From: Hypoxylon rubiginosum
Lineage: Eukaryota > Ascomycota > Sordariomycetes > Xylariales > Hypoxylaceae
Length of the DNA: 64,000 nucleotides
Direction of reading: 5' to 3'
NCBI GenBank assembly: GCA_902806565.1
Contig: CADCXA010000055.1
Span: forward strand, 1,488,001 to 1,552,000
Part shown: positions 1-64,000 of the stretch, piece after piece
How positions within the stretch are numbered: the first letter of the stretch is position 1
Layout of the letters: the number at the start of each line of letters is the position of its first letter
Made by a program: the position numbers and the translations under genes
Notes under the pieces: model-generated
What the model was told of the DNA's origin: nothing
What the model saw: only the letters and a program-made list of their open reading frames with translations
Databases searched by the model: none

Positions 1-2
1 GA

Positions 3-947
3 TTCAACATGGTTTCATCAGTGGGCGCAGATGAATTGGCTGGGGACAATTTCAGTCGTCAGTCTATATATAAAGCCTCGCGAGGCTTACCGGTTCAATA
101 TTCGCTTGTTGACGCTGGCGATCTTAAGCTACTGCTCAACGGAATACCCACCGACGAGGTCATTGAGGCAAGAGATGCTTCTTCGTACGATCCAAGTCTG
201 GAAGAAATCATGATCTACAACGCAGCAATTGTCAAGATATTCCTCTAGGCTAATAGACCATGCACATCTTGCTTAATGTGCCAAAAGGGTACTCCTGGGC
301 AGTGCGAGTGTCCAATGTATTGCCCGGAAATTTCCCAGTCGAGTGGCTCTAGCGAGGAGGGAAAGCAGCCCAGAGAATCAGACAGTAATGGCTTCATACT
401 GTCCATAGAAGAACACCGCAGGCGAACTGAAAATTGGAAATCCCAAGCAAGGAAACCCCTAACAGAAGCAACCTGGAGGGCGATTGTCGGAGATTGCTTG
501 AAGAATTTACAGACCTCCAGAGATCACATACCAGCACCAGCACGGATTGGATCTGTTGTCACCTCTTTATTCCCAGGTCTCGCCCCCCTTACGCCTCACA
601 ATAATGAGCCATTAAAAAAAGAATCTCAGGATTTCTCCGGCGAGAAGATTCTGTCGGAGGTGAAATTTCGTGTGGCGGACATGGCTGCAAACCGACGTGC
701 CTTCCGAACGTCTAACGGATTCATCGGGTTCGGCCCAAAGGCCCTGGAGGCTGGTGACAAGATTGTGCTTATTGCTGGCGCAGATGTTCCGTTTGCTTTG
801 CGTCCAAGGGGAGAACATTTTGCATTCGTCGGGGAGTGCTATGTGGAAGGGCTGATGCATGGAGAACTTCTTAGGGAATTTCCAGAATTCACTAATAAGG
901 TTGAGGAACTATCTGGGATGAGGCTCAAGCAGTTCGTGATAGTTTAG
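3..947 (+). CDS. HET-type (heterokaryon incompatibility) protein, C-terminal part, possibly broken
   Basis: The 5' end lies outside the window. The visible frame reads through the left edge and ends at 945-947. Early residues (YKASRGLPVQYSLVDAGD, then LLLNGIPTDEV) resemble the region after the HET domain. The end (GFIGFGPKALEAGDKIVLI, VPFALRP, FVGECYVEGLMHGE) is the conserved tail of large fungal HET proteins, which act in vegetative incompatibility and related NLR-like death responses. A TAG at 246-248 interrupts the frame, which is open again right after it. Either this is a genuine premature stop (pseudogene) or it lies in a weak intron, for example 231-302 (GTCAAG donor, CAG acceptor, frame kept). 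I cannot decide between these. The family is fairly sure; the integrity of the gene is not. Confidence 0.65.
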
Positions 948-1473
948 GTGGAGCTGATGGCTTCTGTAGTATGAAGTGTGGTGGACTCTCATTCATTCAA
1001 TATCTGATACTTGCGCGGGTGCAGAATGATCCCTGCAAGGACCTTTCCTTATTATCGATACAGCAAAATGATAGAATGAGCCCTCGCTGAAATAGTACCA
1101 ATATTTCATTCTTATTTTCTTCTCCTGACATTAATATTTTTAGACCTACTTCGTATCTGAAAAAAAGGGGGTATAATCGGCATAGAGATAGAAATAGTGC
1201 AAACATGCATTACCGGAGACTTTACTCCATGCCGCCGTCATTGCGAGCCAAGTCTGCAGAAAAGCGGCTCTGAGCAACGTCGATGTAATCGATGGCGAGT
1301 GATGTCATGACTCGCCAAATGTTTCCGGGTTACGGCGAACAAACGTCTTATATATTGATTTCTTTTCATTCAAACACAGTTTATGTGTTCTATTGTATAG
1401 TGCCTTATTCAAATAATTTGGCTGTCTTCACTTACTGAACACCGACAAACTCGTCCAATCCAGCTTTTTCAAC
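948..1473. other. Intergenic, HET-type gene to SDR
   Basis: No convincing gene. It holds the 3' flank of the HET-type gene and the promoter and 5' UTR of the SDR that starts at 1474. A CT-rich, A-rich stretch lies just before that start. Confidence 0.6.
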
Positions 1474-2501
1474 ATGTCAGACTCACAATTTCAGGAGGGT
1501 AAGTAAGAAACTTATATTTCCTCTACTGTTTACTTCATCGCTGACATATGACAATGAAGGACACTCCGTCCCCGTAACCCACCAGGACTTCCCGGGGAAG
1601 GAGGGCAAGCTGCCCATACAGGCCCAGTACGACACGCTGCCCACTGACGACGGCGGGTACCAGAAGTACAAGGCCGCCGGCAAGCTGCAGGGCAAGAAGG
1701 CCATCATCACGGGCGGCGACTCGGGCATCGGCCGGGCCACCGCCATCCTGTTCGCCCTGGAAGGCGCCGACTCCTTCATCGTCTACCTCCCCGACGAGGA
1801 GAAGGACGCGCAGGAGACGAAGCGCATCGTGGAGTCGCACGGCCGCAAGTGCTACCTTTTCTCCACCGACCTGACGAGCAGGGACAACTGCAAGAAGGTC
1901 GTCGACGAGGCGCTCAAGCAGATGGGCGGCATCAACATCCTCTTTAACAACGCCGCGTACCAGATGGTCAAGAGCGACATACACGAGCTGAGCGAGTAAG
2001 TTGGCCCGTCTCATTCCGGCTTATGATACGAAGTAGGTGCCCAAGGTAGACGATGTAGCTAACCGACTTAGGGACCAATGGCTCCACACCTTCAACACCA
2101 ACATCCACCCCTTCTTCTACCTGTCCAAGTACGCGCTCCCGCACATGAAGCGGGGCGCCACCATCGTCAACAACGCCAGCATCAACGCCTACATCGGCCG
2201 CCCCGACCTGCTGGACTACACGTCGACCAAGGGCGCCGTCGTCTCCTTCACGCGCGGCCTCAGCAACCAGTTCGTCGGCAAGGGCATCCGCGTCAACGCC
2301 GTCGCCCCGGGACCCGTCTGGACCCCGCTCATCCCGGCCACCATGGACGACGAGGCCCAGAAGTCTTTTACGAGTCCCATGGGCCGGCCCGCGCAGCCTA
2401 GCGAGGTCGCCTCCTGCGTCGTGTTCCTCGCCGCCGCGGACAGCTCTGCTATCAGCGGCCAGACGATCCACTGCAACGGCGGTACTATCGTCAACGGTTA
2501 A
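1474..2501 (+). CDS. Short-chain dehydrogenase/reductase, YghA/GSP39-like, 3 exons
   Basis: Exons 1474-1498, 1560-1995 and 2072-2501 join in frame to 296 residues, the usual length for this SDR group. The first intron has a GTAAGT donor; the tiny first exon is needed to supply an ATG. Visible motifs are the NAD(P)-binding glycine turn TGGDSGIGRA, the NNAA strand motif, catalytic Ser in NNASINAYIG, YTSTK (YxxxK active site) and VNAVAPGPVWTPL. The N-terminal extension before the Rossmann fold (THQDFPGKEGKLPIQAQYDT) resembles bacterial general-stress or oxidoreductase YghA/YdaD-like proteins. Expected role is cytosolic NAD(P)-dependent reduction of an aldehyde, ketone or polyol; the substrate cannot be told. 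The GC-rich, C-ending codon use contrasts with the AT-rich flanks but matches other well-expressed genes here. Confidence 0.9.
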
Positions 2502-3637
2502 GGTTGAGGCTCGGTGCGGAGAAGGGAAGGGGGCTGTTGGGTTTAGACGCTATTGGTAAAAAGGCTGTACGATGAAAAAGGGGAGGTCGAGCAGGTCATT
2601 CTTGCTAATGAATAATGAGACATACGACCGCGGTATCTTCATTCCCCGCCATGGTTTTGTTTTTTATAGTCCGAGATAGTGCAAGTGATAATCTATGCGC
2701 GGAAATATCTTTAGCCTTAGATTTAATGATACCTCGTCAAGGATGTAAAGTTGTTATTGGTGATGCAATTCTGTTTACCTGACAAGTCTTTTCGGTCGAC
2801 TGAATAGTACGGACGGATGAGACCTAAACCTCTTTTTGATTCATTTTGCTACATCACCTTGATTTCCTTCCGCCTTCAACTCGTCTCCCTCTTTCTTTAC
2901 ATATTCGCCCTACTCCCTCTTGACAACCCCCTTAGGGGGTACCTACCTCGTATACTCCTTAAAACGGTGTCGATTCATCTACCAAGGGAATGCGACGGGG
3001 TGTGTAGCACCGCTACTAGGTAGTAAGTCTGTCATACACAACTCTGGTCACCCTAATCATTCTTAACTTCGATTACGTGTTGAACTTTTTATTTTTTTCT
3101 GTTGGCTGAGACTATTTACACATCAGCCTCCTCAGTGTTTGATCGCGAGGTCAGCGTGATTGATGGCCTCTTAGACCAAGTACACCCCAGCCGGTTAACC
3201 AACCGGTGTTCGTATCTGCAAGTTTAATTAAACTCGCTGTGCGTCATCTCGCTTTCTATTCCAACATATGCTATGAGCCAACGCCTCCACTAAGCCGTGA
3301 GACCATGTGTACACGAGTCCGGCTCTTTGGCGGAAAGGCACTCTAGAACCGTTCGCCTGCATCTTTGAAGAAAGCTTTTGAAACATCTCTAAAAACCTAG
3401 GCCATTCCCAAATCCATGCAATATGCCCTTTTTTGACTCGACACAAGAAAATCGTAGGTTGTGGCAAGAACCTCTATGGTTCCATTGCCGTGTAGCTCGA
3501 GCCTGACGTTTTGATTTTTGACAAGGTACCTAGGTACGCATCGTTACATATGATGTCGCTTATGGGCTATGAATCGGTGTAGGTGTCGCGCAGGATTGAA
3601 TGCGCTAACCGATTATATTGGTACAGGAGCGGCGAGC
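2502..3637. other. Intergenic, SDR to Tam41
   Basis: Two convergent gene ends meet here, so it should hold two 3' UTRs. Short ORFs exist (for example 3228-3467 on the minus strand) but show no recognisable domain or intron pattern. I see nothing else. Confidence 0.5.
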
Positions 3638-5284
3638 TCAAGAAGACTTTTTGTCATCCTTCTCAGCTTCACCTGACTCCCGATACTTAGCTATCTTCTC
3701 GCCCATGTAACGGAAGCTCCGGCGGAAACCAGATGAAACAACACCCTTGACACTTTGTGTCGTACTGGGCCAGTTGATGGTCTTTTTGATAACGCCGCGG
3801 ACGTTTTTGCGAAGGGCCTCGGACTCGTCCTGGGCGATGCGCTGCTCGAAGCCTCCACCCTGCTGCCTCTTGAAAGAAACGGCATCCTCATCCTTGTTCT
3901 CTTCCATCATTTTGTTGAAATCGAGCTGAGGAATTTGAAACTTCTTCTGGTACTCGAAGTATAACTTGGAGCGGAATGCCTTGGGCAAACGTCGAACCAT
4001 GTTGCCGCGCTTGATAGGGTCCATATCCTGCTGTATCTTCACCACAGCATCCGTGTTGTCGATCCAATCAGGTTTGCTACAGGCCGGATCATCGAAGTCG
4101 ACATTGGGAAGAGATTCGATAAGAGGGGCATAAAGCCGTCGGAAGTTGAGCATGTTATGGTTGACGATATTCGCAACCTTCTTGGGATTTTCGGTGGGGA
4201 AGGCCATTCGCGGATCGCCCAAATAACTTATACCGGCGATCGTGGCGTATAGTTCCTGCTCAGTAAAAGTTGGAGGCAGCAGCAAAAGAGCCGTTCGTAG
4301 TGCCGATAGGAGGTTGATCTGGTTCGCAAGACGGACTCGAGGATCGTCTCGAAGGATCTTCACAGGCTTGTGTAGACGACCAGCAAGATATAAAGTATCC
4401 CATTCGCTCAGATCTCTACATAATGTGTCGATATTGACCACGCCATATTTGATCAATATTCCGTCGACGGTAACGTAAGGATTGAAGTAAACCCCAGCAC
4501 CCCATTTGTCTTGCACATAGGACACAGCGCCCGACCCCAGTGATCCGAGCATTGAATAATGATCGCGGTGTTGCATAAGGTTCAACGAATGCCAATGCTG
4601 GGTATACGAAACCCCAAAAATGAAGTCGATCATCTTGGGGGAGCCGTCCTGGGCTTTTTGAACGGCGACTGGGGCCTTTGGATGGATAGCTTTGATCTCG
4701 GCCTCAGTCGCCGTGCCGCCTTTTGACTGTGGGAAAACGCCAGAGCCGTATGCGAACGCATATCGAATTGGAGCTCGAAATCTCCATAGCAACTGACGTA
4801 GAACCTCTTTGAACTCGCGATCGATAATCATATGCTGGTTTACGCCAAAGTTTGTGTATGGGAGCTCCGTGAACTTCTCGATGTGAAAGTTCGGCTTGTC
4901 TTCCCAATCAAAGTCGGACTCGGTGCTCGGGGTGCTCGGAGCGGCAGAGGAAGGAGGGTTTTGCGAATGAGGTTCGTTGGGAGAGCTGGCAGCACCTACG
5001 GCTGAATCGGTCTCGGATTCTATCTTATGTGCGGCTTTAGCTCCTTCGGAATTCGTGTCCTTAGGCGCGTCGGAAGCAAATGTTCGTAGGCATAGTCTAG
5101 TCGTGGGCAGGGTTCGAAGAGATCTGGGAGAGCTGTAGTGTGGTCGATACTGTAATCGAGCTGCGTGCACGGAATACAGTCTTGCGCCTCGCATTCGGGA
5201 AGCCATTGGAACTCGTACGGCTGTGGCATGTGTCCAAGTAGTCGGCAAAGCTCCCGACATAGCAGGAACTGGGCGTACAATCAT
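3638..5284 (-). CDS. TAM41: Mitochondrial CDP-diacylglycerol synthase Tam41 (Mmp37 family)
   Basis: Single exon, 548 residues. Tam41 converts phosphatidic acid and CTP to CDP-diacylglycerol at the matrix side of the inner mitochondrial membrane, the first committed step of cardiolipin synthesis; it was first described as a TIM23 maintenance factor. The first ~60 residues are rich in Arg, Ser and Ala and lack acids, as in a presequence. A Ser/Pro linker follows (about 75-125). The Mmp37 domain begins at NFGVNQHMI and carries the nucleotidyltransferase signature FAYGSGVFPQS, the acid-containing strand MIDFIFGV, and YSMLGSLGSGAVSYVQDKWG. The C-terminal tail is basic. Family assignment is firm. 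The start chosen gives the presequence; an internal Met at residue 9 or 27 would shorten it only slightly. Confidence 0.95.
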   Translation of the reverse strand: MIVRPVPAMSGALPTTWTHATAVRVPMASRMRGARLYSVHAARLQYRPHYSSPRSLRTLPTTRLCLRTFASDAPKDTNSEGAKAAHKIESETDSAVGAASSPNEPHSQNPPSSAAPSTPSTESDFDWEDKPNFHIEKFTELPYTNFGVNQHMIIDREFKEVLRQLLWRFRAPIRYAFAYGSGVFPQSKGGTATEAEIKAIHPKAPVAVQKAQDGSPKMIDFIFGVSYTQHWHSLNLMQHRDHYSMLGSLGSGAVSYVQDKWGAGVYFNPYVTVDGILIKYGVVNIDTLCRDLSEWDTLYLAGRLHKPVKILRDDPRVRLANQINLLSALRTALLLLPPTFTEQELYATIAGISYLGDPRMAFPTENPKKVANIVNHNMLNFRRLYAPLIESLPNVDFDDPACSKPDWIDNTDAVVKIQQDMDPIKRGNMVRRLPKAFRSKLYFEYQKKFQIPQLDFNKMMEENKDEDAVSFKRQQGGGFEQRIAQDESEALRKNVRGVIKKTINWPSTTQSVKGVVSSGFRRSFRYMGEKIAKYRESGEAEKDDKKSS

Positions 5285-5824
5285 GGTGCTGATGCTGGGG
5301 CTCGAACGTGGTCATAGGTATGCGGAATGCCAGGATACGGATGCAGGGGATCAGAATGCAGATTGCGCGAATTGCTAGAGCTCTAAGTAGTCGCTAGAAA
5401 AAGTCAATGGCAGCCAAAGCCGCAATATTATTACCGAGAAGAGAAATCCATATGTGTAAGAACCTCACGAGCGAGGAATTACGAGTATTGAAGCAGTGTA
5501 GAGAAGAGAGAGGAACAGTTCGGAGTTTGTTGTCGAGGAGGTGCGGATATTGATATTGAAGCAAGAGCAAGATGCAGATTACGTTAAGCCCCAAAAACCC
5601 ACATAAGCATCATGGGAGCATGGGAGCATGGGAGCATGGGAGCTGCAAGCTTGCAGGTGGGTAGCAGGTGGGCTTGTACCTAGTTGCTTTGGGTGCTTGG
5701 GCTTTCCCGGCAATGGACGGTAGACCACGTTTACGGCTATGAAATGCCCCAGAAAAATGCGCGAGAGCTGTAAGCCAAGACCCGAACTTGCCAGGCACTT
5801 TGGTCCCACCCAGTCACTAGAGGG
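5285..5824. other. Tam41 promoter region and left flank of the AT-rich block
   Basis: Upstream region of the minus-strand Tam41 gene. It contains a short tandem repeat and a palindrome (listed separately) and ends where the LTR-like repeat starts. No gene is supported. Confidence 0.55.
5611..5656. repeat. Tandem CATGGGAG x4 followed by a 14-bp palindrome
   Basis: Four perfect copies of the 8-bp unit CATGGGAG fill 5611-5642, directly followed by the perfect palindrome CTGCAAGCTTGCAG at 5643-5656. They lie about 330-370 bp upstream of the Tam41 start. They may be a plain slippage repeat or a promoter element. Confidence 0.75.
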
Positions 5825-6003
5825 TGTTGGATCTCGAAACGATCCTCTGAAAAAAATAGCATAATTTATTATTGTAAGAACTTCGGAAACCAGCTAGCTA
5901 CTTTTAACTTAAGAATCCATTTGTACGTAAACTATGTAACTAAGGTTAAGTTACTTCCTAATCGGGCTTATCTAAGCTTATTTTAAATGCTTTTAAATAT
6001 TTT
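5825..6003 (+). repeat. Left LTR-like direct repeat
   Basis: This aligns without any gap to 16562-16740. By hand I count about 37 differences in 179 columns, all transitions. In the first ~80 bases this copy keeps the G/C state nearly everywhere; in the last ~75 bases it is the mutated copy. It thus decays toward the inside of the block. Homology seems to continue beyond 6003 with indels. Confidence 0.8.
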
Positions 6004-9000
6004 ACACACGGTTAAATATTTTTTTTAAGTTACTTAACTTGAAATTAAATTTAATATTATAATTTTAAATTTATAATTTTAATTATTTTTTTTTATAGTT
6101 ATATTTATAATTTCTTTTTTTTTAATATAAATTTCCAGTTTATTATAATAAAAGTTTTAAATTTTTTTATATTAATTTTTTATATTTTATACCAGGTTAT
6201 TTTTAAATATAATAAGTATTTTATTAATTATAATTATTAGTTTTTAAATATATTTTAAAAATTAACTTTATAATTTATTTAAAATTTTATTTATTATTTT
6301 TAAATTATTTTTTATTTAATTTATTAAAATTAATAACTTATTTTTAATTATTTAAAATATAGTTTTTTAATTTTTATAAATAAGTTATATTAACTAGTTT
6401 TTTTTTTTAGTAAATTTAAATTTATTAAAGTTTATATTAACTTTATTATTTTAACTTTTATTAATTTTAAGATTTTATTAAAATAATTTATATTTATTTT
6501 TTATAAATTTATTAATTTTAATAATTATTTTTTTAAATAATATTATTAAATTTTAATTTTTATTTATATTTTAATTAATATTAATTTATATTATTTATTA
6601 TAATAATTTAAATTTTTTATTTTTAACTTTTTAATTTTTATTAATTTTATAAATGTTAATAATATTAAGTTTTTATTATATAAATTTAGTTTTTTTACCT
6701 TTAAATTTAATTAATTTATTTGTTATTTTTTTAATATAATTTAATAATTATTAATTTATAATTATCAAGTTTTATTTTTTTTTATTTTTTAGTTATTTTT
6801 TATAAATATTTTAATATTTAAAAATAGTTATAATTTTTAAAATTTAAATTAATATTATTAATGTTTTACTTAAATATGTTTTTTTTTATAATAATATAAA
6901 AAATATTAATTTCTTTAAATCATTTATATATTTTTATTTTTAAAAGAAAATGTTTTATAATATATATTTATATTTATATTTTTTAAGTTACTTTTAAAAT
7001 ATTATATATATATTATATTTAATATATTATATTATTTTAATTATTATAATTAAAAATAATTAATTATTTATTAATTTAATAATTAATTATAAAAAACCTT
7101 ATAACTTTAATATTTTTTATTTAAAATTAAAAAAATTAATTTTAATTTTAATTTAATTTTTAATAATTTAAATATATTTAAAATCTAATTAAATTAACGT
7201 TTTTATAATATATTATTATTTATATATTTTAGTTTTAATAAGTTTATTTTAATGTTTATATAAGAATTTAATATTAATTAATATTTTTATAAACGGTTTT
7301 AATTAATATTTATATATATAATAATTATTATTAAATAAAAATTAATTTATTTTAATTTTAATATATATTATTATTTTTATAAATAATTAATAACTTTTAA
7401 ATATTAAATATTTTTTGTTTTTATTTAATTAAAATTATAAAATTATTTTATTTTTTAATTTAATTTAAAGTTATTTATTATTTAATTTAATAGTTTTTTA
7501 TTTAACAGATTTAAAAATATAATAAATATAATTAAAGTTTATTTTTTTTTAAATAATAATAAATTTTACTAAATATATTAAAATTTATTTTTATAATATA
7601 TTTTAATTTTATTATAATATTTTATTAATATTAAAATTAATAAATTTAATGTTATTAAATAAGTTATTTTATTTATTATTACTTAGTTAATTAATATTTA
7701 TTAAATTAAAATTAATAAAATTAAGTTTTTTTATAATTAAGTTATTTAAGTTTTTTATATTTTTATTGTTATTTATATTTTTTATAATTTATAAGGTTTT
7801 TTTTTTATTTAATATATATTAATTTCTTTTATTATTAGTTAATTTAAAATTCGCCGTATTTAAAATCTTTTTATTAATTTTATTTATTATTTTAATAATA
7901 TAAGTTGTTATTTTTTTTTATTTTATTTTATAATACTTTTATTTAGTTTTTAATTTTTTATAATTTTTTAAATATTTACGTTTTTATTTTAATTTTATAT
8001 TTAAGATTTTATTTTTATTTATTATATTATTAATATTTAAAAATTTACCTAAATAAATTTATTATTAATAATATATTTATCGTAAAATAATATTAATAAA
8101 ATTATATTAAAAATATTAAAAATAATATTTATTTCGTATATTTTAATTTTATAATAATATTTATTATTTCGGTTTTAATTATAAATAAATTAAGTAATTT
8201 TTTTAATTAAATTTAATATAAAAAATGTTTAATTTAATATTAAAAATACTTTAATTATTTTTTTAACTTAAAAATAAAAACTAAAAATACTTAATTTTAA
8301 TAAAAATATATATTTTTAATAGTTTTTTTTATTTATAAAAATAATTATAATTTAATAAATATATTATAAAAAAATACTAGTAAATTATTTAGTAATTTTT
8401 TAAGAATTAATTTTATATATAAGCCAAATAAAATACTATTAATAGTTAATATATTTTTTTTATTAATTCTTTTTTTTTATTAAAATTACTATTTAAAAAA
8501 AACTTATTTTATTACTTATATTTTTAATAATTTTCTTTTCCTTTTAATTTTAATTTTTTTATAAATAATATTTATAAAAAAAAAGTTTTTTAATTACTAT
8601 ATTTTTTTAACTATTTAATTAATAATATTATTAAATTATTTTTCCTGTTTATTTATAAGTTCTATAAATTTTTAAAGTAATTATTTTTTTTTATTATTAG
8701 TTTAAAAAATTTTATATTAACTTTAAAATCACCGGCCTTAAATTAATTTTTTTTAACTTCTTAAATAAAAGTTTTAAATTTAAATTTAAATTCCTTAAAT
8801 TTAATTTAATTAATAAATTATTTTATTAGTTTAAATAATTAAATTTTTTTTACTTAATTTTATATTTTATTAAATTTTAAATAAATGGTTTTAAATTATT
8901 AATATAAATTTTTTATAAATATCTTTAAATAATAAAATTTATTATATATATTAATATTTTTAATATAATTTTAATTATTTTTTATAGTTTTTATTATATA

Positions 9001-12000
9001 AATATTATTTTTTTTACTTACTAATTATTATAAAATATTAATAAAAGGTTAGTTCTTTTAAATTATTAAATTTTATAATTTTAATCTTTTATATATTATT
9101 AAATTTAATACTTAATTTAATAAGGATTAATTAACTTTTTTATATTTTTTTTTTTTTTTTTATTATATTTATTTATATTTTATTATATATTTCTTTTCTT
9201 TACTTATTTAGTTTTTCCCTTTAAATCAATTTATTTATTAGAATTTTTAATTTATTCGCCTTTTTAATTATTTAAATTAATTTAGTTTATTATTTAAATA
9301 TAATTTAAATAAGCGTTATATTTATTTTTTTTATTTTTTTTATATTAATTTAATATATTATTATTAAAATTTATTCTAATTATTAATTTAAATTCTTATA
9401 GTTATTTATTAATACTTATTTATATAATTAAATTATAAATAATTTTATAAGTTACTTAATAAATTTATAATTTTAAAAAATATATATTAGTTTATATTTA
9501 ACCTTAGTTTTATAATTTTTAAAATATATATTTAAAATTAATAATTTAAAATAAGGTTTATTATTTATATAAACTTATTATAATATTTTAAATATACCTT
9601 TAATTTATTAAAATAAATAGATTATATATACTTATTTTATTTTTTTTTTACTAAATTTTAAATTAAATTTATTAAAATATTTATTTATTAAAAAAATATA
9701 TTATATATTATTTTTCCCTAGTAAATTAATTAGTTTTATATAATTAAATATTATTAAATCTTATAATTATATAATTATTATATTTTATAGTTTTATTATA
9801 ATTAAAACTTTTAAATTAACTTTTTTATAAAAATAATAAAATTAATAATATTTTTTAATATTTAAAAATTAAATTAATTATTAATAAGTTTTAATTAAAT
9901 TACATATAATAATTATAATTATATAATACTTATAATTATTATAAGTTTATTTTATAATTATTAAGATTTTTTTTAATATAAAACATTTAAATAATTCTTT
10001 ATTTTACTTGATTTTATATAATGTTTTTTATTAAATTTAAAATTTAATTATTTATTTTATTATTTATTAGTAAGTTACTTTATTTTAACTTATAATTATT
10101 ATAAACTTAATTATTAAATATTAAATAATATTTTTATATTAAAAATATTTATATTTTATAATTAATTTATTATTTCTTTAATTTATTATTATATTTATAA
10201 AAATATTAGTAATTTTAAAAGTTTAAAATAAAATAATTAAATAATTATTTTTAATTTTATTTTAATTAAACTAGTTTAAATGTTTTTATATTATATTTAT
10301 TATTATATTATTTATTTAAATTTTAATAACCCTTAAAATAATAAAAAAAAGTTTTTTTAAATTAAAATACTTTAAAGGTTAATATATTAATTTTAATAAT
10401 TAAGAAAGTTTTTTTATAATTTTAATTATTTTTAACGTATTTAGTTAATATTATATAATAATCTGGTATTTTTTTAATTATTTTAATTAAATTGTAACTT
10501 AATTTTTTATATTTAATTTATAGTTAAATATATTTAATAAATTTAAATAATTTATATATATTATAATTAAAAAAAAAAAATTAATAATTATTTATTTATA
10601 TTTTACTAGTGTTTTTATTAATATAAATATTTCTTATTTTTTTATTTAATACTAAGTTTTTAAATCTAATAATTTAAATAAAAAAAATATAATTATATTT
10701 ATTAAAAATATTATATTATTATTAATTATTATTTTTATAAAATAATTATTTAATTAAAATAAAATATTTTTTACCTTAATTTTAAATATATTTATTACTA
10801 AATAAAATTATTTAATTAATTCTAGATTTTTAATTACTTGATTTTAAATTTCTTTATATAAAATAATAAATATTTTTTATTAATTTTCTCCTTATTAAAA
10901 TAATTTTAAAATTATTTTTTATTATATTAATATTTTTCTTTTTAATATTAACTTTTATATTAGTTTTTAATATAATACTCTTAATATTAATTTTAAATTT
11001 ATTTTTTTTAGGAGCTATATTTTTAAATAAAATAACAAATAAAAAAATTCTTTTAATTTTTTAACATTTTTTAAATAATTCTTCTTTTTAATTTATTAAA
11101 TAAATTAGTTATAATATTTTATTAATAAATGAATTTTTTTTTAATTTAATTTAAATTTAAATGTTTTAACTAAATTAATAAATAAAACTATTTTTTATAA
11201 TATTAATTTTAATTTTATAAATTTAATTCTAAGAAAATAATAATAATATAAAAAATTAAACATTTTATTATAAATTTTTATTAATATATTATAATTATTT
11301 ATAAAAATATTAAATAAAACTTTTTATTCTAAATAATATTTTAATAATAATAAAATAGATAAGCTTAAACTTTTTAATAATAATAATTATTTTTTAAATT
11401 TAAAGTTTTTAAATATATAAAAAATATAAAATGATTTTATTATATTTTATAATATTTATATATTTAAATACTACTTATTTAAAATAATAAATATAATTTA
11501 ACTTTAATATTTATATATTATTAAAATTATTTAATATTTATAAATTATATTTTTTTAAAAAAATATATTATAATCTTTTTAAATTAAAATATAAAATACT
11601 ATTTATTAATTATAAATAAGTTATTATAATTTAATTATAATTAAATTTATTAATTTAAAATTTATAATTATTTTTTTATCGCTTAATTTCTTAAATAAAA
11701 ATTAAATATAAACTTTTTAAAGTAATATTTCTAAATAAATTAATCTTGTTATTTTTATTTAAAGAAAAATTTATAAAATAAATTTCTATTTATTTACAAT
11801 GTAAAATAGTTATTTAAAACAATATAAAATTACTTTTTTTTTAAGTTTAATAATATGTTTAATTAAATTTATTACTTTTAAATTATTTAATATTTTTATA
11901 AAATAATCTTTTTATATATATAATAATTATTTCGTTTAATTTTATTAATTTAATATTTATACCGTTTTATTAATTTATAATTTTAAGTTAATAAACTAAT

Positions 12001-15000
12001 TATTAATTATTTTTTACGATTCGCCATTTAATAATTTTTATTATAATTATTAATTTATTTAAAGTTATTTTAAATTTAATTAATATAAAATATTATTTAT
12101 TAATTAAATTTAAATATTTATAACTAAAATCTAATATATATTCCGTTAGTTTAATTAAAATTAAATATTTATATATATTATTATTTTTATTAAACGGTTA
12201 TTAATAATATTAAAATTAATTTTAAATAACTTATTATAATTAATAACTTTTAATGTTAATTATTTATTGTTTTTATTATTTAAAATTAATATTATTTATC
12301 TTTTATTATTATAAATATTTATATATTATAATAATATTATATTTTTATTTTTTAATAATTTTTAATATTAAATAAATAATATATTTTTTATTTAAATTTA
12401 ATTATCGTAAAAAAGTTTATAAAATATAAATAATATTAATTTTATATTTTTTAATGGTTTTATATACATTTTTAATTAATTATTTAAATTTAATAAAATA
12501 TATATTTTTACTTTTTAATTTATATTTTTTAATATAATAAATAATAGTGCTTAAATTAAAAGTTAATAATTTAATAAATTTAAATTATATTTTATTATTA
12601 ATAAATCTAAAAGTTAATTTATAATCTATAAATTAATAAATAATAGATTTTATTTAATTAATATTAAAGTAATATTATTAATAAATAATAATTTTATATT
12701 TATTTTTTTTAATTAAAATAATATTAAATATAATATTATTTTTTTTAATATTTTTAAAATATAAATATTAATATCAGTAAATCGTATTTACTTTTTTAAA
12801 TAATTAATAATTAAATATAATTAATTTAAGTTTTTAATATTATTTTAAATTTATTTTAAACATAAACTTTTTATTTATTTTTTAATTAATTTTTAGTTTT
12901 TTAAGTTTTAATAATTATTATTATTATAAATTTAATAATATTAATTATTTTTTTAAATATATCCTTGTTATTTAAATTATAATTAATTTTTTTATTGGTT
13001 AATTTATTATTATTTTTTTAATTTTCTTATTATTTTTCTTATTTAAAAATTTCCAAATTATTATTATTTTTTTATATTAATAGTTTTTAATATATAATAT
13101 ATTTAAATTAATTTAAAAATAGTAATTATTTAATTAAGTGTATTTTAATAATATATTTAATGTTTTTAATTTTAATAATAATTAATTAATTAATAATAAA
13201 ATTAATATAAGTTTAATTTTAACGTAATTATTTTTTTTTAAATAAAATATTATATATTTAATTTTAACTAGTTATATAAATTTATATAATTAATAAAATT
13301 TCTTTAACTATAAATAAGAAAATTATATAATGTAAAATTAAAATTATATAATTATTTATTATTTTTAATTTATAATTTAAATATATTAATAATAATTTTA
13401 ATTTTAATTTAATTATATATTAAAAACTTATAATCTTAAATAATAATTTATAATTTATTAAATATTATTAAATTATATAAAAACTATTTAAATTAATTTT
13501 TTTTATAATATATTTTAATTAAATTTAATTATTATTTTATTTAATTTATATTAAATATTTATTAATTAATTTATTGTTTAATTTTTTAATTTTTATAACT
13601 TAAATTATAATTACAACTAAATAAAACTTATATTAATTCTTTTTTTTTTTAAAAACAATTAATTTAAATTTATAACTTTTTAATATTAAATTTATTTTAT
13701 ATGTTAATTATATTTAAATTAAAAGTAATTAATTTAAAAGTTATTTTTATATTAATTAAAAGAATAAAATAAATTTTAATAATTTTTTAATGTTTAATTA
13801 ATTATTTAAATTATTTTTATAAGTTTAAATAAATATAATATTTATTTTTAATTTTTTTATTTATTAAATTTATAATTATAATTTAGTTTTTATTAATTAT
13901 TATATTAGTTTTTTTTTTATTAATAGTTTTAATTTAAAAAGTTATATATTTAATTTTACTATTAGTAATTAATAAAAATATAATAAACCATTTTAACAAT
14001 TTACTATTAAAATCTTTTTTTTAAATAAGTTAACCTAACGTTGTTTTTTATTTATAACTATTATAATTAATTTAAGTTTAATAATTATAATATAAATATT
14101 TATTTTTTTAATTTTTAAAATATACTTTTTATTATTTTTAATTAAAAAAACTAGTTAATTTATTTTTTAAATTTATATTTATATAATATATATAAATAAT
14201 AAATCTTTTATTATAACTTTTCCAGCCGATTTAATTTACTATAAATTTATTATAAACATTTTTTTTTTTATAAAAAAATTATATTTTAAATTACCTAGTA
14301 ATAATTCCTTATATTTAATTAATTTTTAAATTTATATTTACTTTAAATAAAAACGTTACTTATAATTATAATTAAAAAAAATATATTTATTAATTATATA
14401 ATTATAATAAATAATTAATTAATTTAAAAGTTTTTATAAAATTATATAATTTTTTATTATATATTTTATTTTATTATAATTATAATATATAATTATATTA
14501 TTATGTTTTTTATAGTTATTTTTATTTTTATTTTAATTATATATTTATAAATTTAAACTTTATTTTATATTTTATTAATTTTATAAATACAACGGTTTAT
14601 AAAATATATTTTATAATATTTAATATTATTATTTTATATTTTAATAGTATTTTTATTATTTTTATAGTTAAATATATATATTTATAAATTAATAAAATAG
14701 TTATATTATTATTATAATAAAAATAATATAAAATATTAATATTTAATATATTAAAAATATAAGATAATAAAAAAATAAAACGTTTTTAAAAATTTAATTA
14801 ATTTAATTTTAAATAAATTTATTTAATATATTTATATTTATTTTTAATATATTTATATTTAAAGTTTTAAATACTAGTTTTATTTTTTATATAATTTTTT
14901 TATTTAACATTTAAAATTAATTATATAAACTAAATTATAAATTTATAAATTTAATTTTCTTGTTTTATTATATTATTACGTTTATAATAATTTTTATTAT

Positions 15001-16561
15001 ATTTTAATATATATATTTTTTTATAAATTTATATATTTAATTTATTTTTTTATTAAATATTAACTATATTTTAATTAAATTCTATAATATCTAATTTTTA
15101 AACGTTATATAACCCTTTATATTAAAATATTAATACGTTTAATTTTAAAAGGTTTTTAATTAGTTTTTTATTATATATTTAACAAGATTATTTACATGTT
15201 AAAAATATATTAAAATTAACTTTTTAATTTTATATTTAAAATAATTAATTTAAAACGTTAATTTTAAATTATAACTTTTTATTATTATAAGAAATTATTA
15301 TTTAAAAAGTTTTTTTAACTTTTTTTATTTTTTTTAACTTAATTTAAATAAATTTAAATATTAAGTTTAAATGTTTTTTTTTAATTTATAATTAAAATAA
15401 GTTAATTATTATTAGTTTTTATTTTTATTAATTATTAAATTAAAGAAATTATTTATTATAAAAAACTTTATATTATAAATATATTTTTTTAATAACTTTT
15501 TTAATATTTTAATAAAGATAAGATTTAATTTTTTTATAATAATAAAAAATTATTTTATAGTAATAATTAATATTAAATTTAAAAATTAATTTATATTATT
15601 TAATATATTTAATTTAATTGGAATAATTTTTAATTTCGATGTTTTTAAACTCTTTTTTAATTTTAATTTTTTTAGCTTTTTAATTAATATTTTAATTTTT
15701 AATATTTTATTTATAATTTTTAAAGGTTTAATTTAAAATGTTTTTAAAACAGGTTTTAAATTTATATTATATATTAAACTTTTTATTAAAAGATTTTTTA
15801 ATTATTTTATAATTATTATAATTTAATTATTTTTAATTTATAATAAGTTAAATAATAAATTAAAGTAAATTATTATAATAAAAATAATTAATTTTAATGT
15901 TTAATAATTAATTTAAATTTAATTTTATATATATAATAAATTAATTTTAAAATTTATTTTTAAATTTTTACATTTTATAATAAAAATAAATTAATTTTAA
16001 ATTTTTTTAAAAAAAATATAATAATAAATAAAATTTATAAATTTAAAATAATTTTATAGTTAATTTAAAATTTAAATATATTTTTATAATTAAAATAATT
16101 TAAATTAAAAATTTTTAAAAAAAATATATTAATAAGTTAATTTTATAAAATAATTAAAATTTAATATTATAATTTAAATTAAAAAAACACGTATTATTTT
16201 TATATTATAATTAAAATTAAATTATTATAATAACTTTATATTTTAATATTAAAATTAAATAAAATATATAATATTATAAATTAATTTAATAATAATTAAA
16301 TAATAATATATAATATTAATTATAATAAATTTTTATTTAATTTAATTTATAATAATTTATAATTATAATAATTTTATATTAATTAATAATTCTTATATAT
16401 TTTACGTTTTTTAAATATTAATAATTTTTTATAAATAATATATTAATTTAAAAGAAAAATTCTTTTTTTATATATAATTAATTAATTTAAAAATATTTTT
16501 ATTAAAATTATAATAAAAAACCAAAAAAATAATAAAATAAAAATTATAACTTTTATTATAA

Positions 16562-16740
16562 TATTAAATTTCGAAATAATCCTTTAAAAAAAACAATATA
16601 ATTTATTATTATAAGAACTTCGGAAATTAGCTAGCTACTTTTAACTTAAGAATCCATTTGTACGTAAACCACGTGATTAGGGTTGAGTCACTTCCTAATC
16701 GGGCTTATCTGGGCTTATCTTGGGTGCTCCCAGGCACCCC
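16562..16740 (+). repeat. Right LTR-like direct repeat
   Basis: Partner of 5825-6003, in the same orientation, 10,737 bp downstream. Its inner (left) end is the mutated one and its outer (right) end is GC-normal, ending in CCCAGGCACCCC where the left copy has the fully transitioned version. The LTR probably extends somewhat further right into 16741-16900. Confidence 0.8.
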
Positions 16741-17286
16741 ATAAGGGCTGAATGATGTTATGCACGCCCTAAGCACGCCCCAAGTTCGGCAGCTCTGGCT
16801 TTTGACTTGGCTTGTCTAGTGCATGAAGCTGTGTATACCTATTTCCTGTCTTCATGATTATATTATAAAAACAATCATAATATGACGCATGAGTGTTTCT
16901 ATTATTCGATAGGACTGAGGTTGAATGCGCTTATAAGAGGTTGATAGGAGTTTTACTAGCCCGCACATGTAGAAATGGCATACTCGAGTAAAAAGTCTTC
17001 GTCCGGTATGATCCTAAAAAGTCTGGGTGCATGTGGTAGAAGCCTAATGGAACTAATGGAAGAAGGAATGTTTGCAGAGGTAAGAAACGTACAGGGATAT
17101 ACGAAATCCACGTGACTCATAGACTAGTAACGCTTCACGAACCAATAAGAAAATTACGGAGCGTTTTCAGCATTGCCAATTGCCAGGCCAGCCGGAAACA
17201 ACAAAGACAACAATTTTAGCGGGTTCCTTATTACGATCGTTGCGATTTGGAAAGCTTCTCGATATTTCATCATTTAGTCCCGTTTG
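16741..17286. other. Intergenic: likely LTR remainder, then Mad1 promoter
   Basis: The first ~100-150 bases are probably the unmutated rest of the right LTR; this is inference, as the left copy is too degraded to align. The rest is Mad1 upstream DNA. No ORF of note. Confidence 0.45.
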
Positions 17287-19677
17287 ATGAGTGCAAACGT
17301 ATCGGGTAATGCAGCTTCTGCCAATCAGCGCGGCTCGATGTCTGGCCAGTTTCGACAAAGTAGCGGGAGCAACGCGCCTCCGCGATCGAGGGTAAGTAAA
17401 TAAATCCATATCACCATACCACCATATCACGATGTGAGTACAACCTCTAACCTGAAGAAATAGGTGACGTCCTTTCGCGCTTCCCTGCAAAAAGCTACCC
17501 AACCGTCCTACAACTTCTTTACCGGTTCCGAAGAAGTACCGACTTCCCATCATGCCAGACCTTCTTCGCGACAAAACCATCCGGGCGCCGAGTCCCTGCG
17601 GGCGTCGTCGCGTGAGAGTTCTAAGGAGAATCTCGCGCCACCCGATGCAGAGGAATACGAGACCCAGCGGAAAAGAATAGAGGAACTTAAGGCCGAACTC
17701 GCTACCATGCGCTTTAAGGCCGAGAACTACGAACAGGAGAAAGAGATAATATCTCTACAGCATGACAATGAGCTACGAGACGTGCGACGGAAGGCTGAGG
17801 ACGACTTCAAACAGAAGCAAGCCGCCGAAGGCGAGAAGAGCAAGGCCCAACGTCAATATGAAAACATACAGAAAGAACTGCAGGAGCTGAAAGAAAGCTC
17901 AGCCAGGGAAAGGACCGAAATAGAGAAGAAGGCACGCGACGCCGCCGATGAAGTGCGTCTTCTCAGAGAACAATTAGAAGACCTCTCGGCCGCGAAGGAG
18001 GAGGGCGAGAGAATGTCCCAAAAGAGAGTTAGTGACATGGACACACAGCTATCAAATCTCCGACAAACCGTCCAAGGACTGGAGCAAGACAATCAGGCAC
18101 GAGAGACTTCGATGCAAGCAGTTCAGAAACAGCTTGCGGACAAGGACAAGCTCATCGGCGACTTGGAAGCCGACGTCTTACGCTTAAAGGCACAGACCGG
18201 AGACGCCGATACTATTGCCATCATCCGTCGAGAGCTCACTGAACAGGTTCAGCACATCAGGTCGCTCGAATCGAAGAACGCCAAGCAGCACTCCGAACTG
18301 ACCCATCTCCGTCAAATACATAAAGCCGTGGAGGTTGTAGAGGAAGAAAAACGGTCGCTTCAACGGAGACTTGAGGCCGCCGATGCCCTCGGGTCGGAAC
18401 TTAGCGAGGCTCGACTACAAAGGCAACGGTTGGAGGACGAGCGACTAGCTTGGACTGCCTATCTGCAGAATGCTAGCATGGACGGTGGAATGATGGAATT
18501 TGACTCCCCTGAGGCGGTTGCGCGTGCGCTTGTCGAGGAGCGATACAACTCCGCTTCTCTCGTCGCACAGCTTGGCGAGATGCAACCTCAGATAATCGAA
18601 CGTGATGAAATCATCAAGGCTATAGAAAGCGACAAAAGGAACCTGAGCTCACAGATCGAAAAGCTGAAGACTACCGGCGCGCCCGTGTCGGCAAGCAAGG
18701 CCCTGGCTCGGATGGAGCGACAGCGTGCGCTTGCCATCAAGGAGGTCGAGTATCTACGTGCTCAGCTCAAGACTTTTGACGTAGAAGACGAAACCTTCAA
18801 CTCCGATAATTTCGATCAGAACAAGGTCGACCGTGTCTCCGAGCTCGAGCAACTTGTTGATAAGTACAAGGAGGAAATCCAATTGCTACATAAGGAGCTC
18901 TCTACTGTAGAGTCGCCAACTGATCCTACGCAACCTGCCGTCGGTTCAAAGCGTAGCCGATCTGACGAAGCGGAGAATGAGCAGCTTGGGGAACTAAACC
19001 GAAAACGCAGAAAGCTCGCCGACGAGCTCTCGAAGCTGCAGACGAAGTACCAAGTCCTGCAGAAAGAACACCAGGTCCTACAGTCTCGCCTCACGGCCGC
19101 CGAAACCGCCAACAAGACGCGCGTCCTGTCGCTGCGCTCGAACCCGACGTCGGACTTCGAGGCGATCAAGGCCGCCACGCTCCAGGCCCTCAAGCAGGAG
19201 AACAAGGAGCTGCTGGCGCAGCTGCAGAAGGAGGCGCGGCGGCACCCGAACCCGAACGTGCCGCTGATCCCGGCGTCGCAGCTGGCGGCGGCGCGGCGGG
19301 AGATCGAGGAGGCGCAGCGGGAGACGGCGTCGGCGCAGAAGACGGCGCGGCGGCTGAAGGAGGTGTGGGCGGCCAAGTCGCACGAGTTCAAGGAGGCCAT
19401 CTTCAGCACGCTCGGCTGGACCGTGACTTTTATCCCGAACGGCAAGATGCGCGTCGAGAGCCTGTACTGCCCGAGCGCCACGGACGAGCAGGAGAACAGC
19501 ATCGTGTTCGACGGCGAGCGCGGCACCATGAAGGTCGCCGGCGGGCCCCAGAGCCGCTTCGCACGCCGCATACAGGACCAGATCCAGTTCTGGGTCCGCG
19601 ACAAGGGATGTATACCCGGCTTCCTTGCCGCGCTCACGCTTGAGTTCTACGAGGAGCATACTAGGGCCGGTCGGTAG
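17287..19677 (+). CDS. mad1: Spindle assembly checkpoint protein Mad1
   Basis: Exon 1 is 17287-17391, the intron 17392-17463 (GTAAGT...TAG) and exon 2 17464-19677, giving 772 residues. The first exon encodes a Ser/Gly/Asn-rich start (MSANVSGNAA). Residues ~95-650 are almost continuous coiled coil with heptad E/K/L/R pattern. Near the end is RVLSLRSNPTS, matching the Mad2-interacting motif of human Mad1 (KVLHMSLNPTS). Then comes ARRLKEVWAAKSHEFKEAI with the RLK motif that binds phosphorylated Bub1, and the compact Mad1 C-terminal fold (STLGWTVTFIPNGKMRVES, FWVRDKGCIPGFLAALTLE). Mad1 holds Mad2 at unattached kinetochores and nuclear pores to make the anaphase-delaying checkpoint signal. The last ~500 bases are much more GC-rich than the coiled-coil part. 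Confidence 0.95.
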
Positions 19678-20365
19678 TGGTAGTAGGTGGTTTTGATGTT
19701 TAAAAGGGGGCAGTGTAATGGTCGAGATGGGCTTTGGTCAAGCTTTTACAGTTATTGAGAGACTGTTGGACAGTGTTCCGTGGTGTCTTCGCTACGGCTC
19801 AAGTTATTTTCGCTTGCTTCATGGTACGGCGTGATATGGTGCGGCATAGCATGCGATGCCTTTCTACTGGAACGGCGGTACATATGCGGGCGTTCGGAAT
19901 CTACCTCTACTTGTGTCCAGGAAGATGATTTGAGCTTGGCGGTCCGGTTTCTGATACCTTCCATCAGAGCAACGATGGCATAATTGAAATCTTCAAACCT
20001 ACATAATGCTATGATCTGCTGTGATAAGAGTACCTAAGATGAAATAAGGTAATAAAGGAAACTGCTTATGCCGGTAGAGTGCTCTGTGAGTATATAATAA
20101 TGGCCTATTGATGGCGCTGAGTATAAGATAGGTAATAGTAGATGAAGTATGCACAAATGGGACCTTCAATTTTTTTTTGACAAACCCGCTAAATCCGATG
20201 TACAAAAGAGCATTAATCGTCGTACAGACAAGAACTTCGCTCTCCATGTTATTTCTCACAAAAAGTCCCCCAAAAGCCCTCCTTTTGCTCTTCTCCCTCG
20301 CCCGCTCTCCCCCTCTTCCTCTTCCTCTTCCTCTTCGTATACACACCACAAATCTGTCTCCGTCT
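19678..20365. other. Intergenic, Mad1 to Syp1 (convergent ends)
   Basis: 3' flanks of two convergent genes. A CTCTTC/CTCTTCC pyrimidine run sits near 20300-20336, just beyond the Syp1 stop. No gene is supported. Confidence 0.55.
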
Positions 20366-23264
20366 CTACCGCGCCTCGTACTTCCCGCTCACCAGTTTCC
20401 GAACCGCGGGCACGTCAACCCACTTGCCCTCTTCCGAGGAGGAAGCGGCGGCCGTCTCGTCGTCCGCGAACGGGTCGTCCTCGCTGAGCTCCACCTCCTT
20501 GCCCTTGGACTCTTCGAGCCGCGACACCGAGACGGGGTTCCCGTCCCCGGCGGCGGCGACGTCCGCCGGGGAGACGCTGACCTCCCAGCGCGCCTCGACG
20601 TGGCCCGGCTTGGGCTCCACGCCGTGGTCGCCCGTTATCCGGCACACCAGCTTCTGCCAGTCGGCGTCTGGCGACAACGTGACGTCGCCGAGTCGCCAGT
20701 ATACGAGGTGCTTGTCCTTCAGGTGCGTCCCGGACGGCTTCGTCTGGGCGCCCGAGGCCTTGCCCTCGTACGTGGCGAAGAGCACTAGGTTGTGGAGCTG
20801 CACGCCAGACTCGGAGCTAGCAAACTTGAAAGCAGGGTTGAGTTTGTATTGTAGCACAAAGCCTAGTTTGTCACCTTGGGGTTTCCAAGCAGGGCTTAGG
20901 AGAATCGGCACGTGCTCCGTAGCCGGCACTTCCGCGTCCGTGTGAAGCCTGTAAGAGAAGCCAATGGCTGTTTTGTGGAGGTGCGATAGATCCAAGGTGA
21001 ATTGGTTCGAGTGGTCAGGGGTATCGTTTGTGACAAAAATACGGTTAGGACTAATGACTTCAAGGCCACCGGAATTGTTGATACGAACAGGGAGATGAGC
21101 TTTTCTAGAGTCAGTTTTCACACCTTTAGAAAAGCAAGAGTCATCAAACTTACATGGCAGATTAGAATCGTCCGTAGCATTGTACGAGAAGGCAATCTCG
21201 CCGGTTACCTTCACAGTCTTGACTTCACCATCTTCAAACGTAGCCGAGACTGTCTCCATGACAGAAGAGTTAAGACCCGGCTCGTTCATTTCGGGATGCT
21301 TTACATGAACGATGCTGTTCAGCGAGTTGCCTGATCGGATTGATTGCGTATCTGATGTCCCTGCAACACTAGCCTCAGATGCAAGGGCGGCAACCCCGGC
21401 AGGTTTGGATGATAGAGCGTGCAACGAAGGAGGGAAATGTGTGGGATTCCCAGTCGCTGACCCTTCGGAAACAGGAGCGGGAACATAAATAGTGTTTCGC
21501 ACGTCTCTCCTGCCTCGGATCGTGCCCGCCCTCCGCGCTGGCGTTCCCATAGCGGAGAGGCTGTTGGCGACATTTGAAAGAGCAGCTTTCTTTGCTTCTG
21601 GGTCCTCTTCAGCGACTGGTTCTTTCTGAATGTTGAGCCTGAACAGCTGTTCGGCTTCTTGGGCAGCTGCCTCTCTCTGTGCTTGAGAAATTGGATCGTT
21701 AGACGTCGGCGGCACTGTAAAGCCCTCGGAATCTTTCTCCGGCTCCCTCTGAGACGGCGGGGGTCCTGGCGGAGGCGGAACATCATCAATGTCGGTAGCA
21801 GCCGATGTGCCATTAACCTGCGACGTTGTCGACGTCGCGGATACCGCCGCCAGCGTTGCTGCGTCGGCAGGGCCGTCACGGCTTACCCCATTCGTACCAT
21901 CATGGCTTGTCTTCTCCTTTCCCTCCGAGTTCCGTATGGGCGTCTCGGTCGAATCCGGGTCTTCCACCAGTGAGCCCAGTCGATTCGTTGAGTCACCAAG
22001 GTTGCTTGATGAAGCCCTAGGTGATAGGCCATGGCTGCTCTTGATGTTTCTTCCGAAAGGACCCTTTGCGGGGGATAGTTGCCCAAACCCGCCATGTATG
22101 CTTTGTCGCCTCCGGCCAAGCATAGTGCCAATGCGACTACGTAGCTTGTTTTCCCCTTGTCCTTCCTTGGAGCCCGAGTGGTCGCTACGATCATCGGGAG
22201 CTGGTGTACTGATACTGGGAGGTGCCAGCGATGGAGTCGGTCCGGTGAAGCTGGAGGACTGTCGTGGCACAGGTGTCCGCTTCTCGAGCTTGGGTCGGCC
22301 GGTTGTCGTCTTGGCCACGAAGTTCTGGATCTCGGTCGCAGTGCTGTAGTCGAGCAGGCTATTCAGAACCGTCTCTGTTTCAGTCTGGTGACGCTGCGCC
22401 TGTTCCCCGTCGTAGGTACCATATTGAGTCAGGCAGTCGCGCAACTGGTTCATCCGGCTTTCGTCTAGGGCCTGTAGGGTTTCGAAGATAAACGGCGCCT
22501 GTGATTCCCATTGCTGGCTGGCCGATTCTAGCTTCCCGGCTGCCATATCAACTTTCTGGGCGCTTGCTTTACCACCCTTCCTGCTGAGCTTGTCGGACCT
22601 CTCTTGGGCATCCTCCAGCTCTCTTGCCATGTTTTGGAGGTTTCCTTGGATAGTTTGCAAGTTTAGCATCTCCTTCTTCTGATGGAAGTTCCGTAGGGGT
22701 GTTTCGACATCCTTTTCGATCTTGGTTGCGAAGATGTGGTGCGACATGGCAACGGAGTCGGCGCACTGAAGGATCTTATCCCATTGTGCCTGGAAAGTTC
22801 TTTACAGGGCTAATGTTAGCATCGCGGAGGCAGAGGCAAGAAACAGATTGCGACAAGTGGTTAGCTGCATTGAATAACATACCCGAGTTCCGACTGCGCA
22901 TTGGGTACCCGAAATTGGGTTAACCTCTTGAGTCCTTGGACATATTGTTCTTCGACTTTCCGACGCTCCTGTGTCGCAGTTTAGCTACATATATACCTAA
23001 CGATAGTTCGTCGCATCGCGTGTGGTTTAGTACCTGTAACCAATCGGCAATCTCTGTATTGACTTTGGATATGCGCTTGACTCGATCGTTGAGGGCATGT
23101 ACAGCTTGGTTGGGCTGGAGGCTCGCCTATTGAGGTTTGGAACGGTTAGCTATCATTCTTCCGGTGGTGTACGTCATTTTCAAATCGTCATTGTCATGGC
23201 GGTCCGAGGGACGGTGTAAGCTTACCAGCATAGCTGGGTACTCGGTCCGTGAGAGATCTTCCAT
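20366..23264 (-). CDS. syp1: Syp1-type endocytic adaptor (F-BAR plus mu-homology domain)
   Basis: Exons on the minus strand are 23264-23226, 23126-23034, 22968-22883 and 22799-20366, giving 883 residues. The first exons encode MEDLSRTEYPAML, ASLQPNQAVHALNDRVKRI and ERRKVEEQYVQGLKRL, the start of the Syp1 F-BAR domain (about residues 1-260). A long Ser/Pro-rich linker follows, with a polyproline patch (PPPGPPP). The muniscin mu-homology domain is at ~560-850 (GEIAFSYNA, GLEVISPNRIFVTND, RWEVSVSP). An acidic tail contains DPF. Syp1 binds membrane and cargo at early clathrin-coated sites and affects septin and actin organisation. A short stretch (20-odd codons around 21120-21170) looks like read-through of a GTAAGT...TAG intron, but removing it breaks the frame, so I left it in. 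Confidence 0.93.
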
Positions 23265-23964
23265 TGCGATTAGGGATGGGCGTAGTCATCCAGGCCGTGT
23301 ATGCGAGTATGATTAAGTACGCAGGAGGGGCGAAACAGAGACATATAAATACGGGGAGAAAGGAGAGGGAAAGGAAGGGAAATAGACTACGGGAACATTG
23401 GAACAGGAGCTGTTAAACCAAGGACAATTGACGATAACGGAGTTGTGAATGCTGATGAATGATATTTTGTAACTGTTATTTTAGAAATGATCGGAAGTTT
23501 AAGTAAGGTGGGTGGCTTTGGGAATGTTGCTCTTTTTTCCTGATGGATTTCGTCTTGTCCCAGAATGCTGTCAGTGTCAGTGTCGTGTCAGTGTCAGAGC
23601 TCCATTCTCTATTCCCCCAAGTCCCCAGCCTTTCCGGCAGAGGCGCCGCGCCGGAAATTCATGTGCCACCTTTCTGCGGGTTATGCTTTTAACGGGTACG
23701 GAACTAACTCTTTTACACCAGTATTATGTATCAAAAGATGCTTCACTAGCAGAGGAGGTACCTAGTTAGATGCATAGCCGATAGAAGGGGGAAGCATTCT
23801 CTCTTCTTCATCTTCAACTCCATCCAACAACTTACCTATTTTACCTACTTTAATAGAAATTTATAGATTTACTTAGAAGATATTGATTTCATCAACTTAT
23901 ATCTCCAGATATCAGCCTCCATCTTGATAGTTTCGGCCCGCGATCTGTGATCTAAGCTGCTAAG
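23265..23964. other. Divergent promoter region, Syp1 and kinase
   Basis: Shared upstream region between the minus-strand Syp1 and plus-strand kinase genes. It has short GTCAGTGTC-type repeats near 23568-23600. No gene is supported. Confidence 0.55.
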
Positions 23965-25349
23965 ATGACCTCTGATTCTGACTGGAGATCTTCACTCACA
24001 TCATCTGATCGTTACGATACTATCCAGGCCATGTAAGTATATGTAAGCTTGACTCTTTATCGTTTCTCTCCGACTATAAAGCTTACATGGACCTCTAGAA
24101 AATCGGCGCTCGAGCAATCAAATGCTCCAATTTCCGCATCGCAATCAAGTGCGTTTGCCATCGAGAATGAAGCTTATAAGACTTCGACATCACGCGTAAG
24201 TACCATAAGAGTGTTTACTGTGAAAGCCACAGTTTATTTGGTTCAGATATTTACTTTGGTGCTGATTGCGTAACAGGGACAATACGATGAGGCATGCCGG
24301 AAATTACCTGGTCAGAAATCACCAGATCCGCTCCAATCACTACTAGAATCTACGGATTCCGCAGACGAATCCCCTCCGGAGTCGCCTGGTATCACGATAG
24401 GATCGTATCATCACTGTCACTATATTGACACGGGAGTAACTGCCGACGTGTATAGGTCAGGTGTAGTAGCTCTCAAGGTAATCGTTGAGACTAGCGTCAA
24501 CAAGGAACCGCACAACCCTATCCGAGAGGCCAAAATTTTGAGGTTACTGAAGAAGCCATGCATTCCGCTGCTGGAGACTTTCAGGGACCAAGAGCAGCAA
24601 TTCGTATTGGCATTTCCATTTATGCCTATGAACCTGCAGACTCTTCTTGAGCAAGGACACATCCCGAGAAGTCGAATACAAAAGTACTTCACAGATATCT
24701 TTAGCGCTCTGAATCATATCCACGAGCATGGCATCATACACAGAGATGTCAAACCTTCTGCGATTCTACTCGAGTCGGTTGACGGTCCGGCATACCTCTC
24801 TGACTTTGGATCATCATGGCATCCGGAGTTATCAGCCTACACCGAGCCTGCCCACGACAAAATCCTAGACATCGGCACGGGGTCATACCGGTCACCCGAG
24901 GCATTATTTGGCAACAAGTCGTATGGTACTCCAGTCGATATGTGGGGAGCCGGAGCTATGCTTGCGGAATGCTGTCGGGATCCGCCTCGGCAACTTTTCG
25001 AGTCCCGAGCAGCCCACGAAGACGGCAATCAGCTTGGCTTGATACTCAGCATCTTCAAGACCATCGGGAGCCCTACTCGAGAATCTTGGCCGGAGGCAGC
25101 GAGCTTCAAGACACCTCCATTCGACATGTATCGAGTGTTTGAAGGACGCACCTGGGAGGATATCCTTTCGGATATCGACGAAGACTTCCGCGAACTCGTT
25201 ACCGCATTGGTAGTATATGATAGTAGCTCTAGAGCTACCGCTGCTCAGGTACGTGCCTGGTGTTGCTGCACGGTCCGTCTCTCACTACTAACAATGCATA
25301 GGCTCTACAATTTAGATGTATGTTGAATGCAGACCATAATAAAGCTTAG
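23965..25349 (+). CDS. Protein kinase, CDK-activating-kinase (Csk1/Cak1)-like
   Basis: Exons 23965-24032, 24099-24195, 24277-25248 and 25302-25349 join in frame to 394 residues. After a Ser-rich start of ~100 residues comes a kinase fold: degenerate glycine loop (TGVTADVYRSG), VAxK lysine in VVALKVI, alpha-C Glu in IREAKIL, catalytic loop HRDVKPSAILL, DFG in LSDFGSSW, TGSYRSPEALFG with CDK-like activation-segment end, and VDMWGAGAMLAE. A weak glycine loop is typical of monomeric CAKs such as S. pombe Csk1 and S. cerevisiae Cak1, which phosphorylate the CDK T-loop. The Asn after HRDxKP, a Mg ligand in nearly all kinases, is Ala here (codon GCG). So activity may be altered. Kinase fold is sure; the CAK assignment is probable. 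Confidence 0.8.
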
Positions 25350-25687
25350 AGATGAGTGCAATCTTTCAACTGTCTGCCTGCTTGCTACAGCTAGCAACCT
25401 TCAAGGCCGGACGTTCGGGTGAGAATGCCTATGCCAAGTTCAGTTGAGCCTCATCCAATAAGTCTACTTCGGCATTTAGTCTCCGGGTATACTCGGCGCG
25501 ATTTCCGCCCCAGTCCCGGACGCATCCGCGCAATTGCCCTTATCGCACCAATCAATGTGCTACACGCGGAACCTCATATATGCTTCCATCCAGTCATCGT
25601 CCTCATCTCCCTGGCACCAATCATTCTATATCTAACGTATGTTGGTGTGGGTTCCACGACATGCTCGGTTGATCTTTTATGCTACCT
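25350..25687. other. Intergenic, kinase to sulfotransferase-like gene
   Basis: 3' flanks of two convergent genes; nothing else seen. Confidence 0.5.
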
Positions 25688-26755
25688 TCAGAGAGACAAC
25701 CTCCCCTTCCTCAGATACCAGAAGCCCACGGCGATAACGGGTGCTATAATGGACGTCGTACTGATTAGCCCCTTCATGAACGCCCTTTGTAACTTGGGCC
25801 CTGTGATCTCATGGAACTCTTCGGGCGTGTTCAGCGAAGGCCACTTAACATCGGGAATGGGGACGCCCAAGTAAGGGCATATCTCGTCCCATCCGAATCC
25901 GTCCTCGAGCTTGCACACCTTCAGCCGCTCCGGGGGAACGAGCCGCTTCACTTCGGCGATGCTATTTCCGACGTCAGCGGGCTGGATCACAATATAAAAA
26001 CACGACACATCGACGCACTAAGTCTTGTAGTTCTCGGCCAGCTGCTTCTGCCCTTCCGGCGTTAGCTCGTAACCGTTGGTATAATAACGCTGCACTGTAG
26101 TCCCCATAAAAGACATGCTGGAGGCGAAGCTGTCGAAGTACTTGAATATGACCATGGGAAATCTACGGAATGACGTCGTGATTCTGCCGATGGTATTGAC
26201 AAACGACTTGGCCCACTTGTTGGGGTCTCGCTCCGTCAAGAGGAACTTGGCGTCCGGGTACGCTTTCAGCGTCGAGTGTAGCATGAAGAAGGGCATCTCT
26301 ATTATGACCTGTTCTCCCGCGGGCATTGTAAGTTTTGGTTTAGGTATATGCGAACAGGATAGGACTTACATCATAGTCGGCGAACCACTTATCGAACTCT
26401 TCGCGGCCATCTTTAAGTCTTGTCAGCCCTTGGTTTCTTTCATAACTTATGGATACCTAGGCAGTCACTTACACGGCTTGCCCTTGTGAAACATCTCGGC
26501 CACGAGTCCATCGTTCAAGATTTGTACCGCCGTCGAGCCGGTCTTCAACACCTCGGCCATGTGGTAAGGCTTGAAGCCCAGCATCTTCAGCGCTAGATAG
26601 AGGCCATGCGTGCCGGTTCTGCAAGTAATTAGACAGCTTGTTCGCGGATCTTCAACCTTACTTAGTTAGATTTCTCACCTAGGCGCGCTTAGCACTATCA
26701 GCTTCTTCGGCGTGACATGTGCCGGCGTTGGGATCGCGTCGATGGCGCGAGACAT
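25688..26755 (-). CDS. Fungal sulfotransferase-like protein (Sulfotransfer_4 type), 5 exons
   Basis: Exons on the minus strand are 26755-26679, 26618-26473, 26410-26370, 26308-26019 and 25961-25688, giving 275 residues. Each join keeps the frame and restores family sequence. The 5'-phosphosulfate-binding-type loop is LIVLSAPRTGTHGLYLAL, split by intron 1. The 3'-phosphate motif region is LLTERDPNKWAKSF. The C-terminal half has RLVPPERL, KLEDGFGWDEICPYLGVP and FPR-like spacing, and the protein ends in a hydrophobic helix (STTSIIAPVIAVGFWYL) that may anchor it in a membrane. These proteins are common in ascomycetes, often next to secondary-metabolism genes, and are mostly uncharacterised; transfer of sulfate from PAPS is the family expectation. 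The substrate is unknown. Confidence 0.85.
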
Positions 26756-28759
26756 GGCTGCTGCTAAATCGTGTATCTCTCTCGAATGAAGAACAATTCC
26801 TTAGATGGCGTGCTATTGCGTGCTCGATAGCAGGCAGGGTGTCGCCTACTGACTATATAAAGGACCTTTCCCTCCATCGTTCAACGGCTACCGGTTCTCG
26901 GTCCTCCACACTTTTTCTTCTCGAAGGAGCAACTCTACGAGGGTAATTTCACGGCGATGGAACCATTCGCTAGCTCGCTCTCAAAGTCTTTACCGATGTC
27001 CGAGCTCCAGGGAGCTTTTATGGGATGAATTTTGAGCTCGTTTCGAGGGTGCTTGTCTTGACCCTGCATATTTGATGCGTCAACAAGCTGTCTTGGCTAC
27101 AAGTGCGCAAGGGTCGGCATGAAGGACATTAGTGGGTGTCTTCCCACATCGGACAGCATCCAAACCCGAACCCGCGAGCCGCCTGGACTGGGCCCCTTGG
27201 ACTTGAGGTCGAAAATGGAACCCTACTGGTCGAGGAACGGTCGATGATTGGCGCCGTCGTTCGGCACCCAGACGTTAGTGGTTTCTGCGTTAGCAGACGG
27301 GATGCTCTTACTACGCAGCCGTGCTACTCATCTAGGCCTCGATTCAAAGAACTTCTCATCTGCAAGTAATCGACGAGGATGGGATGGGAACGCCGTATTC
27401 GGAAGCCAGAGTGTGTCGATACCAGGTCAGAATCCCTGAGAAACTCGCTGAGAATCCCCCACACACCGCCATGAGGATCGAACCAAGACGTCCAAGCGTC
27501 GGGAGACGGCCACGAAGCCCAGTCTCGAACGGTAGTTGCGATGCTACTCTGCGCTTCAAATCGAGATGATGTAGTGTATTATGTGGATACTGCGTCAGGT
27601 ATTCAAAGGCGGTCTTAGCAATCGATTGGAAATTGCGTCCCGAAAGCGGCCTTGCGGTCGATTATTTAGCTGACGATATGGGCCAGGGATGGCCACCGGA
27701 TCCCGCCCGACAGCCGGATAGCCGCAGCGGCCTTCGTCTTTGCCGGCCGGACTGCATGAACCCCGGTCCTACCGCCCCGAACATTTTTTTGGTTAGCTAG
27801 CTAGCTAAAAGCTCACGCGTTCTGCTCAGGAAGCTATTGCTACTAGGGTGTATGACATATTTTCACATCTACCGGTGCGTAGAATGTCGCGGGTTGTACC
27901 ATCCACCATACTGTTCGTATCGAGATCTTACACGATGCGGCGCGGCAATTAAAGAATACAACGAGAGTCGTGTTGTGTTTCCCAAGCAAAGACAGTGATC
28001 ACGATGAATTAGGTGTTCTAGACCACGTATGTCACGCATATGATCACCCATAGAGTACCGGTATGTAGCGACTATACCGTCCGAACATTGTAACTCCATT
28101 ACGGTAGTATTGGTCCACCCATAGCCAAGCGGATTTCGTGGACTTTTCCGGGGTATTGAGAAAGAAGTCGCCTGCCGCGGCGCGCTAGGAGGCATCCTGG
28201 ACTCAGCCCTCACCGGTGCAGAACGTTGAGGGTCTGTGTTACCTTGCAATAGCAAGAAAGCTGCTAAGAGAGTCACTCTCCCTCTCATATGTCCACTTTT
28301 TTTTCTCTATAGAGAGGTTAGTCTAAGTACCCCGAAACGATGTTGATTTTCATGGTCTAGATAAAGTTATCAGATCGGAGCCGCAATAAATCTTTGACAT
28401 GTGAAGAACTAGGTAGCTTAGGACATAGTGGAATAGCTTAAATGGTCCAGAAACAACATGATTGCAGGGATCTCGATGAAGTGTCTTCCCATGTTGTACG
28501 CACCCACATATAACAACCTCGCAAGTTATCCTAAGTATCTTAGCGAACCCCTATTTCGGACAGGTTGAATATTGGCAGACCAGCGAATTTGGTTTAACAT
28601 ATTGAAACGAGAGCCATATCTCGTAAATCTATCACGCTAATGCATTCTACACCTAGACACCACGCGTCCCGTCTTGTACAGTAAACAATTACACCCTCCG
28701 AACTAATATGCCCGCACATGTTCAGGAGAGAATGGAAAGTAGGCTGTTTAGAAGCCGTG
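26756..28759. other. 2-kb gene-poor region
   Basis: No gene I can support. A minus-strand ORF at 27869-28288 (139 codons) begins with a hydrophobic stretch but has no domain, repeats or intron evidence and is probably chance. The composition is ordinary and not RIP-like. There is a short GCTA repeat near 27796-27807. Confidence 0.5.
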
Positions 28760-29877
28760 CTACCACGAAGTGTGCCCGCCGTCTATTATGAGATTCGTCC
28801 CAGTCATAAAGCTACTCGCGTTGCTGAGGAGGAACAGCGCGGCCCCCTTGAACTCGGTCGTCTCCGCCAGCCGGCCCATCATGTTCTCGCCCTCCCACTT
28901 GGCCCGGAGGCCCGGCACCTCCTCGAAGTTCTTCCGCACCATCGGCGTCAGGATGTGGCCCGGGCTGATGCAGTTGACGCGTATGCCCCCCGTCCCGTCC
29001 CGCTGGATGGGGCTCCACTCCATCGACAGGTTGCGCGCCAGCTGGATCAGCGCCGCCTTGGACGAGTTGTAGACCGGCGACAGCAGGCCCTTGTTCGCGA
29101 CGCTCCCGCTCATGCTCGCGATCAGGCATATGCTGCCGCGGCACCTGTACTTCATCATCTGCCGCGCCGACGCCGTCGCCGTCATCAGCACGCCCGTGAA
29201 GTTGACGGCGAGCATCCTGGCCGTGTCCTCGGGCTCGTACTCGACCGCCGGCGTCACCTGCTGGATGCCCGCCGCGGCGACGACCCCGTCGAGACGCCCG
29301 TTGTCGTCCGCGATTTCCGTTATCGTCTTGTCGAGGTCCCTGGTATCCAAGACGTCCTGCTTGCGATAATGCAGCGATCCTCCCCACTCGGGGACCACTC
29401 TCTTCCTCGCCTCCGCGAAATGCTCATCCGGCTCACTTTCGCGGTCTAAGCAGTACACTAGCTATAGTGTTAGTAAGGAGAAGAAGGGAATCTGACGCAA
29501 TTGCTTGCTTTATTTCAACGAATTCGTGAGGGTGAAGTGTCACCTTTTCCGCCGGCTTCGACGAGGCCCTCGGCCAGTGCAAGGCCTAAACCCTGCGCGG
29601 CGCCCGTCACGATAAAGACTTTGCCCTTGAGGTCAAAGTCGGCGAGCCGCTTTTGACCAACGTTCACGTCAGCGTTGGGTGCTAGCTCATTTGCAGGGTT
29701 TTCCCGCGGGTCTGGATTGGTAGGCTTCGTAAGTAGCATCGGTGAAGAATGTATTGGTCTGTGGTGTGAAGGACCGACGAAGGTGGCCGCCCGTAAAGGA
29801 CGATGTACGCAGGGGTGTGATCGCAAACTCGGGCGGCAGCGGACGAAGGTCCGGGCTAATCTAGGACTAACAGACAT
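28760..29877 (-). CDS. Short-chain dehydrogenase, polyol-dehydrogenase-like, possibly mitochondrial
   Basis: Exon 1 is 29877-29544 and exon 2 29457-28760; the donor GTGACA and acceptor CTAG were chosen because only this join keeps the frame (EAGGK-VYCLDRE). The product is 343 residues. The first ~50 are Arg/Ser/Pro-rich without acids, like a mitochondrial presequence. SDR motifs: GKVFIVTGAAQGLGLALAE (cofactor turn), VAAAGIQ (NNAG position), SICLIASMSGS with catalytic Ser, VYNSSKAALIQ (YxxxK) and VNCISPGHILTPM. It resembles D-arabinitol/xylulose/sorbose-type SDRs, so NAD(P)-linked oxidation or reduction of a sugar alcohol is likely. The exact substrate is unknown. Confidence 0.88.
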
Positions 29878-30532
29878 TGTGAACTATTTATGTGGGTGGT
29901 GTCGGCTGTCACAGACAAGACTTGGAGTGAAGGAGAAACTTGATGTGTGCAAACGAGCTTACAAGTTAGAGTCGATATAAACATAGGAGAAAGATGCAAG
30001 ATAAGAAGTTCATGTAAGCCCCTGGTAGATTGGCGTGGAAATTTAATGTATGAATTTCGTCATACGATACTTCTCGAAAATTGCAGCGGAATCCTGCTTA
30101 GCTTTTGAACATGAAATGCGACCAACTCATCTGCGGGATAGCAAACGAAACGAATCGGCTCACCTTGCCTTACTTCACCTTTTGAATCAAACACCAAATC
30201 ATGGCAAAGTCATTTTATCGCGTATCTTGTCACCGCCTCTGTCCACAAATAATGTCAAGCTTATGTTACTATTTACGTCAGAAAAGCGGGGTGGAGAGCA
30301 TGCTGTCTTTGAGTATGACGTAGGTATATCGCGAAAATAGGGGTCTCGAATGCAAATCCAATCGGTGCCGAGATCCGGGAAAATGCAATTTAATTGATCC
30401 CGATTACTCGGAAGACCGAATATACTACTGTATTTTCAGGTTCTCGGTGGAAATAGAATTATCACTTATCTGCAATGCCTCCCTTTCAAATTTCAATCTT
30501 GTTAAAACAAGTCAAAAAAATTGCAAAAGCTC
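29878..30532. other. Upstream region of the SDR
   Basis: Contains the SDR promoter. Small ORFs at 30050-30340 and 30447 onward look random. No other feature before the palindrome cluster. Confidence 0.5.
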
Positions 30533-30681
30533 AGCCAGGTTCGAGCCCCGGCGGGGCTCGAACCTGGCTTACGAAAATCCTCGGGAGGATTTTACTGAGG
30601 GGCGCGGGGCGGGGCCGGGTTCTCATACTCTAACCATTAGGCCATTGGGCCACTTGGCCCACGGTGGCCTAGTGGTTAGAG
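30533..30681. repeat. Cluster of three palindromes with tRNA A-box and B-box-like sequences
   Basis: Three hairpins stand side by side. (1) Arms 30533-30549 and 30553-30569 are perfect 17-bp inverted copies containing GGTTCGAGCCCC, which fits the pol III B box (GGTTCGANNCC), here present on both strands. (2) 30574-30593 is AAAATCCTC / GAGGATTTT around GG. (3) Arms 30628-30644 and 30665-30681 match at 16 of 17 positions and contain TGGCCTAGTGGTTAGAG, close to the A box/D-arm of a tRNA, again once per strand. On the minus strand the order A box, then B box ~80 nt later, then T-runs would suit a pol III unit with an intron or a tRNA-derived SINE, but no full cloverleaf closes. It may be a rearranged tRNA relic or a foldback element. 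Confidence 0.6.
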
Positions 30682-31617
30682 GAGCTTCCGGCCGATGGAA
30701 AGTGCTCTGTTGCTATGGAATATATAGCTGCGTGACCCGTCCTTCGGCCGGGGGACTATCACAAGCTTCCTTTACACCACAAATAAGTCTGAGCTTCAAA
30801 GGCTCTGATTAGCTAGCCACACCTCAGCGCAGTATTTGATTGGTTGGTGGAATTGTGGTGGTATTAATTAATGAAATAAAGAGAAGTTGATTTTGTTCCA
30901 TCGAAACCAAGCGAATGTTACACATCTGTACTGAGCCGACGCTTTTCCGCATTGTAGCTGTGCAGCGTGTTTACCTTGTATGTGGCAGGTACTCAGTGTA
31001 GGGAAGTGCAATTTGAGTTCTCACGTCAGATAGACCCGATATAGTCTAGAAGAGAGCGAGGAGACTGTTAAGTATGGTGCCAAGGGAAAGGGGTAAGAAT
31101 ATAGCGGACCTTTTGATATCAGCTGCATAACCCCAAAGTGAGATAAAGGTGAAATAGTGAATAGGGGTAGGTCGCACGCAAGCAGTAGAAAACATTCAAG
31201 CGTTTAAACTTTGGAAAAACAGGATCGAGTTGGCTTAAGCTGATGCTGTTTCCTGGAAGCCTACCTAATTGAGAACGAGGGAATTGCTAAGAGTATAAGT
31301 TGATGAAGTCATGTAATTAGGCCGGCAGCTGATGCCAAGTCCCAGCTGCACTGAGAGGTAGGTATATATATATGATCGGCGCCATGGAGCCATCGTTAAT
31401 GAACTAAGTGATACAGGAGGTTCTAACAGCTAAAATGGGAGTGCGCATTTCTAGATGGCTAATTGGGTATTTCTTAGCACATAACGGACGCCGTCTCCAA
31501 CTTGCTACTGCGTTCTGACTTGGTGGATGGTAGGGTGTGATTATGTCGAAAAGCGAAGGAAATAAATAGGGGGTTTCTCGACTACGACCTTCGAAGTATG
31601 TATGTCTCTGTTGAACC
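30682..31617. other. Intergenic, palindrome cluster to dioxygenase
   Basis: No gene supported; ordinary composition. Confidence 0.5.
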
Positions 31618-32523
31618 TTACGCCGCCGCAACCTCCCCAAACCGATACTGCGCCCAACTCAAACTTCCCTCGGGTAGGGTCCATAGCCGTTCGCCGACAT
31701 CCGAGCCCGCAGCCCCTGCGGCGATATAAATTGGAAGAATATGCTCCAAGGTCGGATGCGCCTGCCTGGCATCGCTGTGCCTCAGTAACGCTGTCATCTT
31801 TGCCTGGCGTTCCTCTGGCTTCGCGGTGGCAGCATCTTTCAGAGCCTCGTCGAAGCTGAAGACGTAACTAGACGAAAACTATCAGCATGTAAACGATCCA
31901 TATGCCATTGCTAACATGATTTACTTACGGCATGGTCTGGCCGGTTCCCCTTATTGCCCGGAAATCGCGAAGATTGTGAGCAGCCATCCCCGCGCCGATG
32001 ATTAGGACGCCTTCGTCTCGCAGGCTTTCCAGCGCGTGGCCTAGGCGGTAGTGTTGGTCCGGATCCTCGCTGCTGAACAGCGAAACCTGCACGATCGGTA
32101 CGCCCAGCGGGTTCTTCTTAGGATCAAAGGCTGTCCACGCACTACGTCAGCCACCGGCGCATACAGATACAGGAGAGTTATTACTCACCAACAATGAAAC
32201 CCGTCCAGACGCCGTGGTCCAAGCCTCGTTGGACTTTCTCGACTTCAATGCCTGCACCCGCTAGCTTCTCAATAACCTTGTTGGCAACCTCGGGGCTTCC
32301 CCTGTTAGGGTACTTGTATTCATAGTAATGTGGCGGAAAGCCGTAAAAGTCATAAATTAGATCCGTCTGCTGGGCGACATTGATCTGAATCCTACTGGGG
32401 CCGCTCTGCCAGTGGGCTGAAAAGACGACGACGGCCTTGGGCTTAACTTTAGTCGTGATCTCCCGCCCGATTGCAGTCAGTTGGGAGTAAGCGGGGTGGT
32501 CCAGGTTCTCCATAAAGTTGGGG

Positions 32524-32531
32524 CCGCCGAT
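32524..32531. repeat. Target-site duplication, left copy (CCGCCGAT)
   Basis: Eight bases identical to 36826-36833 and directly next to the CAG end of the transposon; both copies fall in the same codon frame of the dioxygenase. Confidence 0.9.
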
Positions 32532-35500
32532 CAGCAGTTGAATCAAATCAATCATATAATTAGTTTAATTAACAATTAACTTGGTACAAACCAGTAAATT
32601 AGGAAATTTTGGAAATTTAATCAGCCCAATTAAAAATTTTTTTTAATTAATTGCGCAATAAGTTAAAAAAAGCCACAGCGGACCCACTTATTACCTAATT
32701 CAGTATAAATATTATAAGTTTTAAAACTAATATATTATATAACTTTTATTTTATTTTTTATATAATTAATAACTTAATAAAATAAAAACGTTTAATTAAA
32801 TATTATATTTAAAAAACCTAAAAAATAAAATAATTAATATATATTAAATTTTAATTTTTATTTAATTTATTTATATATTATATATTATTTAAATATTTTA
32901 AACACGTTATTTAAATATTAAAAACACGTTTATTATATATATAACCTTTAAATTTATTTAAATATTTAATAATATAATTAATAAAAATTACTATATATTA
33001 ATCTTTTTTATAATTTTATATAAATTTTAATTATTTATAAAATTTTATAATAATTAACGTTTTTTTTTAATTTAATAATAATTAAACTTTATTATAATAT
33101 ATAACTATTTAATAGTAAATATTTAATTAAAAAGTTATATTTTTAAAAAATATTATATAATAAATTTTATTATATATTATTATTAAAAAATATAAATATA
33201 TTATAAACATTTAATTTTAAATAAACGTAAACTTAAATATTTTTAATTATAAAAATTATTTTATTTTTATTATAAATAAAATTAATAAAAATAAAAACAT
33301 TTAATTAAAAAAAAAAAGTAAAATATAATTTTATTATTATTATAATAAATAAAATAAAATTAAAATATTTTAAAACATTTTAATTTTAATTATATAAACT
33401 TATTTTATAGTTAAATTTTAAACTAGTTATAATATAACTTTATTAAATAAAAATAATAAATATTTAAATATTAAAAATATTAACTTATAATTAAATTTAA
33501 AAATTAAAAAGTAATTATAAAATTAAATAAAATGTTATTTTATATTATATATAATTATAAACTTTAAAAAACTTTTAATTTAAACTATTAATATTTATAA
33601 TATCTTTTTTAATATAATAATTAAAATTAAAATTAAAAGATTATTTATTTTTTTTAACGTTTAATTAATTAAAAATCTATTTTTAAACTTAAATAATATA
33701 GTTAATAACTAATTAATTAAAACTTTTAAATTAAGTTATATAATTATTATTTAATAATTTTATTAACATGTTATTTTAAAAATTTATTTATTTTTTAATA
33801 TATAAATATCTTTTAATAAAAAAGTAATAATAATAATAATAACTTATTATATTAATAAAAAATAATAATAATAAACGTATTTAATTATTTTAAAATATAT
33901 TATAAAAAATTATATAAATAAAAATATAATAGTTTATTTAATTAAAATTATTAAATTATATAATATTAAAAATAAACTTAATAATTTTACGTTAAATAAT
34001 ATTAATAATTAATAAATATTTAATATTTTAAATATAATATTATTAATTTATTATAATTAATAATAAAACTTTTAAAAGTTTATTTTATTATTTTAATTTA
34101 AATTTTAATAACTTTAAATTAATTATTAAAAATTATTAAATTTATTATTATAATTATATATTAAACATTATAATATTTTTTTTTATATAAATTAAAAAAG
34201 ATATTAACTAAGTTATCGTGATATTAACTATTAAAAAAACTTATTATATATTAAAATTTATTTATAAAACCTTATAATAATAGTTAGTATTTTATAAATT
34301 TATTAAATTAAATTATTTAATTAATAATAATATAAATATATATATTTTTATTTTTAAAAATATCGTTAAATTTATTAATAATATTAATTTTAATAAGTTT
34401 ATTATATTTATAAAAAATATTATTTTGAATAAGTTATTAAAATCCATTTAAAATAAATAAGATTTAAAAAAAAATATTCTAAAAATATAAAATAAAAAAA
34501 TAATAAAAATATATAATAATATTAAATAAAATTTTATATTTATTAAAGTTAATAACTTTTTAATTTTTAAAAAAACTATAAATAACTTTTATTATAAATA
34601 TTATTATATAAAAAATATTAATTTAAAAATCTTAAATAATTATAAAATAATAATTAAGGATTAAATATATTTTAAAAAAATATATAATATATTTTAATTA
34701 TTTAAATCCGTTATATTATAATATAAAAATAACAACGTTAAAATTTAAAATATAATAATTTTAATATAAAAAATTAAAAAATATTTTTATAAATATTTAG
34801 TTAAATATAATATATTTAAAAAAAATATTAACAATAAAATATTTTTATTAATCTTTAATTTATTAATTAATATTTACTAATTAATTATAAATTAATCCTA
34901 AAAATTATTACTTATAATAAATAATTTAACCGTAATTTTAACCTTATTTTTAAACGTTAAAATAATAAGTAAACTTAAAGATAAGGAAACTTATTAAATA
35001 AGGATTTAAAGTTAAATATTATTTTTATATTTATAAATAATAATATATAATTAATAAAAATAAAGTAAATATTATAAACCTTAGTTTTAAAATAATAATA
35101 AAAATAAAAACAAAGTTAATAAAAATTTATAAAAAAATATAAAAATATTATATAAAATTTAATAAAACTTTAATATATTAACTAGTTATAATATTACACC
35201 CAGTTAAAAAATTAAAATATTTTTATATAAATAATTAAAAATTAACTAAAAAAATTAAAAAAATATTATAAAATAAGTAAAAATAATATACCGATTTATT
35301 TATAATAAATATCTTTAATATAACCTATTAATTAAAAGTTAAAAAAAATTAATTAAATTTTATAAAACTTTAATTAAAATTAATATTTAATATATATAAT
35401 TTAAATAATAATAATAATAAAAGTAATAAGCTTAATAAATATCTTATAATATAATAAACTAAATATTTAAAAATATTAAATAGTTTATTTAAATAATAAT

Positions 35501-36825
35501 AAAAAAAATTAAACCGATTTTTAAAACTTTATTAATTAGTTTTTAATATCTTGTTAATTTTAATAATATTAATTAAATATAAATATATATTTAATTAATA
35601 TAAATTAATAATTATATTATAATATAATAACTTAAAAATATTAATATTAAAAATATTATAATATATAAAAAACTAATATAAAAATAATATAATAAAATTT
35701 TAAAAAATAATAAATAAAATAAAAACTATAATAATAAATTTAAAACTAAAATTAAAATTAAATTTAAACTTAAAATTAAACTTAAATTTAAACTTAAATT
35801 TAAATTTATTAATAAAATTAATAATAATTTTATATAAAATAAATATTAATAATAATTATATAATAATAAATTAAAATAATAATATATAATAAAAAAGAAT
35901 TTTAAAATAACAAAGTTTATAATAATTTATAGTGTTTTAAATAAATAAGTAAATTAATAAAAGGAAAAAAAAAAAGTAAAATTAAATATAAAGTTTAAAA
36001 ATAAAAAATCTTATTTTTATAAATAAATATAATAATAATTTATTTATAAGTTAATAATAATACTATAAATTATTAAGCTTAAAATAAAAACGTGTAATAA
36101 AAATATAACTTATTAATTAAATTATTAAATTTAAAAAAAAATTATATAATATAATATAACTTATTAAATAAATTATTAAACTTAAAAAAAAATTATATAA
36201 TAAAATATAATTTATTAAATAAACTATTAAATTTAAAAAAAAATTACATAGTAAAATATAACTTATTAATTAAATTATTAAATTAAAAAAAAAAACATAT
36301 AATAAAAAATAAATTATTTAATTTAAAATTATAATAAAATTAATAATAAAAATATTTATAATAATTTTTAATATTATAATTAAATTATATATAATAAAAA
36401 AACATATAATTTAATAAATAAAAAATATATTAAATTATTTTATAAAAAATATATTATAAAAATTTTATATATAAATATATATAAATATATATATAATAAA
36501 TATATAAAAGTATAATAAAAAATAATTTTTAAATAATAAAACTTATAATAATTCTTAATGTTTTAATAAATATAAAAAAAAAAAATATAAAAAATAAAGT
36601 TAAAAATTTAATTAAATATCCAGTAAAACTCTTAATATTGCAGGCCCGGGCCAATATATACCCGAAATATAAGTCCTGGGAAGCCACCTTATTGGTCGGA
36701 TATATTAAACTAGTTATAAATACCTTTAATCAATTATATATTATTCATATAATATATTTGATTTGACTCTATTCAATCCAAATAAAGGTCTTTTGATTGA
36801 CTTGATTGAATTGATTCAACCGCTG
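32532..36825. mobile_element. hAT-like DNA transposon, RIP-degraded, 4,294 bp
   Basis: Both ends are clear. The left end starts CAGCAGTTGAATCAAATC and the right end read on the minus strand starts CAGCGGTTGAATCAATTC; over 24 bp they differ at three positions. Each end abuts the same 8 bases (CCGCCGAT). An 8-bp duplication and CAG-starting inverted ends define the hAT superfamily. The interior is almost all A+T and has no ORF, as after heavy RIP, while the outer ~100 bp at each end keep normal composition. The plus strand is A-rich, opposite to the first AT block, so the lost transposase was probably on the plus strand. It sits in exon 1 of the dioxygenase gene. Confidence 0.88.
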
Positions 36826-36833
36826 CCGCCGAT
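36826..36833. repeat. Target-site duplication, right copy (CCGCCGAT)
   Basis: Partner of 32524-32531. No mismatch between copies, which argues for an insertion that is not ancient. Confidence 0.9.
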
Positions 36834-37067
36834 ACCGAGGAAGTAGACCGGGGCCCGTGGAGGGCTACTTGTGTGAGAGGAATCAGACATGGTGCTGTTG
36901 GCTTGCGAGGCCGACTGTAAGCCGGTAACTCGCCAGACGCCGCTCGTGGATGACCGAGCAATGGGGTAAAGAAGTGGGATGGACAAGCTCACAATAAAGA
37001 CAACAAAATAGATGTACTTAGATCGGTTCGCGAATCGGTTGAGTGGCACCGCCGAGGATATGGACAT

Positions 37068-37799
37068 GACGCACTACCTACGTCCGACTTTTCTTTTGAC
37101 TTTCTTGCATCTTAGATATAACATGGTTAATCGGTGTTGCTCGGAGCGCGAGCTGACAAATTCATCATCAAAACGCATAGGTAGAAGATGGGATTTTAAG
37201 AAGCTGTCAAGCTAGTATTCGATATTCGACACCCTGTAACGTACCGTAGGTATTCTCCCGCGCGCGACGGAGCGGAACTTCACTTTATGAACCGGCTTCT
37301 CAAGCTAAAACGTTAGCCGTATCCAATGATAGTGTTCGCAGGATTGGGGGCCAAACCACAACCGCGCGGCCTCCATAAATTCGCATGAGGAGGGGCTTGT
37401 CCCGCGCGGTCTGACATGCAGAACTTGGCAGGGGTAGAGTATCCCGCGCGGCTTGTGGGTCGAGGTGGTTAAACCGAATAGGGGGTTTGTAAGACAACGA
37501 GAGCAGCTCTGATGGGCTCTGATGGGCTAGTGGTGATGTGATCGTTTCTATCCCACATCCTAACCCATCCTAACCCATCCTAACCCACAGCTTAGAAATG
37601 GTGCGAGCCGTGAGCGTGATTACAAATGGTCCGAAAAGGAGGACGATGTAAAAGATCGTGAAATGTAGACTCTGCCTGATATGAATAAAAGGCATCTCAA
37701 TCCCAAGACAATTCCATCCTTCCGTTCCATATCCCAGCTTCTTCGCACAAACCCATATACAGATTTGTTTTCACCATTAACATCAAATATTAAATCGCA
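37068..37799. other. Divergent promoter region, dioxygenase and SDR-like gene
   Basis: Lies between the start of the split dioxygenase and the SDR-like gene at 37800. It contains the repeats listed at 37511-37586 and a possible TATA-like ATGAATAAAA at ~37680. No ORF supported. Confidence 0.55.
37511..37586. promoter_or_regulatory. 10-bp repeats in both orientations, candidate operator
   Basis: Two tandem 10-mers GATGGGCTCT/GATGGGCTAG (37511-37530) are followed by three perfect tandem ATCCTAACCC units (37557-37586). Read on the other strand these are GATGGGTTAG-like, so the two groups form an inverted arrangement with 10-bp phasing. They lie ~215-290 bp upstream of the ATG at 37800. This is a possible regulator-binding array; function is inferred only. 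Confidence 0.45.
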
Positions 37800-38554
37800 A
37801 TGGCAGCCAACCGTGTAGTACTCATCCTCGGAGCTGGCCCCAGGGTCGGTGCCTCCGTCGCCGAGAAATTCGCCAGCAACGGCTACAAGGTCGCTGTCGC
37901 ATCAAGGAGCGGGACCGGCGCCAAGGCCGCCAACGGGTTTCTCTCAATCAAGGCGGACTTCGCCAAGCCTGACTCGATCCCCGGCGTGTTCGATGCGGTT
38001 AAGGCCGAGTTTAACACCTCTCCTAGCGTCGTCATCTACAACGCAGCATCACTCACTCCTCCTCCCGATAAGGACTCGATCTTTTCGATTCCAGTAGAGA
38101 GTGTTACGTCCGACTTGAACATTAACACCATCAGCCCGTACGTTGCGGCGCAGCAGGCCGTCAGCGGATGGGAGACGCTGCCCAAGGAGACCAAGAAGAC
38201 GTTCATATACACCGGCAACATTTTGAACGTCGGCGTCATTCCCGTGCCGCTCATGTTGGACCTAGGCATGGGCAAGTCGGCTTCCGCATACTGGCTCGGC
38301 CTTGCTGACACCACGTACTCGGCCCGGGGGTATCGGTGAGTTATCTCGAAGAATATTGCGTAGACTGTTTCTAACCTGTTTGATTCGCTAGATTCTTCTA
38401 TGCCGACGAGCGCCAGAAGGACGGCAAGTCTAAGGGGGCGGAGCTTGACGGCGCCGCACACGCCGACTTTTTTGCACAGTTGGCGGACCATGAGGGAAAT
38501 GTGCCCTGGCACGCCACCTTCGCGAAGGACAAGGGTTATGTCCAGTTCAAATAG
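37800..38554 (+). CDS. Short SDR-like NAD(P)-binding protein
   Basis: Exons 37800-38335 and 38392-38554 give 232 residues. The start MAANRVVLILGAGPRVGASVAEKFASNG is a Rossmann cofactor-binding turn (GxGPRVG), with VVIYNAA at the NNAG position. The classical YxxxK pair is not obvious (SAYWLG lies near the expected place), as in a fungal group of atypical SDRs of ~230 residues. The exon junction (ARGYR-FFYADERQKDGK) is supported by GTGAGT and CTAG signals and by the frame. The gene is head-to-head with the split dioxygenase and ends 121 bp from the convergent Zn2Cys6 regulator, so the three could once have worked together. That link is inference. Confidence 0.85.
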
Positions 38555-38675
38555 AAGGGCCATGCTGGAATGAAGATCTAGAGAAAGCTGGGAGTCATAT
38601 GTTTAGATCGATGTCAATGGCAGGAACGGGGCTGTGTACCTTAAATGCAATCTAGGTGCTTCCACCGCTGCCCTT

Positions 38676-40412
38676 CTAAACAAGTAAAACCAGATCACCT
38701 TGGCTTCTAAAGCAAGTAGCGAGGTCGCGGCTCGTGACATCTCCAAAGTCCCTCTTTCGCCACACGTTCTCCATGATCTCTAGTGCCTTGTGTACCGTGC
38801 CGAAGACGCTCGATGGTTTCAAGGCCTCCACCAATCCGCGCAAGTGAACTTCCTGCGCCGGTTCCGCGAGGCATCCCGCCACGCAGAACGGCCACACCAT
38901 CGTGCGTAGTAATGAAGGCGGCGATATTTGACGCGTTAGTAGTTCCATGATTTGACTAACATGATAGCGCACGTCGGCGCTCGCAGGCTGCCACCCCGAC
39001 ACGACAACGAACAGATAAACGAGCGCCGCGTGAGCCCAGACACGGGTTACCATAGGGCATACGTTGGCGAGAGTTTCTGATTGCTGAGTGAAGTCTGTCA
39101 TGAAGGCATCTAGTGTGCCAGTATTCTGCTCACGAATAACTGTGGGTTCGGCTTCGAGCCGCGTGAGATAAGCCTCTAATAGGTCCTTGATAGCCGTGGC
39201 GCGGCGGACCAGTTCCATGACATTGAGACTTCCGTCTCTCTTACATTGCTGCTTCCACGCATCAAGCGTGGATATTTCGCTGATTTGTAGCAACGCCCAA
39301 TTTTGACAGCCTATTGCAGCCTCTAGATCAATAGGGGGTTCGGTTCCATTGATACCACCCAGAAGGTTACGGTGGTACTCATAGAGTCTAGGTTGCTCCT
39401 GAAGCACCGTGCTAGCAACAATGTCATCGAATATCAAAAGGGTGGACGAGAAGCGAAAGGCGGCCTGTTCGGCGCTGGGAACCTGGATGCACTGGGAAGG
39501 CAGAACCCATGCCGAAGGTCCTAGGAGACCGATGATAGCATTGAAGCGTGAAACGGACTCGCCCAGTTCGATAACGCCAGGAACGTCGAGAAGCTGTTTA
39601 AAAAGAGCCAGAGCGGCATTGAGGTGTGCCTGACAGTTGTTAAAGCTTGAGATAGCAATTTCGAACCGCTGCACTTGCATGATACTTGCCATAATCCGCA
39701 CAGCACCATGAATATGTTCTGTGACGCCTGAACCGTCAATTACCTGCAGCGCCTGTCTCAGCACTCCAAAGGCATTCCTGGTCTGCGTGAGCACCGTCTC
39801 CCATACCGCATCGCAGCTGGACAGTCCCTGGGCGAGAGAGAAGAAATACGAGCTCTGACATAGGGTAGCCTGTCGCACTACCGGGCTGCCAATCATCATT
39901 TCCAAGACCCACGCCCTGCCACCTCGAAGTGCAGAGGGGCGGTAGAATGGAAAGAGGAAGGGAAGCACATGTTCGAGGTAAAACATGAGGAGAACAGTAT
40001 CAGACCGTCCGAAGGGTATGCTTTCGTGAGCATCCTTGCTAATAAGCGTGCAGTCGGCCCCACGTTGGGGGCGCGGCGATTCTATCCCGTCGTTTGGGGT
40101 TGCTAGGTCCCTGGGTTTAGGTGGTGAGACGCGGTTCTCGTGAACCGCGCGCTCCCCACGGCGAAGATGAGCTGTTTCTCGAACCTCGCGCTTGAGCCGC
40201 TCGGCCATCTCCTCTTGTCTCACACCGCCATCCATCCATTCCGGTTTTTCCTGGTCGTAGTGGCAAGTGATATGGAGCGCGGCGCAGGTGTCGCACACGG
40301 GGCGCCTTTCGTCGCATTTCTTGCGTCGGAGTCTGCAAGTCCAACATCCGTTGAAGCTTCTTATTGTGCCCCTATGAGGAGGACTATGAGACAAGTCCGA
40401 GTCCATATCCAT
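38676..40412 (-). CDS. Zn2Cys6 transcription factor with fungal-specific domain
   Basis: No intron is needed. I chose the ATG at 40412 (MDMDSDLSHSPPHRG), giving 578 residues; the frame opens 35 codons earlier at 40517, but that stretch looks like leader. Near the N-terminus is the binuclear zinc cluster CWTCRLRRKKCDERRPVCDT plus CAALHITC, with six correctly spaced cysteines. A Lys/Arg/Glu-rich linker follows, then a mostly helical region with LLMFYLEHVLPFLFPFYRP and LHLRGLVEALK, typical of the fungal_trans_2 group. Such proteins bind CGG-type half-sites and regulate nearby metabolic genes. It is convergent with the SDR-like gene and could regulate it or the dioxygenase; no binding site is proven. 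Confidence 0.9.
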   Translation of the reverse strand: MDMDSDLSHSPPHRGTIRSFNGCWTCRLRRKKCDERRPVCDTCAALHITCHYDQEKPEWMDGGVRQEEMAERLKREVRETAHLRRGERAVHENRVSPPKPRDLATPNDGIESPRPQRGADCTLISKDAHESIPFGRSDTVLLMFYLEHVLPFLFPFYRPSALRGGRAWVLEMMIGSPVVRQATLCQSSYFFSLAQGLSSCDAVWETVLTQTRNAFGVLRQALQVIDGSGVTEHIHGAVRIMASIMQVQRFEIAISSFNNCQAHLNAALALFKQLLDVPGVIELGESVSRFNAIIGLLGPSAWVLPSQCIQVPSAEQAAFRFSSTLLIFDDIVASTVLQEQPRLYEYHRNLLGGINGTEPPIDLEAAIGCQNWALLQISEISTLDAWKQQCKRDGSLNVMELVRRATAIKDLLEAYLTRLEAEPTVIREQNTGTLDAFMTDFTQQSETLANVCPMVTRVWAHAALVYLFVVVSGWQPASADVRYHVSQIMELLTRQISPPSLLRTMVWPFCVAGCLAEPAQEVHLRGLVEALKPSSVFGTVHKALEIMENVWRKRDFGDVTSRDLATCFRSQGDLVLLV

Positions 40413-41508
40413 AGTCCCACTCGATATATAGATGTGCTCTTTAGTGGAAAAAGAGTTAGTGACGGCCGAAATGAACGTTACTTGATTTATAACACTAACG
40501 AATTTCGAAGATTTCAAAAAGGAAATGCCAAGAGACTACGCAAATAACCGCTATAGTATACCGCTTATATGAAAGTTTATCAATCCAATTATGCATTATG
40601 TGTGGGTTAATTCTACGAAGTACTTCATCGCGTCACTTATTGGATTTTGCTACCCTCGAGGCCAAAGACAGCATCTAGGAAGAAACATGATTTCCCGAAT
40701 CCTCTTCCGGTCGTCTATAGCTCGCTGCTTAACCGGCGTTTCTACATGCCTCGTATCGAGCTGCTAACGCTCGGCGTCCTGGGACCGCATAGTGAGCGGG
40801 GGGCCGTATCACGTAGGTCGCGCTGGCTGGTGTGCGTGATGGATTGGCTTTCGTTCAGCGCGCACACATTCCGGGCTGCGCTAGAAGTGCGCAAGATATA
40901 CTTTTACGTGTCGAGACGACGAGAGATAGATCTCTTGTTGAAGGGGAATCAAGGAGGAGACCAGCGCGAGACCTTGTAGTTCCCGACTCTGATGACTAAT
41001 CTGGAGGCCACGACGACACTGCTGGGGGAGGGTATTAAGTGGTAGCTAGCTACCTATATGGGCGACCTCGAGGCAGATAGGAACGGAAAACTTTGATCTC
41101 GATATGCTAATGAGCGACATGAATAGTGGATTGGTAGGGCTACCTAAGTCATCACGTTGCGCTGATTGTAGACATTGAAAGGAACACGAGTCTAAGAGTT
41201 GGTACTAGACGTGAATATTGACAGATTTTGGCACTTAACATATCAAAGTAGCAGATCCTTTATTCTTATGCTTTGTACCCCTAAGCTACCTCTTATTGTC
41301 TTTTATAACATGGTCATTGTTAAGGTCTGATTCAGCAAAGCAAAGCCATCAGTGCTGGGTCTATATATAGTTCTCATAGTTCTAGCCAGCCATTCTATTC
41401 CAAGCTATAATAATTTTTCTTCTTCGCACTGATATACTTAGACTTCAAGCTTCATCACACATTATAAATTCACAGACGTAACTATCAAGTCACGAAAACA
41501 AAGCGAAA
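40413..41508. other. Intergenic, regulator to small ORF
   Basis: Divergent upstream region. An ORF at 40647-40979 (110 codons) is Arg-rich without any known domain and probably not real. The final 150 bases look like a real promoter for the small gene (TATA box listed; pyrimidine- and A-rich leader). Confidence 0.5.
41361..41370 (+). promoter_or_regulatory. TATA box candidate (CTATATATAG)
   Basis: A perfect palindromic TATA stretch ~140 bp upstream of the ATG at 41509, the only such box in this interval. Supports expression of the small ORF. Confidence 0.4.
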
Positions 41509-41784
41509 ATGGCGAAAATGGCTGGAAAGGCTGCGCAGGCTCCCAAGAAGCCAGCTCAACCAGCAGCTAATGCCCCTCTAACCGAAGCCGAAAAATCTGA
41601 CCTTGAAGGTACGATGGATTTTCTAAGCTTTCTTGCAGGACCAGTACCAACTGGGCTTGCTAAGCTTGCTTCGACCCCTGTTAAACCTCTCGCGGAGGCA
41701 ATGGATCGTCTTACAATTAGTGATAAGGAAGCCCTGAAGAATAACACCAAGAACAACAAGACGCGCTCCTACAGTAAGTGGTAG
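41509..41784 (+). CDS. Small protein of unknown function (91 aa)
   Basis: Starts MAKMAGKAAQAPKKPAQPAA, Lys/Ala/Pro-rich, then a stretch with FLSFLAGPVPTGLAKLAS and a basic, Asn-rich tail. A second Met lies at residue 4. A TATA box and an AT/CT-rich leader with AACA-type context precede the ATG. A GTAAGT followed by TACTAAT branch-like sequence begins at 41774 and may be an intron that changes the last residues. I do not recognise the family. It has no signal peptide. The coding-like composition makes it more credible than other small ORFs here. Confidence 0.45.
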   Translation: MAKMAGKAAQAPKKPAQPAANAPLTEAEKSDLEGTMDFLSFLAGPVPTGLAKLASTPVKPLAEAMDRLTISDKEALKNNTKNNKTRSYSKW

Positions 41785-41979
41785 TATCACTTACTAATAA
41801 TGGCTTCAATTGTAAGACAACAGATAATCATGCCCTGATAAAAGTTACCAGAACACCATTTAGTTACCATTTCCATTTCGAATCAAATTGATAATCTTTG
41901 GCTCCTTTAAGATGGTCCTAGTGTGAGACGTGAAGAGTACCTGTGGCCTAAATAAATCTTATGAGAAAATTGACTCTAT

Positions 41980-44212
41980 CTATTTCCTATTAATATTATC
42001 TCGACCGCCTAGGAGGTGCGTATCTTGGTTGTGACTTGCAAACTGTAGCATCCGCTGGGAAATTTGTTCCCATGACTCGACACCATCTGTAAGATCTCTG
42101 ACGGCTTGAACAATGTCATCTTCGGGCCCGCGGACTTGCACCATGGTGTCCCGTTCCCTAAGGGTGACCGAGCCATCCACAAGTGTCTCGAAGTCGACTG
42201 TAATACCCAAGGGGGTTCCCACTGTAAAGCGCAAAATTAGCAAACACCATTTAGTGACGTCGGAGATAAAGGGGGACGCCAAAGTAGGTTTCAAAACTTC
42301 ACATTGGTAAAGCAAGAAAAGGCGCAGAAGAAATTGTTATGGTACTACTCACATTCGTCGTTTCTAGCATATCTCTTACCAATGGATGCGTTTGACGAGT
42401 CGATGTTATTAGAAATGCCCAGGGAACGAAGCCGGCTCGAAAGCTTGCGGACCAGGGGTGTGAATTGAGGTTGGTTAGAGAGCGGGACGATGAGGACTTT
42501 TGTTGGTGCAATGGCAAGAGGCAGTGATAATACCTTAGAGACTGTTAACTGAATAGTCATCAATAGAGGTTGTAGAGTTTAACTCACCGCCCTCGCAACA
42601 TCATCAGATCGATGCCAGTACACGTGCTCTAGAAGACTGTACATAATACGACCGATACCGAACGAGGGCTCGATGACGTTCGGAGTGTATTCGCGAGTCG
42701 TAACCGTGCGGGTGACTTTGGAAATTCTCAAGAGTTCTTTAGAAAGCTCTACCGCGGTTCTACCATCGGTCAGTTTTGGCGTGGTTATGGTTACGATACC
42801 CTCTTTGCCGAGTTTAGCAGCCAACACTTCAAGAGAGGCTTGATCCAGAGTTTCAACTGATGCTTGGATAATCTTCGCCTCTCGCTTGAAACGCGATCCT
42901 ATAAACTTCTTGTCGAGAACTACTTGCCATTCATCCACCTTGATCGATACAGGAAGCACCTCTTTTACCACTAGAGATGCACCTGTGTACTTCGAATGGA
43001 CTGTGAGGTCGTAAGCACTCCGATCAGCGCAGCCTACGCATTCGATCCAACCATAGCTTGTTAAGAGTTCGGCATCCCAACAATCACAGGCGTAATGGGC
43101 CATCTCATTGTCTAGATGTTGCCTGAATCGGATTTTAGACGGGTCAGCTCCGATTTTAAGGAGGAACAGCATGACTCTTGCAAGGAAATAGCCAAGTGTC
43201 TCGTTATCGATGATCCTTGATGTAACGGCTTGCTCCACCGACATAGTCCGAGTTTCTGTTTTACCGACAAGCTGCATCTCCCTATCGAGTAAAGGCAATT
43301 GAACTTTGCTGATCTCGCTGAATCTTTCGTGTTTCTTTTGCTCAGGGTCTACGTAGTGCTCGATCTCTGCCATTAGAAACTCTCTTACTCGGAGAAGTCC
43401 GGACCGAGGGGAAATTTCATTCCTATACGATTTACCGATGCTGGCAGAAGCGAATGGCATGGCACCTTGGTTGTAGTCGAGCAGCTTCTTGAAATTCAAG
43501 AATTGTCCCTGGGCAGTCTCTGGGCGGAGGTAGACTGGAGCAGCCGCACTCGGGCCTATCGTGGACTTGAACATCAGATTGAACGGAATTGGCGGGAGAA
43601 CTGCTCCATCGCTGTCAGGGTTTCGGATGTCTAGCCGCTTAATCAAGTCGCCAAGCTCGGAGCCATCATAATTATCAATCTTTTAATAGGCATCGGTTAG
43701 CATTCTATTATACCAAAAAGGAGGAGAAGAGCGAAGCATGTAGTTACCTTCGCAAGGATGTCATTGTATTCAGCAATGGTAGTCTCATCTAATCTAGTCG
43801 AACCCTTTGACTGTCCATTGACTCCGCGTGAAAGGCGAGATTCAAGGACGGTCTCAACCAAATGGCCAGCCCGCAAATATTCACCCTTGACAGGGTCTTT
43901 GCACATCCAATCGGCAAATTTATCAACATGGCCGCTGGTTTGAAGTACGAGCTCAGGGGTAATGACAGAACAATCCAACTCTAGCATATTTTCTTCAAGC
44001 ACAAAATGCTTTCTCCATGAGTCCACGAGATTGGCCTGTAAGGCACATCCTGGAGGGCCGTAGTCATATAGACCACGGTTGTCACCCTTGAAATTAGCAG
44101 AAAGGCGGTAGATTTCAAAGGATTCCGTGAAAAAGAAACGTCGCTTTAGGACAGACTCGAAAAGCGATCGGTCGAACCTCTCGCCTTTCAGCGTTGTCAT
44201 TTGAGGAGCCAT
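41980..44212 (-). CDS. grs1: Glycyl-tRNA synthetase (class II)
   Basis: Exons on the minus strand are 44212-43748, 43679-42588, 42533-42353 and 42221-41980, giving 659 residues, the usual eukaryotic length. Motifs: LYDYGPPGCALQANLV, motif 2 region RPETAQGQFLNF and YRNEISPRSGLLRVREF, motif 3 EPSFGIGRIMYSLLEH, and the C-terminal anticodon-binding domain (APTKVLIVPLS, GTPLGITVDFETL, LRERDTMVQV). It charges tRNA-Gly with glycine in the cytosol; in fungi one gene often also serves mitochondria through an upstream non-AUG or alternative start, which I did not identify. Exon 3's acceptor (CTAAG) was chosen because it alone restores VLSLPLAIAPTKV in frame. Confidence 0.95.
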
Positions 44213-45592
44213 GTTATGTGCTTGACATAAAATGGAATTGTGTTAATGTTTAAGAGTGACGATGCACTATCCGCGTGCAAGGCTTTATATCCTTCTGTTT
44301 ATGTCGGCCTTTGAGTCATAAAGGGGTCGAATCCGAGTCACTGGAAGTGGGGTGAGTCACTACCCCTGATCTCCAATTGGGTTTCATTCAACATTCCTAC
44401 AGTGGGTGTATGAAACCAACAACCAATTTTATGATAAGCTGCGCGTCAAAAGACCTACCTACTGCGGTACGGACTTAATAAGACAAGTAAGACAAGATAA
44501 CAATAATTGATGCGAGGAGTTCAGAACCCATTTGGCAAGAACGGTTATTAATAAAAATGCTAGGCATACTATCGGGTCGGAGGGTCGTCGCTATTCTTGT
44601 CTTTTCGCTGTTCTGAAGAGTTAAGTCTCACGAGAATGAGTCTATATGCGACTAAGTGATGGGCACTGCTGGAGACATATGGAAGCCATGGAAGCCATGG
44701 AAGCCACGTAGACCCCGCCCGCAAACAGGAAAGGGGCGCAAGTAGGGATGATATGAGTCTTCGGTGTTAGTGAAGTTGAAGTATACATCGACACGGGAAA
44801 GGAAATAAATAGATGAAAACCATGCACTGCCACATTAGAAAAGAACATGTCGGGCAGGTCGGGCTAGACTGACCAGATGACTTAAAAGTACAGAAAACTA
44901 CATGAGGTGGGCAATGTCACGTGATTAATTCATGACGACGACGTACAAGCCTCAATTGTTACCAACGACCCAATCTACAACACCGGAACCGTCCGAAACT
45001 TTTCATATAGCGCCTCAACGGAGAGGATAATCGGCGAGACAGTGGCATTGCAACTAGGCTAACTAATCGTGATCCATAGTCTATATGCCAATATCCTTAC
45101 CGAGTTCTAATATTACCGACCTGCGGATAGTAGATCACACGGCATGGACAGCACATGGCCCCCACTTAGGTATCCAATATGCACGCAATCTACGCCCCGA
45201 ACCAATAGCATAGAAGATGCGGGTTGCCGTCATGAGAGCTTACAGCTTACGTACTACGCGTCCTTCGGAAGAATACCATCCCCAAAACCCCCGTGTCCTT
45301 AGGTGATACGTGATACCGGTATCTCATAAAACGGCACATCTTCTAAGTTCTACAGTTTCCGAGCTAGATACCTAAAGCACGTGCAATAAGTATACCAACT
45401 AAGTGCCCTTCTACCCGGCTAGGTACTGCCTAGTACTACTGTAGCATGTATGTACAGATCACTGTGAGTGGAGTCTTCGGCCGTGTAGGCTATATATCAT
45501 GCGTCGAAATAGTGGGTTAACCTTCTATTAATCCAAATATAACATTGCGAATACGGTGCATTACTCTAATTAATATCCTCATGCGATAACTC
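44213..45592. other. Intergenic, GlyRS to DUF3176 gene
   Basis: About 1.4 kb without a supported gene. It contains three perfect copies of the 9-mer ATGGAAGCC at 44679-44705. Otherwise ordinary sequence. Confidence 0.5.
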
Positions 45593-47766
45593 TCAAGTCT
45601 GTTGGGTCCGCAACTCCAGTCCGCATCCCACGTCTTCAAACTTGGCAGTCATGGCCTTGATGGATTTCTCCAGGTAGCCGTTCCGATCAGCATGTCTGAG
45701 CTGTGCTCGCGTCTCGGCGTCGACAGAGTACGTGAGCGTGGCGACCATGTCCGTCTTCCAGGGGTCTAGATGGAGCCTGCGGGTCTCTACTATGGACGAC
45801 ACGCTGAAAAGCAAACCGAGGACGATTGTAAGCAGCGGAAGCACCATGTACGGCCATTCGACGTGTATGTGGATCACCCACTCCTCTCCGGTGCCGTCTT
45901 GTGTTACGTTGGATATGTCACGCATCCAGTTCGAGACGCTCCAGGCGATCTTGTCGAAACTGGCTGAGAGGTTTTCGCTTTGGTACAGAGCCTGGACTGC
46001 CGGCGTCTGGGCTCCGTATGGAAGATCTCCAATGGGCCATCTCATACCGGGGCCTAGAAATTGTTCATTGACATAGTGTGTCGTGCTGCCAACCGTGCGG
46101 TGTGTCAATTTAAAATGAAGTGCAGCATCGTCGGGCAGTGCGTGTTTCTTAACGTCTTCCTCAGGTATAAAAAGCTCCAGGTCGCTGCGAGAGAAGTCGC
46201 CCATTCCGGCATATAATGAGTAGTTGTTCCATTTCTCGTACAGGTCGAAATCATCATCTGCCTTGGTATCCCGGTAAGAAGAAAAGTCCCGCTTAGCCCA
46301 TGATGCTACTATATGTTCTGTAAGTATCCCTTTCTTGACCACCGACTGATAAGCGTTAGCACAAAAATACAGAGCGCATTCTGTCGCCGAAACGGGGGTG
46401 TCGTCCCACGTCAGTTCTCCCGTTTCGTACCCCTCCGCAGCTTTCAGAACCTGGGTGGCGGTGACTAAGGTAGTTAAGTTGTTGAACGATATAGTAAGTT
46501 GAGGCTTGGTGATAATGGTAGCGGTCATGTAGGCCGAGTTAAGCGATGTTCCATCATTAGTGTTAAAGTTTGTGAGGTTAACATGAGGCAAAGAATAAGT
46601 TGTAAAGTCGCCGCTGAACACAAAAGTGTTTGATGACAATGTCCCTAAGTTTGTTCCATACTGTGTAGAACGTTGCAAGTGGCTCGTCACATCGTTACAC
46701 GCGCTGCATATTGCCAATGATGTATACGTTGGCCATGTACAATTCGCAGTAGGACATACGAGCGAAGTGGTTTGCCCAGTGCTGTATGAATTGTACAACC
46801 CACTGTTGAAAGAAGATAGCATTCCAAGGTCTGCCAAAAATTTGTAAGTTTCAAGCTCAACAGTAGAATTATCAGGCAGTTGAATTGCGAAAGTGCCGGC
46901 TGTAGTGACGCCGAAGTATGAACCTACGTCAAGCACTTCGCTACGCCCAATATGAGCTTTTGAGGAGCCTGTGATGGGGTCCATCTGGCCGGATAAGGAT
47001 ATTACGGCTTGCAAGAATGGTTCGAATCCTATCAATATTATCGTGACTATTGCGCCAACGACAACCCAATGACTAGAGAGGTATTAGTTTTTTAAGTCTT
47101 GATAAGATACCAGCATGTATTTAACTCTCACCTGGCTCGAAGCCAAATGACGAGCCAGAGGCTTCCCCACGGCCCGCGGCTTGCCTCGTCGAACCTGTCA
47201 AATGCAATGAGAGTGTCCGTTCGCCTTTTGAACCAGTTCCATTTGGCCTGGGCGAGACATGAGCTAATGGCGAATCCCATAGAAGTTCGAGAGATAGCTC
47301 CCAAGGTAGAAATTAGAGCGTTCAGAGAAATGATGCCACTCCATTGAGATAGTGGACGCCCGTCCACGTATACAAGTAAAGCAACCAAGACCATCATGGA
47401 GCTGAAGCTGATAAATAGCGCAAAAGTTTCCCAATTCCAGTTGCTCCCGCGTTTAGAGATAATGCGGCGTCTTGACTGAGATGATGATGTTAATAGAGGA
47501 GCATCAGCACTCGCAGCCGTGATGGTCGGAAGAGAAGAGGCTACTGAAGCAACCGGCTTTCTGAGGAACGTATAGGGATAAGAGGGCTCCTCTTGGGTAT
47601 GTAAAGACGAGGGCACGTCGCTTCTGACTTCATGCCGTCCATCAAAGGAGGGTGTCGGTCGAATGGTAGAAAGAGAGCTAACGTTGGTCAGAGAGTGATT
47701 GTATCCACCGTCGAGAAAGGAATTCGCGTCCCTCCGTTCATTCTCTGCTGCCGTAGGTAACTCCAT
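45593..47766 (-). CDS. DUF3176 membrane protein
   Basis: Exon 1 is 47766-47132 and exon 2 47072-45593; the join keeps the frame (IWLRAR-HWVVVGAIVT). Product 704 residues. The N-terminal ~110 residues are Ser/Pro-rich. Then come the DUF3176 hallmarks: TFALFISFSSMMVLVALLVY, LSQWSGIISLNALISTLGAI and CLAQAKWNWF, with transmembrane helices, and a third helix at the exon join. A large outer region with Cys pairs (CPTANCTWPTYTSLAICSAC) and many N-glycosylation sequons follows, then a final helix (YMVLPLLTIVLGLLFSVSS) and a cytosolic tail. The family is widespread in filamentous ascomycetes and uncharacterised; topology suggests a plasma-membrane protein with an extracellular domain. Confidence 0.9.
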
Positions 47767-48456
47767 GTTATCCGATGCCGCGAATTTTGTTTCGTTTCCC
47801 TTTTTTGGTCGGTGGCTAAGAGTACCTAGGTAAAGACAGGGAATGTTATATTTTCCTTATCCGTGCAAGATATTACGTTATCAAGGTACTCGATATAGGC
47901 TAAGTAAGTGAGTATAAAGATAGCATATAAATACGAACCTCAGTCATACGAATATATTGCAGCGTGCTGCGCTAACTCGTGTTTTTAATTCAGAGAAGTC
48001 CGCCATGTTGTAGAACGCAGCACGACAACGAATCGCAGCAGCATCTCAGCGGAGCTCCGGCCATATTTGCCTGCACTGCCATCTGTAGGCTGCCGCACTC
48101 ACTACATAATTATCCGGTAACGAAAATTAAGGTATTCTGTTCAGCCCGTCTCCTATTAATAGGCCTGTACTGCGAGGTGTGGATGGCATTTATTTCCGTT
48201 TTCTCTTCGAGTTACCACGATGCCAATATTGCTGCTTGCTCACCGATATCCGTACCCTCTTCTCCTCCTATTTGTTCCAAACACCTCTCGGAGGATAGTA
48301 CCTTCATTATTTATAAATTAACTTTATAATAATCGCAATATTCATAAAACATGTAGACAACGTCATCCTTTTGATTTCAGACTGCAAGCTTAACTAATGG
48401 GAATATTCCTTAGATGCCCGTATAATACAGTATGACTTCATCCATTTCTATTCTTA
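47767..48456. other. Intergenic, between two minus-strand membrane protein genes
   Basis: Promoter of the DUF3176 gene and 3' flank of the next gene; no gene supported. The two membrane genes run in the same direction about 0.7 kb apart. Confidence 0.5.
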
Positions 48457-50691
48457 CTATGAGTATGTACTGGAGGAGCTATGGTCTTGATAGACTCTCC
48501 AATTAAGATCTTCGTAGACTTCAAGCTCCGCAGGCAACCTTTTCATACTCCCATATTTCTCTTTCATGTACGTGGTAGCCCGATTGAATGTCCTGTTCAT
48601 AGAATCACTTACTGGGTCTACTCTTTCGTTGATGGAGTCGAAGCGGTCATCCCAAGGTGCTAATTTCTTAGCCAGTCTTCCTTCCCAGGGTGCCAGCTTC
48701 TTAGGTACTATACCTTCCCAGGGCTCTAGTTTTTCAACTATTTTATCTTCCCAACGTGCTAGCTCTTCTAAATATCTACCTTCGAAACCGCGCGGCCTCT
48801 CGCGGGATGTAACTCGATATGTCGTGTCTTCGCTTCGCTCAGAATTTAATATGTCATATGAGATTTTGAACTCCTTCAGCCTTTTCGCTAAATCGCTCTC
48901 CGAAAGACTATCGGCCTCTGGTCCTATATCGTTTCGTATGGATTCTGAGCAATCAAGTGCAAGCCGCATAGTCCCAGCTGTCCGGATAGGCTCCTTGTTG
49001 ACAAGGTCGCTGCGAAGCGAGAGGCGAATATAGCATATAAGGCAGCAAGCCATCCAAACAGCTTCGAGGATGAGTCCCAAACGAGTGAGGTAGCTGGAAA
49101 ATCCCCATACGTATCCCGGGGCCGTATTGCATATTGCCCTTTCCGCGCTTAAAACGTCAAGAGATATTGGTTCCCCTTTGTAGCAGACGCAATTTCCAAG
49201 TTTAGTGAACGCGGTGTTTCCGGAGCATTTATAACCCACGTCGAGAAACGGAGCAGCAAGTGACACGGGGCTGTCATCAAGCCAGATGGTGGAATTATAA
49301 GGCAGTACGCCGGGATTAAGGGAAATAGATTGGTTCAAAGTAAAATGGGACCATTGTGTTTTCTCGAAATTTGTTTCGTTGAAGGGGTAAACATCAACTT
49401 TATCATCGAGAGATGAACGCACTCCTGATTGCGCTGGGCCACGGTATTCGAGAGCTTCGAGGGATATAATAGGTGCGTTTCTACTAGTATTGGTGCAAGC
49501 GGATTGATTTGCGGACAACCAATCTATCCTTTTGAATCCTATGTCAACAGATTGTGTTGGTGGTTTCAGACTAGACTCTGGTCCACTGGACAGCCATCCC
49601 GCAGGGTACAGTGATATTTGCAACAATTGTGCAGTGAGAGCATCTTGTTTGATGAATTAGCTGACGTAGTAGTGAGTACGGCGGAGTCAAAACTTACAAG
49701 CACGTATGTTCGCGAAGTTGCGTGAGGTATCGAGCTGAGTATCATAGCTATCGTAGTCCCCAAGGTGATCCCAGATACTTATATCGGTAGTGGTCTTCCA
49801 GCCCCCAGGTGTGTATTCTAGCTTGTCATACTCTGTGTCGTCATTTCCTTGGCTGTCGTTTTTTGGAGTACTGAAGCAGAGTTGGGCGTTGGTGTACCTA
49901 GATGGTTGGATCATGGACTGGATGCTAGAAAGATTAGGCCCAATTTCGACGTAAACATCCGAGGTATTGGTCCAACCAAGCCTAAGCGGATCAATCACCC
50001 AGCAGAGCGAAAGATGCTCACTGTCTAGCGACACAACGTCCCCTTGAGCCATTGCGTAAAGTTTATGAGCCTGGTTGACGTACCCTGTCGCCGCACTAAA
50101 GATAATCGGGAACAATATAGTATAGCCGATAGTGTACACTGTGAATATGCTGCAAAGGAGTACGGAGTAACTCCTCGTGGAAAACAGTGAGGTCAGGAGT
50201 ACCCAAAGGGTCTCTAGAGAGGCTCGAGAGAACGACAGCGTGGTGTAGTAGTTGTAGGTCACACTTGAGGTCTCCATAGCAAAGACAAGGAGTGGATGGA
50301 TGACGGTGCGATAGAGGACCCAGCCATGAATCAAACGCCCGCCTTGGCCTATTGTGGTGTCCCAAGTCATGTCGATGAGCTTCGCTTGAGCGAAAGTAAA
50401 GTTGCCGAATGTTAAGTCCAGGTCGAAGTTCCGTTCCGCTGGATCGTCTGCCTCGTCGGCGCACCCGGGATCAAAGAAGTCCCTATCTCCTCGGACTGGT
50501 ATTAACCGGCTAACTATACCGCAGCTGATACAAAGTACCAAGAATAACGCTCCAATAATACGCTTTTTATGTCCAAGTTTGGTAATTTTATATCCGTAGG
50601 ACGACTCCGCTGCTTCTGCCTCTGGTTCGGCATGAAGAGCAGTTGATAGGTCGGCATCACAGACCATCGAGTTATTTGACTCCATCCTCAC
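48457..50691 (-). CDS. Multi-pass fungal membrane protein of unknown function
   Basis: Exon 1 is 50691-49698 and exon 2 49643-48457, joined in frame to 726 residues. Hydrophobic helices: IIGALFLVLCISCGIVSRL, LIHGWVLYRTVIHPLLVFA, two in the SVLLCSIFTVYTIGYTILF region, and one late (LGLILEAVWMACCLICYIRL). Loops carry many N-x-S/T sites, so a large part is probably outside the cell. This plan is common among fungal hypothetical membrane proteins near DUF3176 genes. The cytosolic C-terminus has three tandem ~11-residue units around KLEPWEG / KLAPWEG / KLAPWDD. I do not recognise the family; no catalytic motif is seen. Confidence 0.8.
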
Positions 50692-51373
50692 CTTGAAGAA
50701 ATGACCCTATAAAAAATGAATAAAATTAAGATCCTGCGACTTGCGTTTCTCAAAGAAGCCCATATACCTGGGTAAGCTTCATTGGTATTTTGAGAAGTTT
50801 TCTGTCTTACCAGCCACGCCACAGCCTTAATGCATGTATTAGATAAAGTAGGTAGGTACCTACCGATAAATTAGATGTATGTAGTAGTCTGCATCTTCGT
50901 CTCATTCTCCTATTCGTCTAGCAGGCCGACCACCATACAGGCCCCCAAAGACAATAAAGGCAACGTGTGTGTACTCTACCTAGGCACCTGGAGGTAGTAT
51001 GTAGGTGTCTAAAATAAGAATTCTAGGTAGTACCAATAGGGGCTGTGCTTAATTGGACTTCAACGCCTCTTACACTGGACTCCGCCACCGCCTATTTAGA
51101 AGCGCTGGCCATGCTGTGAAACATAGACGTTTAGCAATTAAAAACCGTTAAAGTGTTAAAAGTATTAAGTTTATTAAATTTATAAAACGAGTTAAAATAA
51201 TAATATAAATATTTTTAATATTATAAATTATTTTATAATAATAAGAATTAAATTAATTTTAAAGATAAGAATTATTCGAGTGGTATAAAACATAGGGGTT
51301 ATTTTAATCTAAACGCGCGGATAAAGGGATAATTATTCTTTTTTTTTTCTTCTTTTTTTTTCTCTAAGTATAC
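50692..51373. other. Intergenic with a small RIP-like relic
   Basis: Upstream regions of the membrane protein and the P450. The part 51140-51290 is strongly A+T-rich with TTAAA/TATAA words like the large RIP blocks and is probably a remnant of a mutated repeat. No gene supported. Confidence 0.5.
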
Positions 51374-53190
51374 ATGGCACTGGAAAGTATCGCCTTCGCA
51401 ATGTCAATCCCGCCCCTTTTTATGTAAGTCTATCACTGCTTATAACAGCAAGTAGTAGCGGCTTCTAATTTTTAGCTAACCTGCTGAATCAGCTGATGAT
51501 CAGGACCGGATACAGACTCCTGCTTCACCCTTTGAAGAACTACCCAGGCCCTCAGCTGGCTAAGATCAGCGATACCTACAGCACATACCACTCGGCTAAG
51601 AAAAGCCTCCATCTTGCTACAAGGCAGGCTCACATAGAGTATAGTGAGTTGCTAGATACACAAGCGCTTTTACTCGAGAGACTAACCACGCGCCTCACCA
51701 AAGGCCCTGTGATTAGACTAGGACCCAATAAACTCGTTTTCAACACTGTGGAGGCGTTGCATGGTATGTGGCCCGTATATTTTATCCTAACTTACCGCTG
51801 ACCAGATGAAGACATATACGACAATGATCGGGTCGACAAAGCCAGGACATACCTCGTCTCCCTTTTCACTCCTCATCCCAATATCTTCAATGTGATCGAC
51901 AAGAACAGGCATCGCCTTAAGCGCAAGCTTATTGGTCGTTTGCTCTCCGAGAGTTCGATGAAGAAATTTGAGCCCATCATGCTGGAGCAAGTTGGCATCT
52001 TTGTCCAGCAACTGCTTACCTTGTCCCGAGGCTCTGCCCCTATCAATATGTCAGACAGAAGCAAGTATATCGGCGTCGATGTTGTAGGACACCTTGCATT
52101 CGGCTACGATCTCAAACTACAGACCGATCCAACCCACCAGAACATTGCCTGGGAATTCAAGACGGGAAATCATCGCTTGAACGTGTACATGCAAAGTCCG
52201 TCACTAGCTATGCTTCGCCTCGAGCCCATCGCCCAGCTCATCAATCTGATGCAGAAGAAGAGCTATCTCCGACTCTTGCAGGAGATGATCAAGGTTCGTC
52301 TCAAGGAGGAGAAGCATGCTAGGTACGATCTGTATTCTCACCTTGCAGACTACGTAGATTCTCCCGATGGTGAGAGCCTCTCTCTGAGCGAAATATGGTC
52401 AGAGGCGCTTTTCTTCTTCCCAGCGGGTACGTAGACTGCATCAACAGTCGCCGTGTAATTTAGAGAACAGCCGTGCTAATAAATCCGACCCCAAGGGGGG
52501 GAAACTGTGACGACCGGCATAGCTGCACTGTTCTTCTACCTGTCGCGAAGCGCCACGTCCTACGAGAAACTCAAGACGGAGATCCGCTCGGCCTTTACTA
52601 GCGGCACCGAGATCAAGGGCGGCCCGCAACTCGCAGGCTGTCAGTATCTCCGTGCCTGCATCGATGAGGCGCTACGGATGTCACCGCCGGTTCCCGGCAC
52701 GCTGTGGCGGGAGCAGTCCTTGAGCGATAAGAATCCTACACCGCTCGTCATAGACAGGCACGTGGTGCCTCGCGGCGTCATCTTCGGCGTCAACATCTAC
52801 GCGCTGCACCACAACGAGGAGTACTTCCCGGACCCCTTCGCCTTCAGGCCGGAGCGCTGGCTGGCGTCGGAGACGCCCGCGGCGCGCAGGAAAGTCATGA
52901 GCAGTGCATTTGCCGCCTTCCAAGTCGGGCCGCGCGGCTGCGCGGGCAAGGCCATGGCGTACCTAGAGTTCAGCCTCGTCGTCGCCAAGACGCTGTGGTA
53001 CTTCGACCTGGAGATTCTGCCCGGCGAGCTGGCAAAGGTGGGCTTCAGGGTCCCCTCGTCGGGGTACCCTGCGGGAGGCGGTCGTCGCGAGGAGTATCAG
53101 CTGCACGATGTGTTTACCACGGATCATGATGGGCCTTACTTAATAGTACGCCCTCGTGACGGGGTGTCCAAAGACCTCGAGACAAGATAA
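51374..53190 (+). CDS. Cytochrome P450 monooxygenase
   Basis: Exons 51374-51423, 51504-51763, 51806-52426 and 52496-53190 join in frame to 541 residues. The small first exon (MALESIAFAMSIPPLF) gives a short hydrophobic start; its acceptor at 51503 is the one that avoids stops and yields MTGYRLLLHPLKNYPGPQLA, the usual proline-rich hinge. Other marks: I-helix oxygen-binding segment FFPAGGGETVTTG, K-helix EALR (ExxR), PERW segment FRPERWLA, and heme loop FQVGPRGCAGKAMAYLE with the axial Cys. It resembles benzoate-hydroxylase-like fungal P450s of the ER membrane. The substrate is unknown and no biosynthetic cluster is evident around it. The I-helix has one Gly more than I would expect, so intron 3 borders deserve a check. 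Confidence 0.9.
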
Positions 53191-53500
53191 GAATGTGCCA
53201 CATGATCAGAAAAAGCACTCATCAAGAAAAATGATATGTAGACTAAGTGAGCTGGGCTTTATATTGCCTTGCCATAGCATAGTAATACGTGGCCCTTTCT
53301 AAAGAACAGGTTAACCTAGACTCGGAACCATGCTTTTCTTCCCTTTACGAAAATGAGAAATCTGGGCAAGTCGTAATTCCACACGTAAAGTAGTTGGGGT
53401 AGGTCCTATAGAAATATGAATTCACTCAGTACCTCATATATTAAAGTCGTCCTACGGTCAGGCTTCCTATGATAACCACCCATCCCAGCACCCCTTTTCC
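53191..53500. other. Intergenic, P450 to listerin (convergent ends)
   Basis: 3' flanks of two convergent genes; nothing else seen. Confidence 0.5.
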
Positions 53501-56500
53501 TCAAGCACCCCTCCTCGCTCTCGTATCAGCACCAAGATAATCGATCGGGTTACGGCACAGGGGACACGTGTTCTGGTTGCTGCTCTGGAACCACTTGTAC
53601 AGGCAGGTGCGGTGGAAGAGGTTCCTGCACGTCTGGCAGCGCTTGTCCGGCATCTTCTTGTCGGTGCTGATGATGCTGTAGCAGATGGCGCACTCCGTCT
53701 GCCCCTTCATCGCGCCGACGATGTTGCGCCGGAAGGTCGCGAGACCGTCGATTATGCTCCCGCCCTGGCAGTCGTGTGGTGTCAGCTTATCGAGGTCCGT
53801 GGTAGAATGAAGAAATAAGGCAAAAGAAAAAAAAAACTTACCGAGAAAGTGATTACGCCCTGAGTCGTCATAATCCAGCTCTGCCATTTCCTCTCGTTGA
53901 CCGCTACACGATTAATGCCGGTTACGGTGACCCCTTCGAGCGGATATTCTTGTGGAACGCGTATTGAAATCGAGGCTTGCTGTTCGTCTATCTCGTACCC
54001 GGCCACAACCTCCCTGGCAGTGCGGCTAACCTTGACAATCAATTCCTTCTCATCCTCCGCCGGTGGCTCCTGGGTGTCTTTCCAAGTATCAACATCATTT
54101 AGTGCATCTAATATGATAATTGGGGAGAAATATTTCGCCATCCAACTGGCCACGGCGATCTTTGTCTGCTTAGAACGGCACTCAATGTACCATGCCTTGA
54201 AGATACCAGGTACGTATTTCAGCACAAGGTAATACAGATGAATTAGCAGCCACTGCATATTTCTCTCATCGTTTTCGGCTTCGGCAAGCTTGATGTCGTA
54301 TTTTCGAATCTGATCCTCTGTAAAATTGGCCCTGTCTAGACTTAAGGGATGGGCTGCTGAGTGCCCAAGGACATCGAAAGTGAAATCCATGAGAGGGCCG
54401 ACATAATTAGCCGTTTTGAGGTTCTCGGCGTAGTCACTTCGAACTTTGAAGGACGCTGTTCTAAACGCGTCAAAGACCAAGTGCCACGAGAGTAGATAAG
54501 AGCGAATTGACGTCGGGAAATGGGCAAGGACATCATCAGAGTATGCCTCGAGCGTTGGCGCGTCGAGAAGAAGGGACAAAAGCTCATCGGGAAGTTGAGC
54601 ATCCTTCTTCTCCAGTAGGACGTCTAAAGATAGTTGTTCCTGAGCTGCCGGGAGTGCTTTGTGAAGAAGAGTGAATGCCGCCGTCTGGATAGCACGCGAG
54701 TCACTAGCTACCAGTCCATATATCTCGGAAAGATCTTTGACATGATGTAGAGGGAGCTTTTCGACCTGACGACAAATGATAGAATCCACAATTTGTAGGG
54801 GTTGCGTGTCCTTCACCCTATGAAGCTTCAGCAGCTCTAGTAATGCAGCTGATCTACTCTCTGCCGTAGATTGTAGGATATCGGTAAGATCGTCATTGGG
54901 GTCTTCTAGTGATTGTAGAATGATAATCAGGCGGAGGGAGGAGTGAATCTCGGGCAACCGACAGTCAAGAGATTGAATTATCGGTTTCGTCCATAGGTAC
55001 GTGCAAAATTCTATAGTTCTATCCCAGTAAGGTCCATATACGTCCTTGATGCATGGGAGGAGGCGCTGGAGAGAACGACAAGCCTCTGCCGCGAAACGAT
55101 AATCAAGGTCTTCAGGGGTTTCGAGCCACGTCGTGATCTGCTTGACCGCAAAAACCAGTCGATTGTTTGCAACAGGTAACTCCCCAATGTCGTATATCTG
55201 CATGCAAGCATTGAGGAGTACGAGGGTGACGAGACTTTTTTCCTGGCCGAGATTCGCGCCTGCGACGTCGCTGACCAAGCGATTGCAAAAGTTGCTGACG
55301 ACCCTTGACGCGGATACCGATTCACCTAGGCCACCAAGAACTGCAATGGCTGGGAGGGTCGTCGATGGGTTGTTTTTCAGGATATCCAAGCTTGTTAACC
55401 ACTGCTCCCCACTAGACGGGAATCCATGTATTTCGGCCAGTGACTGGACTAATTCACTAAGGGCTCGCGCATAATACAGGCTCATTGGCGTTAGGGACCT
55501 TGCTTTGTCAATGAGTGTCCGAACAAGGTCGTGTACTAACCCAGGTCCATCCCTCCAATGGTCCGAATCCGTGGTTAGACCATTGAAGAACGACCGTACG
55601 GATGAAATAAGGTCCTCGGCAGCTGATAGAGAAACCTTAGTGGAAAGTGAGGCCCAGATCTTGTTTTCATCCATGACTGTCAGTTGATCTGCTGCTAACC
55701 CCATCGTTAGACTGAGGTTCACTAGCACATCTACCTGCCTTGCAACAGGTAGGTAATGGAACTGAAATCCTTCGGTAAGCAGCTTGATAATGTAAATTGC
55801 CATTCGTCCAGGGATTGAACACCCCTCTCGATCTCGTCGTACAGATATACTCGATGTAGTTGACGATGTTACGGGGAGAAAATAAGCGCCACCGAGGATG
55901 CTTGTGAGAGCAAGGGACGGGTTAAGCGTCTCTTGTAAGAAGCATTCCAATTCTTGCCTCCATACATTTGTGTCTGGCACTAATTGCTCCAGTTGTTCGC
56001 TGCGAACTACGTCGGTAGCCGAAGTATGAGCCTGCATAGCTTGCTGAACAAGAGTATCGACGCTAAAAACAATCAATAACAACACGACAATAACTAGGAG
56101 AATGACTTACGCGAGTGAATTTAGGTCAGCGTTTGAAATGCTTTGCTGGATGAGACCAAGTGTGCGATGACTGTTGGTGGAAGGATTATCCATCAGCTGT
56201 TTTAGCGTCGCGATATCAGAGGTGACATCAAACCGCTCGGATAAGCTGAGCAAGTTGGTCATCAAGTTCATATGAGTTTCTTCGTCCTGGATTAAGATAT
56301 CTGGCTTCTTTTCTGCTATAAGGCGTAAACCCTTAACCACCCCTGGATTGGGCTGGCCTAAAGCGTTCGTAATGCGACCTCCGAGCTCTTTCGCCAACTG
56401 CCTTGCGGCGGTATCCGTTAACGTACCATATGTAAACACGGCGTCGAAAAGGTCCCATCCTAGGTTTGTGTCGTTAACGGCACATGATAGACACCACTGT

Positions 56501-58592
56501 ATTAGCTCTCCTTCTAGAGCTTGGATCTGTTGGGTGAGAGTGCGAGCATATTCTGTGGAGATTAGCGTCGTAAGCGCTGGCAACGCTCCGGGTTGGTCTG
56601 TCTGGTCTAAGAGGGCTGTGATGTTCGCTTTCCAAATTTTCTCGTACTCTTGCTGCTGTTCAGGAATTTGGCCCAGTAGGTTAATACTCGAGAAGATGTA
56701 GGCTGCGGCGGGCGATTGGAGGAGCTCAACTTGGTTTTCTGACAACAGGCCCTCCAGATAGCCGAATACTTCGTTTGCGCTTTCCGAAGATTGCCTGAAG
56801 AGTCGCGGCGATTGTCTGAAAGCTGATTCCACGGTCGCAGCGGCTCCAAATGGCTTCCAGTTCCTTGTTTTCAGCAACTTGAAGACATCCTGAAGCAGTT
56901 CTAAGGAATATATGGCAGGCAAATTCGGAATCGGGCGGTCAGTGCCAAGTGTCTTCTCGTGAGCCTCCGAAATCAAGCCCGTTAAAGCGAACCATCTGTT
57001 GCCCTCGTCGGCCACTGATTTTTGGGATTTTTCATACTCCTTGGATGCCTCCGGCAAGGAATTCCGCACACGATCTCTGAAATTCCCTTTCCACTGATTC
57101 CATTCCGATCTCGTCGCTTCTACCACTTCTTCAAATGGCGAAGTCGTTGTCGAAGTGTACGCTTTAATGAGAATAGTAAGTTGGCTCCCGGAAGCCCATA
57201 TCGATGTTTCAGGGGTTGGATAGAGGTAGTGCGCAACGAGGGGGAAAATGTTTTCCTGTACTAATTTAACTCGATCCTCACCGGACTGCACTGTCGTTAT
57301 AAACCGTCGAGCAGTGTTGAGGTATGTCGACCAGCCATCAACAGCGTTGCTGCGAGGTTCCTCTCTACTAGTAACACCTAATCTCATGGATTTCAAAAAT
57401 CCTTGGGCGCCATCTAGGTTTTCCGGGAGTATGCTGGCAGGTATAACTTCCAGTAAACTGTTAAGCGAAATCCAGAATTTGGAGGTGCTACCCTGTGAGC
57501 CCCTCTCGAGGAAGCCTTTTAGCCTAGAGGCCAACGACTTCTTCCCACGATACTCGGACGTCCAAGTAGTCGGGTGCTTTACAGTTAGCTGAGTCAATAC
57601 GCATATGTACTCTGTCGCAGATCCAGTCTGGTTGCTCTTTAAGCCCTCCCCAACGAAAGTCTTGCTGAGTCGGGCAAGGTCCGCTGCGGTCCTGCCCGAT
57701 CGTTTCTCCAGGCATGCAGATAGAAGTTGGCTGGATAATCGTCTAACGACAGCGTCATTGATAGTCACACTCGCCCAAACTTTGTCCTGCTCGAAGAATT
57801 GATCATATATGTCCTGGCATTTCTCAAGATCCGAAAGACCAAGCTTTTGCAAAAGATTTAATACCAGGGCCAGGCTACTACCTAGGACTCGATGATACTT
57901 GGCTTCTGCATCGTCGGCGTTCGTAGATCGCTCGTCGCTCAGCGTTTCCGCGGTCTCCTTTATCGCATCAGATGCATATTCCAGAATCTGTGGTTGGCAC
58001 CGTCTCCAGAATTGGGTCACTTTCTCTGGGGTGGTGAGAAAAGAGGATAGCCCTTCCGTAGCGGCGCGAGAGACAGCCTTGTCCCGGTCGAAGGTACCAG
58101 CAAGCCAGGACCCGACAATTTTGGGGACACGTCGTTCCATGCGCTTGCGCGCAGACTTCATCGATTCGAATTGTAATATATGGGAGAGTTCACGGACGCG
58201 GCGGGAATTGTCTATTGAGATGCGAGGATATATTTGGACCTATAATACATATTACTAACTAAGCACGGAAATGGATATATCTGCCGTATAAGACGTACCC
58301 AAGCTTCTAGGATGGGTTCCTCTGTGCCGCCATCCTGTTCGTAGGGATGCGCCTGGACATATGTCACCAGCTCCTCGAGGGCTTTCGCCTTCGTCGTAGC
58401 ATCCTTCTTCTGTAGATTCTTGAGCGACACAACAACATTGGCATCAGATACGGAAGAGAGGTCGGGCGGTTCGGCTAGGTAGGAGAGGTCGGTACCCCTA
58501 GCAGCGGTCGAGAAAGCGCCGAAGGAGCTGGCACCGAAGCTCGCGGGGGTCTTGCTGCTAGCAGCGCGCGACTTAAGGGGCTTGCGACTCAT
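53501..58592 (-). CDS. LTN1: E3 ubiquitin ligase listerin (Ltn1/Rkr1)
   Basis: Exons on the minus strand are 58592-58299, 58239-56111, 56062-53842 and 53764-53501, giving 1,635 residues, the normal size. The N-terminus (MSRKPLKSRAASSKTPASFG) leads into the conserved NTD (SSVSDANVVVSLKNLQKKDATTK is part of it; SIDNSRRVRELSH follows across the first intron). The middle is HEAT/ARM-like helical repeat. The end has the RWD-like region (VRVPQEYPLEGVTV with ERKWQSWIM) and a C-terminal RING-CH: CAICYSII, CQTC, FHRTCLYKWF, CPLC. Ltn1 binds stalled 60S-nascent chain complexes and ubiquitinates the nascent peptide with Rqc1/Rqc2/Cdc48 in ribosome-associated quality control. Confidence 0.95.
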
Positions 58593-59197
58593 AGTAGCGG
58601 GAGGGGTCGCTAGATTCGTGAGATCATATAGATATCTCTCATTGGCCCTCAAACCCCTATTGTGGTTCAGTGGAAATCAAACGAGAGTCGGTATGTATTC
58701 TGTTCAAGATCAAGACAAAAAAGAATGTGTTGAAGCTAACCTTGGAACTTACCTAAGCTAAGCTTAACAGTCAGAAGTCAGAAGTGAATATTCGGGGATA
58801 CAGCTCAGCCGACCATTGACCCGCTTTGGACCTGACCATTGACCCGCTTATTTGTATGTGGCGGGGTGCCGACCACTGACCATTGGGATCTGACCTGACC
58901 ATGGCCCCATGGTCAGTCTTGGCATTTATTAATAGAGTACTCAATAACCCCTCCATATCCTATTAACCACTTTCACTCTAGTGGCTCCATTTATATAAGC
59001 CAATTATACACAAGAAAAGCATAGACCAATAGTCAATAAAAGTAATTGCTATGCCCAAATTAAAATGATACCAAACTTTCCTTTACACATACTTTTACCA
59101 TAATTTGACTAACTACTCAATAAGTACTCATTGAGCATTTAATATAAAATTTATTCTATTGGGTAATTACTAAAGTTACACAGCCCTATTCACTAAT
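58593..59197. other. Listerin promoter and left end of the MULE-like element
   Basis: The first ~180 bases are listerin upstream DNA. From about 58780 the sequence changes to short repeats of GACC/GGTC words and then to GAGTACTC motifs, which I take as the left subterminal part of the mobile element. The exact border and target duplication were not found. Confidence 0.5.
58811..58915. repeat. Subterminal direct repeats and a perfect palindrome
   Basis: GACCATTGACCCGCTT occurs at 58811-58826 and again at 58834-58849, perfect over 16 bases. Related GACCACTGACC/CTGACC words follow. A perfect palindrome, TGACCATGG CC CCATGGTCA, spans 58896-58915. Such repeats near a transposon end often serve as transposase-binding sites. 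Confidence 0.75.
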
Positions 59198-61257
59198 ATG
59201 GCACCATTACCTTCTACATCCTACAAACACAAATCTGTAAGTTTTTATTCATTTCATAAGTACTATATGAGTACTCATTATGTTTTATAGGAAGGATACA
59301 AGTGGTATCAGGCTCACGAAACACGACCAGATAATGTATCGCCATTCGATATGATCGTAAGTTCTATATTTCTTTTTGATAACTCGATGAGTACTCATTA
59401 TATATCAGGGTGCGGATCAAGTCGTTATTCCTAATGGTGAATGCTTCTGTCGATTCAACATGAATCACAACACCGACGCTGATATTCAGTTATGCTATCG
59501 CACGGTGAGTCATATATGAACACTTATGGGGTACTCAATAAGTGCTCATTAACTTTGAACAGGACAAGATATTACATTGGAGTAACCTTAAGCGCCATGT
59601 TGAGTCACATCGTGTCATCGTCGACGGGAATGATGTGGAGATTCGACTGGCGAAGAATCGCAATGGCGGATTGACACTGCATGATCATGCTGTATTAATT
59701 AGTAAGTACTCATCGAGCAGTATAGAACTCGTATCAGCTAATGAACCAATATAGCATACTGGGACTCGGTGAAGAAGGACATCGACGAGTTCAACCCGAA
59801 CACCGCGGCTAGTTCGGTGGGAAAGACACCATTCCGGCCTGATACGCGGCCTCTCCAAGCCCCAAAGCAGAAGGATCTCAAGTCAGTTCCTTTCACGAAG
59901 GCTCGCAAAAACTGCGCAGCTCATGTAAGATATATCAAGGACTTTTCGAGTACAAATTGAGCTAATCTATTATAGCCTAACCTGAAATCTATGAAGCTTC
60001 TGGCGGGACAAAAGAAAAAGGCCTGCGAGGGCTGTATCGAGGCCGGAAGGAGTTGTAAGTGATCACTCGATAAGTACTCAATGAATAACTAACTGGTGTT
60101 TAGCTTGTCCAGAGGTACGCAAACCGGACTGCCATCTTTGGATGCAGTTCTTAGAGACGAGGCGAGAGAGACGTGCCCGCCCCGATGAAACCGACGTAAG
60201 CGACGACGATTCAAATCATGCCCATACCATCGATAGCAAGGATGCGGAGAGTAAATCTATACCCGAGCACCAGCCAACTCTTCCAAGAGAGCCCTCAATG
60301 AGTGTCTCAATGAGTACTCAACAGGGTCACCAACGGGCTGGCAGCAAGACTGTCCTGCTGTCTGATGGTTCTGCCCGGATTTTTGACTCTATTGCGGATA
60401 TCGAGGCCGCGGAACGTCAGCAAGCTACGGAAGCAGAGACTGAACGTCATGGAATGATGCAGCTGCAATCCTTCCAAGAGATGATATCCCATCCTGAGCT
60501 TCAAGATGAGGTAAATCAAGAGTTCCTATTTGAGGATGATCCCCTGCTGCAGCAGGAACGAGAGTTCCAGCAGCAGGAACAAGAGCGCCTGCAGCAGCAG
60601 CAGGAGCAGGAACGCCTGCTGCAGCAAGAACGAGAGTATCTGCTGCAGCAGGAGCAGCAGGAACAAGAGCGCCTGCAGCAGCAGCAGCAAGAGCAGGAAC
60701 GCCTGCAGCGAGAGGAACAAACTCGCCTGCAACAAGAAGATCAAGAACGTCTGCAGCGAGAAGAGCACGAACGCCTGCAACGAGAAGAGAACGAACGCCT
60801 GCAACGAGAAGAGAACGAACGCCTGCAACGAGAAGAGCAGGAGCGCTTACAACAAGAAGAGCAGGAGCGCTTACAACAAGAAGAGCAGGAGCGCCTGCGG
60901 CAACAGCAAGAACAAGAGCGCTTACAACAAGAGCAGGAGCGCCTGCGGCAACAGCAAGAACAAGAGCGCTTACAACAAGAGCAGGAGCGCCTAAACGAGC
61001 AGGAGAATCGCGAGACTCACGAGAATAACGAGTTAAATGGAGAAAAACAACAGGAGCCCGATACGCGCCCAATGAAAATAAGACGTGTAGAGAAAAAAAC
61101 GTTGTCCACTGAGCCGAGGAAAACTCGTTCTGCTACTAAGAGAGAACTTGAAGAGTCCTTATCAAATGCTTCACGGGAAACCACCGAGTGTTTCACGACG
61201 CCGGAGGGAGCTAACGATGACGATGCAGCCGCGCGACAGCTTCAGGATAACGTATAA
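59198..61257 (+). CDS. Accessory protein of the MULE-like element, unknown family, Cys/His clusters and Q/E/R repeat
   Basis: Seven exons: 59198-59236, 59291-59356, 59409-59504, 59563-59701, 59755-59924, 59976-60054 and 60104-61257. They join in frame to 580 residues with GTAAG/GTGAG donors and TAG/CAG acceptors. Residues 1-~235 hold two possible metal-binding areas: GECFCRF...LCY...LKRHVESH, and CEGCIEAGRSCPEVRKPDCH (Cys-x2-Cys-x6-Cys-x7-Cys-x-His). An acidic linker follows; then ~150 residues of Q/E/R/L repeats (about 395-545) predicted as long helix or coiled coil; then a basic, Arg/Lys-rich patch (PMKIRRVEKKT) that could be a nuclear signal. I recognise no family. The layout (putative DNA- or RNA-binding N-terminus plus multimerising helix) suits a DNA-binding partner of the transposase or a regulator of the motif array. 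Confidence 0.75.
60546..60993 (+). repeat. In-frame tandem repeat coding QEQERLQ units
   Basis: Repeats of CAG/GAA/CGC/CTG codons encode overlapping units such as QQEQERLQ, LQREENERLQR and RQQQEQERLQQ. Neighbouring copies are identical for up to about 50 bases, so the tract is likely to vary in length between strains. Confidence 0.85.
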
Positions 61258-61741
61258 GTGGCTAGAATAGGGAGAGTGGGTTTTGAGTGCTCCATGTGCT
61301 AATCATGGAGTATTCAATAAGTACTTAAAAGTGTTTATGTGGCGTTCTTTTCATTACGAGTAAACGGACGATATCCAGGTAGTAGGGCAGTTTTAACGCG
61401 TTCAACGATACCCATTGCTATGATAGTCTAATTTGACCAATACCTTTCGAGTACTTGATGAGTACTTGATGAGTACTCATGGAATATAAAACCAGTTTCC
61501 ATATGAAGCACTCTCATTTATCTTTGCTGACGCATTTACAATTGAATTACCATAATAATTAAGCAATAAAAGGGATTGCAATAAAATTCCAAATTCAACA
61601 TATATAGTTAATTACTTCTATGCCTATTTGCAAAATGGAAGTTCACGGAATAAAGCATCCAATACATTATAACTAAATACTCGTTAAGTACTCATAGAGT
61701 ACTCTATGAGTAGTTAATGAGTATTCTATAACAAAAAATAG
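61258..61741. other. Convergent gap between accessory gene and transposase
   Basis: Non-coding, AT-rich, with three clusters of the GAGTACTC motif (near 61310, 61450 and 61680). The densest are three to four units in a row. No ORF supported. Confidence 0.65.
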
Positions 61742-64000
61742 TCAAATACCCTCCGCCCTCCGTCTCTGTTCAAGATCATACCTAGCCTGATCCAGCCGCA
61801 GTCTCCTCTCCTCAAGCTCAAGCTCCCGCTCTTGACGAGCAAGGACTTCATCATAGGCATTGCTTGTCGCGTCTCTTGCCATGGAACTGAGAGGTATCAG
61901 TAAGTGCTCGATATATACTCTTCGAGTACTCATTAAGTACTCATAATAACTTACCTGCGACTTCGACCTCCTCTACGCCCGGACCCAGGCGTGCTATGGA
62001 CAGGACTCAATGTTCGACGTGGAGTGGGCGTCCTCGGGACACTAAGGGATCGTTGAGTACTCCCAGAGGCATCGGAAAGCGGCGAGGATCTAATTATTTG
62101 CTTCCTGGCTTTTCGTTCGTCACTTGATTGTCGCTGACGGGTAGTTCTTTTCACTGTACTGCAAATTAGTACTCTGCAAGTACTTATTCAATACTTATGG
62201 AGTATTCCATCAAAATTAGGGGCACTTACTTTGCGCTTTAATGGCATTGCTCCATCGTGTATCCAATGAATGATTCCTTTGACCGTACCGAATGCCGTAC
62301 CGCTGATATATATCGGCTTGTTGGATACGACGAGCATCATATTCGGCGTTAACCTGAACAACTACAAATACCGGCTTATACCTGCCACTAGCATGATAAC
62401 TAGCATGATGGAGCGATTCTACCGCGTTCGTACTTCTAGACATCGCATGCCAGTCGGCTTCGTCGATATCGGAACAACACCTCGCGAGCCCTGATGCGAT
62501 TTCAGGAATTCTCTTATGTTTAACCCAGGGGATTATCCCAGGGTAGTTACTGGTTAATGTGTCCTCAGCTGAAGTAGTATTAGTGTATGCTTAGTACTTA
62601 TTAAGAACTCTATGAGTACTCACAAATTATCTTTTCGCAAGTACCGTGATAATCAGACTCCGTCTTGGCTTCAGGTAAGTGGATGAGGATATCGTATATG
62701 GAATTCTGGAATCTCGGCGTATACTCCCCTAGCAGCTTTCTCACATTTCTCTCGTAATGAACTCTGCAGAAACGAACGGAGCGTTTGTGATGATAGAGCC
62801 ATCCACGGCGTTCTGGGTCCAGATGCTGCGATACGAAGTGTCCCCATGCTATATACAATTAGTACTTATTAAGTACTCAATGAGTACTTATAGAGTAGCT
62901 AGTCGCAACTGACCTTGAAAAATGCCCCATTCCATATCGAACGTAAACCCGAGAATACCAGTTCCGTGGAGATGCTTTAATTGAATCTCTCTACCAGTGG
63001 CAGAGTGAACAGTTGAAAAGACATTCTGAAACATGAAGAAGTACATATCAGGGCTCTGCGAGTTTGTGATTACTCGGAGTGTTACCTCGGCTATAGAACG
63101 GTTAATCTTTGATAAGTACTCATTGAGTACTCAGAGACTACTCGTGGAGGGGCAAATGGGGAACTCACATCTTCGCGATACTTCATCGTAAAAAGCCCAA
63201 ATTATCTCGAACTGGCCACCTATGAGGTGCTTGAAATTCATATCTACTTGGAGTGAGATATCTGGAGTCTGAAACAAGAGTAAAAGTTGCTCGACATAGA
63301 ACAAAATAACCATGAAATTCGTGTTATCATCGTGGAAGAATTGAATATACTGCGGAGCAAATAATCAACTTAGCAATAGAGTACTAACCGAGAGTTCATC
63401 GAGTACTTACCTTGTTTTCGCTGTCCTTGTGATTCAATTCCCATTCATACCGCAAGGCGAGGCGCGAAGAACCTAGAGGATAATGTATAGCCCGTTCCTG
63501 GCGAATGATACGACGTAAGGCATCATCGTTAGTAAAATAGGGGTGAATCTCGGCGAACGTTTGACTATTAAACTCTCTCAGGAACTCCTGACACGCCTCG
63601 CTCCTGAGAAAAGTCCCTAATACAATTAATATGTACTCAAAAAGTAGTTGTTTAGAGCTTCGTGACCTACCGAGGGATCCATCACGATCGCCCGACTTGC
63701 GAATATACTGAATAAACCGCCGTACCAAGCTCTTAGGTTCACGATTTGGAGTGGGCGGGGGGTGTTTATGCTCACCATGGATCGAAAGAAAAAACCATGG
63801 GTATTTCTTGCGGTCGCATGGGATATGCCATTTGAATATCACATCACATTTGAGAGGTATTAGTTGCGGAGGAGTATCAACGGTGTGAAATGTGTCTGAC
63901 GAGATGTTAGTGAGTCCTTAAAGAGTACTCATGAAGTACTCCCTAAACTTACTGCACAGTTTACCCCTCCCAGACGTCCCAGCAATTGTCCCACAATACT
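61742..64000 (-). CDS. MULE-type transposase, partial at its 5' end
   Basis: At least nine exons on the minus strand: 64000(or beyond)-63953, 63895-63671, 63616-63411, 63349-63169, 63090-62914, 62848-62624, 62568-62230, 62153-61955 and 61886-61742. All joins keep the frame. Motifs in order: a GCM1/WRKY-FLYWCH-like DNA-binding segment (FKWHIPCDRKKYPWFFLSI, then HGEHKHPPP); first catalytic Asp region LQVDMNFKHL with FEIIWAFYDE; HLHGTGILGFTFDMEWGIF; RFCRVHYERNVRKLL, the MULE CxxH helix; and the SRSTNAVESLHHASY segment seen in fungal MULEs near the catalytic Glu. A C-terminal basic Ser/Arg tail and a charged helix (ARQERELELEERRLRLDQA) follow. No stop or frameshift is seen, so it may be active or domesticated. 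Confidence 0.8.

What the first reader, a model, noticed from the sequence alone, without database searches (positions are those of the whole stretch)
58780..64000. A MULE-like element with an accessory gene and a self-specific motif array: possible fungal anti-silencing or self-recognition system
Seen: two convergent intact genes (transposase and an unrecognised Cys/His-plus-coiled-coil protein) in DNA whose non-coding parts all carry a short palindromic motif (GAGTACTC, often in ~10-bp phase). Known: Arabidopsis VANDAL MULEs encode VANC proteins that bind short motifs scattered in their own non-coding DNA and remove silencing. Inference: the accessory protein or the transposase recognises this array to activate the element or shield it from RIP or heterochromatin. 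It stands out because other repeats in this window are RIP-saturated and this one is clean. I know of no such system described in fungi.
Basis: partly seen in the sequence, partly recalled or inferred. Interest (0 to 1): 0.92.

Follow-up and report, generated by a model that had tools for sequence, protein, structure and literature searches.

The report
Fungal jumping gene tagging its DNA
A recently active two-gene fungal transposon carries a short palindrome, repeated every 11 bases, throughout its introns and other non-coding DNA, and gene-less relatives carry the same arrays, which looks like a self-recognition tag resembling a plant anti-silencing system but is untested.

Summary
The element is 6,993 bp (58794 to 65786, cut by the window end), with ~210-bp inverted repeats and 8-9-bp target duplications; the genome holds seven copies without a substitution. 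Two convergent genes encode a 926-aa transposase and a 580-aa zinc-finger-like accessory protein. Relatives of both lie on contigs of equal length, with near-consecutive numbers, in Hypoxylon sp. FL0890.

GAGTACTC-like sites fill the non-coding DNA (17 of 17 introns within 2 mismatches) at exact 11-bp spacing. Phased AGTACT pairs number 91 genome-wide against 2 for a control; about 88 lie in this family. Six gene-less ~1-kb relatives share the ends and, in 4 (one RIP-mutated copy included) by blastn or as RIP-altered arrays, little else. A RIP-destroyed 6.9-kb relative has phased arrays too; four canonical MULE loci in the genome have none.

Best reading: an element-encoded protein, probably the accessory one, reads the array to recognise its own family, working like Arabidopsis VANC. 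No homology to VANC is shown, and MULE membership rests on anatomy. RIP shielding is not supported: 3 of 6 gene-less copies and the 6.9-kb relative are RIP-destroyed, and the clean copies may simply be new. Binding and anti-silencing are inferred.

The parts
58794..64000 (.). Transposon copy; 6,993 bp in all, continuing to 65786 beyond the window
   Evidence: Seven copies in the genome, boundaries by comparison of copies, target duplications
58786..58793 (.). 8-bp target-site duplication GAATATTC (left copy)
   Evidence: Repeated directly after 65786
58794..59003 (+). Left terminal inverted repeat, ~210 bp; outer 123 bp match the right end at 118 of 123 and hold GACCATTG three times
59198..61257 (+). 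Accessory gene, 580 aa; exons 59198-59236, 59291-59356, 59409-59504, 59563-59701, 59755-59924, 59976-60054, 60104-61257; Cys-Cys-His-His module and a four-Cys cluster
   Evidence: Splice model; relatives
59237..60103 (+). Six accessory-gene introns (59237-59290, 59357-59408, 59505-59562, 59702-59754, 59925-59975, 60055-60103), each with a GAGTACTC site within 2 mismatches
60530..60998 (+). 24-bp repeats coding a Q/E/R-rich, probably coiled-coil stretch; 60881-60928 is the 48 bp present in 4 and absent in 3 of the 7 copies
   Evidence: coiled coil is my reading of the sequence
61298..61727 (.). Array between the convergent genes (phased cores at 61450/61461/61472 and 61687/61698)
61742..64000 (-). 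Transposase gene (start codon at 65208, beyond the window), 926 aa, 12 exons
   Evidence: Splice model; 53% identical to Hypoxylon P0002 over its length
61887..63952 (-). Eight transposase introns inside the window (61887-61954, 62154-62229, 62569-62623, 62849-62913, 63091-63168, 63350-63410, 63617-63670, 63896-63952), each with a site within 2 mismatches
59259..63940 (.). Runs of AGTACT cores exactly 11 bp apart: 59259/59270; 61450/61461/61472; 61687/61698; 61925/61936; 62168/62179; 62861/62872/62883; 63115/63126; 63924/63935 (one more at 64660/64671 outside the window)
   Evidence: Core positions; 11 pairs per copy

Best explanation
A recently mobile two-gene DNA transposon uses a self-recognition array. 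A zinc-finger-like, probably dimerising accessory protein made by the element binds GAGTACTC palindromes placed one DNA turn (11 bp) apart throughout the element's introns, gene flanks and gene-less relatives. Dense occupancy tells 'self' from host DNA, where sites are too sparse, and keeps family members transcribable and mobile, most likely by opposing heterochromatin, as VANC proteins do for VANDAL elements. Shown: element, genes, array, family specificity, arrays in members that otherwise share only the ends. Indicated: linkage of accessory and transposase relatives in another genus. Inferred: which protein binds, that it dimerises, and that the outcome is anti-silencing.
For: Phased pairs 91 against 2, about 88 of them in this family. 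Enrichment in non-coding DNA and in all 17 introns. Gene-less members share ends and arrays but no other blastn match with the element at E 1e-3. Phased arrays in a RIP-destroyed 6.9-kb relative, 13 pairs against 0.04. Four canonical MULE loci have 0-1 AGTACT in 3.1-3.3 kb and no pair. Accessory relatives in five Xylariales species beyond this genome, with C49, C64, H79, H83 invariant in 8 of 8 rows; Hypoxylon P0002 and P0004 on contigs of 865,070 bp with numbers 267543 and 267540. Same layout as VANC21 targets: introns, intergenic and terminal non-coding DNA, high density needed (passages of PMC5735166). Four clean copies against three differ only in the accessory repeat.
Against: No binding or silencing data. 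No homology to VANC shown. Arrays did not save RIP-destroyed members. The Q/E/R repeat that I read as a dimerisation part is not in the other accessory relatives. Transposase relatives were found in only one other species against five for the accessory protein. Exons hold 4 exact motifs. No DNA of relatives in other species could be examined, so it is unknown whether they have arrays.
Confidence: 0.4

Rival explanations
1. Transposition cofactor: the accessory protein or the transposase binds the arrays to fold or pair the element for excision, as TNPA does with subterminal repeats of En/Spm (recalled). No silencing is involved.
For: Arrays are kept in gene-less members that depend on transposition in trans. 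DNA-binding accessory proteins are known in cut-and-paste elements; mudrB of maize is reported as needed for integration and mutB of Mutyl as DNA-binding (passages of PMC6446971).
Against: Arrays are spread through all introns and the middle of the element rather than set at the ends; the outer 123 bp have none and hold their own GACCATTG repeats.
Confidence: 0.25
2. Host-factor array: a host transcription factor reads GAGTACTC and drives or times expression of the element; the accessory gene does something else.
For: Arrays flank and fill both genes. The genome has other genes with the first accessory module at C50 and C53.
Against: Genome-wide the motif is at background (503 against 451 for the reversed pattern, 112 of the 503 in the seven copies), so no host regulon is evident; gene-less members also carry it.
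Confidence: 0.12
3. Intron function: the arrays act in RNA, for splicing or retention of the element's introns.
For: Highest density is in introns; in four introns the site overlaps the 5' splice site (GTAAGTACTC or GTGAGTACTC).
Against: Arrays also lie between the convergent genes and in gene-less members; the palindrome reads alike on both strands.
Confidence: 0.06
4. RIP interference: an 11-bp array, bound by protein or not, disturbs the homology search of RIP, which can sense triplets at 11- or 12-bp period.
For: RIP sensed triplets at 11 or 12 bp in one assay (passages of PMC4858203). Seven identical 7-kb copies are un-mutated in a genome with DNA-methylase genes and extreme AT-rich blocks. 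The two clean Gypsy loci tested had one exact copy each.
Against: RIP-destroyed members with arrays; in them motif cytosines are mutated like the rest (CA 15 of 15 and CT 25 of 30 inside, 168 of 174 and 157 of 212 outside). The same paper saw other periods work best in a second assay. 11 bp is simply about one helical turn. A burst since the last sexual cycle explains the clean copies.
Confidence: 0.05
5. No function: tandem slippage spread a neutral 11-bp repeat through tolerant DNA.
For: Short tandem units; arrays sit where mutation is tolerated, and most exon sites lie in poorly conserved stretches.
Against: Separate sites in all 17 introns, the same unit in otherwise unrelated gene-less members and in a RIP-destroyed relative, none of note elsewhere in the genome.
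Confidence: 0.08

Closest known systems
VANDAL21 / VANC21 of Arabidopsis (passages of PMC5735166; abstract of PMC10398659)
   Same: Transposon with a transposase and an accessory gene; short motif at high density in introns, intergenic and terminal non-coding DNA, rare elsewhere; tandem arrays; accessory protein with repeat-bearing variable region
   Different: Motif is a palindrome in 11-bp phase, not YAGTATTAY in one orientation; element has ~210-bp inverted repeats, whereas VANDALs are described as non-TIR elements (passage of PMC6446971); accessory protein not shown to be related; no binding or silencing data
Mutyl with mutB (Yarrowia) and other two-ORF MULEs (passages of PMC6446971, PMC9865632, PMC5014426)
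   Same: Ascomycete element with 9-bp duplications and a second gene given a DNA-binding role; 7.4 kb
   Different: 22-bp ends in Mutyl; I saw no mention of a motif array in the passages read; relation of mutB to our protein not tested (original paper not held)
TET/JBP-bearing DNA transposons of fungi (PMC12730594: abstract and section 4.2)
   Same: Fungal DNA transposons with an accessory gene thought to counter silencing
   Different: Dioxygenase enzyme; no Pfam match of any kind in our accessory protein; no array described in the parts read
En/Spm TNPA subterminal repeats (recalled)
   Same: Element protein reading a short repeated motif in its own DNA
   Different: Those repeats are subterminal; here they run through introns and the middle

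Membership tests
MULE (Mutator-like) superfamily | Target duplication of about 8-11 bp | tested here: met
   9 bp in 5 and 8 bp in 2 of 7 copies
MULE (Mutator-like) superfamily | Long terminal inverted repeats | tested here: met
   ~210 bp, outer 123 bp 118 of 123
MULE (Mutator-like) superfamily | DDE transposase with a C-x2-H between the second D and E (recalled pattern) | tested here: inconclusive
   D541, D617, C652-x2-H655 and E750 are identical in the only two sequences at hand; assignment is mine; structure model too poor (mean pLDDT 36)
MULE (Mutator-like) superfamily | Sequence match to MULE transposase profile or to known MULEs | tested here: not met
   0 Pfam families for our transposase at E up to 1 and for P0002 at E up to 10; hhalign to two canonical MULEs of this genome probability 0.2% (shallow profiles)
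VANDAL/VANC anti-silencing system | Short motif arrayed in non-coding DNA including introns, rare elsewhere | tested here: met
VANDAL/VANC anti-silencing system | Accessory protein homologous to VANC | tested here: inconclusive
   No Pfam match; the named hits in the protein searches are all fungal, two are unnamed; search sensitivity is limited and no VANC sequence was compared
VANDAL/VANC anti-silencing system | Element of the VANDAL lineage, without terminal inverted repeats | tested here: not met
   ~210-bp inverted repeats present
VANDAL/VANC anti-silencing system | Accessory protein binds the motif and removes silencing | not testable with these tools
   Needs EMSA or DAP-seq and chromatin maps
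TET/JBP-bearing fungal transposons | TET/JBP dioxygenase gene in the element | tested here: not met
   No Pfam match in either protein
En/Spm-type TNPA system | Motif repeats confined to subterminal DNA | tested here: not met
   Sites throughout the element

The most novel reading that the evidence does not exclude
A fungal transposon lineage has evolved, independently of plants, a sequence-specific self-recognition and anti-silencing system: a zinc-finger-type accessory protein reads helically phased palindromes written into the introns and gaps of its own family, gene-less members included. At its boldest (perhaps 0.05), occupancy of an array whose 11-bp period equals a period sensed by RIP also delays RIP, giving time for bursts such as the seven identical copies here.
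Probability: 0.33. Interest if true: 0.92.

Novelty: new variant of a known kind. Interest (0 to 1): 0.72.

Why it matters
Sequence-specific anti-silencing by a transposon-encoded DNA-binding protein is known from Arabidopsis VANDALs. A convergent case in an ascomycete with very strong RIP would make general the idea that transposons write recognition tags into their own non-coding DNA, and would offer a haploid system in which to test it. The array also gives a simple search rule (AGTACT-N5-AGTACT) for members of this family and ready probes for binding tests. If the function proves to be transposition rather than anti-silencing, an array spread through every intron would still be unusual.

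Tried and rejected
RIP shielding as a lasting effect: rejected. General MULE motif: rejected; four canonical MULE loci lack arrays (loci of 3.1-3.3 kb that may not span whole elements). Host-wide motif: rejected. An optional 42-bp intron in the transposase (63310-63269) was dropped because Hypoxylon P0002 codes through it. Structure predictions of P0001 and P0002 from single sequences were too poor to use (mean pLDDT 38.9 and 36.4); no fold search was run. PDB sequence searches gave only weak hits that I take for chance (best E 0.016 and 0.3). A viral-contig search for the transposase found no relative. The whole-length alignment of the C8 relative is unreliable outside the ends (42% identity at 5% GC), so it serves only for array spacing. 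DNA of the loci in other Xylariales could not be reached. Literature searches: VANC with anti-silencing 10 papers, with fungi 5, of which 4 listed; Mutator-like with fungi, RIP and anti-silencing 3; Hypoxylaceae with RIP 0; Mutyl and mutB 2; fungal intron motif and accessory protein 11, 10 listed; RIP homology recognition 1; KDZ and TET/JBP 10, 6 listed; MULE with Hop or second ORF 34, 10 listed; RIP escape 2. From the titles, abstract starts and passages that I saw, none describes a fungal array system of this kind; this is limited to one open-access library, and most of these papers I did not open.
Full report
What is there. The window is part of a 48.27-Mb genome in 70 contigs. The finding lies in one copy of a DNA transposon that starts at 58794 and ends 1,786 bp beyond the window (6,993 bp). 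A 901-bp query found seven places at 100% identity. The seven full copies show no substitution over their whole length; they fall into two variants (4 and 3 copies) that differ only by 48 bp, in frame, in a repeat of the accessory gene. Each has its own target duplication, 9 bp in five and 8 bp in two. The inverted repeats are about 210 bp long (118 of 123 outer positions identical); the outer 123 bp on the left hold GACCATTG three times. The copy in the window sits about 200 bp upstream of the likely start codon of a listerin (LTN1) gene.

The genes. The accessory gene has 7 exons and codes 580 aa; the transposase gene has 12 exons on the other strand and codes 926 aa. Neither matches a Pfam family at E up to 1. 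A search of 5.8 billion proteins with transposase residues 150-800 found one relative, P0002 of Hypoxylon sp. FL0890 (F5Y06DRAFT_267543); aligned full length it is 53% identical and supports the splice model. Accessory residues 1-240 found P0001 of Rostrohypoxylon terebratum. A profile search, in which only the 7,994 candidates sharing most words were scored, added Annulohypoxylon (P0003), Hypoxylon sp. FL0890 (P0004, F5Y06DRAFT_267540), Daldinia sp. FL1419 (P0005), Daldinia caldariorum (P0006) and two short unnamed proteins (P0007, P0008). P0004 and P0002 are listed on contigs of the same length, 865,070 bp, and bear near-consecutive numbers, so I infer that they are neighbours. In 8 of 8 aligned rows C49, C64, H79 and H83 (numbers of P0001) are invariant. 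Four other Cys, C192, C195, C203 and C211 of P0001, recur in our protein, P0004 and P0005; in P0003 the first two fall in a gap, and the three short rows lack the region. The long Q/E/R repeat of our protein is not in the other relatives. Frames with only the first module exist in this genome at C50:151923 and C53:816583; P0007 is nearly identical to the first.

The array. GAGTACTC occurs 503 times in the genome, 112 of them in the seven copies (16 each); the other 391 are no more than the reversed control pattern gives (451). The sharper test is two AGTACT cores 11 bp apart: 91 places against 2 for the control. Eleven lie in each copy (77; listed for three copies and part of a fourth, the rest by sequence identity), 3, 3 and 2 in clean gene-less copies (one of the threes by sequence identity), 3 in an end-less fragment of one (C19:150754), one each at C32 and C34, and one place was not listed. 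In the element AGTACT stands at 16 to 28 per kb in introns, 8 per kb in other non-coding DNA and 0.6 to 1.1 per kb in exons. All 17 introns have a site within two mismatches, 14 within one, 7 exact (shuffle means 6.6, 1.0, 0.08). Among pairs of sites with at most two mismatches 24 lie 11 bp apart, 12 lie 22 apart, 4 lie 33 apart and none lies 10 or 12 apart. Exons are not free of it: 4 exact motifs against 0.03 expected.

Family members. A 151-bp query from the left end found 41 places, a lower bound. I examined six complete ~1-kb gene-less members. They share 100-123 bp at the ends with the element; the other blastn matches at E 1e-3 fall in arrays (three clean copies and one mutated copy) or within the ends, and two mutated copies match at the ends only. 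Two clean copies are identical over 979 bp and a third is 96% identical with balanced changes. Against the clean copy the other three show 194-216 changes of C/G to T/A and 1-6 the other way, the mark of RIP. The first array is mutated in all three like its surroundings (17/17, 17/17 and 15/17 C/G in its 50-bp block). The second lies in a zone where mutation falls off toward the right end; a similar fall-off is seen at the left end, where there is no array, so I see no local protection. A 6.9-kb relative at C8 has 5.2% GC, yet its RIP-altered motif is still phased: 13 pairs at 11 bp against 0.04 expected, in ten runs. So the array is an old property of the family. Other end matches (at C22, C21:1419927, C66:841224, C10, C18, C25, C59, C60, C50, C31) were not examined in full. 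Weak, stop-bearing transposase matches at C31, C6 and C19 were not followed.

Is it clean because it is protected? The genome has three loci with DNA-methylase domains, one of a size that would fit RID (738-aa frame; the assignment is mine), and blocks of about 5% GC. Seven identical 7-kb copies should be RIP targets in the next sexual cycle. That they are clean may mean protection, or only youth; Zymoseptoria offers an ordinary precedent of a burst of clean copies in a family struck by RIP before (passages of PMC9970103). Other clean transposon genes exist here: 5 of 10 reverse-transcriptase matches, 1 of 4 DDE_1 matches and 4 of 6 MULE matches have no stop. Of two clean Gypsy loci tested each had one exact copy, with further copies at 77% (two) or 64% (one). 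Clean, identical, multi-copy elements I saw only in this family, but I tested few.

How it most likely works. A palindrome repeated once per helical turn suits a dimeric protein binding along one face of DNA. The accessory protein has a zinc-finger-like module and, in this species, a likely coiled coil. The ends carry repeats of their own that would suit the transposase. The arrays occur in gene-less members, so they act in cis and need no intron; and they fill introns and gaps rather than the ends, which speaks for marking the whole element rather than for synapsis. This is the anatomy of VANDAL21, where VANC21 binds arrayed YAGTATTAY in introns, intergenic and terminal non-coding DNA and removes silencing (passages of PMC5735166; abstract of PMC10398659). 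I therefore favour self-recognition by the accessory protein with anti-silencing as the outcome; a transposition cofactor is the main rival.

Comparison. It works like VANC but is not shown to be related to it. Other fungal elements carry a TET/JBP dioxygenase thought to counter silencing (PMC12730594, abstract and section 4.2), so accessory anti-silencing genes in fungal transposons are not a new idea; an array-reading protein would be. Mutyl of Yarrowia has a second gene; one paper gives its orientation both as the same as the transposase (text) and as antisense (table) (passages of PMC6446971). MULE membership of the present element rests on duplications, ends and a plausible DDE and C-x2-H pattern, not on a sequence match.

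Noticed in passing
window 6001-16700 and 33001-36500: Blocks of about 5% GC beside normal 45-55% GC gene DNA: unusually extreme AT-richness, as expected of very strong RIP.
   Followed up: no
window 58590-58793: This copy is inserted about 200 bp upstream of the likely start codon of the listerin (LTN1) gene (53782-58592, minus strand), so probably in its promoter.
   Followed up: no
window 60881-60928: The only difference among the seven copies is 48 bp in frame in the Q/E/R repeat; both variants have multiplied (4 and 3 copies).
   Followed up: yes
L032 1501-1725 (C66:841224-841448): Two family ends of 123 and 102 bp lie directly head to tail, perhaps a nested or tandem insertion.
   Followed up: no
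L048 (C19:150722-150792): A gene-less member fragment with the array but without the family ends: internal sequence seems to have moved or survived without ends.
   Followed up: partly
L046 (C50:151923-152144) and L047 (C53:816583-816777): Short frames with the accessory Cys-Cys-His-His module alone, no phased arrays nearby; possible host relatives or remnants.
   Followed up: partly
L053, L054, L055 (C60, C10): Canonical MULE transposase frames of 498-751 aa without stops in the same genome.
   Followed up: partly
L045 and L037 (C8:453310-460207): The RIP-destroyed 6.9-kb relative is flanked by near-duplicates CTTTTAAGA and CTTTCAAGA, 8 of 9 alike.
   Followed up: no
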